Made by a program: the position numbers and the translations under genes. Positions 1 to 49,940 of a stretch of 49,940 bases of DNA are shown in pieces. The notes under the pieces were generated by a model. It did no database searches. It saw nothing but the letters and a program-made list of their open reading frames with translations, and had not been told where the DNA came from. Numbering within the stretch: the stretch's first letter is position 1; each line of letters begins with the position of its first letter. Source of the stretch: Lutibacter sp. (GTDB lineage: Bacteria; Bacteroidota; Bacteroidia; Flavobacteriales; Flavobacteriaceae); contig NZ_JAUYUD010000081.1 in assembly GCF_030692605.1 (NCBI RefSeq), positions 1-49,940 on the forward strand. The letters run 5' to 3'.

Positions 1-112
1 AAGTATCGTTTGTTGTTGGTTGTAATGTCTGAAATTCATAGTTAAGTATCTGTATATCAATGATTAAATATACAAAAAACTAATAAAACTTCCAAATAAA
101 AGTATAAATAAA

Positions 113-133
113 CCGTCTCTAGTTGTGAGACAG
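113..133 (-). terminator. Putative terminator of the first OmpA-like gene
   Basis: A 7-bp stem (CCGTCTC at 113-119 against GAGACAG at 127-133, one wobble pair) lies about 30 bp past the stop codon on the minus strand and is followed by an A/T-rich tract. The stem is short, so this is a modest call. Nothing coding was recognised from 1 to 112. Confidence 0.45.
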
Positions 134-164
134 CTTCTTTAAATATAATTTTAAAGTAATTAAA

Positions 165-893
165 TTATTTTACTAATTTAATCTCAACTCTTCTATTTTG
201 AGATCTACCTTTACTTGTTTTGTTTGAAGCAATTGGCATTTCTTCACCAAAACCTTTCGCTGAAATATTACTTTCGTTAACACCTTTAGAAATTAAGTAA
301 TCTTTAACCGCATTTGCTCTAGCATCAGATAATTTTAAGTTAAGAGCATTATTACCAACGCTATCTGCATGACCTTCAACCGAATATTTTGTGATTGGAT
401 ATTTCGCCATAATTGTAGCAGACTCATCTAATACTGGGTATGTTTCAGATTTAAAAGTAGCTAATCCTGTATTAAAATAAACTGTTTTAAATAAACTTTT
501 TAATTTAACAACCTCCTCTGCAGAGATTTCTGGGCAACCTTTGTTTGAAGCTGGACCAACAACATTAATACATTTATCATCTTTGTCTAAAACGCCATCT
601 CCATCTGTATCTGGCCAAGGACAACCTTTATTGTCAGCTGGACCGGCAACTTTAGGACAAGCATCTTTTGAGTCAATTAATCCGTCACCATCTGTATCAG
701 GACAACCTCCATTTGCTTTTGTACCTTTTTCGTTTGGACAAGCATCATCTTTATCAGCAATACCATCACCATCTGCATCAGGACAACCGTTTAAAGCAGC
801 TAAACCAGCAACATTAGGACAATCATCTTTTGAGTCAATAATACCATCATTATCAGAATCTGGACAACCTTTGTGTTCAGCTAATTCAAACAC
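165..893 (-). CDS. C-terminal fragment of the broken OmpA-like gene (type 3 repeats and OmpA domain)
   Basis: This is the open frame downstream of the premature stop. It carries four to five DxDGDGxxDxxDxCP calcium-binding repeats followed by an OmpA C-terminal domain with the NxxLSxxRAxxVxxYL and GRxxNRRVE signatures. It has no signal peptide and no ATG start, so it is probably not made as a separate protein. It is listed so that the coordinates are not lost. Confidence 0.5.
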   Translation of the reverse strand: MFELAEHKGCPDSDNDGIIDSKDDCPNVAGLAALNGCPDADGDGIADKDDACPNEKGTKANGGCPDTDGDGLIDSKDACPKVAGPADNKGCPWPDTDGDGVLDKDDKCINVVGPASNKGCPEISAEEVVKLKSLFKTVYFNTGLATFKSETYPVLDESATIMAKYPITKYSVEGHADSVGNNALNLKLSDARANAVKDYLISKGVNESNISAKGFGEEMPIASNKTSKGRSQNRRVEIKLVK

Positions 894-923
894 CTCAGGA
901 CAAGCATCATCTTTATCAAAAAT

Positions 924-1529
924 TCAATCACCATCAGTATCAGTTCCACCAAATTTTATAACAAGACCTAAAGAATGTTGAAAATGTTGAACGATATTAC
1001 TTTCAAAGGTATGTTTGTATTTAGATTCTAAGTTAAGACCTAAATTGTTATTGAACCAAAAGTTTATACCTAAACCTCCATTAAATGTTCCTGTTCCTAA
1101 TTCATCCATCCAAGTATAACCACCACCAACAGTAGCATAAGGATCCAACCAAGAAGATTCTCCGAACACATTGTTTAAATCATACTTCACACCACCATCA
1201 AAAGCGTAATAAGATAAATCATCAGCAGTGTTATCTCCAATTTTAGAAATTTTATTTAATGATCCAACTGCTTCTAAGCTAAAACCATCTGCTAAATACT
1301 TACCTACACTAATTTTACTAATTACAGGTAACATGTTGTAATGATCTCCTGTGTTTACAAATTCATCAAACCAACCACCATGACCGGCAAGTCCAGCGTT
1401 AGTAGGGTAAAAGTCAACAGCATTGGTTCCAAAACTTAAAGCCCAAGGATTATTATTGTCCTGAGCGTAAGTATTCCCAAATCCTGCAATAAATAATAAA
1501 GCCAATAGGGCTAATTTAAAATTTTTCAT
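924..1529 (-). CDS. N-terminal fragment of the broken OmpA-like gene (barrel domain)
   Basis: This is what would actually be translated from the promoter at 1575-1582: a signal peptide plus an outer-membrane beta-barrel of about 200 residues ending in FGGTDTDGD at the premature TGA. The barrel looks complete, so a stable but unanchored barrel lacking the peptidoglycan-binding domain is conceivable. The 3' fragment (165-893) could only be made by reinitiation at GTG 893 and would have no signal peptide. Confidence 0.6.
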   Translation of the reverse strand: MKNFKLALLALLFIAGFGNTYAQDNNNPWALSFGTNAVDFYPTNAGLAGHGGWFDEFVNTGDHYNMLPVISKISVGKYLADGFSLEAVGSLNKISKIGDNTADDLSYYAFDGGVKYDLNNVFGESSWLDPYATVGGGYTWMDELGTGTFNGGLGINFWFNNNLGLNLESKYKHTFESNIVQHFQHSLGLVIKFGGTDTDGD

Positions 1530-1574
1530 TTTTACGGTGTAATTTAAATTAATACTTCTTTTTGTTCTTATTCG

Positions 1575-1582
1575 CAAATTTA
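1575..1582 (-). promoter_or_regulatory. Promoter -7 element, first OmpA-like gene
   Basis: The minus strand reads TAAATTTG, a perfect match to the Bacteroidota TAnnTTTG element, 46-53 bp before ATG 1529. A TTG lies about 21 bp further upstream. It fixes the start at 1529 rather than 1577. Confidence 0.55.
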
Positions 1583-1612
1583 ATGATTTAATATCTTAGA
1601 TTCCAAATAATA

Positions 1613-1654
1613 AAAGCAAAAGCTACTTCATAAAATTGAAACAGCTTTTGCTTT
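1613..1654 (-). terminator. Rho-independent terminator of the second OmpA-like gene
   Basis: Perfect 12-bp arms AAAGCAAAAGCT (1613-1624) and AGCTTTTGCTTT (1643-1654) surround an 18-nt loop. On the minus strand a T-rich tail follows. It lies 23 bp past the stop at 1678, so the two OmpA paralogues are separate transcription units. Confidence 0.7.
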
Positions 1655-1677
1655 ATTATATATAAACTATTAAACTA

Positions 1678-2985
1678 TTATTTAATTTCTTTAATTTCAA
1701 CTCTTCTATTGTTAAATCTACCTTTTGCAGTATCATTGGTATCAATAGGAGAGGATTCCCCAAATCCATTGGTTGTAAGTCTATTTGCATTAACACCTTT
1801 ACCTACCAAATATTTTTTAACAGCTGTGGCTCTAGCATTTGAAAGTGTCAAGTTTGTAGCATCAGAACCTTGGTTGTCTGTATGTCCATCAACTTTAAAA
1901 TTAAATTTAAGGTTTTCATTTTTATTTAAAATAACTGCCACATTATCTAATATTTTTGCAACATTTGGTCTGATAATATCTTTCCCTGTGTCAAAATTAA
2001 TTCCTTTAGCAGCAATATCTACCGTGATTTGTTCACCAAAAACATAAGGACAACCTTCATTTTCAGCAGGACCAGGTACAGTTATACATTTATCTAAAAT
2101 ATCAATTACACCATCACCATCATTATCAATATAAGGGCAACCACTATTTGGTTCTGTACCAAATACATCTGGACAAATATCTTCAGCATCTGTAACACCA
2201 TCACCATCTCTATCAGGGCAACCGTTTAAAGTTATTAAACCTGGTACCTCTGGACATTTATCTTCTGAATCTTGAACTCCGTCTCCATCTGTGTCAGGGC
2301 ATCCTTTAAATTCTTTTAACCCAAAAACATCTGGGCATTCATCACAACAATCAGCCACACCATCATTATCAGCATCTGTATCAGGACAACCATTAAATTC
2401 TGCTAAACCAGCAACGTTTGGACACTCATCATCTTTATCTCTAATTCCATCAGCATCGGAATCATATTTCCCAAATTTCCATACAACTCCTACAGAATGT
2501 TGATACATCTGAAAATCAACTGGCGTGTTAACTTTTTTATAACTAGAAGTAACATTAATTCCAACGTGGTTATTAAACCATGCATTAAATCCTAATCCGG
2601 CATTTATTCCTAAACCATTTTGAGCACCAAGCCAATTTTCACCAGCTCCAACGAACAAAAATGGATCAAACCATTTTGATTCTCCAAAAGCATTATTTAA
2701 ATCATATTTTGCATTTAAATCTAATCCGGCGTAGGTAGCAATATTTCCTGACCCCCATGGTTTACCAATTTTATTTACAGAGCCAGCAAGTTCTAAACTA
2801 AACCCCGATCCTAAATACCTACCAACAGAAATTCTTGGAAGAAAACTTCCAGAATCACCATCTTTAATATCAATGTAATTTAATCCAAAATTTGTCATCC
2901 AAGGATTATCCTTATCCTGAGCATTCGCAGTGTTACAGATTCCCATAAATAACAAAGCCAATACGGCAATTTTTAAGTGTTTCAT
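1678..2985 (-). CDS. OmpA-family outer-membrane protein with thrombospondin type 3 repeats
   Basis: An intact 435-residue paralogue of the broken gene next door. In order it has a signal peptide (MKHLKIAVLALLFMG, cleaved after NAQ), a beta-barrel of about 150 residues ending in VVWKFGKYDSDADG, about five Asp-rich calcium-binding repeats each closing in GCP, and an OmpA C-terminal domain (FKVDGHTDNQGSD; LSNARATAVKKYL; GRFNNRRVEIKEIK). The family tethers the outer membrane to peptidoglycan, and the repeats form a rigid calcium-dependent linker. A TTG two codons upstream (2991) is possible, but ATG 2985 starts a standard signal peptide. Probably a structural protein or adhesin support; no enzymatic role is expected. 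Confidence 0.85.
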   Translation of the reverse strand: MKHLKIAVLALLFMGICNTANAQDKDNPWMTNFGLNYIDIKDGDSGSFLPRISVGRYLGSGFSLELAGSVNKIGKPWGSGNIATYAGLDLNAKYDLNNAFGESKWFDPFLFVGAGENWLGAQNGLGINAGLGFNAWFNNHVGINVTSSYKKVNTPVDFQMYQHSVGVVWKFGKYDSDADGIRDKDDECPNVAGLAEFNGCPDTDADNDGVADCCDECPDVFGLKEFKGCPDTDGDGVQDSEDKCPEVPGLITLNGCPDRDGDGVTDAEDICPDVFGTEPNSGCPYIDNDGDGVIDILDKCITVPGPAENEGCPYVFGEQITVDIAAKGINFDTGKDIIRPNVAKILDNVAVILNKNENLKFNFKVDGHTDNQGSDATNLTLSNARATAVKKYLVGKGVNANRLTTNGFGESSPIDTNDTAKGRFNNRRVEIKEIK

Positions 2986-3018
2986 TTTCAAAAATTTAAA
3001 TTTAGTGTTCTTTTTTTA

Positions 3019-3026
3019 CAATCGTA
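3019..3026 (-). promoter_or_regulatory. Promoter -7 element, second OmpA-like gene
   Basis: The minus strand reads TACGATTG, one mismatch from TAnnTTTG, 34-41 bp before ATG 2985. A moderate call. Confidence 0.4.
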
Positions 3027-3098
3027 AGCTATTTTTAGCTTAAACTTAATAACAAAAATACAAAATAATATTAAAAATAGAGTGTTTTTGCGGTATTT

Positions 3099-4292
3099 CT
3101 AAATAATCTTCAAATTTTTCCCAACTTTTATAAAAGCTAGTATTGCTTTTTCCAACTGTATTTGAGTATGAGCAGCAGATAATTGCACTCTAATTCTTGC
3201 TTTACCCTTTGCAACAACTGGAAAAAAGAAACCAATTACATAAATACCTTCTTCCAATAACATATTGGCCATTTCTTGAGCTAATTTGGCATCATAAAGC
3301 ATAACAGGTACAATTGCTGAGTCCCCTTTTACAATATCGAACCCTGCTTTTATCATTCCATCCTTAAAAAATCTCGTATTCCATTCTAATTTATCCCTTA
3401 AAATTGTGTTTGAAGATATTATTTCAAATACTTTTAAGGAAGCTCCTACAATTGCTGGTGCCAATGAATTTGAAAATAAATATGGTCTCGATCGTTGGCG
3501 CAAAATTTCAATAATTTCCTTTTTACCAGTAGTATATCCACCCATTGCTCCACCCAATGCTTTACCAAAGGTTCCTGTTATTATATCAACTCTACCCATA
3601 ACATTCCTTAGTTCCAAGGTACCTCTTCCTGTTTTTCCAATAAAACCAGCAGCATGACATTCATCTACCATAACTAAGGCGTCATATTTGTCCGCCAAAT
3701 CACAAATTTTATCTAAACTTGCAACCACTCCGTCCATAGAAAAAACACCATCGGTGACAATAATTTTAAAACGATGTCCCTTTTTAGTAGCTTCAATAAG
3801 TTGTTCTTCTAACGACTTCATGTCATTATTTTCATACCTATATCTACCTGCTTTACACAAACGAACACCATCTATAATTGAAGCATGATTCAAGGCGTCT
3901 GAAATAATTGCATCTTGTTCAGAAAATAAAGGCTCAAAAACGCCACCATTTGCGTCAAAAGCAGCAGCATACAAAATGGTATCTTCTGTTTGATAAAAAT
4001 CAGCGACTTTTTGCTCCAATTGTTTGTGAATGTCTTGTGTTCCACAAATAAAACGAACTGATGACATTCCATATCCGTGACTATCCAAAGCTTCTTTAGC
4101 TGCTTGAATTACTTCTGGATGATTTGATAGACCTAAATAATTATTGGCACAAAAATTAATAACTTTTTCGCCAGTACTTATTGTAATTTCAGCATCTTGA
4201 GATGATGTAATTATTCGTTCTCTTTTATATAAACCTGCTTCTTTAATTTCTTGAAGTTCATTAATTAAATGTTGTTGCATTTTACCGTACAT
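3099..4292 (-). CDS. kbl: Glycine C-acetyltransferase (2-amino-3-ketobutyrate CoA ligase)
   Basis: A PLP-dependent alpha-oxoamine synthase of 397 residues, the usual length. It cleaves 2-amino-3-ketobutyrate with CoA to glycine and acetyl-CoA, the second step of threonine degradation. Visible landmarks are the N-terminal [15 protein letters not shown], the substrate segment [15 protein letters not shown], and the PLP-lysine segment [13 protein letters not shown] around residue 245. The C-terminal small domain has [10 protein letters not shown]. The partner threonine dehydrogenase (tdh) is not in the window. A good promoter lies at 4310-4338, partly inside the end of the upstream helicase gene, so it can be transcribed independently. 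Confidence 0.92.
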
Positions 4293-4309
4293 ATCTGTTT
4301 TATTTTTTA

Positions 4310-4338
4310 CAAAGTTAAAGGAATTTATATTTCTTCAA
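4310..4338 (-). promoter_or_regulatory. kbl promoter (-33 TTG, -7 TAACTTTG)
   Basis: On the minus strand TTG (4338-4336), 18 bp and TAACTTTG (4317-4310) match the Bacteroidota TTG/TAnnTTTG promoter with both boxes exact. The TSS would fall about 10 bp before ATG 4292. The -33 box lies inside the last codons of the upstream gene. Confidence 0.65.
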
Positions 4339-7300
4339 TGGTGATTTTAGCTCCAATATAAATCAATATTTTATTTTCAACCGTATAGTTCATTTTTTCT
4401 AACGCTTGTGCATATGTTTCTAACTGTTTCCGATGTTCCATTTCTTTTGTTCCTGTTTTATAGTCAATTATTGTTACTTTATTACCCATAAAACATAATC
4501 GATCTGGGATTAAAATTGCTCTATTTTCTATAACTATTTCTTGTTCTGTTTTTACTTCGTAATTTTGACTAAAATAAATAGCTATTTTTGGATGATTTAT
4601 CAATTGCTCCAAATAAGATTCAATTTGATTTTTTTCACTTTCATTTAAAATTCCTTTAAAATAATAACTTGCAACAACCTCACTAATATCACTCTCTGTT
4701 TTAATTTTAGCCAATATTTCGTGCCACAAATTTCCGTTATTAATAGCATTGCCCTGCTCTGTACCCCATAATAATGAAGAACTTGTTGCTAAAACTACTT
4801 GATGATTCTCTAGGGAATTTGAAATTAATTTTTTATGAGTAATAGTGCCTGTGTCAGGCAGTTTTGGAGTTGATAATCTATTCTTATTTCCAAATGAATA
4901 GGTTGTTTTTCCCAATTGCCAACTATTTAAGGATTTTAAATATTGAATAAATAAACCTGATGTTTTTTTTAGTTTATCTTCAATTTCTTTTCCTTTTTTA
5001 TTGAACTCTGAAACTATGTATAATTGTTCCTTTGCTCTTGTGAGAGCTACATATAAAATATTAAAATTATCCAATTCCAATTCTTCTCGTTGCTTCAAAA
5101 ACAGTTGCACTCCTTGCTCGCCCAAACTATTGAGTTTGGTACTGTAATTAATAAGTAATTGGTGTTGCTCCTCCATATGATCAAAATTATACCAGACTTT
5201 TGGATTTTGCTGATAATAAATATCGATATCGTATGGGAAAATTACAACTGGAAATTCTAACCCCTTAGCTTTATGAATGGTCATTATTCTTACCGAATCT
5301 TTTGCTTCTGGAGCAACTATGCTGTATTTTTCATTTTTCAATTCCCAAAACTCCAAAAACCCATTTAAATCTGATCCGTTTTTTTGTTGAAACTCAAAAA
5401 TTACATCTAAGAAAAATTGTAAATATGCATCTGATGTTTCAGTTAGTTTAAAAGCTTGAATACAATATTCCGCCATTTCGTAAAGTGCCAATTGAGCACA
5501 TTTAATTTCACTAAAAATAATTTTAAACTGTCTTAAACTATTAAAAAAATTGAAATTATTTAAGTGAACTGTTTCTTCAAAAAACTCATGTTTATCTTTT
5601 TGAACTAATAAATAATCGTATAAAAAATAGAGTGCCTTTAGTTTAAAGTCTTTACCTAATGGATTATCTAAAATCTGAAAAATAGTAATAATAAAATTTA
5701 CTTTTTTATTGTTTTTTATAAGCAACGATTCCGACGATATTACGTCAATTTTATTTAGGGTTAAATAATTTGCAATTTCAACTCCTTGATTGTTTTTTCG
5801 AACTAACACGCAAATTTCACTTTTATCAAAAATACCATCAAGATTTTTTATGATTTCGTATACTTTTTTGGGATAAACTAAATCCTTATCTTCCTCTTCA
5901 TCATCTGTTTTATCTACAAAATCGAACTGCACATATCCGCCACTTTTTTTATTCAATAATTGTTTAGATCCCTCTACATATAAATTTTTATACTCATTAT
6001 TGGTTAAAAAAGAAGCCGCAAAGGTGAAAAATGAATTATTAAAGTTAATTATTTGGCTATAACTTCTAAAATTGGTGTCTAAATTCTCTACTTTTTTAGC
6101 AACTTTAAAAAGGTTATCAATGTCATTTTTAGAAGATAAATTTATAAACTGTTCCGCTTTTCCTCCACGCCATCTGTAAATTGATTGTTTTGCATCTCCA
6201 ACCAGCATTAATTTACCTGTTTCGCCAAGTTCATTTTCAGATGTAATAGCATTTTCAACAAGTGGAATACTATTTTCCCATTGCAAAACAGAAGTGTCTT
6301 GCATTTCATCAATAAAATAATATCTGTATTTCTCACCAATTCTTTCATAAATAAAAGGGGCTGGTTCATCCTTAATTGAATCGCTTATAAGCCGATTGAA
6401 CTCTGAATGCAACAAAATATTATTTTCTGTTTTAATCTCGGTTAAAGATTGATAAATGCTATTAAGTACCGCTAACTGGGTTAAACTCTCTGCCAAAAGT
6501 AAATTTCTAACATAGTTACTATAATTTTCAAGAAACATCTTTTTGGATTGATTGTAGATTATTTCTAAATCTGGCATTAACTGGTCAATTTTTTCTTTAA
6601 TAATTGATGAGCATTTCCCAGCATAAAAATGTTTTTTTTCTTCAAAATACTTGTTTAATCTTCCTTCAAAATTTACCGTGTCGTGTTTTAATTTAAAAAG
6701 TGATAATTTATTAAAATGATTTGGCAATTCACCTGAATAGGCGAAATCAGCTATCTCCAAGTCTGCACGTTTAATTTGTTCAAGTGCTTTATTTCCAATA
6801 GTTTCAAATTCTTTAACTATTTTTTTATTGGTTGCTATCAATTCTTTTTTAAGGGAAACAAACCAATTTAACTCGAGGTTTTTTAAAGATTCTAAAGGCG
6901 CCGCATTATTTTCATTTAATATTATTTTAACAAAATTTTTGAGCGATTTTGAAATATCCCAATCCTTATCGTCATCAATATTTTGTAGTGAATAATTAAC
7001 TAGTACTTTTGTCAACTCTCTATCTTCTCCAATTTTAGAAATCATTAATTCTACCGCTTCATTTAATAAACTTACGGCGTCCATTTCAACTTCAAAATTA
7101 AGCGGAAGTTTAAGGTCGAACGCAAATGTTTTAACTAATTTGTGAGTAAAACTATCTATTGTTGTAACGCTAAATGCTGAGTAATTTTGCAATATAGCAC
7201 CTAAAATCTGTTTGGATTTACTAAAAATAAGCTTTTCTGTTACCTGCAATTCTTTACAAATTATTAACAATAAATCGTTTGATTTGTTTGAGGCAAAATC

Positions 7301-7492
7301 ATTTAAATTTTCAATAATTCGTTCCTTCATTTCACCAGCAGCTTTATTAGTAAAAGTAACTGCTAATATTTGCTGAAATTTAAATGGATTATCATCCGAC
7401 AAAAGAATTTTTAAATACTCTTTAACCAATGTAAATGTTTTTCCACTACCAGCAGAGGCACTATAAACTTGAAAATTTGAAGTAAGCTGCAT
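4325..7492 (-). CDS. UvrD/RecB-like helicase-nuclease (AddA-type)
   Basis: A 1055-residue superfamily 1A helicase with a C-terminal RecB-family nuclease. It would unwind and resect double-strand DNA ends for recombination. Helicase motifs in order: Walker A ASAGSGKT at residues 12-19, motif [13 protein letters not shown], motif [16 protein letters not shown], motif [18 protein letters not shown], motif [17 protein letters not shown]. The nuclease motifs are complete: GNLWHEIL (His), IPDRL (Asp), IIDYKTG and QLETYAQAL. Flavobacterial versions often sit beside a PD-(D/E)XK AddB-like gene. Here the neighbours are kbl and a TerB-like gene, so the partner must be elsewhere or absent. It starts at ATG 7492. 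Confidence 0.85.
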
Positions 7493-7533
7493 TACGTATA
7501 AATATAATGCAAGATAATGAAATTAGGACAGTT

Positions 7534-7968
7534 TTAAATTTTATTAGAGCGTTTAATCGCTTTTGAAAAATCTTCTAAATCTAAATCGTTTTCTAAACTT
7601 TTAACTGCTTCAGAGACTACATTATCAACATTTTGTAATGAAAAACCAAGTCCTAAACTAATTTTTTTCAAAACATGCAATTCATGACTGGACACTGACC
7701 CATCTGCAAAAACCATTTTAATTAAATCATACAAACGCTCAATTCGTTCGTCATAACTATGAGGTGTATCTATCGGATATTCCTCTGGGTTTTCAATAAT
7801 TTGCTTATATTTTTCGTCAGAAATATGGAATCGTTTTGCCAATCTTTTAAGCAGCTTTTCTTCTTCAATGGTAATTATATTATCTTCTAATGCTAATTTT
7901 ACAACACTTGCAAAATGAAATAAATTTCTTTTTTGTTCGCCACTTAAATTGTAATCTGAAATACTCAT
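7534..7968 (-). CDS. TerB-like protein
   Basis: A 144-residue, mostly helical acidic protein. The segment VVKLALEDNIITIEEEKLLKR followed later by IKMVFADGSVSSHELHVLKK is the doubled helix pattern of the TerB/DjlA-like fold, where acidic residues bind metal. No signal peptide or membrane segment, so it is cytoplasmic. The exact role is unknown: TerB relatives occur in tellurite resistance and in phage or envelope stress modules, but no other ter gene is near. It lies 41 bp upstream of the helicase gene and may be co-transcribed with it. Confidence 0.7.
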   Translation of the reverse strand: MSISDYNLSGEQKRNLFHFASVVKLALEDNIITIEEEKLLKRLAKRFHISDEKYKQIIENPEEYPIDTPHSYDERIERLYDLIKMVFADGSVSSHELHVLKKISLGLGFSLQNVDNVVSEAVKSLENDLDLEDFSKAIKRSNKI

Positions 7969-7986
7969 TTTTTATTTTATTTATCG

Positions 7987-7994
7987 CAAATATA
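7987..7994 (-). promoter_or_regulatory. Promoter -7 element, TerB-like gene
   Basis: The minus strand reads TATATTTG, a perfect TAnnTTTG, about 19 bp before ATG 7968. No clear -33 TTG. Confidence 0.5.
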
Positions 7995-8103
7995 ATAAAA
8001 CCGATATAATAGACAGAATTTTAAATTGAAAAGATTCTCATTTAAATTCAATTAAAAGTCAAGAAAATTCAACAATACTTTTTAGGTGTTTTTATTAAAA
8101 TGT

Positions 8104-8111
8104 TACCTTTG
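8104..8111 (+). promoter_or_regulatory. Probable mfd promoter -7 element
   Basis: TACCTTTG is a perfect TAnnTTTG. It lies inside the longest possible mfd frame (from GTG 8086), so if it is used the protein must begin further down, most simply at TTG 8128. No convincing TTG -33 box. Confidence 0.4.
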
Positions 8112-8127
8112 GCAAAATTCGCAAAAT

Positions 8128-11100
8128 TTGAGCAAGCAAAAGATTCTGGACCTTTTCGAAAAAATTGTTGAGAACAAACAATTGATTCCGCAATTATCGA
8201 AAGAAAAATCCACTTTGAAAATTTCAAATTTGGTTGGTTCTTCGTTATCTTTTATTGTTTCAGAATGTTTTAAAAAAACCAACAAACCATTTCTTTTTAT
8301 TTTAAATGATAAAGAAGAAGCTGCTTATTATTTAAATGATTTTGAACAACTTTTAAGCGATAAAGATGTACTTTTTTATCCTGGTTCTTACCGCAGACCT
8401 TATCAAATTGAAGAAACCGACAACGCTAATATTTTATTAAGATCTGAAGTTTTAAACAGAATTAATTCTCAAAAAAAACCTTCACTTATTGTTACGTATT
8501 CGGGTGCATTGTTTGAAAAAGTGGTAACAAAAGCAGAACTAAATAGAAATACATTAAAAATTAATTTAAAAGATCAATTAAGTTTAGATTTTGTTAATGA
8601 AGTGCTCTTTGAATATCATTTTAATAGAGTCGATTTTGTAAGCGAACCTGGACAATTTTCTGTGCGGGGTGGAATTATTGATGTGTTCTCTTTTTCCCAC
8701 AACGAACCCTACAGAATAGAGTTTTTTGGTGATGAAGTAGATAGCATTCGAACTTTTGACGTAGAAACACAATTATCTCTTGAGAAACAAATCAAAATTA
8801 GTATTATGCCCAATGTTGAAAATAAAACATTGGTTGAAAAAAGAGAAAGTTTTTTAAATTATATTTCATCTAATACCGTAGTAATTGCAAAAAATCCTGA
8901 TTTAATTAAAAACGATTTAGACCAGTTATTCGATAAGGCCGAAATTGCATTTCAAAATTTAAAATCGGTATTAAACCATGCTAAGCCAAACGAGCTTTTT
9001 TGTAATGGAGATGTTTTAACCAAGCAATTACAAGATTTTTCTTTTGTAGAAATTGTAAATGCACAAAAAGCCGCGCCTATTTTAGCTTCTCATCAAAAAA
9101 ATCAGATTAATGTAGTTTCGTTCCAAACAAAACCTCAGCCTGCTTTTAACAAACAATTCGATTTATTAATTGCCGATTTCAACGAAAATACTAAAAACGG
9201 TTTTACCAATTACTTGTTTTGCGATTCTCAAAAACAAGCGGAACGATTTCATGATATTTTTAATGATGTTAATAAAGAAATTCAATACAAAACCATTGTA
9301 TCGCCTTTGTATCAAGGATTTATTGATGTAGAACATAAACTTATTTGCTATACCGATCATCAAATTTTTGAGCGCTATCATAAATTCAGATTAAAAGATG
9401 GCTATGCTAAAAAGCAAACTATTTCTTTAAAAGAATTAACTAATTTAGAAATTGGCGATTATGTAACTCACATTGACCACGGAATTGGAAAATTTGGTGG
9501 ATTACAAAAAATTGATGTTGAAGGAAAAAAGCAAGAAGCCATAAAACTTATTTACGGAGATAGAGATATTTTGTATATCAGCATTCACTCACTACATAAA
9601 ATTTCTAAATACAATGGAAAAGATGGAGCCGCTCCTAAATTATACAAGTTAGGCTCAGGAGCCTGGGCAAAGTTAAAACAAAAAACAAAAGCTCGTATCA
9701 AGCACATTGCTTATAATTTAATTGAATTATATGCAAAGCGAAAAATGCAAAAAGGACTTCAATTTTTGCCAGATAGTTACTTACAACATGAACTTGAAGC
9801 TAGTTTTATATATGAAGATACACCAGATCAATCTTCAGCCACGCAAGATGTTAAAAACGATATGGAAAGTGAACAACCTATGGACAGATTGGTTTGTGGC
9901 GATGTTGGTTTCGGGAAAACAGAAATAGCAATTCGTGCAGCTTTTAAGGCAGTTGATAACGGGAAACAAGTGGCTGTTTTGGTTCCTACTACCATTTTAG
10001 CTTTTCAACATTTTAAAACCTTTACTGAACGCTTAAAAGATTTTCCTGTTCACGTCGAATATTTAAATCGTTTTCGATCTGCAAATCAAAGAAAAGAAGT
10101 TTTGGAAGGGTTAGCAAACGGACAAGTAGATATTGTTATTGGAACCCATCAGCTCACCAATACATCCATTAAATATAAAAATTTAGGCCTTTTAATTGTA
10201 GATGAAGAACAAAAATTTGGAGTTGCTGTAAAGGATAAATTAAAAACACTAAAAGAAAATATAGACACATTAACCTTAACAGCTACCCCTATTCCAAGAA
10301 CTTTGCAATTCTCATTAATGGCTGCCCGAGACATGTCTGTTATTAACACACCTCCTCCTAATAGAGTTCCTATTGAAAGTGCAGTTGTTAGATTTAATGA
10401 AGAAGTAATTAGAGATGCTATTAGGTATGAAATTCAACGAGGCGGACAAGTTTTTTTTATTCATAATAGAATTGAAAATATAAAAGAAATTGCTGGAATG
10501 TTACAACGGTTGGTTCCTGATGCTAAAATTGGAATAGGCCACGGACAAATGGATGGTAAAAAATTGGAAGGTCTAATGCTCGCATTTATTAACAACGAAT
10601 TTGATGTATTAGTTTCTACCACTATTGTTGAAAGCGGTTTAGATGTGCCAAATGCAAACACGATTTTTATAAATAACGCAAATAATTTTGGCTTATCCGA
10701 TTTACATCAAATGCGCGGTAGAGTTGGTAGATCTAACAAAAAAGCATTTTGCTATTTTATTACACCTCCTTTTCATATGATGACCGATGATGCCCGAAAA
10801 CGAATAAATGCCATCGAATTATTTACCGAATTAGGAAGTGGAATTCATATTGCAATGAAAGATCTAGAAATTAGAGGCGCTGGAGATTTATTGGGTGGAG
10901 AACAAAGTGGTTTTATTAATGACATAGGTTTTGAAACCTATCAGAAAATTTTAAATGAAACCATTGAAGAACTTAAAGAAAGTGAATTTAAAGACTTGTA
11001 CAAAGAAGATGCCGATACCCCAAAAATATACGTGAAAGAAATTCAAATCGATTCTGATTTTGAAATATTATTCCCAGATAATTATGTAAATGTAATTACA

Positions 11101-11493
11101 GAACGGTTAAACCTATACAATAGATTAGGAGAGCTCAAAACTGAAATTGAGTTACAACTTTTTGAGTTAGAACTAATAGATAGATTCGGACCCCTGCCAA
11201 CTCAAGTGGCGGATTTATTAAACAGTGTTCGCATAAAATGGATTGCCAAAAAACTTGGTATCGAAAAGTTAGTTTTAAAAAATCATCGAATGATTGGTTA
11301 TTTTATTTCCGACCAAAAAAGCACGTTTTTTAATACTTCGCATTTCACAAACGTGTTACACTACGTAAAACAAAATCCTACTAGTTGTGTATTAAAAGAA
11401 AAACAAACCAAAAATGGACTAAGGCTGTTATTAACTTTTATTAAAATAACCTCTGTGAATAAAGCATTGGAAACACTTCAAAATATAAATTAA
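8128..11493 (+). CDS. mfd: Transcription-repair coupling factor
   Basis: A protein of about 1120 residues. It releases RNA polymerase stalled at lesions and recruits UvrA for nucleotide excision repair. Visible in order: the UvrB-homology region (SVRGGIIDVFSF, YRIEFFGDEVDSIR), the RNA-polymerase-interaction domain (LEIGDYVTHIDHGIGKFGG), the RecG-like motor with Walker A CGDVGFGKTE and Walker B LLIVDEEQKFGV, motif III TLTATPIPRTLQFS, motif VI QMRGRVGR, and the C-terminal TRCF domain. The longest frame starts at GTG 8086, but a promoter octamer at 8104-8111 makes TTG 8128 (SKQKILDLFEK) the likelier start. The EamA transporter begins at the base after the stop codon. Confidence 0.93.
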   Translation: MSKQKILDLFEKIVENKQLIPQLSKEKSTLKISNLVGSSLSFIVSECFKKTNKPFLFILNDKEEAAYYLNDFEQLLSDKDVLFYPGSYRRPYQIEETDNANILLRSEVLNRINSQKKPSLIVTYSGALFEKVVTKAELNRNTLKINLKDQLSLDFVNEVLFEYHFNRVDFVSEPGQFSVRGGIIDVFSFSHNEPYRIEFFGDEVDSIRTFDVETQLSLEKQIKISIMPNVENKTLVEKRESFLNYISSNTVVIAKNPDLIKNDLDQLFDKAEIAFQNLKSVLNHAKPNELFCNGDVLTKQLQDFSFVEIVNAQKAAPILASHQKNQINVVSFQTKPQPAFNKQFDLLIADFNENTKNGFTNYLFCDSQKQAERFHDIFNDVNKEIQYKTIVSPLYQGFIDVEHKLICYTDHQIFERYHKFRLKDGYAKKQTISLKELTNLEIGDYVTHIDHGIGKFGGLQKIDVEGKKQEAIKLIYGDRDILYISIHSLHKISKYNGKDGAAPKLYKLGSGAWAKLKQKTKARIKHIAYNLIELYAKRKMQKGLQFLPDSYLQHELEASFIYEDTPDQSSATQDVKNDMESEQPMDRLVCGDVGFGKTEIAIRAAFKAVDNGKQVAVLVPTTILAFQHFKTFTERLKDFPVHVEYLNRFRSANQRKEVLEGLANGQVDIVIGTHQLTNTSIKYKNLGLLIVDEEQKFGVAVKDKLKTLKENIDTLTLTATPIPRTLQFSLMAARDMSVINTPPPNRVPIESAVVRFNEEVIRDAIRYEIQRGGQVFFIHNRIENIKEIAGMLQRLVPDAKIGIGHGQMDGKKLEGLMLAFINNEFDVLVSTTIVESGLDVPNANTIFINNANNFGLSDLHQMRGRVGRSNKKAFCYFITPPFHMMTDDARKRINAIELFTELGSGIHIAMKDLEIRGAGDLLGGEQSGFINDIGFETYQKILNETIEELKESEFKDLYKEDADTPKIYVKEIQIDSDFEILFPDNYVNVITERLNLYNRLGELKTEIELQLFELELIDRFGPLPTQVADLLNSVRIKWIAKKLGIEKLVLKNHRMIGYFISDQKSTFFNTSHFTNVLHYVKQNPTSCVLKEKQTKNGLRLLLTFIKITSVNKALETLQNIN

Positions 11494-12354
11494 TTGAAAA
11501 ATTTACATTTTAAACACCTTATTGAACTTAATATTGCTGTTCTTCTGGTAAGTAGCTCAGGTGTTTTAGGAAGGTTTATTTCAATGCCGCCTCCAGTAAC
11601 AATTTGGCTGCGTTGTTTAATCGCAGCAGTAATTTTAGGTGTTTTCTGCTGGTACCGTAACATAAATTTAAAAATTGAAAGCAAAAGAGATGGTACTGCT
11701 ATAATGTTAAGTGGTCTGTTTTTTGGTGCGCATTGGATTACTTATTTTTATGCGCTTCAACTTTCAAATGTAGCCATTGGAATGCTTTCTTTGTTTACGT
11801 ACCCAGTAATAACAGCATTATTAGAACCACTTTTTTTTAAAACAGCATTGAATAAAAAACATGTATTTTTAGGTGTTGTTGTTTTAGTTGGCGTTTACTT
11901 TTTATCACCTGAATTTAACTTTGAAAATAATACAACGAAAGGGATTCTTTTTGGATTAATATCTGCGGTTTTTTATGTAATAAGAAATATATTGATCAAG
12001 AAAAAAGTATCAAATTACCATGGCTCTATGCTCATGTTTTATCAAATGGTAATAATAACGGCCTTTTTATGGCCCGTTTTATTCTATTTTGAAACAAATC
12101 CAACATCAAACGATTGGCAAGCTTTACTTGTTTTAGCTTTGGTAACAACTTCAATTGGTCATACATTATTTGTCATGAGTTTTAAAAATTTCTCTGTTGG
12201 TACAGCAAGTATTATAAGTAGCGTTCAACCTATTTATGGAATTATTTTTGGGTTCTTATTATTAAATGAAATGCCTTCTGAAAACACATTAATTGGTGGG
12301 TTTTTGATTCTATCGACAGTAGTATTTGAAAGTTTTCAATCTAGAAAAATATAA
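11494..12354 (+). CDS. EamA-family (DMT superfamily) transporter
   Basis: 286 residues with about ten hydrophobic segments arranged as two EamA halves. The first includes the characteristic VLGRFISMPPPVTIWLRC, and the second ends in GIIFGFLLLNEMPSENTLIGG. Family members export amino acids or other small metabolites; the substrate cannot be read from sequence. It starts at TTG 11494, directly after the mfd stop, which implies translational coupling. The next ATG is 30 codons in and would remove the first membrane helix. Confidence 0.82.
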   Translation: MKNLHFKHLIELNIAVLLVSSSGVLGRFISMPPPVTIWLRCLIAAVILGVFCWYRNINLKIESKRDGTAIMLSGLFFGAHWITYFYALQLSNVAIGMLSLFTYPVITALLEPLFFKTALNKKHVFLGVVVLVGVYFLSPEFNFENNTTKGILFGLISAVFYVIRNILIKKKVSNYHGSMLMFYQMVIITAFLWPVLFYFETNPTSNDWQALLVLALVTTSIGHTLFVMSFKNFSVGTASIISSVQPIYGIIFGFLLLNEMPSENTLIGGFLILSTVVFESFQSRKI

Positions 12355-12372
12355 TTAAATATATATTTGAAA

Positions 12373-12400
12373 TGTCGTTCCTGCAAGAACAGGAATGAGA
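12373..12400. repeat. REP-like short palindrome
   Basis: Sequence reading CGTTCCTG, short loop, CAGGAATGA, between the EamA gene and the next gene. It resembles the widespread bacterial palindromes of the form GTCATTCCTGC...GCAGGAATC often mobilised by RAYT transposases, but with a degenerate loop. Only one copy is in the window. Confidence 0.4.
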
Positions 12401-12424
12401 ATAAATCATTTTTAAAAAAACATC

Positions 12425-12793
12425 ATGGAATTTTTTAGAATTATAGATAAACAAGTATCTGAAAAAATAATTCAGGACAACATAAACCCACAACGTTTAG
12501 AAGATTTTACCGAAAGTATGTTTTTACTTGAAGATCTAAATAATAACTTTTTAGGAGGAACTCTTTGGGGTGAATTTAATATTAGTTATGATAAAATTAA
12601 TGGGGGAGTTCGATTTACATTATTAGATTGTCCGAATGCTTTATCTTGGACAATTACTACAGGATTTCCTCCCGAAAGAAATAAAATTGTTATGCATGCT
12701 ACTATAAATAGAACTCAAAAAGCTACTGAATTTATTGACGAAATTCAAGAGTTTTTAGATGAATGGGAACAAGGTTTAAGAGCTCAGTTTTAA
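12425..12793 (+). CDS. Conserved hypothetical protein, 122 aa
   Basis: No family recognised. It is soluble, without signal peptide or membrane segment. The middle (GGTLWGEFNISYDKINGGVRFTL, shown here only as a pattern of alternating hydrophobic residues) suggests a beta-sheet, and the C-terminal third (ATEFIDEIQEFLDEWEQGL) an amphipathic helix. A proper start ATG and base composition like its neighbours suggest a real gene. It may share a transcript with mfd and the EamA gene, though the palindrome at 12373-12400 intervenes. Confidence 0.6.
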   Translation: MEFFRIIDKQVSEKIIQDNINPQRLEDFTESMFLLEDLNNNFLGGTLWGEFNISYDKINGGVRFTLLDCPNALSWTITTGFPPERNKIVMHATINRTQKATEFIDEIQEFLDEWEQGLRAQF

Positions 12794-12795
12794 GA

Positions 12796-12900
12796 CTAAA
12801 CTGTAAACTCCATTTTAAAATTTTCATCTGCAGTAATAACAATATCAAAATAGTGAAAATTATAACTTTTGATAAAATTGAATAATAATTCATAATTTAG
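12796..12900 (-). pseudogene. Possible C-terminal fragment of a lost gene
   Basis: The minus strand has a short frame ending FDIVITADENFKMEFTV and TAG at 12798-12796. It is closed upstream by a stop after about 33 residues and has no sensible start. The amino acid mix looks protein-like. It abuts the decayed restriction gene, so it may be the tail of a deleted neighbour. Low confidence; the family is not recognised. Confidence 0.25.
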
Positions 12901-12926
12901 CTACGCAAAACTAACTTCTAAAAAGT

Positions 12927-13366
12927 ATGAAAAATAAATATGTAGATTATATTTCGGATAAACATCTATTAGATTGTATAGAAAATCTCCATATAGCATA
13001 CTTAAAAGCTAAAAACAATATTACGAAGAAGAAAGTTTAATACAAGCTGAAATTTTAAGACAAATAGACAAATCCATAAATAATTCTATTGGAACTTTTC
13101 ACGAGCAAATTTTAGGTGGCATTGAAGGTTTTGAAGTTGGAAATTTAAGCGGATTTGATATTAAAGCAAAAGATGATACTTTGTTTGCTGTTTTTAAATT
13201 TAATGAAATTTTAAAAAACATTGAAGATTGTATTTTTGAGAAACTAACAAAAGATGCGCAAATTTTTAAAAATGCTAAATTTTATTTTGTTGATTTTACA
13301 ATTGATGAAAACAAATTTGAAAAATGGATTGTTGACAATGAAGATTCTTCTTTCTCACTAGTTTAA
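12927..13366 (+). pseudogene. Remnant of an Eco47II-type restriction endonuclease
   Basis: Two frames together resemble the Eco47II restriction-enzyme family (GGWCC/GGNCC-type). Frame 1 (12927-13040) gives the family-like N-terminus MKNKYVDYISDKHLLDCIEN and stops at TAA 13038. Frame 2 (about 13025-13366) continues with EILRQIDKSINNSIGTFHEQ, then ILGGIEGFE and GFDI. The family segment before RQxDKS appears deleted at the frame change. Where the family has an FAExKNK catalytic motif this copy reads FAVFKFN, so the active-site Glu is replaced by Val. No methyltransferase is nearby. I conclude it is catalytically dead as well as frameshifted. The family assignment is from memory of conserved words and was not searched. 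Confidence 0.6.
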
Positions 13367-13375
13367 TTGCATAAA

Positions 13376-13404
13376 AAAAGGGGCTCAGAAAATGAACCCC
13401 TTTT
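13376..13404. terminator. Bidirectional terminator
   Basis: AAAAGGGG (13376-13383) pairs with CCCCTTTT (13397-13404), with three more pairs after one mismatch, and A and T runs on the two sides. It sits between convergent genes: the restriction remnant (+) and the PiT transporter (-, stop at 13423). Confidence 0.75.
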
Positions 13405-13422
13405 ACCATTTATTAATTTATG

Positions 13423-15681
13423 TTAATTATGTTGAGAATTAAGATCTAACAAGTTCATGGTAGATTTTAACATGTCTTCAATTTCCAATAAAATATTAAA
13501 ATACAACGTTGCGTTTTTGGGACTAGATTCTGTAGTTCTAGTTCGCTCTACTTGCATTTGAGCACATTTTGAAACTTCTTGCAATAATAATCGAATATCA
13601 TGGTTTAAACCTTGAATTTTATAAAAAGACATAGTGTTAAATAAATCCTCCACTTCACTAAAAATAACCTCCAACTTCTTTTGAATATCTATCAGTTCTT
13701 TCGCTTGATTTTTCTTTAAACTCGAATGATGATTTTTAATATGTTTATGGCTAATTTTATTTATAAACCCAACACTTTGAGTAATATCCTGTAACTCGCC
13801 AATAACATTAATATAGAAAGTACTAGCATTTACAGAAGATTCTTGTAAATTTTTAATGAAATAGAAAATGTTGTTTTGTAAATCTTCAATTTCAACCTCT
13901 AACTTGCCAACTGTTTTTTTAGCTTTCTCAAGCGTTTTTATATCCTGGTTTATTAAACCATCAATGGTGTTTTCCTCAATTTTATTTACTCTTTTAAACA
14001 CTTTTGAAATGTTTTTACCTGTCTCTTCAACAACTCCTTGAAATGAGCTTTCCTGAGTTGAACTTAAACTGTCTTCTTCCGGTATTTGTCTAGATTTTTT
14101 AAGGTACAGCATAGAGTTTCTGAAAATTAATATTGCGGCAATTACCAGTAAAACAATAATCATGGTGTTTCCTCCCGAATAAATTAAGTACGCCATTAAT
14201 GCCGCGGATACAAATGCAATAAATGCAGTAAAAAACCATCCGCCAATTACATTTAAAACCCCAGCAACTCTATATACTGCGCTTTCGCTACCCCAAGCTC
14301 TATCCGATAAAGAAGATCCCATAGCAACCATAAAAGTTACATATGTAGTAGATAGTGGTAATTTATAAGATGTGGCAACTGCAATTAAAACACTAGCTAC
14401 CATTAAATTTACTGATGCTCTTATGTAATCAAATGCAGGTAAATTTTGAGTTTTATCGCTGTTAAATTCAAAAGCTGGTTTTTCAAATTGTTTTTCAATA
14501 ACATCAAGAACTGGTTTTGGCGTTTTTATTAGAAAATACTTTGAAACTGCTTTGGTTGATTTAACCAGCGATCTCGACAAAAAGTTTGGTTGAAACCTTT
14601 CTTTGGACGAGCCTTCTCTTGATAAATTGATTTCAGTTTGAGTAACATATCTTGCTTTTTTAGAAAACCATAGGGTCAAAACCATTACAATACCCGATAA
14701 AAATAATAGTATTGTTGGAGTTGGAACTTTATCGGCTAAAAAGCCCATTCCAAACTCAGTGGCAGGAATCCCCGAAACACTCCAAACTTCATAAGATTGA
14801 TACGCAGCAATTGGCACCCCAATAAAATTAACTAAATCGTTACCCGCAAAAGCCAATGCCAAACCAAAAGTACCTGCTAAAATTATTATTTTATACACAT
14901 TTACTTTAAAAAATGACATTAAAATATACGAAATGGCAAACCAAAAAGCAAGATTGAGAAGGATTATTAACATTGCAAATTTTTCTAAAAAATGACTTAT
15001 AGTCATTCCACCTAAAAAATCGTAATTTTCAGCTGCAAAACCTGTGTCTTTAATTCCTTTTAATAGAATAAAATAAATAATTGATGTTAATCCAATACCT
15101 CCAAAAAGAGCACCAATCCAAGTTGCTTTCTTTTCAAAATTAAAAGACAATAGCAATCGTGCTACATATTGTACCAGCATACCAACCGTAAATGCAATTA
15201 CAACAGAAAGTAAAATACCAACAATAATTTCGGTTGCTTTGGAGGTATTTATGTAGTTTACAACATCAGAAAAATGACCATCTACAATAGAAATTTTTAT
15301 TAAAGCCATTGCAACTGCGGCTCCTAATAATTCAAATACAATAGATACAGTTGTAGAAGTTGGCATTCCTATAGTATTGAAGAAATCCAATAATAGAATA
15401 TCCGTAATCATAACAGCCATAAAAATAATCATGATGTCGCTAAACATTAGCATTTCTGGGTTAAAAATTCCTTTTCTTGCTACTTCCATCATGCCACTAG
15501 AAAAAATTGCTCCTAACGCCACCCCTACACTTGCCACAATTAAAATTGTACGCATAGAAACAGCTTTTGACCCAATGGCTGAATTTAAAAAGTTAACGGC
15601 ATCATTGCTAACGCCAACTATTAAATCAACAATTGCCAAAACACCTAAGGCAATTATCATATAAAAATAAAGATTATCCAT
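13423..15681 (-). CDS. PiT-family inorganic phosphate transporter with C-terminal PhoU-like domain
   Basis: 752 residues. The first 525 or so hold about eleven membrane segments with the two PiT signature repeats, GVSNDAVNFLNSAIG near the N-terminus and FAGNDLVNFIGVPIAAYQ in the middle. The family imports phosphate driven by H+ or Na+. Residues about 528-752 form a soluble helical tail, rich in coiled-coil-like helices (ELQDITQSVGFINKISHKH), resembling PhoU/DUF47 regulators usually encoded as separate genes next to PiT. The gene follows pst-phoU on the same strand, but a terminator-like hairpin at 15723-15756 lies between. This low-affinity carrier beside the high-affinity Pst system suggests one phosphate locus. 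Confidence 0.88.
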   Translation of the reverse strand: MDNLYFYMIIALGVLAIVDLIVGVSNDAVNFLNSAIGSKAVSMRTILIVASVGVALGAIFSSGMMEVARKGIFNPEMLMFSDIMIIFMAVMITDILLLDFFNTIGMPTSTTVSIVFELLGAAVAMALIKISIVDGHFSDVVNYINTSKATEIIVGILLSVVIAFTVGMLVQYVARLLLSFNFEKKATWIGALFGGIGLTSIIYFILLKGIKDTGFAAENYDFLGGMTISHFLEKFAMLIILLNLAFWFAISYILMSFFKVNVYKIIILAGTFGLALAFAGNDLVNFIGVPIAAYQSYEVWSVSGIPATEFGMGFLADKVPTPTILLFLSGIVMVLTLWFSKKARYVTQTEINLSREGSSKERFQPNFLSRSLVKSTKAVSKYFLIKTPKPVLDVIEKQFEKPAFEFNSDKTQNLPAFDYIRASVNLMVASVLIAVATSYKLPLSTTYVTFMVAMGSSLSDRAWGSESAVYRVAGVLNVIGGWFFTAFIAFVSAALMAYLIYSGGNTMIIVLLVIAAILIFRNSMLYLKKSRQIPEEDSLSSTQESSFQGVVEETGKNISKVFKRVNKIEENTIDGLINQDIKTLEKAKKTVGKLEVEIEDLQNNIFYFIKNLQESSVNASTFYINVIGELQDITQSVGFINKISHKHIKNHHSSLKKNQAKELIDIQKKLEVIFSEVEDLFNTMSFYKIQGLNHDIRLLLQEVSKCAQMQVERTRTTESSPKNATLYFNILLEIEDMLKSTMNLLDLNSQHN

Positions 15682-15722
15682 ATTTTTGTTTTTGTTTTTT
15701 GATTATTAATTATTAATTAAAA

Positions 15723-15756
15723 AAACCCGCTTACAGCCATTACTGTACGCGGGTTT
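15723..15756 (-). terminator. Strong terminator or attenuator between phoU and the PiT gene
   Basis: AAACCCGC (15723-15730) pairs with GCGGGTTT (15749-15756) and the stem continues inside as TACAG/CTGTA. On the minus strand it is followed by a run of T. It ends the pst-phoU transcript or attenuates the PiT leader, lying 41 bp before ATG 15681. Confidence 0.75.
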
Positions 15757-15774
15757 CTATTTTTATTTATGAAA

Positions 15775-15804
15775 TGAAATATAATAAAAAATTATTATAT
15801 TTCA
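15775..15804. other. 13-bp perfect inverted repeat in the PiT leader region
   Basis: TGAAATATAATAA (15775-15787) and TTATTATATTTCA (15792-15804) pair perfectly with a 4-nt loop. With the hairpin at 15723-15756 it makes a two-stem structure. It could be an operator or part of an RNA element. Confidence 0.45.
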
Positions 15805-15834
15805 CATTAATTTTGGATTTAAAATAAAGCAACA

Positions 15835-15879
15835 CAAATAACATATTTTAATGATAGGTAAAGGTTAATACAGCGTTAA
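15835..15879 (-). promoter_or_regulatory. Candidate Pho-type box and promoter upstream of the PiT gene (site G)
   Basis: GTTAA words at 15864 and 15875 (11 bp apart) lie 21 bp above a minus-strand octamer GTTATTTG at 15842-15835. The spacing matches the stronger sites further right by one extra helical turn. It is the weakest of the set. Confidence 0.3.
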
Positions 15880-15911
15880 GCTATTACCAATATAATACTT
15901 TATTTAATAAG

Positions 15912-16580
15912 CTATTTGTTTTTTTTATGTTTATGTTTTAACACTTTCGCATCAATATAAAAAATAATACTTTCAGAAATATTTTTCAGTAAATCACCAA
16001 TTTTTTCAAATTTTTTCATCACCACAAGTGCCATTAAATACTGGCGAATTAATTCTGGGTTTTTAAGTGCGTCTTCTGCTACAATTTCAAAAGCATTTGC
16101 ATTTATTTTATTAATAATTTTATCTTTTTTAAATACTTTTCTGGCAGCATTTAAATTTTCATCCATATATGCAGTTACCACATCTTTAAACATACTATCT
16201 AGCGTTTCAAACATTTCTTTAAATTGTAAACTATCCATTACTTGTGGAGTTAACTTTTGATTTAAATCGATGGTATGATTTGCAATATCAAATGCCTGAT
16301 CTCCAATTCTTTCTAAATTGTAATTAATTTTAAGTACGGCTAGAGCAAATCTTAAATCAGTTGCCACAGGATTGTATAAAGCTATAAAATGATCTGTATC
16401 TCGCTCAATTTTTAAATCGAGGGCGTTCATCCGATTTTCCTTTAAAATAATATCTTCTGCTAAATCTGTATCAAAAGCAGTAAAGGTTTCATAAGCGTTT
16501 TCAACTTGCTTTTGACACAACAACAACATTTCTTCACAAATTTGACTCAATCCATTTCTTTGTTCTTCAATATTTATCAT
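15912..16580 (-). CDS. phoU: Phosphate signalling complex protein PhoU
   Basis: 222 residues, typical length, made of two three-helix PhoU repeats. Metal-binding signatures are visible in both: LERIGDQAFDIANHT in the first and FEKIGDLLKNISESI in the second. PhoU connects the Pst transporter to the PhoR sensor kinase and limits phosphate uptake when phosphate is plentiful. It lies 11 bp after pstB on the same strand and is the last gene of the pst operon. phoR and phoB are not in the window. Confidence 0.93.
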   Translation of the reverse strand: MINIEEQRNGLSQICEEMLLLCQKQVENAYETFTAFDTDLAEDIILKENRMNALDLKIERDTDHFIALYNPVATDLRFALAVLKINYNLERIGDQAFDIANHTIDLNQKLTPQVMDSLQFKEMFETLDSMFKDVVTAYMDENLNAARKVFKKDKIINKINANAFEIVAEDALKNPELIRQYLMALVVMKKFEKIGDLLKNISESIIFYIDAKVLKHKHKKNK

Positions 16581-16591
16581 AATTTAATTTT

Positions 16592-17440
16592 TTAACCGAA
16601 TCTACCTGTAATATAATTTTCTGTTTGTTTTTTTTCTGGATTTGTAAATATCTTTTTTGTTTTATCAAATTCAATTAATTCTCCCAAATAAAAAAATGCA
16701 GTATAATCACTAATTCTAGATGCTTGCTGCATATTATGTGTTACAATAATAATAGTATATTCTTCTTTTAAATGATGTATTAATTCTTCTATTTTTGCCG
16801 TAGAAATAGGATCTAAAGCTGAAGTTGGTTCATCCATTAATATAATGGAAGGTTTAACAGCTAAGGTTCTTGCAATACATAAGCGTTGTTGTTGTCCACC
16901 AGATAATGCTAAAGCCGATTTTTTTAAATCACCCTTTACTTCTTCCCAAAGATCGGCTTGTCTTAACGCTTTTTCAACACGTTCATTAAGAAATTTTTTG
17001 TCAGTTATTCCCTGAATTTTTAGTCCGTAAGCAACATTTTCAAAAATCGATTTAGGAAAAGGATTCGGCTTTTGAAAAACCATTCCAATTTCTTTTCGAA
17101 GCTCTTCAACATTTATTTTTTTCTTATAAATATTATCCTCATTTATTTTAATTTTTCCTTCCATTTTAAATCCTTCAACATAATCGTTCATTCTATTAAA
17201 TAAACGAAGGAATGTAGATTTTCCACATCCAGAAGGACCAATAAAGGCTGTTACTGTATTTGGTTTTATAGTCATATCAATACCTTTGATTGCCATAAAA
17301 TCACCATACCAAACCTTAACATCTTTCGCTTCTATTCGTGATGCTTGATTTAATTCAGTCCCATCTTTACTGCTAATAGTATTTAAATCAATTTTTCTAT
17401 CTGCTATTTTATTCATTGTTATTTCCATTTCTTCTGCCAT
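16592..17440 (-). CDS. pstB: Phosphate ABC transporter ATP-binding protein
   Basis: 282 residues. It powers PstSCA phosphate import. ABC motifs are all present: Walker [10 protein letters not shown] (68-76), Q-loop [10 protein letters not shown] typical of PstB, signature LSGGQQQR, Walker [13 protein letters not shown], and the switch His in VTHNM. The frame from ATG 17440 overlaps the end of pstA by 22 bp. A second ATG at 17416 (MNKIADRK) lies 2 bp after the pstA stop and is an equally plausible start. Confidence 0.95.
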
Positions 17441-18273
17441 TTATTTCTAAAATAAACTGCGATACCATTCATAACGAAGGTAATTAATAATAAAATAATA
17501 ATTGCTGCTGCTGCATTTTCAATAAATCCATGCTGAGGCCTTGAAATCCAGTTAAATATTTGAATTGGCAATACAGAAAATTCATCTAATGGGTTTGATG
17601 GAGCAAATGGAACGTATGCTAAAGCACCTACAACAATTAAAGGAGCTGTTTCTCCAACGGCTCTAGAAAGTGCTAAAATTACTCCTGTTAAAATACCACC
17701 GCCAGATGCAGGTAATAATTGATACCAAATTGTTTGCCATTTTGAAGCGCCCAATGCATAAGAAGCGTCTCTAATTGATTTTGGAACGGCTTTTACAGCT
17801 TCTCTTGTTGCCACAATTATAATGGGTAAAATTAAAAGTGATAAGGTTAAAGCTCCTGCTAGAACACTTGCTCCAAGACTCATAATTCTTACAAAAACCT
17901 CTAATCCTAATAATCCATATATAATTGAAGGAACTCCTGCCAGGTTCGAAATATTTATTTCTAATATTGCTGAAAGCCTATTCTTTTTACTATATTCTTC
18001 CAAATAAACTCCTGCTGCAACACCAACTGGAACTGCTATTATGGTGGTTAGCAATAATATCCAGATACTTCCCATTAATGCAGTATAAATACCAGATTTT
18101 TCTGCTTTTCTTGAAGGTAAATCAGTAATAAACGCCCAATCTATTCTACTAATCCCATCAATTAAAATATCCCCAATAAATAGGACTAATAAAACGAGTC
18201 CAATTAAAGTACAAGCTATTCCCCAGTATTTGAATAGCTGATCTTTCAATCTGTTTTTTTGAATGCTATTCAT
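17419..18273 (-). CDS. pstA: Phosphate ABC transporter permease PstA
   Basis: 284 residues with six predicted membrane segments. It carries the ABC permease EAA loop ([20 protein letters not shown]) and the PstA-type ending [17 protein letters not shown]. It forms the inner-membrane phosphate channel with PstC. It overlaps pstC by 8 bp at 18266-18273 and runs into pstB, so the three are translationally coupled. Confidence 0.94.
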
Positions 18274-19144
18274 ATTTTTCTTGGTATTTTTTTCTTATTT
18301 GGTAACTAATTGTGTTAAGTAAAAATGTAAACGCGAACAATGTGATTCCTGCAGCAAAAATAGTTTTATACTCTATGGAACCATGTTGAACATCTCCTAA
18401 ACTAACTTGTATAATAAATGCGGTAATAGTTTCTACAGGAACCGTTGGGTCTAATGTTAATCTTGGCTGCTGTCCTGCAGCTATTGCTACAATCATGGTC
18501 TCCCCTATGGCTCTTGAAATTGCTAATATAATTGATACAATAATACCTGATGAAGCCGCTGGAACAACAACCTTAAAAGCAGTTTGAAATTTAGTTGCAC
18601 CCATACCATAGGAGGCTTCTCTCAAATCCTTTGGAACTGCATATAAGGCATCTTCACTAAGGGAAGATATAAAAGGAATAATCATGATTCCCATTACAAT
18701 ACCTGCAGAAAGGGAATTAAATCCCGATAAATTTGGCATAAATTGTTGTAAAAAAGGAGTTACAACAATTAATGCGAAAAACCCATAAACTACAGTTGGA
18801 ACGGCTGCTAATAGTTCTAATAGTGGTTTTATAGTTTTTCTAAAACTTTTTGGAGCATACTCACTTAGATAAATACTTATAGATAAGCCAATTGGAAGCG
18901 CTACAGAAATTGCAATGAATGAAGTTAGTAATGTACCTGAAAGTAATGGAAGGATACCGTAATGTTTATCGGTAAACAATGGTGTCCATTGAGTGTCTGT
19001 GAAAAAATCAAAAATTGAAACTTCCTTAAAAAAACTAACAGCTTCGATAGCAAGAACTAAAATAATTCCAACTGTTACCGCAATGGTTATTAAAGCACTT
19101 GATAAAAGTGATTTTTCAATTATAAGTTCTTTTATTCTACGCAT
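18266..19144 (-). CDS. pstC: Phosphate ABC transporter permease PstC
   Basis: 292 residues with six membrane segments and the EAA loop ALYAVPKDLREASYGMGATK. The segment TDTQWTPLFTDKHYGILPLL is characteristic of the PstC periplasmic loop. It pairs with PstA to form the phosphate channel. The frame can be extended one codon to TTG 19147, but ATG 19144 is the natural start. It is separated from pstS by a terminator-like hairpin. Confidence 0.94.
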   Translation of the reverse strand: MRRIKELIIEKSLLSSALITIAVTVGIILVLAIEAVSFFKEVSIFDFFTDTQWTPLFTDKHYGILPLLSGTLLTSFIAISVALPIGLSISIYLSEYAPKSFRKTIKPLLELLAAVPTVVYGFFALIVVTPFLQQFMPNLSGFNSLSAGIVMGIMIIPFISSLSEDALYAVPKDLREASYGMGATKFQTAFKVVVPAASSGIIVSIILAISRAIGETMIVAIAAGQQPRLTLDPTVPVETITAFIIQVSLGDVQHGSIEYKTIFAAGITLFAFTFLLNTISYQIRKKYQEKYE

Positions 19145-19163
19145 CAAATTTTATATAAACAAG

Positions 19164-19193
19164 AAAACAGCTAACAATAAAGTTAGCTGTTTT
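19164..19193 (-). terminator. Intra-operon hairpin between pstS and pstC
   Basis: Perfect 12-bp arms AAAACAGCTAAC (19164-19175) and GTTAGCTGTTTT (19182-19193) with a 6-nt loop. On the minus strand it follows the pstS stop and ends in TTTTC. It probably stops or stabilises part of the pstS mRNA, so that the binding protein is made in excess over the permease. Confidence 0.65.
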
Positions 19194-19214
19194 ATCTTAA
19201 TTTATTCCTTTTCA

Positions 19215-20168
19215 TTATTTATTTTTAGCAACAAAAGCTTTTAAATTTTCTTTTTGCTTTGTATATAGTTCCGCAGGTAAAGGAATATAACCTACATCTT
19301 TAGATAATTTTCCAGCATTGTCAATATAAAAATTAACAAATTCTATAACTTCAGGAGATTTTACAGATGTGCTGTTTACATAGATAAACAAAGGCCTCGA
19401 TAATGGACTATAAGTTCCATTTCTAACTGTTTCTAAAGTAGGTTTTACAACTGTTTCTCCGTTATGCACACCAATTAATGTTAATTTATCTTTGTTTTCA
19501 GTATAATAAGCTAAACCAAAGAAACCTAATGAAAATTTATCCCCGGCAATTCCTTGCACTAAAACGTGATCATCTTCACTTGCTGTAAAATCACCTCTAC
19601 TTGAACCGCTTTTACCAACAATAGCTTCAGTAAAGTAATCAAATGTTCCTGAAGCAACACCAGGTCCAAACAAATGAATTTCTTCATTTGGCCACTCTGG
19701 ACGAATTTGATTCCATTTCATTATTTTCCCTTGGGCTGCAGGCTCCCAAATTTTCTTTAATTCTTCAACTGTAAAACTGTCTACCCAAGTATTTTTTGGG
19801 TTTACTAATACCGCTAAACCATCGTAAGCAACTTCCAATTCTAAATAATTGATATTGTTTTCTTTACAAGCAGCAATTTCTTTATCTTTAATTGGGCGAG
19901 ATGCATTTGATAGGTTGGTTTCTCCTCTTGAAAATTTTTGAAAACCACCTCCGGTTCCCGAAACTCCAATAGTTACTTTTACATTTGGCTGAACATTTCT
20001 AAATTCTTCAGCTACAGCTTCGGTTATTGGAAAAACAGTACTCGACCCGTCAATACTAATTGTTCCTTCTAATTGTGTTGTTTCAGAATTGTTTTCTTTT
20101 TGTTCTTTTTTGTTTCCACAAGCGCCCATAATTAATGTTATGGACAGAATAAATACTAATTTTTTCAT
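19215..20168 (-). CDS. pstS: Phosphate-binding lipoprotein PstS
   Basis: 317 residues. A lipoprotein signal ([16 protein letters not shown], lipidated Cys17) is followed by the PstS fold. Phosphate-contacting segments are visible: [34 protein letters not shown], and [21 protein letters not shown]. It captures phosphate in the periplasm for PstCA. A candidate Pho box with a TTTG-type -7 element lies 31-65 bp upstream. The porin gene ends about 100 bp upstream on the same strand. Confidence 0.94.
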
Positions 20169-20198
20169 ATTTGTCTATGTTAATTTAATTTAATTTTA

Positions 20199-20232
20199 CA
20201 AAAAAATGATTTAATTGTAAAGTTTATGTTAA
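20199..20232 (-). promoter_or_regulatory. Candidate Pho box and promoter of pstS (site A)
   Basis: GTAAA at 20217 and GTTAA at 20228 are 11 bp apart (ATTAA continues the phase at 20239). On the coding strand this reads TTAACATAAACTTTACA, like the Bacillus PhoP-type TTAACA-N5-TTTACA. Ten bp further down is TTTTTTTG (20206-20199), a partial TAnnTTTG. Confidence 0.55.
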
Positions 20233-20273
20233 CTGAGAATTAATTGTTTAATATTTTTTATAAAATGATTTAA

Positions 20274-21281
20274 TTATAATTTAAATTCAGCATTTAAAAA
20301 CACCAACGATTTATTATCTAAAGTACTGTTGTCGAAACTAAACCCTTGATAATTTAATGAAAATTTAATTCCTTTTAAAGCATTGTACTGTATCCCTGTG
20401 ATAATCCGCTCACCGTCCTTTCCATAATTCCAAGCATTTACATCTCCGCTTAAGGTATTTGATTGTAATTGATCATATCTTCCAAAAATTTCAAATTTGC
20501 CATTAAATGCATAGGTAGAATAGATTGAAAAACCATCTAAATTATGATCATTTGCGGCAGTAGAATAGGTTTTACCGTTATTAAGTTTATTGTATTCTGC
20601 TCCTATTCTCCAATTTTCAAAATTATAACCTGCAAAAACGCCAATAGTAGTAATTGCATCTGAATTATCTGAAGATTGGCTATCAAACATAACCGATGTG
20701 GTAAGTCCTTTAACAGGTTTGTAAACTAAATTTACTCCAAATTTTTGATTTCCATCATTATCTTGTAAATTTCTAAAACCTTCACCATTGGTAACTGTAA
20801 CATTCGCCAATAATTTCTCACTTAAAGCAATTTCTGCATTAATTCCTAAGTCTGCCGTTGGACCAAATCCGTTTGCATCTTGAAACGAATTAAAAACATA
20901 TCGGTAACCCCAAAATTTTTCTTGTTCACTAAATTGATTCATTCCAATCAATCCCATACTAAGTATTAAACTTGGCGCCACTTTCCAATCTAATTGAGCA
21001 ATTTTTGCAAAAGCAGTATAACTACTTCCGCCAGTATTGTTACCAACATCGAACGTAACATTTACTGAAACATCTTTCGAAATGTTATATTTATAGCCCA
21101 AATAAGCTCTTTTTAATTCAAAAGCACTTGTTTTTGTTGCATTTTTAGTAAAATCAACGTGATAATTCCAAAATATTCTTAAAATTGGTTCTCCGTTTGG
21201 TTTAAACTCTTCATTTGAATTTTGAGAAAATGAAGCAAGTGATAAAATGAGGGCAGTTAAAAATAATAATTTTTTTTTCAT
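20274..21281 (-). CDS. Phosphate-locus outer-membrane porin
   Basis: 335 residues with a signal peptide (MKKKLLFLTALILSLASFS) and alternating beta-strands to the end (VFLNAEFKL). The aromatic-girdle pattern and segments such as FELKRAYLGYKYNISKDVSVNV resemble the OprO/OprP-like porin group. It likely lets phosphate cross the outer membrane to PstS, which is encoded next on the same strand. Phosphate selectivity is an inference from position. The leader is long: the nearest convincing Pho box (site B) is about 255 bp upstream. Confidence 0.75.
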   Translation of the reverse strand: MKKKLLFLTALILSLASFSQNSNEEFKPNGEPILRIFWNYHVDFTKNATKTSAFELKRAYLGYKYNISKDVSVNVTFDVGNNTGGSSYTAFAKIAQLDWKVAPSLILSMGLIGMNQFSEQEKFWGYRYVFNSFQDANGFGPTADLGINAEIALSEKLLANVTVTNGEGFRNLQDNDGNQKFGVNLVYKPVKGLTTSVMFDSQSSDNSDAITTIGVFAGYNFENWRIGAEYNKLNNGKTYSTAANDHNLDGFSIYSTYAFNGKFEIFGRYDQLQSNTLSGDVNAWNYGKDGERIITGIQYNALKGIKFSLNYQGFSFDNSTLDNKSLVFLNAEFKL

Positions 21282-21517
21282 TCGAATATTGTTTTTTTAG
21301 TATAAACTAAAAATCGAAAATTTTCAATTTACTTTATAAAAGTAAGGTTTTATTAATAATTTCTTAGATGCTAGTGAAGAAAAATAATAATTTTTAATTC
21401 ATTACCACATTTTGCGGGAAAAGTTTTTTTATTGAAAAATTATAATGAAAATCAAAAAAAGAGTAATTTACTAATGCTTTTTTCTTTTGATTCATCTCGT
21501 ATTAGTTTTTGTCGCTG

Positions 21518-21562
21518 CAAAGAACTAAAACGTTTGTTAAATTAACGTTAAGAGTGTGTTAC
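21518..21562 (-). promoter_or_regulatory. Candidate Pho box and promoter of the porin (site B)
   Basis: GTTAA at 21536, GTTAA at 21547 and GTTAC at 21558 are spaced exactly 11 bp. Ten bp below the lowest is GTTCTTTG (21525-21518 on the minus strand). The same geometry is seen at sites A and E. The inferred TSS falls near 21510, at the edge of the inverted repeat. Confidence 0.5.
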
Positions 21563-21583
21563 GAATTCAATAAAGTTTAAATT

Positions 21584-21660
21584 AAAAAAAAGGCTACCCA
21601 AGAGAGGTAGCCTCAACATTTCATAATTTAGTCGACAAAAACTAATAGATTATATGAAAA
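21584..21660 (-). ncRNA. 3' portion of a putative small RNA upstream of the porin
   Basis: Inferred from the orphan terminator. The 3' part would carry TATTAGTTTTTGTCG, perfectly complementary to CGACAAAAACTAATA at the expected 5' end of the porin mRNA. The 5' end cannot be fixed; weak promoter-like octamers occur at 21805-21812 and below site C. It would fit a leader RNA just as well. Confidence 0.35.
21591..21613 (-). terminator. Orphan minus-strand terminator in the non-coding interval
   Basis: AGGCTACC (21591-21598) pairs perfectly with GGTAGCCT (21606-21613) over a 7-nt loop. On the minus strand the stem is followed directly by a run of T, so it is oriented to end a minus-strand transcript. 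No gene lies upstream for 540 bp on that strand. Confidence 0.7.
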
Positions 21661-21954
21661 GATATATTTTAAATATAGCACAAAAATCAAGTAATAAATT
21701 CAATTAAATGTGACCCAAACATTATCTAATTATTAAATATTTCTTTTAAATTTTATTTATCCATTATTAGCTAGGGTTATGGTTTGAGTTTTGTTTTGGG
21801 AATACAATATTAATTAAAAATGGATTTTTTTAAAAGAATTGAGTTATAGCTCCCTCATTTTAGGATTTTTATTTTTAGATATTTGTGATATATGAGAAGA
21901 TTTTTTTATCTCATAAAATTAACAGATTAGCTCTTGAAATTAAAAAAACACAAT

Positions 21955-21970
21955 GTAAAGTTAATGTTAA
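21955..21970. promoter_or_regulatory. Candidate Pho box (site C)
   Basis: GTAAA at 21955 and GTTAA at 21966, 11 bp apart. The sequence GTAAAGTTAATGTTAAC is nearly identical to site A at pstS. It has no clear -7 element at the expected distance, so its target is uncertain (the putative minus-strand RNA or the plus-strand gene at 22156). Confidence 0.45.
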
Positions 21971-22064
21971 CACAAATTAATATTACAAATACAACTATTT
22001 CAGGTGTAAATTACGATTTCATAAGTGTCAGTATATCAAATATATAACACATATTTTAAAAAAC

Positions 22065-22120
22065 TTAATGTAAACTTAACGTTAACTTTAAGTAAATAAA
22101 AAGCAAATTGCCTACATTTA
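22065..22120 (+). promoter_or_regulatory. Candidate Pho box and promoter of the YwqK-like gene (site D)
   Basis: Three in-phase words: GTAAA 22070, GTTAA 22081, GTAAA 22092 (coding-strand TTAAT/TTAAC/TTTAA at 22065/22076/22087). A -7 element TACATTTA lies at 22113-22120, 21 bp past the last TTWAN word, i.e. one turn further than at sites A, B, E and F. The gene starts 35 bp below. Confidence 0.5.
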
Positions 22121-22155
22121 TAATGTGTAAAAAAAAACTTAAAACAAAATAGACC

Positions 22156-22503
22156 ATGAAAACATTTATAAACCTCGTTGTAATGTTGTTTTGTATCACA
22201 GCATTTTCACAAGAACAAAAAGCAGTATATCAAAAAATGGAGAACAATTTGGTAAAAGTCACCTATTATTTTGCCGATAACAGTACCATTGTTGAACGAG
22301 AAGGGTATTTCAATAAAGAAGGTAAATTGCATGACACGTGGATCAGCTATGATTTACAAGGAAACAAAAAAGCGATTGCCACCTATAATAATGGCATAAA
22401 AGAAGGTGTCTGGACTTATTTTAAAACCGATAAAATAAACGTTGTTACCTACCAGGGAAACAAAATAATCCATGTTGAAGAAAAAACGTTGGTTGTTAAT
22501 TAA
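22156..22503 (+). CDS. Small secreted YwqK/MORN-like protein
   Basis: 115 residues with a signal peptide (MKTFINLVVMLFCITAFSQ). The body holds two MORN/YwqK-like units (EGYFNKEGKLHDTWISYDLQG and ATYNNGIKEGVWTYF; Gly-x-Trp and Asn-Gly turns). Flavobacteria encode many such exported proteins of unknown role; similar repeats are annotated as YwqK-family antitoxins, but no toxin is near. A triple Pho-type array upstream suggests induction by phosphate limitation. It is followed by a 40-bp perfect palindrome that serves as terminator. Confidence 0.7.
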   Translation: MKTFINLVVMLFCITAFSQEQKAVYQKMENNLVKVTYYFADNSTIVEREGYFNKEGKLHDTWISYDLQGNKKAIATYNNGIKEGVWTYFKTDKINVVTYQGNKIIHVEEKTLVVN

Positions 22504-22523
22504 CGAAAAAAATAATTATGATT

Positions 22524-22563
22524 AAACAAAAAGGCTGAAATTTAAATTTCAGCCTTTTTGTTT
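22524..22563. terminator. Bidirectional terminator, 40-bp perfect palindrome
   Basis: The arms AAACAAAAAGGCTGAAATTT (22524-22543) and its exact complement (22544-22563) abut with no spacer. It lies between convergent genes ending at 22503 (+) and 22582 (-), with A and T runs at both edges. Confidence 0.85.
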
Positions 22564-22581
22564 TTATGTACCAGCTTTTTT

Positions 22582-25398
22582 TTATAAGCTAAGACTGTAT
22601 CCCAAGGAAAATGCTATTCCTGGTTTTCTGAAGGAAAATGGTTGTGCTACAGCTCCGTAAGAATCGTACAAACTTTGTCGTTTTTCATCCAAAATATTGT
22701 CAACTTTTAAACTTATGGAAGATTTACCCTCTTTATCCAATGTTTTTGAAAAATTGAAATTCAAACTGTTGAAAGGCTGCACATAAACATCTGGGTTTTG
22801 CCCAAAACCAACAACTTCAAGCGTTTTTCCCTGCACGTTGAAAAACATTCCAGTTTCCAATCCCATTGTTTTATTATTGTAATTTAATCCAGCATTTACA
22901 AGAAACGGTGATTGCCCTTGCAATTGTCTTGTGTCGTCAATAACTTCTCCGTCACGGGCAAAAGTTTGTCTGGAATCAAATTCTTGATTTACGCCCTTAT
23001 TCATTTTTATTTTGGAATCGATGATGGAAAGGTTTACGTTTAAGCTCAGGTCTTTTAAACTTTCAGAAATAAAGTTGAAATTCTTTCTTGCCTCAAACTC
23101 AAAACCAAAAACTGTTGCCGATGGCGAGTTTCTTGGCGTAAATTGGTTTGGTGCAATCACAGAAAATGCAACCAGCTCAATAGGATTCTTAAAACTTTTA
23201 TAAAAAGCGCTTATCGCAAACATTTGCGCCTGTTCGCCATACTTTTCAAACCTAAAATCGACATTGTCAATATAAGAAGGTTTTAAGTCAATGTTCCCCA
23301 AAAACATCACCCCTGTAAGCAAATCGGGAATTTGAACCACCGACAATTCCTTAAAACTTGGCCTTGCAGTGGTTTTAGAATACGACATTCTGATGTTTAT
23401 GGCATCATTGTATTCATAAATGAAATTTGCAGAAGGGAAAAAATCCATTTCTTCAAGGGTATTTTCATTGTCATATATTTGGCTGCCTAAATTATTTTGG
23501 CCCGTAAAGAAAGTGGTGAAATACTCTGCCCTTACCCCCAAAATAGTTCTCAATTTTTCTCCAATTTTAAATTCATTGGAAACATAGGCCGCCGCAGTGT
23601 TTTGATTGGCATCAAAAGAGTTTGCAGGTTCAAAATTACCACGAATATAGGAACCTGAATTGGTGGATGGCGTCCATATATTTTCATCGGCCAATATGGT
23701 GTTTGGGTCGCCGCCAAATACCGTCGGACTTATATTTCTAAAAGCAATTTCGTAATTGTAAACCGAATAATCACGCTGTTTATAACTGTACAACCCTCCA
23801 AATTTAAATACCGCCTTGCTCGAAAAAAGATCGTATTTTTTTGTAAAATCTATTTTTCCAACTGCATTTATTTCTTCCAAATTCCGCCAAATTCTGTTAG
23901 GAAAACCGGCATCTGAACTGATGGTAAATCCGTCAGGCAATTTTATAAAAGTGGTCAACCTAACATCTTTATCATAAACTCTGGAATAGGTTGGCGATAT
24001 TTTCCATTCTGTAATAAACGAGGCGTCTTCACTGGTGTTTTTACCCGATAAAAGCACATTGGTAATGGCGCGTTCTGTATATTCCAAATTGTCTTTTACA
24101 ACATCTATCGCGTTTGAAATCTCCGTTTTTTGATCAAATAATGCAGCTCTGCTTTCACCATTTTGAATGTGCAAAAAGTTAAGATTGTATTTTGATTTTA
24201 GGGTTTTATAAGACAAACCCGTTAAAACAGAGGCCAAAACATTATTTGTGCCAATATCTCCTCTTTGTCTTCTGTCAAAACGAAGCTCAAATTCGTCTCT
24301 TTCTTCAGGTTTTTGATAAATCCCGTTTTCAAAACCTTCATAAAAATTGGTGGTGTTTTTGTAATCAACAGAAGCTATAAAACCGAGTTTATTGTCTTTA
24401 ACATCAAACTGATTTCCATAATTAAAACCAAAACCAAAATCGGGAAAACTTATTTTTTGCTCCGTGGCCAGCGTCCTGTTAAAAGCGCGCGTAATCGGCT
24501 CTAAAGTTCTGTTTTTTACTGATGCTGGATTTGGGATAATTTGCGCTGTTGAAATTGGAATACCTCTGGCGCCATCATCAAATCCCAAAAAGTCTGTTCT
24601 GCCTCCTTCATAAGTTAAATAATTATCTTTTAAATGCATACTCGGATTAAAACCTCCTGAAACAGAAAATTCCATTTGCTTTTGTGAAGGAAAATCTTTG
24701 GTCACAATATCAATAACGCCACCCGTAAAATCGGCTGGTAAATCGGCGGAAGCAGACTTAATAACGAGAATATTTTCTAAAATATTGGTTGGGAAAATAT
24801 TCATTTGAATGGTATTTTTATCGGGATCCAGCCCTGGAATATCCATGCCGTTTAAAATAGATTTTGTGTATCTGTCGCCCAAACCCCTGACATAAACATA
24901 CTTTCCGTCCTGAACAGAAACCCCAGGAACGCTTTTTATGGCAGAAGCGATATTGCTGGCGCCGGTTTTGTTGATGCTCGCAATAGACAAACCGTCTATT
25001 AATGTCGCCGATTTCTTCTGATAAGATAATATGGATGCTTCGGTATTTTGTCTGGCTGAAGAGGTAACCATCACTTCCTTCAACAAAACCGAAGAATTTA
25101 AGGTGACATTTATGGTTGACACCTGATTGTTTTTAATGCTTACTCCTGTTATTTCTTTTGATTCATAGCCAATAAATGAGAAAACAATGGTATAAACTCC
25201 TTCTTTAAGTTTTAAAGCATAAAGACCCTCAAAATCTGATGTAGTTCCTTTTTCTGTGCCTTTTACCGAAACATTGGCAAATGCAAGAACATCATTATAT
25301 TCACCATCCAAAATTTTTCCCGTTACTTTTCCTGATTGTGCTTTCATCACTTGTATAGCTATTAAACACACAATTATAAGAATCCCTTTTTTTAACAT
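22582..25398 (-). CDS. TonB-dependent outer-membrane receptor, probably phosphate-regulated
   Basis: 938 residues. Signal peptide to about residue 20, a carboxypeptidase-like regulatory domain (GKVTGKILDGEYNDVLAFAN; SFIGYESKEITG) to about residue 110, a plug domain (IASAIKSVPGVSV, YVYVRGLGDRY, GGVIDIVTKDFP), then a 22-strand-type barrel ending FSLGYSLSL. It imports a substrate driven by TonB/ExbBD. It follows the beta-helix lipoprotein gene on the same strand, separated by a hairpin at 25443-25477. A sampled 60-base stretch (24961-25020) has 27 G/C against 18 in one from dgt, hinting at foreign origin. The substrate is unknown. The Pho-type arrays upstream of the operon suggest a phosphate-containing ligand or a cofactor needed under phosphate stress. 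Confidence 0.85.
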   Translation of the reverse strand: MLKKGILIIVCLIAIQVMKAQSGKVTGKILDGEYNDVLAFANVSVKGTEKGTTSDFEGLYALKLKEGVYTIVFSFIGYESKEITGVSIKNNQVSTINVTLNSSVLLKEVMVTSSARQNTEASILSYQKKSATLIDGLSIASINKTGASNIASAIKSVPGVSVQDGKYVYVRGLGDRYTKSILNGMDIPGLDPDKNTIQMNIFPTNILENILVIKSASADLPADFTGGVIDIVTKDFPSQKQMEFSVSGGFNPSMHLKDNYLTYEGGRTDFLGFDDGARGIPISTAQIIPNPASVKNRTLEPITRAFNRTLATEQKISFPDFGFGFNYGNQFDVKDNKLGFIASVDYKNTTNFYEGFENGIYQKPEERDEFELRFDRRQRGDIGTNNVLASVLTGLSYKTLKSKYNLNFLHIQNGESRAALFDQKTEISNAIDVVKDNLEYTERAITNVLLSGKNTSEDASFITEWKISPTYSRVYDKDVRLTTFIKLPDGFTISSDAGFPNRIWRNLEEINAVGKIDFTKKYDLFSSKAVFKFGGLYSYKQRDYSVYNYEIAFRNISPTVFGGDPNTILADENIWTPSTNSGSYIRGNFEPANSFDANQNTAAAYVSNEFKIGEKLRTILGVRAEYFTTFFTGQNNLGSQIYDNENTLEEMDFFPSANFIYEYNDAINIRMSYSKTTARPSFKELSVVQIPDLLTGVMFLGNIDLKPSYIDNVDFRFEKYGEQAQMFAISAFYKSFKNPIELVAFSVIAPNQFTPRNSPSATVFGFEFEARKNFNFISESLKDLSLNVNLSIIDSKIKMNKGVNQEFDSRQTFARDGEVIDDTRQLQGQSPFLVNAGLNYNNKTMGLETGMFFNVQGKTLEVVGFGQNPDVYVQPFNSLNFNFSKTLDKEGKSSISLKVDNILDEKRQSLYDSYGAVAQPFSFRKPGIAFSLGYSLSL

Positions 25399-25442
25399 CT
25401 CTTTATCTTATTATCTTATTTAAAAATATTATATAAATGAAC

Positions 25443-25477
25443 AAAATGTCCATAGCCAAAACAGGCATGGACATTTT
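25443..25477 (-). terminator. Intergenic hairpin between lipoprotein and TonB receptor
   Basis: AAAATGTCCAT (25443-25453) pairs perfectly with ATGGACATTTT (25467-25477). The T-run on the minus strand is short, so this may be an attenuator or 3' stabiliser that favours the lipoprotein over the receptor. Confidence 0.5.
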
Positions 25478-25499
25478 ATTTTAAAGTTTTAAAATTATA

Positions 25500-26732
25500 T
25501 TAGTAGGCGCTTTTTGAAGCTGCATAAGTCCAAGAAAATAGAGATGTATTTGCACCAACCGTTGCGGCACTTGGAGACGCTATTGAGGTTGCATTATTCG
25601 TGAATTTTACTTCATCCCCAAGTTTGGCCCCTGTAATCAAACTACCTATTGTGACACCGACAGGTAAAACTATTTGCCAATTAGAGAAGGTAATTCTACC
25701 ATTTGCCAACTCTGTGGCAGAGTCGGCACCGTTTACTTTAACTTTAGAATCTACCGAAAAACCATAAGCTAATACATTTTTCATGTTTGCAATAAGCCCG
25801 TCTCGTAAATCGGCATATTTACTTGAAGTGCCCGCCCCTTTAAGGGTAATGTTTTCAATGGTAAAACCGGCTTCCTTTGCGGCAGAACCTTCTGGGCCGT
25901 CAAACTCCAATGCACTGTCCGAGTCCACCCCTAAAATAACCAAGGCGTTTTTTATTGATCCGGACCAGGCTTGGTCAAAATCCAATCCATCGTCACCCTG
26001 AGCCCAAGTAAGTATATTTGTCACATTTACGCTGCCTCCAAAAATTTCAATTGCATCATCTTGGTTGGCAACAATTTCAATATGGTCAATAGTGGTTCCT
26101 GAACCAACGCCGCCAAGCGTTAATCCGTTAATTTCATTATCCGCACCAATTGTAATTCCTCCATGTCTTATAGAAATGTACTTATAAACACCTGAATTGT
26201 CATTGGCAACATTTCCTCCATATTGTCCAAATGTATCTGTTGCAGGAATTCCCTCTATTTGTTTGGTGGCAACATCACCGCTTACAGAAATAGGGGCTTT
26301 ACCAAGCACGATTAACCCACCCCACAAACCGTCGTCTGAAAAAGATAAATTAGTGCCGGCTTTTTGTCCAATTTTGATATTGTCCAATACAGATGTAAAA
26401 ATAATTGGTTTGGCAGTAGTTCCTTCAGCAATTAATTTTCCTCCTTGGTCAACTATCAATGCAGAGGCCAATGAGCCTTGCCCTTCAGCGCCTTTAACAA
26501 TTGTGCCTGCTTCAATAGTTAATGTAACCCCATCATCTACAACAACTTTTCCTCCTAAAATATATATTTTGTTAGCAGTCCAAGTTTCATTTGCTTTAAT
26601 AATTCCCGCTTTCGTCACTACCGTTAGTGGTTCTTCCTCATCAATGATTATAGGTGAATCATTGTCGTTTCCGCAACTAGCGGCAAAATTTGAAATAAAA
26701 ATCAGTATAATCAAATAATAAAAAGTTTTCAT
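25500..26732 (-). CDS. Beta-helix surface lipoprotein paired with the TonB receptor
   Basis: 410 residues. A lipoprotein signal (LIILIFISNFAASCGND, lipidated Cys20), a short acidic linker (IIIDEEEPLT), then a right-handed parallel beta-helix. Acidic turns are frequent: NQDDAIEIFGG, GDDGLDFDQAW, DSDSALEFDGPEG. These suggest a calcium- or ligand-binding face. As an outer-membrane lipoprotein encoded just upstream of a TonB receptor it is probably the substrate-capturing partner, by analogy with SusD-like pairs, though it is not SusD. Six in-phase 11-bp Pho-type words lie upstream. Base composition is also raised here. No enzyme motif recognised. Confidence 0.7.
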   Translation of the reverse strand: MKTFYYLIILIFISNFAASCGNDNDSPIIIDEEEPLTVVTKAGIIKANETWTANKIYILGGKVVVDDGVTLTIEAGTIVKGAEGQGSLASALIVDQGGKLIAEGTTAKPIIFTSVLDNIKIGQKAGTNLSFSDDGLWGGLIVLGKAPISVSGDVATKQIEGIPATDTFGQYGGNVANDNSGVYKYISIRHGGITIGADNEINGLTLGGVGSGTTIDHIEIVANQDDAIEIFGGSVNVTNILTWAQGDDGLDFDQAWSGSIKNALVILGVDSDSALEFDGPEGSAAKEAGFTIENITLKGAGTSSKYADLRDGLIANMKNVLAYGFSVDSKVKVNGADSATELANGRITFSNWQIVLPVGVTIGSLITGAKLGDEVKFTNNATSIASPSAATVGANTSLFSWTYAASKSAY

Positions 26733-26772
26733 AAGTAAAATTTAGTTTAATTTATTTGTTTAAATGTTGATG

Positions 26773-26867
26773 CAAAGAAATAGCGCTTGGTTAAACAGAA
26801 GGTTACTTAGAAGTTATAAAAAGGTGATAATAGCGTAAAGTTAATGTTAAGAAGACGTTGATTAATT
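26773..26867 (-). promoter_or_regulatory. Six-unit Pho-type array and promoter of the lipoprotein/TonB pair (site E)
   Basis: Words starting at exact 11-bp steps: GTTAC 26802, GTTAT 26813, GTGAT 26824, GTAAA 26835, GTTAA 26846, GTTGA 26857, with TTAAA at 26791 keeping phase. Ten bp below 26791 is TTTCTTTG (26780-26773), one mismatch from TAnnTTTG. The top unit overlaps the stop codon of the gene at 26862. Confidence 0.6.
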
Positions 26868-27239
26868 AGTTAATGAAATATCAGCATTCAACTTTAAAGC
26901 GCTTACTTTTTGCTTAATGGAAAGCGTATTTCCCGCAACAACGGCAATATCGCACAATTCAATGGTTTCATAGCCTAAAAACTGCACTTCCAATATATAG
27001 TTTCCAGGTTTTAAATTGAAAGAAAAAGACCCGTTTAAATCTGAATTTGTTTCAAAATCAGTATTTTTAACTGTAATAGTTGCAAAAGCCAATGGTTCAC
27101 TTTTGGTTTCATTGTCTAAAATAATACCTGATATTTTTCCTTTATTATTTGATTCTAAAAAAAATGAATCAATCTTAAATGATTGTCCGGAAATTAATCC
27201 GCTTGAAAAAAGTAGTATAATAATTAATATTAATCTCAT
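26862..27239 (-). CDS. Stand-alone carboxypeptidase-like regulatory-domain protein
   Basis: 125 residues. A signal peptide (MRLILIIILLFSSGLISGQ) is followed by one beta-sandwich of the kind that precedes the plug in flavobacterial TonB receptors: GKISGIILDNETKSEPLAFA, SDLNGSFSFNLKPGNYILEV, FLGYETIELCDI. It ends soon after (KLNADISLTN), so it is either a deliberate single-domain secreted protein or the head of a receptor that lost its barrel. Because a Pho array stands on each side of it, I favour a functional member of the phosphate regulon. It lies upstream of the lipoprotein and TonB genes on the same strand. Confidence 0.65.
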   Translation of the reverse strand: MRLILIIILLFSSGLISGQSFKIDSFFLESNNKGKISGIILDNETKSEPLAFATITVKNTDFETNSDLNGSFSFNLKPGNYILEVQFLGYETIELCDIAVVAGNTLSIKQKVSALKLNADISLTN

Positions 27240-27264
27240 ATGTTTATAGTAAATAATAATATTG

Positions 27265-27331
27265 CTAAATGAAGGTTTATATGTTAATTAAAGGTTATGT
27301 GTCGTTTATTATTGTGTGATGTTAAGGTTAA
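27265..27331 (-). promoter_or_regulatory. Pho-type array and promoter of the regulatory-domain gene (site F)
   Basis: GTTAA 27283, GTTAT 27294, GTGAT 27316 and GTTAA 27327 share an 11-bp phase (27305 is off by one base). Ten bp below 27283 is TCATTTAG (27272-27265), a loose TAnnTTTG. ATG 27239 follows 26 bp later. Confidence 0.45.
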
Positions 27332-27399
27332 GATTCAATAAAGTTAAGTCTACAAAAAAATATAAATTATTAAGTATCTTGCAATCTAAAATTTAACTT

Positions 27400-28731
27400 A
27401 TGAATTGGGAACAATTACTTTCTTTAAAACGATTTGGAGACACTCAAAAAAGGTTAAGAAATCAACAAGATGAAACCAGACTTGGTTTTGAAGTGGATTA
27501 TGACCGAATTATTTTTTCTGATTTTTTTAGAAGTCTTCAAGATAAAACACAAGTAGTTCCTTTTTCTAAAACAGATTTCGTTCATACCAGATTAACACAT
27601 AGTTTAGAGGTGAGTGTTGTGGCTAGGTCTTTGGGAAGAATTGTTGGCGAACAGGTTCTTAAAAAACACCCTGAATTGGCGATTAAAGGATATAAAATAA
27701 ACGATTTTGGTGCCATTGTAGCAACGGCAGCCTTAGCGCATGATATAGGAAACCCCCCATTTGGACATAGTGGAGAAAAAGCTATTGGTGAATTTTTTAA
27801 AAATGGTAATGGTCAAAAATATGAGTTGGTTTTATCTAAAAAACAATGGCAAGATTTAATAGATTTTGAAGGAAATGCAAATGGTTTTAGAATTTTAAAC
27901 GAATCTAAAGAAGGTATGAAAGGTGGTTTGCGATTATCCTATGCAACGATTGGTGCTTTTATAAAATATCCAAAAGAATCATTACCTAAAAAACCATCGA
28001 ATCATATTGCAGATAAGAAATTTGGAATTTTTCAATCTGAAATTTCGTTCTTTAATGATGTTGCTCAAGAATTAGGCCTAGTTGCAACAGGAGTAAATGG
28101 TAACGTTGCTTTTAAAAGACATCCTTTAGCCTATTTAGTTGAAGCTGCAGATGATATTTGCTATACCATTATTGACTTTGAAGATGGTATAAACTTAGGC
28201 TTAATTGAAGAAGAATTTGCCTTGGAATACTTAATAAAATTAGTGAAAAATACCATAAATATTAAAAAATACCATCAGTTAAAATTTAAAAAAGATCGTT
28301 TAAGTTATTTAAGAGCATTGGCTATTGGAACACTTATTAATGAAGCAACAACTGTTTTTTTAGAAAATGAAGACGCCATTTTAAAAGGTGAATTTCACTA
28401 TTCATTGTTAGATAAATGTAAGTTTGAAGCCCAAATTAATGATATTATTAAAATAAGCGTTGATAAAATATATAAAAGTAGAACTGTTATAGAAAAAGAG
28501 GTTTCTGGATATAAAATTATTGGCACTTTATTAGATGTTTTCGTAACCGCACTCAATCATAAATATGAAGGAAATATGAGTAATTATGATCAATTAATTA
28601 TTTCCTTATTGCCCGAAAGTTTACACGAACCAAAAGATAATCAGTACCTTAGACTTTTAACGGTTTGCGGTTACGTTGCTAGTTTAACAGATGGTTTTGC
28701 ATTGCAATTATATAAAAAATTAACTGGTTAA
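27400..28731 (+). CDS. dgt: Deoxyguanosinetriphosphate triphosphohydrolase
   Basis: 443 residues. It hydrolyses dGTP, and often other dNTPs, to the nucleoside and tripolyphosphate. The HD-domain motifs are complete: RLTHSLEVSVVARSLGR, AHDIGNPPFGHSGE (HD pair), and the later Asp in AADDICYTIIDFEDG. N-terminal RLGFEVDYDRIIFSDFFRSLQ is the family allosteric and active-site edge. It stands alone on the plus strand between minus-strand genes. Product tripolyphosphate sits interestingly beside a phosphate locus, but that is probably chance. Confidence 0.92.
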   Translation: MNWEQLLSLKRFGDTQKRLRNQQDETRLGFEVDYDRIIFSDFFRSLQDKTQVVPFSKTDFVHTRLTHSLEVSVVARSLGRIVGEQVLKKHPELAIKGYKINDFGAIVATAALAHDIGNPPFGHSGEKAIGEFFKNGNGQKYELVLSKKQWQDLIDFEGNANGFRILNESKEGMKGGLRLSYATIGAFIKYPKESLPKKPSNHIADKKFGIFQSEISFFNDVAQELGLVATGVNGNVAFKRHPLAYLVEAADDICYTIIDFEDGINLGLIEEEFALEYLIKLVKNTINIKKYHQLKFKKDRLSYLRALAIGTLINEATTVFLENEDAILKGEFHYSLLDKCKFEAQINDIIKISVDKIYKSRTVIEKEVSGYKIIGTLLDVFVTALNHKYEGNMSNYDQLIISLLPESLHEPKDNQYLRLLTVCGYVASLTDGFALQLYKKLTG

Positions 28732-28774
28732 TTTTTGTTGTATACCACTTTCAAATAATTGATAATTGAACTCG

Positions 28775-29911
28775 TTAAAAATTGACTTTTCGTAAAACTC
28801 GAAGGGCATCTTTATATTTTAAATAGGCTGTTTGGTCCTCTAACTCTCTCAAAAAAAGTTTTGCTTCTTGTAATTTTTGCAATGTATTTGGAATATTGTT
28901 TAAAATACAAATCATGTAGTTTGTTGGTACTTCTTTAATTTCTATTAACTCATGAGCTTCCAAAGGAACCTTCTTTTTTAATTTATCAATCAAGGCGTTG
29001 CAATTATTTAAAATATGGTACAAATCCTTTTTGTTAAATTGTGGGGGCTGAAATAAAAGCTCATTTACAATGTCTAATTTACCATTATCTTTAAAATTTA
29101 TGACGGTTTTTTCAAGTGGATAATAATCACTTAACTCATTTATTTTTATAAAAACATACTCTGTAATTATAAATGATCTGCTATTAAATTCTATTTTAAC
29201 TTCATCTAAAACAGAATAAAACAACCTAACTTGTTCATTTATTAACTCAATATCTACTCTAGAATAAAAGGTTTTATCACCTGCTTTTTTTTTAATTCCT
29301 GCCCAACATAAAACAAATTGTTCATTAAAAACTTTATATTTTGGGTTAAACCCGTTCTGATGTCGATTAAAAAAATCAAAAACCGCATCTAAAGTAAGTT
29401 CAACATTATTACTGGCTTTTTTTTCAATTGCCTCAACAGTATCTTTATTAGTGCTTTTTAATTCAAATTTCCCCAAGGTAGACATTGAATTACTTCCTCT
29501 TCTGTAAAATGTTTTCCCTTTTACATATTTCCAAATGGCTCTTTTTAAAAATGTTACCTTTTGAATTGGGCTTATGGTAACCAAACCAATAACTTTATGC
29601 TTTGGTAATCTTGGAAATGGTATGTTTTCGTAAAGGATTTTAGGAGGATTTTCAAGGTAAGAATCTATCAAATTTTGAATCTTACTATCGTCATAAAAAT
29701 CAACTCCTCCAATTTTATTTTCCTCGTCTTCAACTCCAATTACCAAGTAAGAATTATTTTCTGGATTTGAATTTGACAATGCGCAAATATGTTTTAAAAA
29801 TTTTGCTTTTCCTTCTTTTGTGTCCAAGGAAATCTGCTGCTTTTTATCATAAAAGCTATTCTCATCTACGTGAGCTAATAACGTTTTAACCAAAAGCCTT
29901 TTATTAATCAT
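28775..29911 (-). CDS. Schlafen/AlbA_2-domain ATP-binding protein
   Basis: 378 residues, no signal peptide. The first 170 residues match the AlbA_2 (Schlafen-type) domain: GKAKFLKHICALSNSNPENN, YLVIGVEDEENKIGGVDFYDD, and RRGSNSM. The C-terminal 200 residues are charged and helical with no known domain. Family members are nucleic-acid or nucleotide binding and are thought to be regulators; flavobacteria often carry this version as a housekeeping gene. It begins 5 bp after the SDR gene stop, so the two likely form an operon. Confidence 0.72.
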   Translation of the reverse strand: MINKRLLVKTLLAHVDENSFYDKKQQISLDTKEGKAKFLKHICALSNSNPENNSYLVIGVEDEENKIGGVDFYDDSKIQNLIDSYLENPPKILYENIPFPRLPKHKVIGLVTISPIQKVTFLKRAIWKYVKGKTFYRRGSNSMSTLGKFELKSTNKDTVEAIEKKASNNVELTLDAVFDFFNRHQNGFNPKYKVFNEQFVLCWAGIKKKAGDKTFYSRVDIELINEQVRLFYSVLDEVKIEFNSRSFIITEYVFIKINELSDYYPLEKTVINFKDNGKLDIVNELLFQPPQFNKKDLYHILNNCNALIDKLKKKVPLEAHELIEIKEVPTNYMICILNNIPNTLQKLQEAKLFLRELEDQTAYLKYKDALRVLRKVNF

Positions 29912-29916
29912 TTTAT

Positions 29917-30669
29917 TTATTCTCTTTTTAAAATGGTAGCAGAAGCCTGTGCTGTTGGATATACCACAAGATCTTCAATGGTAATATGATAAGGTCTTGT
30001 AACTACAAAATAAATAATATCTGCAATGTCTTTAGCTTCAAGTGCCTTAAATCCTTTATAAACATTTGACGCTTTTTCTTTATCACCTTTAAATCGTACT
30101 TCAGAGAATTCGGTTTCAACAGCACCTGGATGAATTGCTGAAACTCTAATGTTATGCTCATTTAAATCAATTCTCATGGCTTTATTAATAGCATTAACAG
30201 CATATTTCGAAGCGCAATAAACATTTCCATTAGCGTACACTTCTTTACCCGCAATGGATCCAATGTTAACAATAAAACCATCTTTTCTTTCAACCATTTG
30301 AGGTAAAATAGCCCTTGAAACGTATAATAAGCCCTTTACATTTCCATCAATCATTGCATCCCAATCATCTAAATTTCCTTTATCAATAGTTCCTAAACCA
30401 TGTGCATTTCCAGCGTTGTTTATTAATATATCAATATTTTTAAAATTGGTTGGTAAAGAATTAACTGCGTTAAAAACGTCTACTTTATTTCTAATATCAA
30501 AACTCAAATAATGAACTTCTGTAAATTTGCTCAATTCCTTTTGTAACTCAATTAAACGTTCGATTCGCCTGCCACAAATAATAATTTTATACTTGTTTTT
30601 TGCAAATAATTGTGCTGTTGCTTTTCCTATTCCCGATGTAGCTCCCGTTATAAATACTGTTTTAAACAT
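29917..30669 (-). CDS. Short-chain dehydrogenase/reductase (YdfG-like)
   Basis: 250 residues, a classical SDR. The nucleotide site TGATSGIGKATA is at residues 9-20, followed by the basic CGRRIERL typical of NADP-users, then NNAGNAHG, the Ser in NIGSIAGK, and the catalytic YCASK. The C-terminal part (IHPGAVETEFSEVRFKGDKE) resembles YdfG, the 3-hydroxy acid dehydrogenase acting on serine and 3-hydroxypropionate. Substrate not provable here. It is upstream of the AlbA_2 gene with a 5-bp gap. Confidence 0.85.
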   Translation of the reverse strand: MFKTVFITGATSGIGKATAQLFAKNKYKIIICGRRIERLIELQKELSKFTEVHYLSFDIRNKVDVFNAVNSLPTNFKNIDILINNAGNAHGLGTIDKGNLDDWDAMIDGNVKGLLYVSRAILPQMVERKDGFIVNIGSIAGKEVYANGNVYCASKYAVNAINKAMRIDLNEHNIRVSAIHPGAVETEFSEVRFKGDKEKASNVYKGFKALEAKDIADIIYFVVTRPYHITIEDLVVYPTAQASATILKRE

Positions 30670-30702
30670 TTTTTAAATTTTAATAGCATAAATATACAAA
30701 AA

Positions 30703-30725
30703 AACCGCTCCAATGCGGAGCGGTT
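30703..30725 (-). terminator. Terminator of the lipoprotein gene at 30784
   Basis: AACCGCTC (30703-30710) and GAGCGGTT (30718-30725), with an extra C-G pair inside, form a stem followed on the minus strand by a run of seven T. It separates the lipoprotein from the SDR operon. Confidence 0.8.
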
Positions 30726-30726
30726 C

Positions 30727-30762
30727 TTTCTAATTAGCTATTATTTAATAGCCAATTAGAAA
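30727..30762. repeat. Imperfect palindrome beside the terminator
   Basis: The arms 30727-30742 and 30747-30762 (TTTCTAATT-A-GCTATT and AATAGC-C-AATTAGAAA) pair with one mismatch and a 4-nt loop. It may be a second stem of the terminator or an operator. Confidence 0.4.
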
Positions 30763-30783
30763 TCAACTAACCAAACTTTATTT

Positions 30784-31704
30784 TTATGTTTTTACTATAG
30801 TTTCTCTACTTATTTTAGTTCGTTTTCTACCATCAATCCTTACATCTTCTGAGCTAATTCCATCTTTCATATATTGAATATAACTTCTTCCTCTGAACTC
30901 GTAGGTAGTTCCAGAACTTAAATGAAACAAACTAATTTTTTGATCATTTACAACTGTTAATTCAAATTCTTCCTTACCTAATGCTCCATAATTCAAGGTT
31001 AAATGTTTTAAATTATCATACCCTTGGTAATTTTCAACTGAATAACTTCCTTCATAATCCCATAAAATATTAGCAATAGCTATGCCAACCTTATCTTGAG
31101 ATGAATAAAATGTTGTTAAATTTTCTGGGGTGAATTTTAGATAATTCTCATTATCAAATTCATTAACAATTCCCGCACTACTTGTGAAAGATTTTTCCCA
31201 AACTTTATACTCTTGTAAAAAATATTCTATGTTATCATAAAAAACTTTATCATAATCAAACAAGTGTTTTTGATAACCTTCCAAAAAGTAAGTTACACCA
31301 TTATAATTATCTCTCAATTTTATGCGATCAATAGAAATTTGAATAATATCAAAATCGAAATAACCATCTATTGAATGATTAACTTCCAAAAAACCTTTAT
31401 GAGTATTGTAATTTCCAACTTGAATACCATAACCATTACCTGTAGAGCCTAAACCAACTAAATTGTTATTTGCATATACTCGTCCATTTATAAATGAAAT
31501 GGTAAACGCTTTTGACAAAAAAGGCACATCGCCATTTCCAACTGTTTTATTATAATCTATGTACCATAAATCATAACCTGTAACAACATCTTCTAAATTT
31601 ACATAAAAAGTCTCGTCTACATCATCTATAATAACGCTACAAGAAGTAAATGCGAAACCTGCAAAAAGTGTAATAAAAAGTAATTTTAGCGTTTTCATAA
31701 TCAT
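30784..31704 (-). CDS. Outer lipoprotein of unknown function, 306 aa
   Basis: A lipoprotein signal (LKLLFITLFAGFAFTSCSV) places it in the envelope. The mature part is rich in Tyr, Asn and aromatic beta-strand patterns (YVNLEDVVTGYDLWYIDYN; GYGIQVGNYNTHKGFLEVNH). Two halves may repeat a lipocalin-like or jelly-roll topology, but no family motif was recognised. The C-terminal GRKRTKISRETIVKT is basic. It stands as a single gene with its own terminator. ATG 31698 is an alternative start two codons in. Confidence 0.7.
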   Translation of the reverse strand: MIMKTLKLLFITLFAGFAFTSCSVIIDDVDETFYVNLEDVVTGYDLWYIDYNKTVGNGDVPFLSKAFTISFINGRVYANNNLVGLGSTGNGYGIQVGNYNTHKGFLEVNHSIDGYFDFDIIQISIDRIKLRDNYNGVTYFLEGYQKHLFDYDKVFYDNIEYFLQEYKVWEKSFTSSAGIVNEFDNENYLKFTPENLTTFYSSQDKVGIAIANILWDYEGSYSVENYQGYDNLKHLTLNYGALGKEEFELTVVNDQKISLFHLSSGTTYEFRGRSYIQYMKDGISSEDVRIDGRKRTKISRETIVKT

Positions 31705-31913
31705 CTAATTTTGAGTTATAACAGAATAAATTCAATTACTATGCCAAAAAAATAAATGATTAATAATACTTTTTAAAATCTTAATTTTAAGTAGTTTAAT
31801 TCATTATAATATTTTTACATCTAATTGTTTTTTATACTCAATAAATAATTTAGTTTTGAAATTGGATAAGATATTTTTAAAATTGATTTGATAAGTGTTT
31901 TAAAACTAAAAAA

Positions 31914-31936
31914 AGCTTAACATAAATTGTTAAGCT
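31914..31936 (-). terminator. Terminator of the atp operon
   Basis: AGCTTAACA (31914-31922) and TGTTAAGCT (31928-31936) pair perfectly, followed on the minus strand by TTTTTTT. It is 26 bp past the atpG stop. The remaining bases to 31704 hold nothing recognised. Confidence 0.85.
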
Positions 31937-31961
31937 CTTTTTTATATATATGTATGTTTTT

Positions 31962-32822
31962 TTAATTATTAAGAGCCTCGGCTCCACCAACAATTTCTAA
32001 AATTTCACCTGTAATTGACGCTTGACGCGCTTTATTATATGTTAATTTAAGATCTTCACGTAATTCAGTTGCATTATCGGTTGCCTTGTGCATTGCAGTC
32101 ATTCGTGCACCATGTTCAGAGGCATAAGAATCTCTTATGGATTTATACAATTGCGTTTTTAACGATTTTGGAATTAATTCCAATACAATTTCTTGCATTG
32201 ACGGCTCAAAAATATAATCTGAAGTAGTTTTGCTCGAACCCTTTGGTGGTAAAATTGGTAAAAACTGCTCAATCAATGTTATTTGAGTTGCAGCATTTTT
32301 AAAATGATTATATACTATCTCAATTTTGTCGTATTTGCCTTCAGCGAATAAATTCATTAATTGGGTTGCAATTAATGCAACATTATCAAAGGTTAAATCA
32401 TCGAATATTTTGTTGTGATTGTCAACAACATTTAATTTTTTGGATAAAATATCATTCCCCTTTTTCCCAATAGTAATTATATCTACTTGTTTTCCTTTAT
32501 AATTTTCTTCAATATTGGCCATTGACCCTTTAATTACAGAAGAGTTAAAAGCGCCACATAAACCTCTATTTGAAGTAATTACAACCAATAAAATTTTTGA
32601 AACCTCTCTTTGTTGAGAATAAACACCACCCACTTCGCCTTCTAAAGAAGCGCTCAAACTTTGTAATAATTCTGAGAGTTTATTAGAATACGGACGCATT
32701 TGAGTTATTGCATCTTGTGCCTTTTTTAATTTTGCAGCCGATACCATTTTCATAGCTCGTGTAATCTGCATTGTAGATCCAATAGATGCTATTCTGTTAC
32801 GTATTTCTTTTAAGTTTGCCAT
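31962..32822 (-). CDS. atpG: ATP synthase F1 subunit gamma
   Basis: 286 residues. The central rotor shaft of F1. N-terminal NLKEIRNRIASIGSTMQITR and MKMVSAAKLKKAQ, and C-terminal MTAMHKATDNATELREDL and ITGEILEIVGGAEAL, are the conserved coiled-coil ends. It is last in the cluster, after a 96-bp spacer containing two small inverted repeats. atpD and atpC do not follow, as is usual for Bacteroidota, where they lie elsewhere. Confidence 0.96.
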   Translation of the reverse strand: MANLKEIRNRIASIGSTMQITRAMKMVSAAKLKKAQDAITQMRPYSNKLSELLQSLSASLEGEVGGVYSQQREVSKILLVVITSNRGLCGAFNSSVIKGSMANIEENYKGKQVDIITIGKKGNDILSKKLNVVDNHNKIFDDLTFDNVALIATQLMNLFAEGKYDKIEIVYNHFKNAATQITLIEQFLPILPPKGSSKTTSDYIFEPSMQEIVLELIPKSLKTQLYKSIRDSYASEHGARMTAMHKATDNATELREDLKLTYNKARQASITGEILEIVGGAEALNN

Positions 32823-32838
32823 TTTAAGCCTCTCCTAA

Positions 32839-32905
32839 CCTCTCAAAAAAGAGGAATTAATTTAATTATTTATCTGAAACCCTAAATAAGTTTCCCTTTG
32901 GGAAA
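32839..32905. repeat. Two short inverted repeats in the atpA-atpG spacer
   Basis: CCTCTC...GAGG (32839-32854) and TTTCCC-ttt-GGGAAA (32891-32905). The surrounding words (CCTCTCCTAACCTCTC; AAACCCTAAATAAG) look like degenerate dispersed intergenic repeats known in flavobacteria. Unusual inside an otherwise compact operon. Confidence 0.4.
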
Positions 32906-32918
32906 TTTAGAGGACTTT

Positions 32919-34496
32919 TTATGCGTATTTTGCTGAAATTTCTTTTGCTGCATTTGTTAATACATCAATAACCTCATCTGTTAATTTACCTGCTTTTAAC
33001 AAATTTAAAGTATCTCTATGTTTTGCATTCAAATATTGAATATAATCACTTTCAAATTCTTTTACTTTATTCACAGGAACTGCTCTAAGTAAATTTTTAG
33101 AGCCTGCATAAATAATTGCAACTTGATCCTCTACTGTAAACGGATCGCTTTGATTTTGTTTCAAAATCTCTACGTTACGTTTACCTTTTTCAATTACATT
33201 TAGAGTAGCGGCGTCAAGATCAGAACCAAATTTAGCAAATGCTTCTAATTCTCTATATTGTGCCTGGTCTAATTTTAAAGTACCAGCTACTTTTTTCATC
33301 GATTTAATTTGAGCGTTTCCACCAACACGAGATACTGAAATACCTACGTTAATTGCTGGACGAACCCCTGAATTAAATAAATCCCCATCTAAGAAAATTT
33401 GTCCGTCTGTAATTGAAATTACGTTTGTTGGAATATATGCAGCAACATCACCTGCTTGAGTTTCAATAATTGGCAACGCCGTTAGTGAACCACCTCCTTT
33501 TACTTTTCCTCTTAAACTAAGTGGAACATCGTTCATTTGAGAAGCAATAGTATCATCATTAATAATTTTTGCAGCACGCTCTAATAAACGTGAATGTAAA
33601 TAGAAAACGTCACCTGGATAAGCCTCCCGTCCTGGAGGACGACGTAATAATAATGAAACCTCGCGGTAGGCAACGGCTTGCTTAGATAAATCATCATAAA
33701 CAATTAATGCAGGTCTACCTGTATCTCTAAAATATTCACCTATTGAAGCTCCAGCCATGGGTGCATACACTTGCATAGGAGCGGGATCTGATGCATTAGA
33801 AGCCACAATAGTTGTATAAGCTAATGCTCCTTTTTCTTCAAATAATTTTGCAATACTTGCAACTGTTGATGCTTTTTGCCCGATTGCAACATATATACAA
33901 TAAACTGGAACACCAGCATCGTAAAACTCTTTCTGATTGATAATTGTATCAATTGCAATAGTAGATTTACCAGTTTGACGGTCACCAATAATAAGCTCAC
34001 GTTGGCCTCTTCCAATAGGAATCATGGCGTCGATTGCCTTTACACCTGTTTGTAATGGTTCCGTAACTGGTTGACGATAAATTACACCCGGCGCCTTACG
34101 TTCTAATGGCATTTCAAAAGTTTCTCCTTGAATTTGACCTTTACCGTCTATAGGATTTCCTAATGTATCTACAACTCTACCTATAATCCCTTCACCAACT
34201 TTTAGTGAAGCAATTCTTTTGGTACGTTTTACAATAGAACCTTCCTTTATATTTTTTGAATGACCAAGTAACACAACTCCAACATTGTCTTCTTCTAAAT
34301 TTAATACAATTGCCTCTAATCCATCTTCAAATTCAACTAACTCACCGTATTGAACGTTTGCTAAACCATACACTCGAGCAATACCATCACCTACTTGTAA
34401 TACTGTTCCAACTTCGTCTAATGAAGCACTTGCTTCAAATCCTGCTAATTGTTGTTTTAAAATTGCTGATACTTCAGCTGGTTTTATTGATGCCAT
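32919..34496 (-). CDS. atpA: ATP synthase F1 subunit alpha
   Basis: 525 residues. The non-catalytic nucleotide-binding subunit of F1. Walker [15 protein letters not shown] lies around residue 172, followed by [11 protein letters not shown] and the Walker B region [16 protein letters not shown]. The signature [14 protein letters not shown], shared by alpha and beta chains, is intact. Normal length. It starts 30 bp after atpH on the same strand. Confidence 0.97.
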
Positions 34497-34526
34497 TTTA
34501 TATTTATTTAAAACTAAATTTATGTA

Positions 34527-35081
34527 CTAATTTGAAATAGCTATATCGCTTTCAAATTGTCTTTTTAACTTTTGTAATTTATTCGTAATACTCGCATCGT
34601 ATTGAACATCTCCAATACGCAATATAAATCCTCCAATAATTTCTGGATTTACTATGTTTTCGATAGTTGCTTCTTTTCCGGTAATTTCATTTACTTTTAG
34701 AAGCACCTGTTTACTTAACTCTTCAGTTAAAGGAATAGCTGTAGTAACTTTCGCCACTTCAATTCCCTTTAATTTATCAAATAAAATTTCATATTTTTTT
34801 GCTACTTCCTTTAATAAGGAAAGACGTTTATTAACTATTAATAAGTTAATTAACGCTATAGAAGTCTCTGAAATTTTACCAGAAAACAGTTCGTTTAGTG
34901 CAGCTTTTTTAATTTCTGACTTAAGAACAGGGCTATTGATAAATAGCTCCAATTCTTTATTTTCATTAATTGTATTAACTATCAGCAACATATCGTTATT
35001 CACATGAACTTCTGTTTTTTGTTCAAGTGCAAAACTTAAAATTGCCTTTGCATACCTCACTGCTGCTTTAGATCCATTCAT
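34527..35081 (-). CDS. atpH: ATP synthase F1 subunit delta
   Basis: 184 residues. The stator link between F1 alpha and the b subunits. N-terminal AAVRYAKAILSFALEQ and C-terminal NPEIIGGFILRIGDVQYDAS, then SITNKLQKLKRQF-like ending, are characteristic. It lies 5 bp after atpF. Confidence 0.95.
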   Translation of the reverse strand: MNGSKAAVRYAKAILSFALEQKTEVHVNNDMLLIVNTINENKELELFINSPVLKSEIKKAALNELFSGKISETSIALINLLIVNKRLSLLKEVAKKYEILFDKLKGIEVAKVTTAIPLTEELSKQVLLKVNEITGKEATIENIVNPEIIGGFILRIGDVQYDASITNKLQKLKRQFESDIAISN

Positions 35082-35086
35082 TTTTA

Positions 35087-35587
35087 TTAGCTAATTGTTA
35101 CTTCTTTTAACATTTCTTCAACAAGTTTAATTTGCTTGTCTTTGTTTGTTAATTCTGCTCTTATTACTTTTTCTGCAATTCCCACAGAAAGTTCTGCTAC
35201 TTGATTTTTTAAATCGGCAATAGCGGCATGCTTTTCAGCTTGAATAGTAGCTTGTGCTTGTTCAACAACTTTAGATGCTTGTGCTTTCGCTTCTTCCTTG
35301 GCATCTGTAATAATGCTTTCTTTCATCTCACGAGCTTCTTTTAACATTGCATCGCGTTCTGATCTTGCCTCTTTTAAAATTCGTTCATTATCTGCAGTCA
35401 GATTTTGAATTTCTTTTCTGGCATTTTCAGCTTCTTCTAAAGCATCTTTAATACCTTCTTCTCTTTCATTAACGGCGTTTAAAATTGGTCCCCACGCAAA
35501 TTTTTTCAATAAAAGTACCAATCCAACAAATAAAATTAATTGCCAGACAAATAACCCTAATGAAAACTGTTCTATTAACTTTTCCAT
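35087..35587 (-). CDS. atpF: ATP synthase F0 subunit b
   Basis: 166 residues. One N-terminal membrane helix (GLFVWQLILFVGLVLLLKKF) is followed by a long charged coiled coil (EEAENARKEIQNLTADNER), forming the peripheral stalk. WxPIL-like GPILNAVNEREEGI is typical. It is separated from atpE by a strong hairpin at 35628-35662. Confidence 0.95.
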   Translation of the reverse strand: MEKLIEQFSLGLFVWQLILFVGLVLLLKKFAWGPILNAVNEREEGIKDALEEAENARKEIQNLTADNERILKEARSERDAMLKEAREMKESIITDAKEEAKAQASKVVEQAQATIQAEKHAAIADLKNQVAELSVGIAEKVIRAELTNKDKQIKLVEEMLKEVTIS

Positions 35588-35627
35588 GTTATATGTTTAA
35601 TATAATCTAAATTTAATTAAAATTAAA

Positions 35628-35662
35628 AACAACAACTATAACCAACCGTTATAGTTGTTGTT
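35628..35662 (-). terminator. Intra-operon hairpin between atpE and atpF
   Basis: A perfect 15-bp stem, AACAACAACTATAAC (35628-35642) against GTTATAGTTGTTGTT (35648-35662), with a 5-nt loop. On the minus strand it follows the atpE stop by 7 bp and ends in TTTTTAATTTT. It has the form of a terminator in the middle of an operon, so partial termination or 3' protection of the atpBE message is likely. Confidence 0.7.
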
Positions 35663-35669
35663 GTATTTA

Positions 35670-35861
35670 TTAAGCCGCAAATAATGCAGCAAATCCAATA
35701 CCTTCAATAAGCGCCGCTGCAATTAGCATTGCTGTTTGAATTTTTCCTGAAGCCTCTGGCTGACGTGCAATAGCGTCCATTGCTGAACCACCAATTCTAC
35801 CGATACCTAATCCAGCACCGATTACGATTAAACCTGCTCCTACTATGTTTGGAATTGTCAT
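35670..35861 (-). CDS. atpE: ATP synthase F0 subunit c
   Basis: 63 residues, two membrane helices joined by the polar loop ARQPEASGK. The ion-carrying carboxylate is Glu53 in LIEGIGF. The residue after it is Gly rather than Ser/Thr and the Gln of Na+ rings is not evident in helix 1, so proton coupling is expected. It is short but normal for Bacteroidota. The ring needs about ten copies per enzyme, which may explain the hairpin just downstream. Confidence 0.95.
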   Translation of the reverse strand: MTIPNIVGAGLIVIGAGLGIGRIGGSAMDAIARQPEASGKIQTAMLIAAALIEGIGFAALFAA

Positions 35862-35896
35862 AATGTATATATTTATTTAATTAAACATTCTTTTTT

Positions 35897-37003
35897 TTAA
35901 TGATGCTCACTATGTTCGTGTTCTTCTACTGCCATACCAAAGTATAGTGCAGATAACATAGTGAAAATATAGGCCTGTAATGCCGCAACTAATAATTCTA
36001 AAAGCGCCAATGCGAAAGCTAAACCAAATGATAACGGACTACCAATCCAGTTTTTGAAAATAAACATTAAACCAATAATACTCATTAACACTATGTGACC
36101 TGCTGTAATGTTTGCATACAAACGAATCATTAATGAAAACGGTTTAATAAAAGTTCCTAGTAATTCTATTGGAGCCAAAATTATTTTCATTGGTAACGGT
36201 ACTCCTGGCATCCAAAATATATGTTTCCAATAATTTTTGTTGGCAGTAAAAGTGGTAAATAAATACGTTATTAAAGCCAAAGCAAATGTTACTGCAATAT
36301 TGTTAGTTACATTAACTCCTAATGGTGTTAAACCTAATAAGTTAATAATCCACACAAAAAAGAATACCGTTAATAAATAACTCATATATTTTTTATAATG
36401 CTTTTCACCAATATTAGGGATTGCAATATCATTTCTTACATATAAAATTATTGGCTCTAAAAAACGTCCAATTCCAGAAGGAATGGTGCTCTTTTTATAA
36501 GATTTAGCCATACTGTTAAACATCCACAACATAAACAACCCAACTAAAATTATAAAAGCAACATTTTTAGTAAGTGAAAAATCTAATGGTTTACTATTGG
36601 TTGGGTGCTGATGATTGTCAAATGTTATAGTGCCTTCAGCATCTGTTTTGTATATTTTATTGTGATATAAAGAAAAATACTCACCATTCAATTCTGCAAC
36701 CGATTCTCCATGGTGTAATTTTGATGAAGAAAATATTTTAATCCCATTATCCCATAAAATTACAGGTAATGGAAATCCAATATATTTATGATCTCCTTCA
36801 ACAGTTGTATAAGAAAACAAGGTGAAATCGTGTGAATCTAATAAGTGGTGACTAATATATTCTTTAATTTCAGTTTTTAAATCTTTAACTGTGTGGCTGT
36901 TTTCTGCATGATTATCGTTTTGAGATTCATCTTGTGCGTGTACCGAAAATGTTACAGTTAATAGTAGTAACGAAAGTAATTTTACTATGTTAATTCTATG
37001 CAT
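35897..37003 (-). CDS. atpB: ATP synthase F0 subunit a
   Basis: 368 residues. It has a Bacteroidota-type N-terminal extension with a cleavable signal (LLSLLLLTVTFSVHAQ) and a His/Asp-rich periplasmic domain of about 100 residues before the membrane core. The channel Arg is in SLMIRLYANITAGH, and the end has LLELLVAALQAYIFTML. It is first in the atpBEFHAG order. A promoter with both boxes lies just upstream. Confidence 0.95.
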   Translation of the reverse strand: MHRINIVKLLSLLLLTVTFSVHAQDESQNDNHAENSHTVKDLKTEIKEYISHHLLDSHDFTLFSYTTVEGDHKYIGFPLPVILWDNGIKIFSSSKLHHGESVAELNGEYFSLYHNKIYKTDAEGTITFDNHQHPTNSKPLDFSLTKNVAFIILVGLFMLWMFNSMAKSYKKSTIPSGIGRFLEPIILYVRNDIAIPNIGEKHYKKYMSYLLTVFFFVWIINLLGLTPLGVNVTNNIAVTFALALITYLFTTFTANKNYWKHIFWMPGVPLPMKIILAPIELLGTFIKPFSLMIRLYANITAGHIVLMSIIGLMFIFKNWIGSPLSFGLAFALALLELLVAALQAYIFTMLSALYFGMAVEEHEHSEHH

Positions 37004-37039
37004 ATCACTTTATTAATAGTGTTTTCTAAAAATATTTTG

Positions 37040-37068
37040 CAAATGTACGTTTTTAAAATAGAAACCAA
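37040..37068 (-). promoter_or_regulatory. atp operon promoter (-33 TTG, -7 TACATTTG)
   Basis: On the minus strand TTG (37068-37066), 18 bp and TACATTTG (37047-37040) match the Bacteroidota promoter exactly. It lies 37 bp before ATG 37003. Confidence 0.7.
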
Positions 37069-37121
37069 AAAATAATTTTTTATCGATTTTTTGAGTAAAA
37101 TAAGGTGCTACAAATCGGATT

Positions 37122-37508
37122 TTAACCTTCTTTGTTCAACATTTTTATAACATAAGTAGTTTCAAAAAATAAACACATTAAATAGGGAATCATAAATGTA
37201 GTTGCCTCAATATTACTGACGTTTCCGTTTTCTTTATATAGAGGATTGAAAAAAATAAAGTAGGCTCCAAATTTTAAAAAGCTCCCAGCCATAAAAACAA
37301 ATCCTAGCAAATGATTTTGCTTTTCCTTAAGTTTTACTAATGAAATAAAAATAAATAATGCCAATACTATATTAGTGAAGTACGACGGGATAATAAAATG
37401 ATCTAATACAGGCTTCTCTAAATAGTCAAGTACTCCAATATGTATGCTAAATCCAACCGCAATAAAAAGAACCAGTTTTAATGTAAAAAAAGTAACTTCT
37501 TTAATCAT
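37122..37508 (-). CDS. Small four-helix membrane protein of the ATP synthase region
   Basis: 128 residues with four hydrophobic helices: KLVLFIAVGFSIHIGVLDYL, TNIVLALFIFISLV, LGFVFMAGSFLKFGAYFIFF and MIPYLMCLFFETTYVIKML. Flavobacteria regularly encode this family (I believe DUF6168) between atpZ and atpB. Its position resembles that of AtpI or AtpR accessory proteins, so a role in F0 assembly or ion supply is an inference. The start overlaps the end of atpZ by 8 bp. Confidence 0.65.
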   Translation of the reverse strand: MIKEVTFFTLKLVLFIAVGFSIHIGVLDYLEKPVLDHFIIPSYFTNIVLALFIFISLVKLKEKQNHLLGFVFMAGSFLKFGAYFIFFNPLYKENGNVSNIEATTFMIPYLMCLFFETTYVIKMLNKEG

Positions 37509-37731
37509 ACTTATTATTTATTCGTTTTAATTGTAATAAAACGCTCCAAATAGCAATAAGTAGCGAAATTAATGTAAGAATAATAGTGAAAATTCTATTG
37601 GTGGTTTCATAATAACCGTCAAGCCATTTCCCAAAAAAGGTTCCTAAATAAATAGTTATACCCATCTGAAAAGCAACACTTGTTAATTCTAAATACTTAT
37701 GAAACTGATTTTTCTTGTTGGGATTGTCCAT
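37501..37731 (-). CDS. atpZ: AtpZ/AtpI-family protein
   Basis: 76 residues, two membrane helices. FQMGITIYLGTFFGKWLDGYY is the typical AtpZ/AtpI first helix, with Gly-rich packing and the GKWLD motif. Members assist assembly of the c ring or supply Mg2+/Ca2+ to the ATP synthase. It overlaps bactofilin by 35 bp and the following gene by 8 bp. Confidence 0.82.
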   Translation of the reverse strand: MDNPNKKNQFHKYLELTSVAFQMGITIYLGTFFGKWLDGYYETTNRIFTIILTLISLLIAIWSVLLQLKRINNKYD

Positions 37732-38098
37732 GGTTCATTTCCTTAATAACTCCTTTCATTGTACACGTAGCATTAAATTCCGCACCTGGTTCAACAGATA
37801 ATTTTCCAATGTATACATTTCCAGTAATAACAGCTTTTGATTTTAACGAAAGTAAACTCAAAGCCTTTAGTTCTCCTGTAAATTTACCTTCAATATCTGC
37901 TGTATCGCATTCTATTTCTCCTTTAACACAACCATATTCTCCAATCACCACTTTTCCTGCTGTTTTAATATTCCCTTCTACACTACCATCAATTCTAAAA
38001 TCTCCTTCAGAATTAACGTTTCCAACAATGGACGTGTTTTTACCTACCACGTTACGCTCTGATACTATGGGTAATTTTTCTCTTTTTTCTGAAAACAT
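37697..38098 (-). CDS. Bactofilin (polymer-forming cytoskeletal protein)
   Basis: 133 residues. The core is a right-handed beta-helix made of short repeats: VGNVNSEGDFRIDGSVEGNI, AGKVVIGEYGCVKGEIECDT, SLKSKAVITGNVYIGKLSVE. Flexible charged ends flank it, as in other bactofilins, which form cytoplasmic filaments and scaffolds for envelope and cell-shape proteins. It lies 24 bp after sprE, and its end overlaps the start of atpZ. Confidence 0.88.
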   Translation of the reverse strand: MFSEKREKLPIVSERNVVGKNTSIVGNVNSEGDFRIDGSVEGNIKTAGKVVIGEYGCVKGEIECDTADIEGKFTGELKALSLLSLKSKAVITGNVYIGKLSVEPGAEFNATCTMKGVIKEMNHGQSQQEKSVS

Positions 38099-38122
38099 AA
38101 TTTCTATTTTTCGGGGTTTGGT

Positions 38123-40297
38123 TTATAATTTAGTATTTATTGTTGCAATAACTTCCAAGGCTTTTTTACTTTCCTCTGTGTTGGGGTAATTCATAGCAAT
38201 AAAATCTAATGCTTTTTTAAACGCTTCTAAACCTTCTCTTTTTCCAATAGCATATGCTCTTAATAATTCGAATTTGGGTACAATTGGCAATCCTTCATAG
38301 GTGTTAATTGCTTTTGTTGCTTTTTCTATAACAACATCATACAGTTCTTCTTTATAATCATAAAAAACAAGTGCATACTCTTTTTCAGAAGCCTTTTGAT
38401 CTGAGTTTACAATAAGTACATTTGGATTTAAAATATACTGTGTGTAAACCGATTTAGGATAAATTGCAACGAACTCGCTTTTCAACACTTCTGATTTTTC
38501 CTTGTCTGTTTGACTATAAATTTTATATATATGATATTTTGAAGTGATAATTAGTTGCTCTTCTGGTTTAAAAGTTAATAATTTTTCAAATTTTTCAAGA
38601 GCAATTTCATTTTCGTTAAATTGATCTTTATAAATAAGTCCCAGTTTAAAATAGGCGTTATTTCTTTGGGAAGAAATACTATCAATTAGATACTTATCAT
38701 TTGGAATTTTACTTAAATATTGTTCAACAGTAGGCTCATTTCCATTTATTGGTATAGTTTGATTTTGAGTTATTTTGTTGATTGAACTTGCGCTCTGTAG
38801 TTTGCTTTTATCACTCAATCTCCAATTGTCTTCAAGTGGTCTGTTCCCCCAAATGCGTGAAAATTCTTGTTGACCAAAACCTTCTGCTTGTAAGTTGTAA
38901 AAATACCATTTTCCTGCATTATTGGAAGTTTCGTCATTACTCTTAAAATTTAAAAACCCGCTTCCAGTGTTTATTTTCTTTTGTTGTTTTTCTTTAGCTT
39001 GCTTTACTTTTTGAATATGATCTGTAAAATAATTAATTCTTTCCTCTTCATTCATAGCAACCAGCTCTAAAATACTATCGCTATTTTTTGCAATAGCCTC
39101 GTAGTTAATTACTTCATTTAAATTATTTCTTTTTCGAGTTAAACTTAATACTCGTTTAGAATTGTCGCTGCTTGTAATATTTAAAATGCTATCATAATAT
39201 TTACTTGCGGTAACAAATGCTGCTTTTTCAAAATAAAGATCTCCTAATTCTTGATAAGTTAATTCCTTCTGAACATTAAAATTTGGGTTTGCATTTAATG
39301 AGTTTTGAAAAAATGAAATCGCTTGAGTTTCATTGGTGGCTTTTTCTAATAAACCTAACTGATGATAAATTTCGCTAAAAAAAGGTTTGTTTGTTCTATC
39401 ATTACTCAGCTTAACCAAAGTTTCTTTTGAATTTAAAATATCTAATTTATTGGTTGCTATTTTGGCCTTTTCTAATTCCGCTCTTATTTTATACTTTTTA
39501 GGTGCTTTTTTTAAATCTAACAATTTAGTAAAAGTTAAATTAGCTGAATCTTTTAGTTTTTTAGAACCGTACATTTGCCCAAGAACAAATAAATTACGAG
39601 CAGTTTGTTCTTTATTAACATCTGTTTTTACAGCTTTTTTTAAATGAAGTAATGCTAAATCTGAGTTATTAATAGAGCTATATGCCATTGCCATTGCGGT
39701 ATGTGCTCTTTCTTTAACATCATCGCTCAAATCGGTTCCTTTTAATACTTTCTTTAAATTTTCAATGGCTTGTTCTTCATTTTGTAAACGTATTAACGTT
39801 TTTGCGTGCCAAACTTTAGTTTCGTTAATTAAATTAGCCTTTGGATAATTTTCAATAACAAAATTAAAGGCTTCTAATGCTGGCACAAAACGCTTGGAAT
39901 AGTAGCGCGATTTTCCTAAAAGAAGGTATGCATCGTCAATTTGCTTATTTCGTTCTTGACGGGCAATTAACATGGAATGTTTTTGAATGGCTTTTACCGC
40001 TTTTTCTTCAGCTTTTTCAAATTCAATAGGAGAACCATCTTTATCTGCTTCCATACCTGGTAATGCCAATATCTCAACTTTTAGAGGTTCTATTGGAAGG
40101 ATTTCCAAATAATTATCCTCATAATTGGCATTCAATTGATCTAAACCTTGTTCTAAAGCTTCCTTCCCATTAAACAAAACATTATATTTGGTGGTTGTGG
40201 AATGAAAACTTCGGTTTAAAAATGCATCTTTTTTGGTTGAACAACCAGCTACAATTAAAAATAAAAATCCGAAACCTATTTTAAAAGTATTCTTCAA
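38123..40297 (-). CDS. sprE: SprE/PorW-like TPR lipoprotein of gliding/type IX secretion
   Basis: 724 residues. A lipoprotein signal (FKIGFGFLFLIVAGCSTKKD, Cys19) and the family N-terminus FLNRSFHSTTTKYNVLFNG are followed by many TPR units (AYLLLGKSRYYSKRFVPALE; AMAMAYSSINNSDLALLHL). SprE/PorW is a periplasmic/outer-membrane TPR lipoprotein needed for type IX secretion and gliding in Flavobacterium. It starts at TTG 40297. It heads a transcription unit with bactofilin, atpZ and the small membrane protein. No other gld/por gene is in the window. Confidence 0.85.
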   Translation of the reverse strand: MKNTFKIGFGFLFLIVAGCSTKKDAFLNRSFHSTTTKYNVLFNGKEALEQGLDQLNANYEDNYLEILPIEPLKVEILALPGMEADKDGSPIEFEKAEEKAVKAIQKHSMLIARQERNKQIDDAYLLLGKSRYYSKRFVPALEAFNFVIENYPKANLINETKVWHAKTLIRLQNEEQAIENLKKVLKGTDLSDDVKERAHTAMAMAYSSINNSDLALLHLKKAVKTDVNKEQTARNLFVLGQMYGSKKLKDSANLTFTKLLDLKKAPKKYKIRAELEKAKIATNKLDILNSKETLVKLSNDRTNKPFFSEIYHQLGLLEKATNETQAISFFQNSLNANPNFNVQKELTYQELGDLYFEKAAFVTASKYYDSILNITSSDNSKRVLSLTRKRNNLNEVINYEAIAKNSDSILELVAMNEEERINYFTDHIQKVKQAKEKQQKKINTGSGFLNFKSNDETSNNAGKWYFYNLQAEGFGQQEFSRIWGNRPLEDNWRLSDKSKLQSASSINKITQNQTIPINGNEPTVEQYLSKIPNDKYLIDSISSQRNNAYFKLGLIYKDQFNENEIALEKFEKLLTFKPEEQLIITSKYHIYKIYSQTDKEKSEVLKSEFVAIYPKSVYTQYILNPNVLIVNSDQKASEKEYALVFYDYKEELYDVVIEKATKAINTYEGLPIVPKFELLRAYAIGKREGLEAFKKALDFIAMNYPNTEESKKALEVIATINTKL

Positions 40298-40391
40298 ATT
40301 GTTTTGTTTTACGTAACCCCTACAACTGTTAAATGGCTCTAATTATTGTAGAAGGATTGTAAAAATACAAAATAATGTGCATTTAACTCAT

Positions 40392-41087
40392 TTACACCGA
40401 AAAATATGCCTCTAACTCTTGTAGGGTTTCATCTGAAGTTTGAATATCTTTAACAATATTTCCTTTTTCTAACACTACTATTCGTTCACATACTTCGGTA
40501 ACATGACCTAAATCGTGACTAGAAATTAAAACGGTAGAATTACTGTTTAAGGTTAAATCTCTCAATAATTTTTTAAGCCTTATTTGTGTAGTTGGGTCTA
40601 AGTTTGCAAATGGCTCATCTAAAATAATAACTTCAGGACTTCCAATTAACGCTGCAACAATTCCTGCTTTTTTCTGATTTCCTTTTGATAAATCTCTTAA
40701 ATATTTTTTCTTGCCTAAAATTTCATCGTTAAAAATATCTTTAAATTGCTCTAAAAAAGTATCAATATCAACTTTATTCATTCCTCTTAATTCACCAATA
40801 AAATAGAAATATTCTTCTGCTGTTAAATATCCAATTAAAAAACTTTCGTCAATAAAAGCTGCAGTAAAAGGTTTCCATTTTTCACTTTTATTTACTTGTA
40901 TTTCGTTATTAATTATGTGTCCAGTTGTTGGCTTTATAAGGTCTAACAATAAATTAAAATAGGTAGTTTTTCCAGCACCATTATTCCCAACCAACCCAAA
41001 GGATTGTCCTTTTGGAATTTCTAAAGATGGTATGTTTAAAACGGTAATTCCACTATATTTTTTTGAAAGTTCGGTTGTTTGTATCAT
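40392..41087 (-). CDS. ABC transporter ATP-binding protein
   Basis: 231 residues with a single ABC domain. Walker A GLVGNNGAGKTT (33-44), signature LSKGNQKKAG, Walker B VIILDEPFANLDP, switch HD in ISSHDLGHV. The KGNQKK form is common in exporters of the CcmA/NatA type. It lies 16 bp after the membrane partner at 41104-42579, forming a two-gene ABC system. Substrate unknown. Confidence 0.88.
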   Translation of the reverse strand: MIQTTELSKKYSGITVLNIPSLEIPKGQSFGLVGNNGAGKTTYFNLLLDLIKPTTGHIINNEIQVNKSEKWKPFTAAFIDESFLIGYLTAEEYFYFIGELRGMNKVDIDTFLEQFKDIFNDEILGKKKYLRDLSKGNQKKAGIVAALIGSPEVIILDEPFANLDPTTQIRLKKLLRDLTLNSNSTVLISSHDLGHVTEVCERIVVLEKGNIVKDIQTSDETLQELEAYFSV

Positions 41088-41103
41088 TGAATATTATATT
41101 ATC

Positions 41104-42579
41104 TTAATTATTTTTTTCATTAAATGCAGCTATTGTTTTGTATTTCCCATTTTGATAAATTTTTTCAATTTTAGTTAAGAAAAAATCTTTAAACACTATT
41201 CCCAAAACACCACTTAATCCTAAAACCAAAAGGCCAGCTTCATAATTTAAAAATTTATAAGGAATGTAAAATAGTAGCATTGGCAATACCATTTTAGGTA
41301 TAGCTATTAACATTTGTGTTGGATTAAAACCGTTGGTATTGCTAAATGCTTTTGCTTTTACATTCAACTCAATTGGCACTCTATTTAAAGCTCCTCCAAA
41401 AAGAGTGGTAAATGAATTTAATCCAATATTAAACAATGCTCCAGCGACAATCATTCCGTAAATTTTCCAACCAAAGTATAAATACGGCGTGCTTAATATA
41501 AATGACAACGTAACTCCAAAAACCATTAAATACCACTTAGATTCTAAATACTTTTTATATGGAATATTTTGGCTCATTAACAATTTATAATATTCACTAT
41601 CCCAAGAAGGTACCAATTGACCAAATGTTAATAAGAACCCACCTGTAACAAATATGGACGCAAAAGCCAACCAAGCAGGTGAATTACTGTACGTTTTACT
41701 TGTAAAAAAGATTAAGCCATAAAATAAAAATAAGAACGACATCATCATCACTTGTTTTGGTCTTGCATTTCTCCAAATTAATTTTACATCGTTTTTTAGG
41801 AATATTGCAACGCTTCCAAACCGATTCATCCAAGATAAATCAGCTGCATTTACTTCTTTTATTTTTTTTGAAACAGCATCATCTAAATAAAATCCTTTTT
41901 TAATAAAATTGAAATTTATGTAGTACAATCCTATCATTAATAGTAAAGGAATTATACCTAAAATCGGGTTATTATAAAGTGCATTAAAAGCAATACCTAT
42001 AGGTTTGGATATTTTAAAAATATCGAAAAATTCTAACCCAACTAACAAAGCTAAAACTGAAATAAGAACATAAAAAACCGTATTACTTTTATTGATAAGA
42101 AAATTTAAAAAGTTATTTGAAAACCCTAAAAACAAGATTGTAAAAAACCAACAAATCACATTCAAAACTGGATAACCTTTCGTTAATAAAACAATACTAA
42201 AAGGCAAAAAGATAAATATGGGTATAAAATTAAAAAATGAAATTGCTGTTTTCCCTAACAAATAATTTATGACTGTATTTCGTTTTACAGGTATTATCAT
42301 TAAGGGTTTTACATTCATAACAGGTAATTGCTGCATAAAAAATCGAATTGCCAAATCAAACAAAAGCCAATAAATTAAAAAATTATTTACTAATACAATC
42401 GGATCTTGTGTTGGTAATGATTCTTTAAGGATAAAGTATAACGCAATTCCCAAAAACAAAGCTATTCCTCCAAAATATAAAACTCCTAAAAAGAGTAAAA
42501 TTTTAATTCCAATTCCTTTTTGGAAGTACGATGAGCGAAAAAATTGTTTCCATTCAAAATTTATAAAATGTTTGATCAT
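41104..42579 (-). CDS. ABC permease-like membrane protein (DUF5687-type)
   Basis: 491 residues with about twelve hydrophobic segments and a cytoplasmic loop (KKIKEVNAADLSWMNRFG). The opening MIKHFINFEWKQFFRSSYFQ is typical of a Bacteroidota permease family I believe is DUF5687. It is paired with the ATPase just downstream. What it exports cannot be told. It is divergent from the ferredoxin-reductase-like gene. Confidence 0.75.
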   Translation of the reverse strand: MIKHFINFEWKQFFRSSYFQKGIGIKILLFLGVLYFGGIALFLGIALYFILKESLPTQDPIVLVNNFLIYWLLFDLAIRFFMQQLPVMNVKPLMIIPVKRNTVINYLLGKTAISFFNFIPIFIFLPFSIVLLTKGYPVLNVICWFFTILFLGFSNNFLNFLINKSNTVFYVLISVLALLVGLEFFDIFKISKPIGIAFNALYNNPILGIIPLLLMIGLYYINFNFIKKGFYLDDAVSKKIKEVNAADLSWMNRFGSVAIFLKNDVKLIWRNARPKQVMMMSFLFLFYGLIFFTSKTYSNSPAWLAFASIFVTGGFLLTFGQLVPSWDSEYYKLLMSQNIPYKKYLESKWYLMVFGVTLSFILSTPYLYFGWKIYGMIVAGALFNIGLNSFTTLFGGALNRVPIELNVKAKAFSNTNGFNPTQMLIAIPKMVLPMLLFYIPYKFLNYEAGLLVLGLSGVLGIVFKDFFLTKIEKIYQNGKYKTIAAFNEKNN

Positions 42580-42671
42580 TCATGAGCCGTTTTAGTAATA
42601 AGTCAATATTTATTTTCTTAAGTTGCGGTAAATGTACTTTTTTTTTAAAATAAAAATAGATAAAGATTGCC

Positions 42672-42679
42672 TACTTTTG
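42672..42679 (+). promoter_or_regulatory. Promoter -7 element of the ferredoxin-reductase-like gene
   Basis: TACTTTTG, a perfect TAnnTTTG, 18 bp before ATG 42698. Confidence 0.55.
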
Positions 42680-42697
42680 TCATCATAATTTTCTACC

Positions 42698-43741
42698 ATG
42701 TCAACATTTCATTCACTTACTATAAAAGAACTAAAAAAGGAAAGCAAAAATGCAATTTCTATTGTATTTCACATTCCTTCTGAACTTAAAAAAAAATTTC
42801 AATTTATTGCTGGTCAATACATTACTATTAAAAAACAACTTGCAGGTAAAGAATTACGCAGGGCATATTCTATTTGTTCTGCTCCAAATAGTGGTGAGTT
42901 TCGAATTGCTGTTAAGGCAGTTGATAACGGTTATTTTTCTGTTTTTGCAACTACTATTTTAAAACAAGGTGATATGTTGGAAGTTTCAACACCTGAAGGA
43001 AAATTTAGATTAGAAACTGCAGAAACAAATAAAAAAAACTATTTAGGAATTGCTGCTGGAAGTGGAATTACCCCAATTATGGCAATGATAAAAGGAGTTT
43101 TAACCGAAGAACCAAATAGTACATTTACACTTATTTATGGCAATAAAACGATTGATGACACCATTTTTAAAAATGAAATTGATGCCTTAATTCAAAAGTA
43201 CCTAGATCGATTCATTGTTCAATATGTTTTTAGTAGGGTGCAAATTGAAGGTGCTCTTTTTGGACGAATAGACCAAGGAAATATCAATTTTGTAAAAAAA
43301 CATAAAATTTTTGATAAAGCATTTTTATGTGGCCCCGCAGATCTTATAAATATTGCTAAAAAAACATTGGTTTCATCTGGTATGGAGGCTTCCTCCATTT
43401 ATTTCGAATTATTTTCAACACCAGTTTTAGAAATAAAAGAAAATATTGAGGTTTTTGATGAGGAATCTGAAATAACCATAATTCTAGATGGAGAAAAAAC
43501 CACAATTTTTTCAGAAATAAAATCAACTGTTTTGGCAGCTGCATTGAAAGAAGGAATCGACGTTCCTTATTCTTGTCAAGGTGGTATTTGCAGTAGTTGT
43601 TTGGCAAAAATAACAGAAGGTGAAGTGCGTATGATTAAAAATATAATCTTGTCAGAAGAAGAAGTAAAAAATGGATTGATTTTAACATGTCAAGCACATC
43701 CAACAACTCAAAAAATTACTATTGATTATGACGATATTTAA
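42698..43741 (+). CDS. PaaE-like ferredoxin-NADP reductase with [2Fe-2S] domain
   Basis: 347 residues in three parts: an FAD-binding domain (RRAYSICSAPN), an NAD(P)-binding domain (GIAAGSGITPIMAMI, FLCGPADLI) and a C-terminal plant-type [2Fe-2S] ferredoxin with Cys293, Cys298, Cys301 and Cys331 (YSCQGGICSSC; LTCQAHP). This is the layout of PaaE, the reductase of phenylacetyl-CoA epoxidase. No other paa gene is nearby, so here it is probably a general electron-transfer reductase. The LysE gene follows in 35 bp. Confidence 0.85.
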   Translation: MSTFHSLTIKELKKESKNAISIVFHIPSELKKKFQFIAGQYITIKKQLAGKELRRAYSICSAPNSGEFRIAVKAVDNGYFSVFATTILKQGDMLEVSTPEGKFRLETAETNKKNYLGIAAGSGITPIMAMIKGVLTEEPNSTFTLIYGNKTIDDTIFKNEIDALIQKYLDRFIVQYVFSRVQIEGALFGRIDQGNINFVKKHKIFDKAFLCGPADLINIAKKTLVSSGMEASSIYFELFSTPVLEIKENIEVFDEESEITIILDGEKTTIFSEIKSTVLAAALKEGIDVPYSCQGGICSSCLAKITEGEVRMIKNIILSEEEVKNGLILTCQAHPTTQKITIDYDDI

Positions 43742-43776
43742 TAATTTATAGTATTTTCACTCTTCAAACAAAATTT

Positions 43777-44451
43777 ATGACTTTTTACGAAATTAAAGAC
43801 GCCGCCCTAGTAGGGATATTTTTATCCTTTATGATTGGTCCTGTGTTTTTTACTTTAATTCAAACTAGTATTGTTAAAGGTGTTCGTGCTGCATTAGCTT
43901 TTGATTTTGGTGTGGTTTTGAGTGATATTGTTTTTGTTCTAATCGCTTATTTTGGAAGTAAAAGTGTTCTCGAAACAATAAAAGACGACCCTCGTTCATT
44001 TTTTATTGGAGGTGCTATTTTATTTATTTATGGTGTCATTTCCTTTTTAGATAAAAAACAACAAATTGAAGTTCAGGATGATTCTTTGGTTCTTACTGAA
44101 AAATCAAATTACTTAAAACTAATTTTAAAAGGATTTTTTCTGAATTTTATTAATGTTGGCGTATTGGGTTTTTGGTTAGGAATGATTTTAATTGTTGGAT
44201 CTAATGTTGCAATGAGTCCTCATAAAATTCTTAATTATTTTACTGCCATTATTGTGAGTTATTTTATAACTGATGTTGTTAAAATACTATTAGCCAAACA
44301 ATTAAAAAGCAATTTAACACCTAGAATTGCCTATAAAATAAAACGAATTATGGGTATAATGCTTATGTTTTTTGGTGTTTTATTAATCTTAAAAGGTTTT
44401 ATTCCAAAAGATAAACTATATAAAATTCCAACAATCCATCTTTTAGAATAA
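43777..44451 (+). CDS. LysE-family transporter
   Basis: 224 residues with about six membrane helices. The N-terminal FLSFMIGPVFFTLIQTSIVKG matches the LysE/RhtB exporter signature (GPxxxxxxxxxxxxG). These proteins export amino acids; the substrate is unknown. The PepSY gene starts 8 bp later. Confidence 0.82.
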   Translation: MTFYEIKDAALVGIFLSFMIGPVFFTLIQTSIVKGVRAALAFDFGVVLSDIVFVLIAYFGSKSVLETIKDDPRSFFIGGAILFIYGVISFLDKKQQIEVQDDSLVLTEKSNYLKLILKGFFLNFINVGVLGFWLGMILIVGSNVAMSPHKILNYFTAIIVSYFITDVVKILLAKQLKSNLTPRIAYKIKRIMGIMLMFFGVLLILKGFIPKDKLYKIPTIHLLE

Positions 44452-44458
44452 GTAATAC

Positions 44459-45049
44459 ATGATCAAAAATAATTCAAAAACTAAACAAGCCAAAATTTTA
44501 AGAATATTTAGAAAAGTTCATCGATCTATGGGTGCTATGCTCTTTGTGTTTTTCTTTTTTATTGCAATCTCAGGTATGCTATTAGGTTGGAAAAATCATA
44601 GTTCTGGTTTAATAATTCCTACAACAGAAATAGGAAGTTCATCTAATTTAAAACACTGGTTAACTATAGATAGTTTGCACAAAAACGCAGTTCAAATACT
44701 GCAAGATTCCGTTTCTTCAAACATATCTTTAGTACTTGATAGAATAGATATTAGAAAAGAAAAGGGTATTGTTAAATTTATTTTTGAAAAACATTTATGG
44801 GAAGTTCAACTAGATGGTGTTTCAGGTGATTTATTGCATCTTGGAAAAAGGCAGTCAGACCTAATTGAATCAATTCACGACGGTTCTATTCTTGATGCCT
44901 ATTTTGGCACAACCAATACTCAAATAAAAGTAATATACACTTCTATAATGGGTTTTTCTTTATTGCTTTTTACAATTACTGGTTTTTGGCTATGGTACGG
45001 TCCCAAAAAAATGAAACGGTTAAAAAACAAAACTGTTTCAAAAATTTAA
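44459..45049 (+). CDS. PepSY-associated membrane protein
   Basis: 196 residues. An N-terminal helix (MGAMLFVFFFFIAISGMLLG), a periplasmic PepSY-like stretch (VKFIFEKHLWEVQLDGVSGD) and a C-terminal helix (VIYTSIMGFSLLLFTITGFW, then LWYGPKK). This layout is typical of PepSY-TM proteins, often linked to iron or heme reduction at the membrane. The ferredoxin reductase two genes upstream fits a redox theme, but that is an inference. Confidence 0.75.
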   Translation: MIKNNSKTKQAKILRIFRKVHRSMGAMLFVFFFFIAISGMLLGWKNHSSGLIIPTTEIGSSSNLKHWLTIDSLHKNAVQILQDSVSSNISLVLDRIDIRKEKGIVKFIFEKHLWEVQLDGVSGDLLHLGKRQSDLIESIHDGSILDAYFGTTNTQIKVIYTSIMGFSLLLFTITGFWLWYGPKKMKRLKNKTVSKI

Positions 45050-45096
45050 AATGTCTAAAAACTAACTAGTTGTGCATTTCATACTTGAATGTTTTG

Positions 45097-45104
45097 TAAA
45101 TTTG
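45097..45104 (+). promoter_or_regulatory. Promoter -7 element upstream of the gene at 45172
   Basis: TAAATTTG, a perfect TAnnTTTG, about 68 bp before ATG 45172. The leader then contains the 19-bp tandem repeat. Confidence 0.5.
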
Positions 45105-45131
45105 AGTGAATATCTCCTTTATTAGAGATTA

Positions 45132-45169
45132 TTCTAACTTAAAATAATAATTCTAACTTAAAATAATAA
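45132..45169. repeat. 19-bp tandem duplication at the start of the gene at 45172
   Basis: TTCTAACTTAAAATAATAA occurs twice in direct succession (45132-45150, 45151-45169), ending 2 bp before ATG 45172. It doubles the A-rich leader that serves as the ribosome-binding context in Bacteroidota. Confidence 0.8.
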
Positions 45170-45171
45170 TC

Positions 45172-45555
45172 ATGGAAACAACGCTGCTTATTTCAAAAAT
45201 TATTGGATTGGTATATTTATCCTTTGGTATTGGCCTTATATTTAATAAAAAATATTACTTAGAAACTTTTACAAAATTAATGAAAAGCTCTTCCTTTATG
45301 ATATTAGCAGGGTTTTTAGCCATTACATTTGGGCTTTTAATTCTAGAATTTCATCCCTATTGGGATAATTCACTCGCTATAGTTATATCAATTATTGGTT
45401 ATATTGCTTTAATTAAAGGAATTATAATTTTGGCATTCCCAACCTCTTTTTCATTTTTTAAAGTAATGCTTAAATCTGAAAAAATGTATCTATTTTTAGG
45501 CCCATTAGTGCTTTTATTTGGCGTTTTATTTAGTTATTTGGGATTTTTCTCTTAA
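45172..45555 (+). CDS. Four-helix membrane protein, 127 aa
   Basis: Four hydrophobic segments with short loops: ISKIIGLVYLSFGIGLIFNK, SFMILAGFLAITFGLLILEF, NSLAIVISIIGYIALIKGII and LFLGPLVLLFGVLFSYLGFF. No conserved motif or family recognised. Its own promoter element and leader repeat suggest separate regulation. YwbE follows in 19 bp. Confidence 0.6.
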   Translation: METTLLISKIIGLVYLSFGIGLIFNKKYYLETFTKLMKSSSFMILAGFLAITFGLLILEFHPYWDNSLAIVISIIGYIALIKGIIILAFPTSFSFFKVMLKSEKMYLFLGPLVLLFGVLFSYLGFFS

Positions 45556-45574
45556 TGCTCAAATCAATATTAAA

Positions 45575-45775
45575 TTGAACAACAACGGAACAACAAGAAA
45601 AGCAATTCAAATTGGATGTGAAGTGGCTATTGTACAAAAAAACCATCAACGGTCTGGTGAATTAACTGAAGGAATTGTAAAACGTATTCTTACTAATACT
45701 GCATCACATCCACATGGCATTAAAGTAATGTTAGAAACAGGAGAAGTGGGGCGAGTTAAATCGATTTTAAATTAA
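45575..45775 (+). CDS. YwbE-family protein
   Basis: 66 residues. It matches the small YwbE family: RKAIQIGCEVAIVQKNHQRS, then GIVKRILTNTASHPHGIKV and LETGEVGRVK. The function is unknown; the fold is a small beta-barrel. The frame is open back to 45518, but TTG 45575 gives the family's usual length and avoids overlap with the membrane protein upstream. Confidence 0.82.
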   Translation: MNNNGTTRKAIQIGCEVAIVQKNHQRSGELTEGIVKRILTNTASHPHGIKVMLETGEVGRVKSILN

Positions 45776-46042
45776 CTTATGAAATTGAATATTTATTAAA
45801 TGGATTGCTTTAGCATGGTAAGTTATTTTAAAAAACTATCCTTTTCATTGGCTTAAGAGAAATGGGTAGCAACGAAAAAAGCAAAAGGATTTATAGCTCA
45901 AACTGGTGGTTGAGACTTAACAAATTATCTAAAAATCGTAATGAGTTTCTATATTTTTACAAGATTTATTTTTGTAGTGAAATGAAAAACTTGATGAAGC
46001 TAAAAAAGATATTTCAATGGGAATAATTAATTTTTTAAATTA

Positions 46043-46282
46043 ATGAATAGTATAGATTGGATTGGATTTATTGGCGTTTTTTTAATTTTAATTGCCTTTT
46101 TTTTGAATGAAAGAGAGTTGATTTCGACAAAGAATTTATGGTTTATTCTATTAAATTTAGTTGGTGCTACCTTAGCCTGTTTAGCTTCTGTACTATTAAA
46201 TTATTGGCCTTTCATTATTTTGGAAGGCGTTTGGGCTTTAATATCAGTAAATGCATTAGTTCGTTATTCAAAAACTCCCTAA
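46043..46282 (+). CDS. CBU_0592-like small membrane protein
   Basis: 79 residues, three hydrophobic helices. DWIGFIGVFLILIAFFLNER, NLVGATLACLASVLLNYWPF and LEGVWALISVNALVRY follow the pattern of the CBU_0592 membrane-protein family. Function unknown. The 267 bp before it (45776-46042) hold no recognisable gene; a short frame ending KKDISMGIINFLN just upstream has no start and is ignored. Confidence 0.65.
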   Translation: MNSIDWIGFIGVFLILIAFFLNERELISTKNLWFILLNLVGATLACLASVLLNYWPFIILEGVWALISVNALVRYSKTP

Positions 46283-46315
46283 ACTAGGTAATTTAGTGTT
46301 TGTAACACCAAATAT

Positions 46316-48157
46316 TCATAATTCATTCTTCATAAATTTGTTATTTTCCCTATCAATATCAGCCATTAATTGAGACGGATCAATTTCAACAGATTTAATT
46401 TTTTTTGAAGTTGAAAAATTGTAAGTAGGTTGTGCCCAAGGCCAATCTTCCAAAATTGTAGCATTCGTTGGTTTATTTCCTCGCATCATTCTTAAAGGAA
46501 TATTAAATTCCTCTGTTGTTCCATCAACATATGTTACCATTACATCTATTGGCATAGGCATTTTTCCAACTCTAGCTAGTGATACAGTATTTTCTTCAAC
46601 TTTTGAAATAGCATAATCTATGGTGTGCAAGGTTTGAGTCCATTCATTTAAATACCATCCCAAATGAATTCCTGATACTTTTTCTGCTGTTCTAATAAAA
46701 TCATTTGGCGTTGGATGTTTAAATTTAAAATCGTTGTAATATTTTAAAAATGTTTCCTTTAAATTTTCTTTTCCTATAATATAATTTAACTGAGAAATAA
46801 AAATAGATCCTTTTGTATAGCTCCCAATACTAAAAGCAGCATTGGTGTTAAATCGGTCTGCATGCGTTGTTAATGGCTCTTCAATATCATTTTTCACTGC
46901 ATAAAAATAACCAAAATACCTATTAGCATTTGGCTCGTCAGAACTGTTTCTCAATATTTTGTTTGAAGCTAAAGAAGAAGCGTACGAGGTAAAGCCTTCA
47001 TCCATCCAAGAATGATAACTTTCATTGGTTGCCAATAAATGTTGAAACCAAGAATGAGCAAACTCGTGCAACGTTGTGCCAGCAATATCACTTAATTTTT
47101 CGCCTCCAGCAATTAAAGTACACATGGCGTATTCCATACCTCCATCTCCACCTTGAATTACAGAATATTGTTTCCAGGGATATTCTCCATAATTTTGATT
47201 ATAATATTCTAAAGCTTTTGCAGTAATTGGCTGAATTTCTTTCCAAGCTTTAGCGTACTTTGGCTCATTTTTATATAGAAAATGAAGTTCTGTTCCGTTT
47301 TCACTAATTATTTTGTCGTGCTTATAATTTGGGTCTGCTACCCATGTAAAATCATGCACATTTGGTGCTTTAAAATGCCAATTCAATTTTTCTCCTTTCG
47401 GAATATTTAATTTTTTAGATTTGTCTTCGTAACCATGTCCGATTTCTTGTGGATTTTGCAAATATCCAGTGCCTCCTAAAGTATATTTTTTATCAATATG
47501 AATAGTTACATCAAAATTACCCCAAACACCATGAAATTCTCTGGCAATATATTCATGTGCATGCCACCCTTGAAAATCGTACTCCGCCATTTTCGGATAC
47601 CATTGAACCATTGATAGTGCAACTCCATCTTCGCTTTGCCTGCCAGCTCTTCTAATATGCACTGGAACTTGACCTTCAAAAGTCATTTCAAAAATTGCTT
47701 TTTCACCAGATTTTAAGGTTTCATTTAAGGTAACTTCTAAAATGGTTCCAACTGTTTTGTGATTTACATTTTTATCGTTTTGTTTTAATGATATTACCTT
47801 TAAATATCCTATTTCATTTGGTTTTAATTTTGCAATTCTGCTTTCATATTTAGGGTTTTCAGGCGTACCTAAATTGTTTACCATTCTACTATCTGGATCT
47901 ACAATTGACTGCAACCTAGCATCCATTTCACTGCCTGGCTGAAAGGCATTAAAATAAAGATGAAAATAAACTTTATTTAGTTCATCTGGCGAATTATTGG
48001 TGTATTCTAATTTTTGGGTTCCGGTGTATTGATAGTTATTCACGTCTACATCAACTTCCATACTATAATCAACATGTTGTTGCCAATATGTTGTGTTACT
48101 TTGAGCAGAAACTGCAAATGACACATTTAAAAAAAATAAAAAAATAAATTTTCTCAT
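46316..48157 (-). CDS. M1-family zinc metallopeptidase
   Basis: 613 residues with a signal peptide (KFIFLFFLNVSFAVSAQ). An N-terminal beta domain is followed by the gluzincin core: GGMEYAM substrate loop, zinc site HEFAH (364-368) and Glu387 eighteen residues later in WMDEGFTSY. The family cleaves peptides from the N-terminus. A periplasmic or secreted aminopeptidase is expected. No type IX secretion tail is present at the C-terminus, so it is likely periplasmic. Confidence 0.9.
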   Translation of the reverse strand: MRKFIFLFFLNVSFAVSAQSNTTYWQQHVDYSMEVDVDVNNYQYTGTQKLEYTNNSPDELNKVYFHLYFNAFQPGSEMDARLQSIVDPDSRMVNNLGTPENPKYESRIAKLKPNEIGYLKVISLKQNDKNVNHKTVGTILEVTLNETLKSGEKAIFEMTFEGQVPVHIRRAGRQSEDGVALSMVQWYPKMAEYDFQGWHAHEYIAREFHGVWGNFDVTIHIDKKYTLGGTGYLQNPQEIGHGYEDKSKKLNIPKGEKLNWHFKAPNVHDFTWVADPNYKHDKIISENGTELHFLYKNEPKYAKAWKEIQPITAKALEYYNQNYGEYPWKQYSVIQGGDGGMEYAMCTLIAGGEKLSDIAGTTLHEFAHSWFQHLLATNESYHSWMDEGFTSYASSLASNKILRNSSDEPNANRYFGYFYAVKNDIEEPLTTHADRFNTNAAFSIGSYTKGSIFISQLNYIIGKENLKETFLKYYNDFKFKHPTPNDFIRTAEKVSGIHLGWYLNEWTQTLHTIDYAISKVEENTVSLARVGKMPMPIDVMVTYVDGTTEEFNIPLRMMRGNKPTNATILEDWPWAQPTYNFSTSKKIKSVEIDPSQLMADIDRENNKFMKNEL

Positions 48158-48206
48158 AGAATTAACTTAATTAGCTCGCTAATATATAAATAACTGTTTT
48201 AAAGAA

Positions 48207-48236
48207 AAAAAGCACGCTTTTTACAGTGTGCTTTTT
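48207..48236 (-). terminator. Terminator of the hybrid histidine kinase
   Basis: AAAAAGCAC (48207-48215) pairs with GTGCTTTTT (48228-48236). On the minus strand a T-run follows. It lies 23 bp past the kinase stop. Confidence 0.75.
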
Positions 48237-48258
48237 AACAGAACATTATAATTTTTGT

Positions 48259-49803
48259 TTATTTTTTAAAATACTTTTCAATTAAAACTTCTATTTCTTC
48301 CTTTATGATTGGTTTTTTAAGGTATTCATTACATCCCGATTCTAAAGCTCTTTCCTTATCTCCTGCCAATGCAAATGCCGTTTGAGCAAAAACAATAACA
48401 TCTTTATTAAATTTTCTAATCTCTCTAACAGCTTCATAACCATCCATTATAGGCATTTTGATATCCATGAGCACTAAATTTATGTCGGGATTATTTACAC
48501 AGCTCTCAACTGCTGCTTTTCCATCTATAACATGAATAATATCAACAGCGTACTTCTCAAGTATTACAGTAAGATATAAATCAGAAGTTTCATCATCTTC
48601 AGCCATTAATATTTTAAGGTTTTTAATTTCTTCGTTCTCTTCAAAAGAATTAGTTTTAATATTCTTTATTTCAATTTTTTCTGTATTGTATGGAAGTGTA
48701 AAATAAAATATAGAACCTTTTCCTTCTTCGGTATTTACCCAGATTTGACCACCTAACATTTCAACATATGCCTTCGTAATTGCTAATCCTAACCCAGCTC
48801 CTTCCAATGCTTTCTTATCAAGAATATCAGCTTGAATAAAACGTTCAAAAATAGCCTCTTTTCTATCAATAGGAATACCCATTCCTGTGTCTTTTACATA
48901 AAATTCTATGTATTTACCTTTCCGTTCGCAACCAAATTCTATAAATCCTTCATTGCTATATTTAATAGCGTTTTTAACTAAGTTTGTAAGAATTGCATAT
49001 ACTTTTTCTCGATCTGTATTTATGATAGCTTCTTCTGAAGTTAAGCTGTTTTTAACCAAAAACTGTATTTTCTTACGTATAATTTCAGGTTCAAAAAATT
49101 TATATATGAAATCAATTTGTTCATTTAAATTGGTTTCAGCAATTACTACTTTCATTAACCCGGAATCTATTTTTGAAATATCAACAATATTGTTAATAAT
49201 ATTTAACATTCTAGCGCCACTTTTTTCTATAATGTGAATGTATTTTTGCTGCTTATCACCTGATAAGTTAGGTATTTTTAAAAGCTCTGCAAAGCCAAGA
49301 ATACCATTCATAGGTGTTCGTATTTCATGACTCATATTAGCAAGAAACGCCGATTTTAAAAGATCTGATTCCTCTGCCTTTGCTTTGGCTTTTATTAATT
49401 CTTTTTCAATTTTTTTAAGCTCTGTAATATCAAAAAAAGTAACAAGTATTTCATTATTAATAATTGTTCCAGAAATTATAACGGTTAATTTTTTTCCAGC
49501 TTTATTTTGCACTTCATATTCTCTTGCTGCAATGTTAACTCCTTTTTCCTTCGCAATTTCAACCTCATTTGTCCAAATATTAATTACTTCTTTTCTATAT
49601 TCAGGATTTGGATATGCCAATTTAAACCACTCTTCAGTAGTAAGTATTTCATCAGGTGTATAACCTAAAATATTCTCAAAACTTCTATTACAATCAATAA
49701 TTTGCCCTTCAATATTATTCAAAGCTAAAGGCACATCTGCTAGATTAAAAAGTTTTTCAAAACGTTCTCTACTTACAGCTAATTTTAATTCTCTATCAGA
49801 CAA
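48259..49803 (-). CDS. PAS-containing hybrid histidine kinase with receiver domain
   Basis: 514 residues, cytoplasmic, no membrane segment. PAS domain (about 12-130), phosphoacceptor His159 in NMSHEIRTPMNG, ATPase boxes N (NLVKNAIKYS), G1 (DTGMGIP) and G2 (GAGLGLAI), then a receiver domain with acidic AEDDE and Asp447 in LVLMDIKMP. It probably senses a cytoplasmic signal and passes phosphate onward by phosphorelay; no cognate regulator lies beside it. It starts at TTG 49803; there is no upstream ATG, but a perfect promoter octamer at 49837-49844 supports this start, so the gene is not truncated. The M1 peptidase is next on the same strand after a terminator. Confidence 0.88.
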   Translation of the reverse strand: MSDRELKLAVSRERFEKLFNLADVPLALNNIEGQIIDCNRSFENILGYTPDEILTTEEWFKLAYPNPEYRKEVINIWTNEVEIAKEKGVNIAAREYEVQNKAGKKLTVIISGTIINNEILVTFFDITELKKIEKELIKAKAKAEESDLLKSAFLANMSHEIRTPMNGILGFAELLKIPNLSGDKQQKYIHIIEKSGARMLNIINNIVDISKIDSGLMKVVIAETNLNEQIDFIYKFFEPEIIRKKIQFLVKNSLTSEEAIINTDREKVYAILTNLVKNAIKYSNEGFIEFGCERKGKYIEFYVKDTGMGIPIDRKEAIFERFIQADILDKKALEGAGLGLAITKAYVEMLGGQIWVNTEEGKGSIFYFTLPYNTEKIEIKNIKTNSFEENEEIKNLKILMAEDDETSDLYLTVILEKYAVDIIHVIDGKAAVESCVNNPDINLVLMDIKMPIMDGYEAVREIRKFNKDVIVFAQTAFALAGDKERALESGCNEYLKKPIIKEEIEVLIEKYFKK

Positions 49804-49836
49804 CGTCAGTTTGTCTTAAAACCCCGGTTATTTTAT

Positions 49837-49844
49837 CAAATATA
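49837..49844 (-). promoter_or_regulatory. Promoter -7 element of the hybrid kinase
   Basis: The minus strand reads TATATTTG, a perfect TAnnTTTG, about 34 bp before TTG 49803. The leader would be about 27 nt. Confidence 0.55.
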
Positions 49845-49940
49845 GCAAAAAAGCGGAGGTAAATGAAGCGATTTGCCGAATGTTGAAAAAAACTTTAACC
49901 ACAAGATTATTAAAAATCGAACGTGTTAAAAAGGGTTTAA

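Follow-up and report, generated by a model that had tools for sequence, protein, structure and literature searches.

We found that a stretch of 49,940 nt of Lutibacter sp. DNA (here 'the window', to which all coordinates refer) carries a cluster of phosphate genes preceded by 11-bp direct repeats of the word TTWAC, which read along transcription and end 10 bp, or 10 + 11 bp, before the sigma-A −7 box. We are fairly confident that these arrays act as Pho boxes driving the phosphate genes together with one small RNA (sRNA) of about 90 nt, which would pair with the 5′ end of the porin mRNA and thereby form a feed-forward circuit. The candidate sRNA beside the Pho arrays has apparently not been described so far.

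Phased arrays in the phosphate cluster

The arrays are real and not due to chance, as tandem 11-bp direct repeats stand above the level found in shuffled sequence. A preliminary description had pointed out GTWAA-type words at 11-bp steps, and each of its array coordinates could be read back. Strict GTWAA pairs with this step start on the + strand at 20217, 21536, 21955, 22070, 22081 and 26835, and an additional one at 15864 (+ strand) upstream of the PHO4/PiT transporter gene. Several listed words are, however, degenerate (21558 GTTAC, 26802 GTTAC, 26813 GTTAT, 26824 GTGAT, 26857 GTTGA, 27294 GTTAT, 27316 GTGAT); the run described as six in a row at 26802–26857 is present, but only two of its words (26835, 26846) are strict. 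Over the whole window, the + strand holds seven strict pairs at lag 11, and none of the other lags between 5 and 29 exceeds five (five each at lags 6 and 22); the − strand shows no lag-11 excess (two pairs; highest value four, at lag 27). In the 1,447 noncoding bases of 20169–27399, six strict pairs occur at lag 11 on both strands, compared to a shuffled mean of 0.14 (maximum 3). Six pairs were reached by none of 2,000 dinucleotide shuffles of these bases, at lag 11 or at any lag; the AT-matched control named in the preliminary description thus fails to match the arrays. Under a looser word rule (G first, at least four of five positions of GTWAA), the longest run in the region has four words, a length equalled or exceeded in 6 of 2,000 shuffles. 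A long run of such words was likewise read by eye in the lipoprotein/TonB promoter of relatives, where the phasing is not always exact.

The PHO4/PiT transporter gene (13423–15681, − strand; PF01384) is preceded by TTAAC-N6-TTAAC-N21-xxxxTTTG, with 10 + 11 spacing (15835–15879, −). The genes pstS-pstC-pstA-pstB-phoU (15912–20168, −) were assigned by Pfam, pstS also by TIGR02136 above cut-off, and the pstS box reads TTAAC-N6-TTTAC-N10-TTTTTTTG (20199–20232, −). The suggested comparison of pstS upstream regions bore out this site: a TTWAC-N6-TTWAC pair precedes pstS in 15 of the 17 relative loci having the gene, and a porin homologue lies directly before it in 12 of these 17. The porin gene of the window (20274–21281, −; 335 aa) has weak porin matches below the Pfam and NCBIfam cut-offs, and these profile searches gave no match to PF07396; its array (words 21536–21562) and −7 box GTTCTTTG (21518–21525) span 21518–21562 (−). 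TTAAC-N6-TTTAC at 21955–21970 (−), listed earlier as an intergenic site, is an orphan array, possibly a remnant or distal site, and not the array nearest to the sRNA. Two relatives have a site equally far from the ywqK array; it is followed by a small ORF and, in one of the two (locus L111), by a ClC-type channel gene. The YwqK/MORN_2-like gene (22156–22503, +), divergent partner of the sRNA, has an inverted array, in which GTWAA reads with the gene, and a −7-like TACATTTA (22070–22120, +); the array was seen in all nine sequences shown (window and eight relatives). By a motif rule, a divergent YwqK-like gene is found in 63 of 77 family loci; the window's protein has no Pfam match, and the MORN_2 match lies below cut-off in three relatives. 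The TonB-dependent receptor (by Pfam) and lipoprotein-like genes (22582–26732, −), the latter encoding a 410-aa protein without a family match in Pfam or NCBIfam, follow an array at 26773–26861 (−) with −7 box TTTCTTTG (26773–26780), and a CarboxypepD_reg-domain gene (26862–27239, −; PF13715) follows an array with −7 box TCATTTAG (27265–27331, −). Arrays recur in relatives ahead of the pstS, porin, TonB/lipoprotein and regulatory-domain genes, and are thus conserved upstream of phosphate-uptake genes. The earlier inventory was correct for the sites it listed, but lacked the PiT box, overlooked the sRNA together with its array and did not note that the ywqK array is inverted.

Octamers and gaps at the sites agree with the preliminary description, which had called for an unbiased test of its 10-bp rule. 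Among 70 pairs from the window segment and 20 relative loci, TTTG starts 14 bp past the last word in 35, a count that is not made up of independent cases since the loci are related; every other offset from 0 to 40 occurs at most twice. The consensus TAnnTTTG has been published for the −7 box of Flavobacterium (PMC9723704). Position, orientation and distance to the −7 box are kept in relatives, so that the arrays hold a fixed distance and orientation to the core promoter, the inverted ywqK array being the exception.

A candidate sRNA between ywqK and porin

The candidate Pho-driven sRNA (21584–21676, −; about 90 nt from the predicted +1 to the end of the T-run) is matched at 21587–21690 (E = 1.1e-16) by a covariance model whose training set includes the window sequence itself. 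Its promoter array has three words at 11 bp, TTAAT-N6-ATAAT-N6-GTCAC (21710–21736, −), followed after N21 by the −7 box GATTTTTG (21681–21688, −). The seed hairpin (21619–21659, −) contains TTAGTTTTTGTCGACTAA at 21628–21645, and the intrinsic terminator (21584–21614, −) is the first of 11 terminator-like sites listed. All ten predicted terminator pairs show both-sided changes in A3, and of 500 shuffles, none reached the covariation of hairpin plus terminator on four of the five measures used, while two did on the remaining one. The model matches 92 of 199 Flavobacteriaceae genomes, including a few weak matches without the seed; five g17 genomes (Flavobacterium by G040) gave no match. Across 82 family loci, 56 have the three-word array, 45 of these with TTTG at N21 + 4. 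Rfam 15 yielded no match at gathering score in nine sRNA loci and, in a search of 13000–28000, none over the sRNA at E up to 1. Among ORFs of at least 20 aa, the minus strand of 21560–22000 holds only two, each of 20 aa. With a promoter and an intrinsic terminator of its own, both read from sequence, the element would be transcribed as an independent sRNA.

Predicted pairing with the porin mRNA

The sRNA loop is complementary to GACAAAAACUAAU (21501–21513, −), which is predicted to form the first 13 nt of porin mRNA; this +1 follows from the −7 box, which lies at −12 to −5 (PMC9723704). The longest seed-target match beats all 20 shuffles in 64 of 90 fetched loci, and the distance from TTTG to the site is exactly four bases, the predicted +1, in 63 of 79 loci and five in 11. 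Our search rules, written after the pair had been seen, required pairing of bases 0 to 6 on both sides, and the invariance of the seed is partly selected because it belongs to the model that found the loci. Outside this fixed core, seed/target covariation amounts to 438 compared to a permuted mean of 403 (0 of 3,000 permutations; 93 pairs, relatedness ignored). Both-sided changes were found in six loci (AAGUUUUUGUC/GACAAAAACUU) and in two (UUUUAGUC/GACUAAAA), besides target changes, AAAAAUUAAU among them, that remain compatible with wobble pairing. In the porin tree, the UUUUAGUC pair falls into a single clade (98/99) and the AAG type requires at least two changes against the other labelled rows; the compensatory changes thus represent few independent events.

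sRNA and target co-occur in genomes (counts of 56 and 36 versus 14 and 93, to be read as pairs and not as fractions; p = 1.6e-12, relatedness uncorrected). The strict target pattern is missing in 36 of 92 sRNA-positive genomes, in some because their targets are variant. In genome G318, about 3 kb separate the sRNA from a porin-like gene whose leader matches the seed, and G338 has a pairing site before a porin-like gene with the sRNA on a different contig. Five seed-bearing loci (L282, L288, L317, L324, L325) have no adjacent target under the rule used, and a target elsewhere was found for only one of them (L324, G318); six searched genomes of other target-less loci gave none or unrelated matches. 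The duplex predicted for the window itself does not stand out (−21.1 kcal/mol, reached by 35 of 500 shuffled targets). The conserved seed is moderately accessible, its core having a mean unpaired probability of 0.54 versus 0.38 for the rest (90 sequences). Covariation and co-occurrence of seed and target are established by computation; pairing in the cell and the sign of its effect are presumptive.

Regulator and proposed circuit

The preliminary description had ascribed the arrays to a PhoB-like regulator encoded elsewhere. Conserved 11-bp repeats before phosphate genes and a PhoB-like/PhoR-like pair on another contig favour this assignment, but the expected genome-wide regulon did not emerge: boxes were not in excess beyond this cluster, and no clear box was found upstream of the phoB-like gene. 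The core 16-mer has three exact matches in 3.1 Mb, all inside the cluster, and nine with at most one mismatch, six of them in the cluster (five places, one counted on both strands). PhoX upstream regions of other genera carry partly phased words, as judged by eye. The genome has five Trans_reg_C matches. The L032 pair, the only one among the regulators scanned with NCBIfam, is best matched by PhoB and PnpS/PhoR, its regulator scoring 209 bits, under the curated PhoB cut-off of 296. For a Flavobacteriales regulator named PhoP, DAP-seq gave the core TTTAACA (PMC9603813). Pho boxes are the best reading of the arrays, with the PhoB identity and the phosphate response being presumptive.

How might such a circuit work? 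Tandem molecules of the phosphorylated PhoB-like regulator would bind the arrays and, as these end 10 bp (or 10 + 11) before the −7 box, would contact RNA polymerase in the manner of E. coli PhoB. The regulator would switch on PiT, pstSCAB-phoU, the porin and the TonB/lipoprotein system, perhaps also the ywqK-like gene via its inverted array. One array would drive the sRNA between ywqK and porin, whose loop would pair with roughly the first 13 nt of porin mRNA. With one regulator inducing both, porin mRNA and sRNA would form a feed-forward circuit by which phosphate uptake across the outer membrane would be tuned; since the loop is complementary to the 5′ terminus of this mRNA, uptake may be under RNA-level control as well. 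We give about even chances to a family-wide version in Flavobacteriaceae, in which the phosphate regulator induces the porin and an sRNA with its own array that recognises the first nucleotides of porin mRNA by its hairpin loop, so that 5′-end pairing (masking or decay control), instead of ordinary Shine-Dalgarno occlusion, would jointly tune the porin, PiT in some genomes and perhaps pstS.

The sRNA might also raise porin levels, if pairing at the 5′ end masks the mRNA from decay and does not repress it. FasX and ska mRNA in streptococci exemplify such masking at the 5′ terminus. The site lies at the predicted +1 in 63 of 79 loci. Members of the window's genus keep the +1 site although their porin start codon is 160–232 nt further downstream in 9 of the 11 cases measured (out of 12 tried), which agrees better with 5′-end masking than with occlusion of the start codon. 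In family loci, however, the site is soon followed by a first ATG (median distance 20 nt; no more than 40 nt in 78 of 79), which belongs to a short leader ORF in the window, so that pairing could block translation there. We hold stabilisation to be somewhat less likely than not. Quite improbable is a DNA inverted repeat for another regulator, whose halves would sit downstream of the porin promoter and in the upstream element, respectively, without any pairing of RNA. The halves do lie 98–203 bp apart in 79 of 79 family loci, in a search spanning about 620 bp by construction, and the loop segment contains a partial palindrome. Nevertheless, C-to-U and A-to-G differences in the target preserve G-U pairing, hairpin and terminator covary, the promoter array keeps a fixed −7 spacing, and the pairs are separated in G318 and G338.

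Several OmpR-family proteins use direct repeats near 11 bp, and the arrays could belong to a member that is no PhoB homologue, given the five Trans_reg_C matches and the phoB-like gene without a clear box. The R. anatipestifer motif was, moreover, likened to ArcA by its authors (PMC9603813). We consider this unlikely, as pst, PiT and porin genes are among those downstream of arrays and the L032 pair is best matched by PhoB and PnpS/PhoR. An accidental origin in AT-rich sequence might be argued from a noncoding GC content of 21% and from the looser box pattern, which stays below control genome-wide (54 + 68 versus 133 + 130), but is contradicted by the shuffles, the conservation and the fixed spacing and can practically be dismissed. 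Returning to Pho boxes, the word and spacing offer a testable rule for Flavobacteriaceae, a large family living in soil and water, whose phosphate regulons could thereby be predicted. To our knowledge, few sRNA targets are known in Bacteroidota; here, a conserved sRNA-target pair with natural compensatory changes provides a locus at which pairing to the outermost 5′ nucleotides of an mRNA can be directly tested.

Comparison with known systems

PhoS of Bacillus is likewise a phosphate-starvation sRNA induced by the phosphate response regulator, but stabilises phoR mRNA and has a role in biofilms (review, PMC12101431); Rfp18 of F. psychrophilum is a Flavobacteriaceae sRNA with predicted stem-loop pairing, but targets metalloprotease mRNAs (PMC9723704). 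Putative Pho boxes were also called computationally in plcP clusters of marine bacteria, with a Dokdonia flavobacterium among the isolates (PMC4796936). PhoB of Bacteroides fragilis, another member of the Bacteroidota, binds the pst promoter and is required for pstC expression at low Pi, the bound piece being a 512-bp fragment for which the relevant portion of the paper gives no box sequence (PMC3547664). In the Pi regulon of Flavobacterium johnsoniae, the Pi-induced TonB receptor and lipoprotein pair Fjoh_0545/0546 beside phoBR is similar to the pair described here (PMC8115612, Table 1); the main text of that paper mentions neither 'Pho box' nor 'promoter' (PMC8115612). PhoP of Riemerella anatipestifer (PhoPR system) resembles the presumed regulator in being from Flavobacteriales with TTTAACA as most conserved bases, whereas an 11-bp repeat, −7 spacing, a phosphate regulon and an sRNA are not among the features described in the part of the source that deals with the motif (PMC9603813). 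In E. coli, B. subtilis and Streptomyces, the phosphate response regulator PhoB/PhoP binds Pho boxes of tandem 11-nt direct repeats with variable unit arrangement (PMC4415409). The arrays of the window share this architecture; they differ in their word, TTWAC instead of CTGTCAT or GTTCACC, in lying 10 or 21 bp from the Bacteroidota −7 box TAnnTTTG, and in that one of them is inverted.

Phased arrays and the reach of the regulon

The preliminary description had read GTWAA words at 11-bp steps as candidate Pho boxes. When the region was re-read, the coordinates upstream of the phosphate genes all held; several words proved degenerate. Six strict GTWAA pairs at lag 11 fall within 1,447 noncoding bases; dinucleotide shuffles averaged 0.14, with at most 3, and none of 2,000 reached six at any lag. 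A seventh strict pair, located at 15864 before the PHO4/PiT transporter gene, was absent from the earlier list. The long array at 26802-26857 is present but less exceptional alone, as the longest run under a loose rule in the region is four words, a length reached or exceeded by 6 of 2,000 shuffles. The array of the ywqK-like gene (22070-22120, plus strand) is inverted relative to the others and differs from them in the spacing to its -7-like box in 9/9 sequences compared, possibly reflecting a different mode of regulation. Between pstS and pstC, a 12-pair hairpin with a T-rich tail (19164-19193) possibly reduces pstCAB relative to pstS.

Pfam and NCBIfam together named PhoU, PstB, PstA, PstC, PstS, PiT, the TonB-dependent receptor and the CarboxypepD_reg protein. 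For the porin of the window they gave weak matches only, all below cut-off, and for the 410-aa lipoprotein-like protein no match. According to the accessible part of PMC8115612, phosphate depletion strongly induces a TonB receptor and a lipoprotein in F. johnsoniae. A PhoB-like regulator and a PhoR-like kinase are encoded elsewhere in the genome, on contig C90 (locus L032); PhoB is the best NCBIfam match of this regulator, at 209 bits and thus below the curated cut-off of 296.

The core 16-mer GTWAARTTAAYGTTAA has three exact matches in 3.1 Mb, every one inside this cluster, and nine at up to one mismatch, six of them in the cluster (five places). A looser box pattern gave fewer matches genome-wide than its control. 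This speaks against the expectation that phoB and phosphatase genes would be among the matches: no clear array was seen before the phoB-like gene, and the exact 16-mer is confined to the cluster. The detectable regulon in this genome is this cluster. As a family-wide regulon finder, TTAAC-N6-TTAAC-N14-TTTG matched 53/199 genomes; we dropped it as a Pho marker because its control was frequently positive too and because the recurrent class TTAACTTCGTTTAGTTCGGTTTG precedes a gene whose product looks MarR/GbsR-type by eye. The promoter TTAAC..TTCGTTTAGTTCGGTTTGTTCCGAAC recurs in six loci (L157, L158, L160, L161, L167 and L169) before such a gene of ~160-180 aa and is likely an autoregulatory operator rather than a Pho element. 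Upstream of phoX in other genera, words are partly phased, with a strict count of 2 at lag 11 versus 49 at lag 20. By eye (24/80 inspected, L188-L267), several Chryseobacterium phoX upstreams share a conserved block TTTAAC-AATTA-TTTAAT-CCCC-TTAAC, and several, again by eye among the 24/80, carry TTAAA-N6-TTAAC-N21-TAGTTTTG, which resembles a 10+11 layout.

Conservation and the promoter layout

PstS is present in 15/24 genomes of the same genus, and the proposed box upstream of pstS recurs in relatives: 15 of 17 relative loci with pstS carry a TTWAC-N6-TTWAC pair. In L095 the pair stands at another distance, and the pstS upstreams of L108 and L110 lack it. Usually 10 bp separate the pair from xxxxTTTG, and the pair ends ~40-60 bp before the start codon; in relatives this arrangement is also found ahead of the porin, the TonB or lipoprotein gene and the regulatory-domain gene. 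An exact copy of the 16-mer is present in 20 of 40 genomes (that of the window, 24 same-genus and 15 others). Among the 28 loci retrieved from relatives, a homologue of a window protein lies nearby in 18 (a porin in 10) and in none of the other 10.

The 10-bp spacing had been noticed on octamers picked after the arrays were seen. We therefore took every run-ending TTWAC-N6-TTWAC pair on both strands, in and out of genes, from the window segment and 20 relative loci (n = 70). The rule withstood this unbiased test: TTTG stands at offset 14 (10 bp plus four bases) in 35/70 pairs, which are not independent as they come from related loci and some from one genome, and in at most 2 at any other offset from 0 to 40. 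Offset 25 is used by the PiT box and the sRNA promoters. The -7 consensus TAnnTTTG, given as spanning -12 to -5 in the accessible text of PMC9723704, would place the last array word in a position from which an activator could contact sigma. The positional equivalent of the orphan array at 21955 precedes a ClC channel/CBS gene in two relative loci (L111, 14604-16711, where PF00654 was tested; L113, near 1060), and this channel may be phosphate-regulated there.

A candidate small RNA upstream of the porin

A strong terminator on the minus strand (21614-21590) lies remote from any annotated gene end. In an alignment of 12 loci it closes a conserved unit upstream of the porin array, which in L098, L102 and L106 keeps its sequence despite intervening DNA before the porin. 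We regard this unit as a candidate sRNA, a putative transcript predicted at 21676-21584 (minus strand). Across the loci its predicted promoter consists of a three-word 11-bp array, TTAAT-N6-WTAAT-N6-RTTAC, a spacing of 21 bp (10+11) and xxxxTTTG, the -7 box; in the window the array lies at 21710-21736 and the -7 box at 21681-21688 (both minus). The predicted body of ~80-120 nt contains a hairpin with TTAGTTTT-GTC and the terminator, preceded in several species by a 5' hairpin. A transcript from the orphan array at 21955 was discarded as a reading because the unit begins at its own array, 21710-21736.

A covariance model of 20 sequences (window, 16 same-genus, 3 from other genera) was positive in 92 of 199 Flavobacteriaceae genomes, with 98 matches; this family assignment is inferred from genome G040, in which PhoX shares 100% identity with the Flavobacterium limi protein. 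Ninety matches were retrieved and eight left out; L352, L354, L355 and L356 were excluded because they lacked the seed or were doubtful, and L346 because it was truncated. A rebuilt model, R2 (94 matches), found 14/345 genomes of the class, and the seed is present in just two of these, that of the window and G103; by eye the other 12 matches are seedless, look like plain terminators and were rejected. Rfam gave no match over the sRNA in the window segment or in nine loci.

Classified by motif rules, the divergent neighbour is YwqK-like in 63/77 loci; the gene that follows the sRNA is porin-like in 64 of 79, PiT in 3 and another in 12, including the porin type of the window. PF07396 (Phosphate-selective porin O and P) was above cut-off in all six family porins scanned and had no match on the window porin. 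L108 holds a second model match (3507-3609, minus) ~210 bp upstream of PiT, and another copy at 9407-9504.

Covariation argues for the structure. In the 20-sequence alignment, seed hairpin and terminator show 20 cells with both-sided change versus 5.6 in shuffles; none of 500 shuffles reached four of the five measures and two reached one, and the signal was lost when the partner was slid by 1-3 columns. It comes mostly from the terminator (both-sided change in 6/9 pairs versus 3/8 of the seed hairpin), and RNAalifold predicted the terminator only. Across 90 folded sequences the seed core has a mean unpaired probability of 0.54 versus 0.38 elsewhere. Folding of the whole segment 21585-21935 was unremarkable (z -1.47).

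Pairing with the porin mRNA

The sequence GACAAAAACUAAU, complementary to the seed AUUAGUUUUUGUC, starts in the window four bases past TTTG, at the predicted +1 of the porin mRNA (21501-21513, minus). The gap between TTTG and site is four bases in 63 of 79 family loci and five in 11. With shuffles preserving base composition only, the longest stretch complementary to the 420 nt that follow beats all 20 in 64/90 loci (mean 12.3 vs 7.6). Of 104 candidate pairs (90 family, 14 genus), 11 were dropped, leaving 93 with seed and target placed by separate rules; in L101, L102 and L343 the target was wrongly placed by the rule, and all three were kept in the count. As bases 0-6 of the core are fixed on both sides by these rules, only the remaining positions count as evidence. 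Over positions 9-15 the pairs score 438, compared with 403 on average after permutation (sd 6.2, max 429; 0/3,000; kinship not fully corrected).

Both sides change in six loci with seed AAG and target CUU (L311, L326, L344, L348, L350, L351), and in L095 and L339, where UUUUAGUC goes with GACUAAAA. At the next core position 12/93 targets have U for C, keeping a G-U pair. The UUUUAGUC type groups as one clade (98/99) when 79 porins are placed on a tree and may thus go back to one event; for the AAG type, two or more changes are required relative to the other labelled rows. Two results tell against the pairing: among 500 shuffled targets, 35 reach the predicted window duplex (-21.1 kcal/mol), and no target was found for four loci that carry the seed (L282, L288, L317, L325).

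In the genome of the window, TTTGN{2,6}GACAAAAAYTNAT occurs once, at the porin. Across the 199 family genomes, sRNA and target pattern occur together in 56, sRNA only in 36, target only in 14 and neither in 93 (Fisher p = 1.6e-12, uncorrected for relatedness). The two can be separated: in genome G318 the sRNA lies ~3 kb from the Pho-type promoter of a porin-like gene, with leader GACAAAAACTATAAACGATTTT versus sRNA AAATCGTTTAGTTTTTGTC, and in G338 the sRNA match is on a different contig from the site, which there lies before a porin-like gene. In G020 (L104) porin and PiT leaders alike hold the site. The pstS gene may be a second target, as is suggested by GACAAAAA within 25 nt of the start codon in 7/18 pstS leaders and by G019, where the seed is altered and the pstS leader holds GACTAAAAC, matching the changed seed, near the start codon.

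Proposed circuit and relation to known systems

Under low phosphate, the PhoB-like regulator would most likely bind the arrays and activate the PiT, pst, porin, TonB/lipoprotein and sRNA promoters, and the sRNA would then pair with the 5' end of the porin mRNA. This candidate circuit is supported by sequence architecture, conservation, covariation and co-occurrence. Repression is easy to picture in most family loci, where an ATG is close (the first within 40 nt past the site in 78/79). In the genus of the window the porin starts 160-232 nt past the site in 9 of 11 measured cases (15 and 28 nt in the other two), and such a leader points to masking of the 5' end, to decay or to control through a short leader ORF. 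By eye, the porin leader (21282-21513, minus) contains a short ORF and, in several species of the genus, a weak hairpin with a T-run; four folded leaders of this genus gave unconvincing support for the hairpin (z -0.36 to -1.99).

In the open literature, consulted mostly without full text, we found no prior description of the candidate sRNA, nor of a Bacteroidota Pho box or Pho sRNA beyond one PhoP motif and one plcP prediction. The accessible part of PMC9603813 reports that a Flavobacteriales regulator called PhoP binds TTTAACA, and that of PMC4796936 predicts putative Pho boxes near plcP in marine bacteria, so such boxes are not wholly new as an idea. A Pho-induced sRNA is known from Bacillus, according to the accessible part of the review PMC12101431. 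Pho boxes as such are thus already known; the arrays described here have their own word and spacing.
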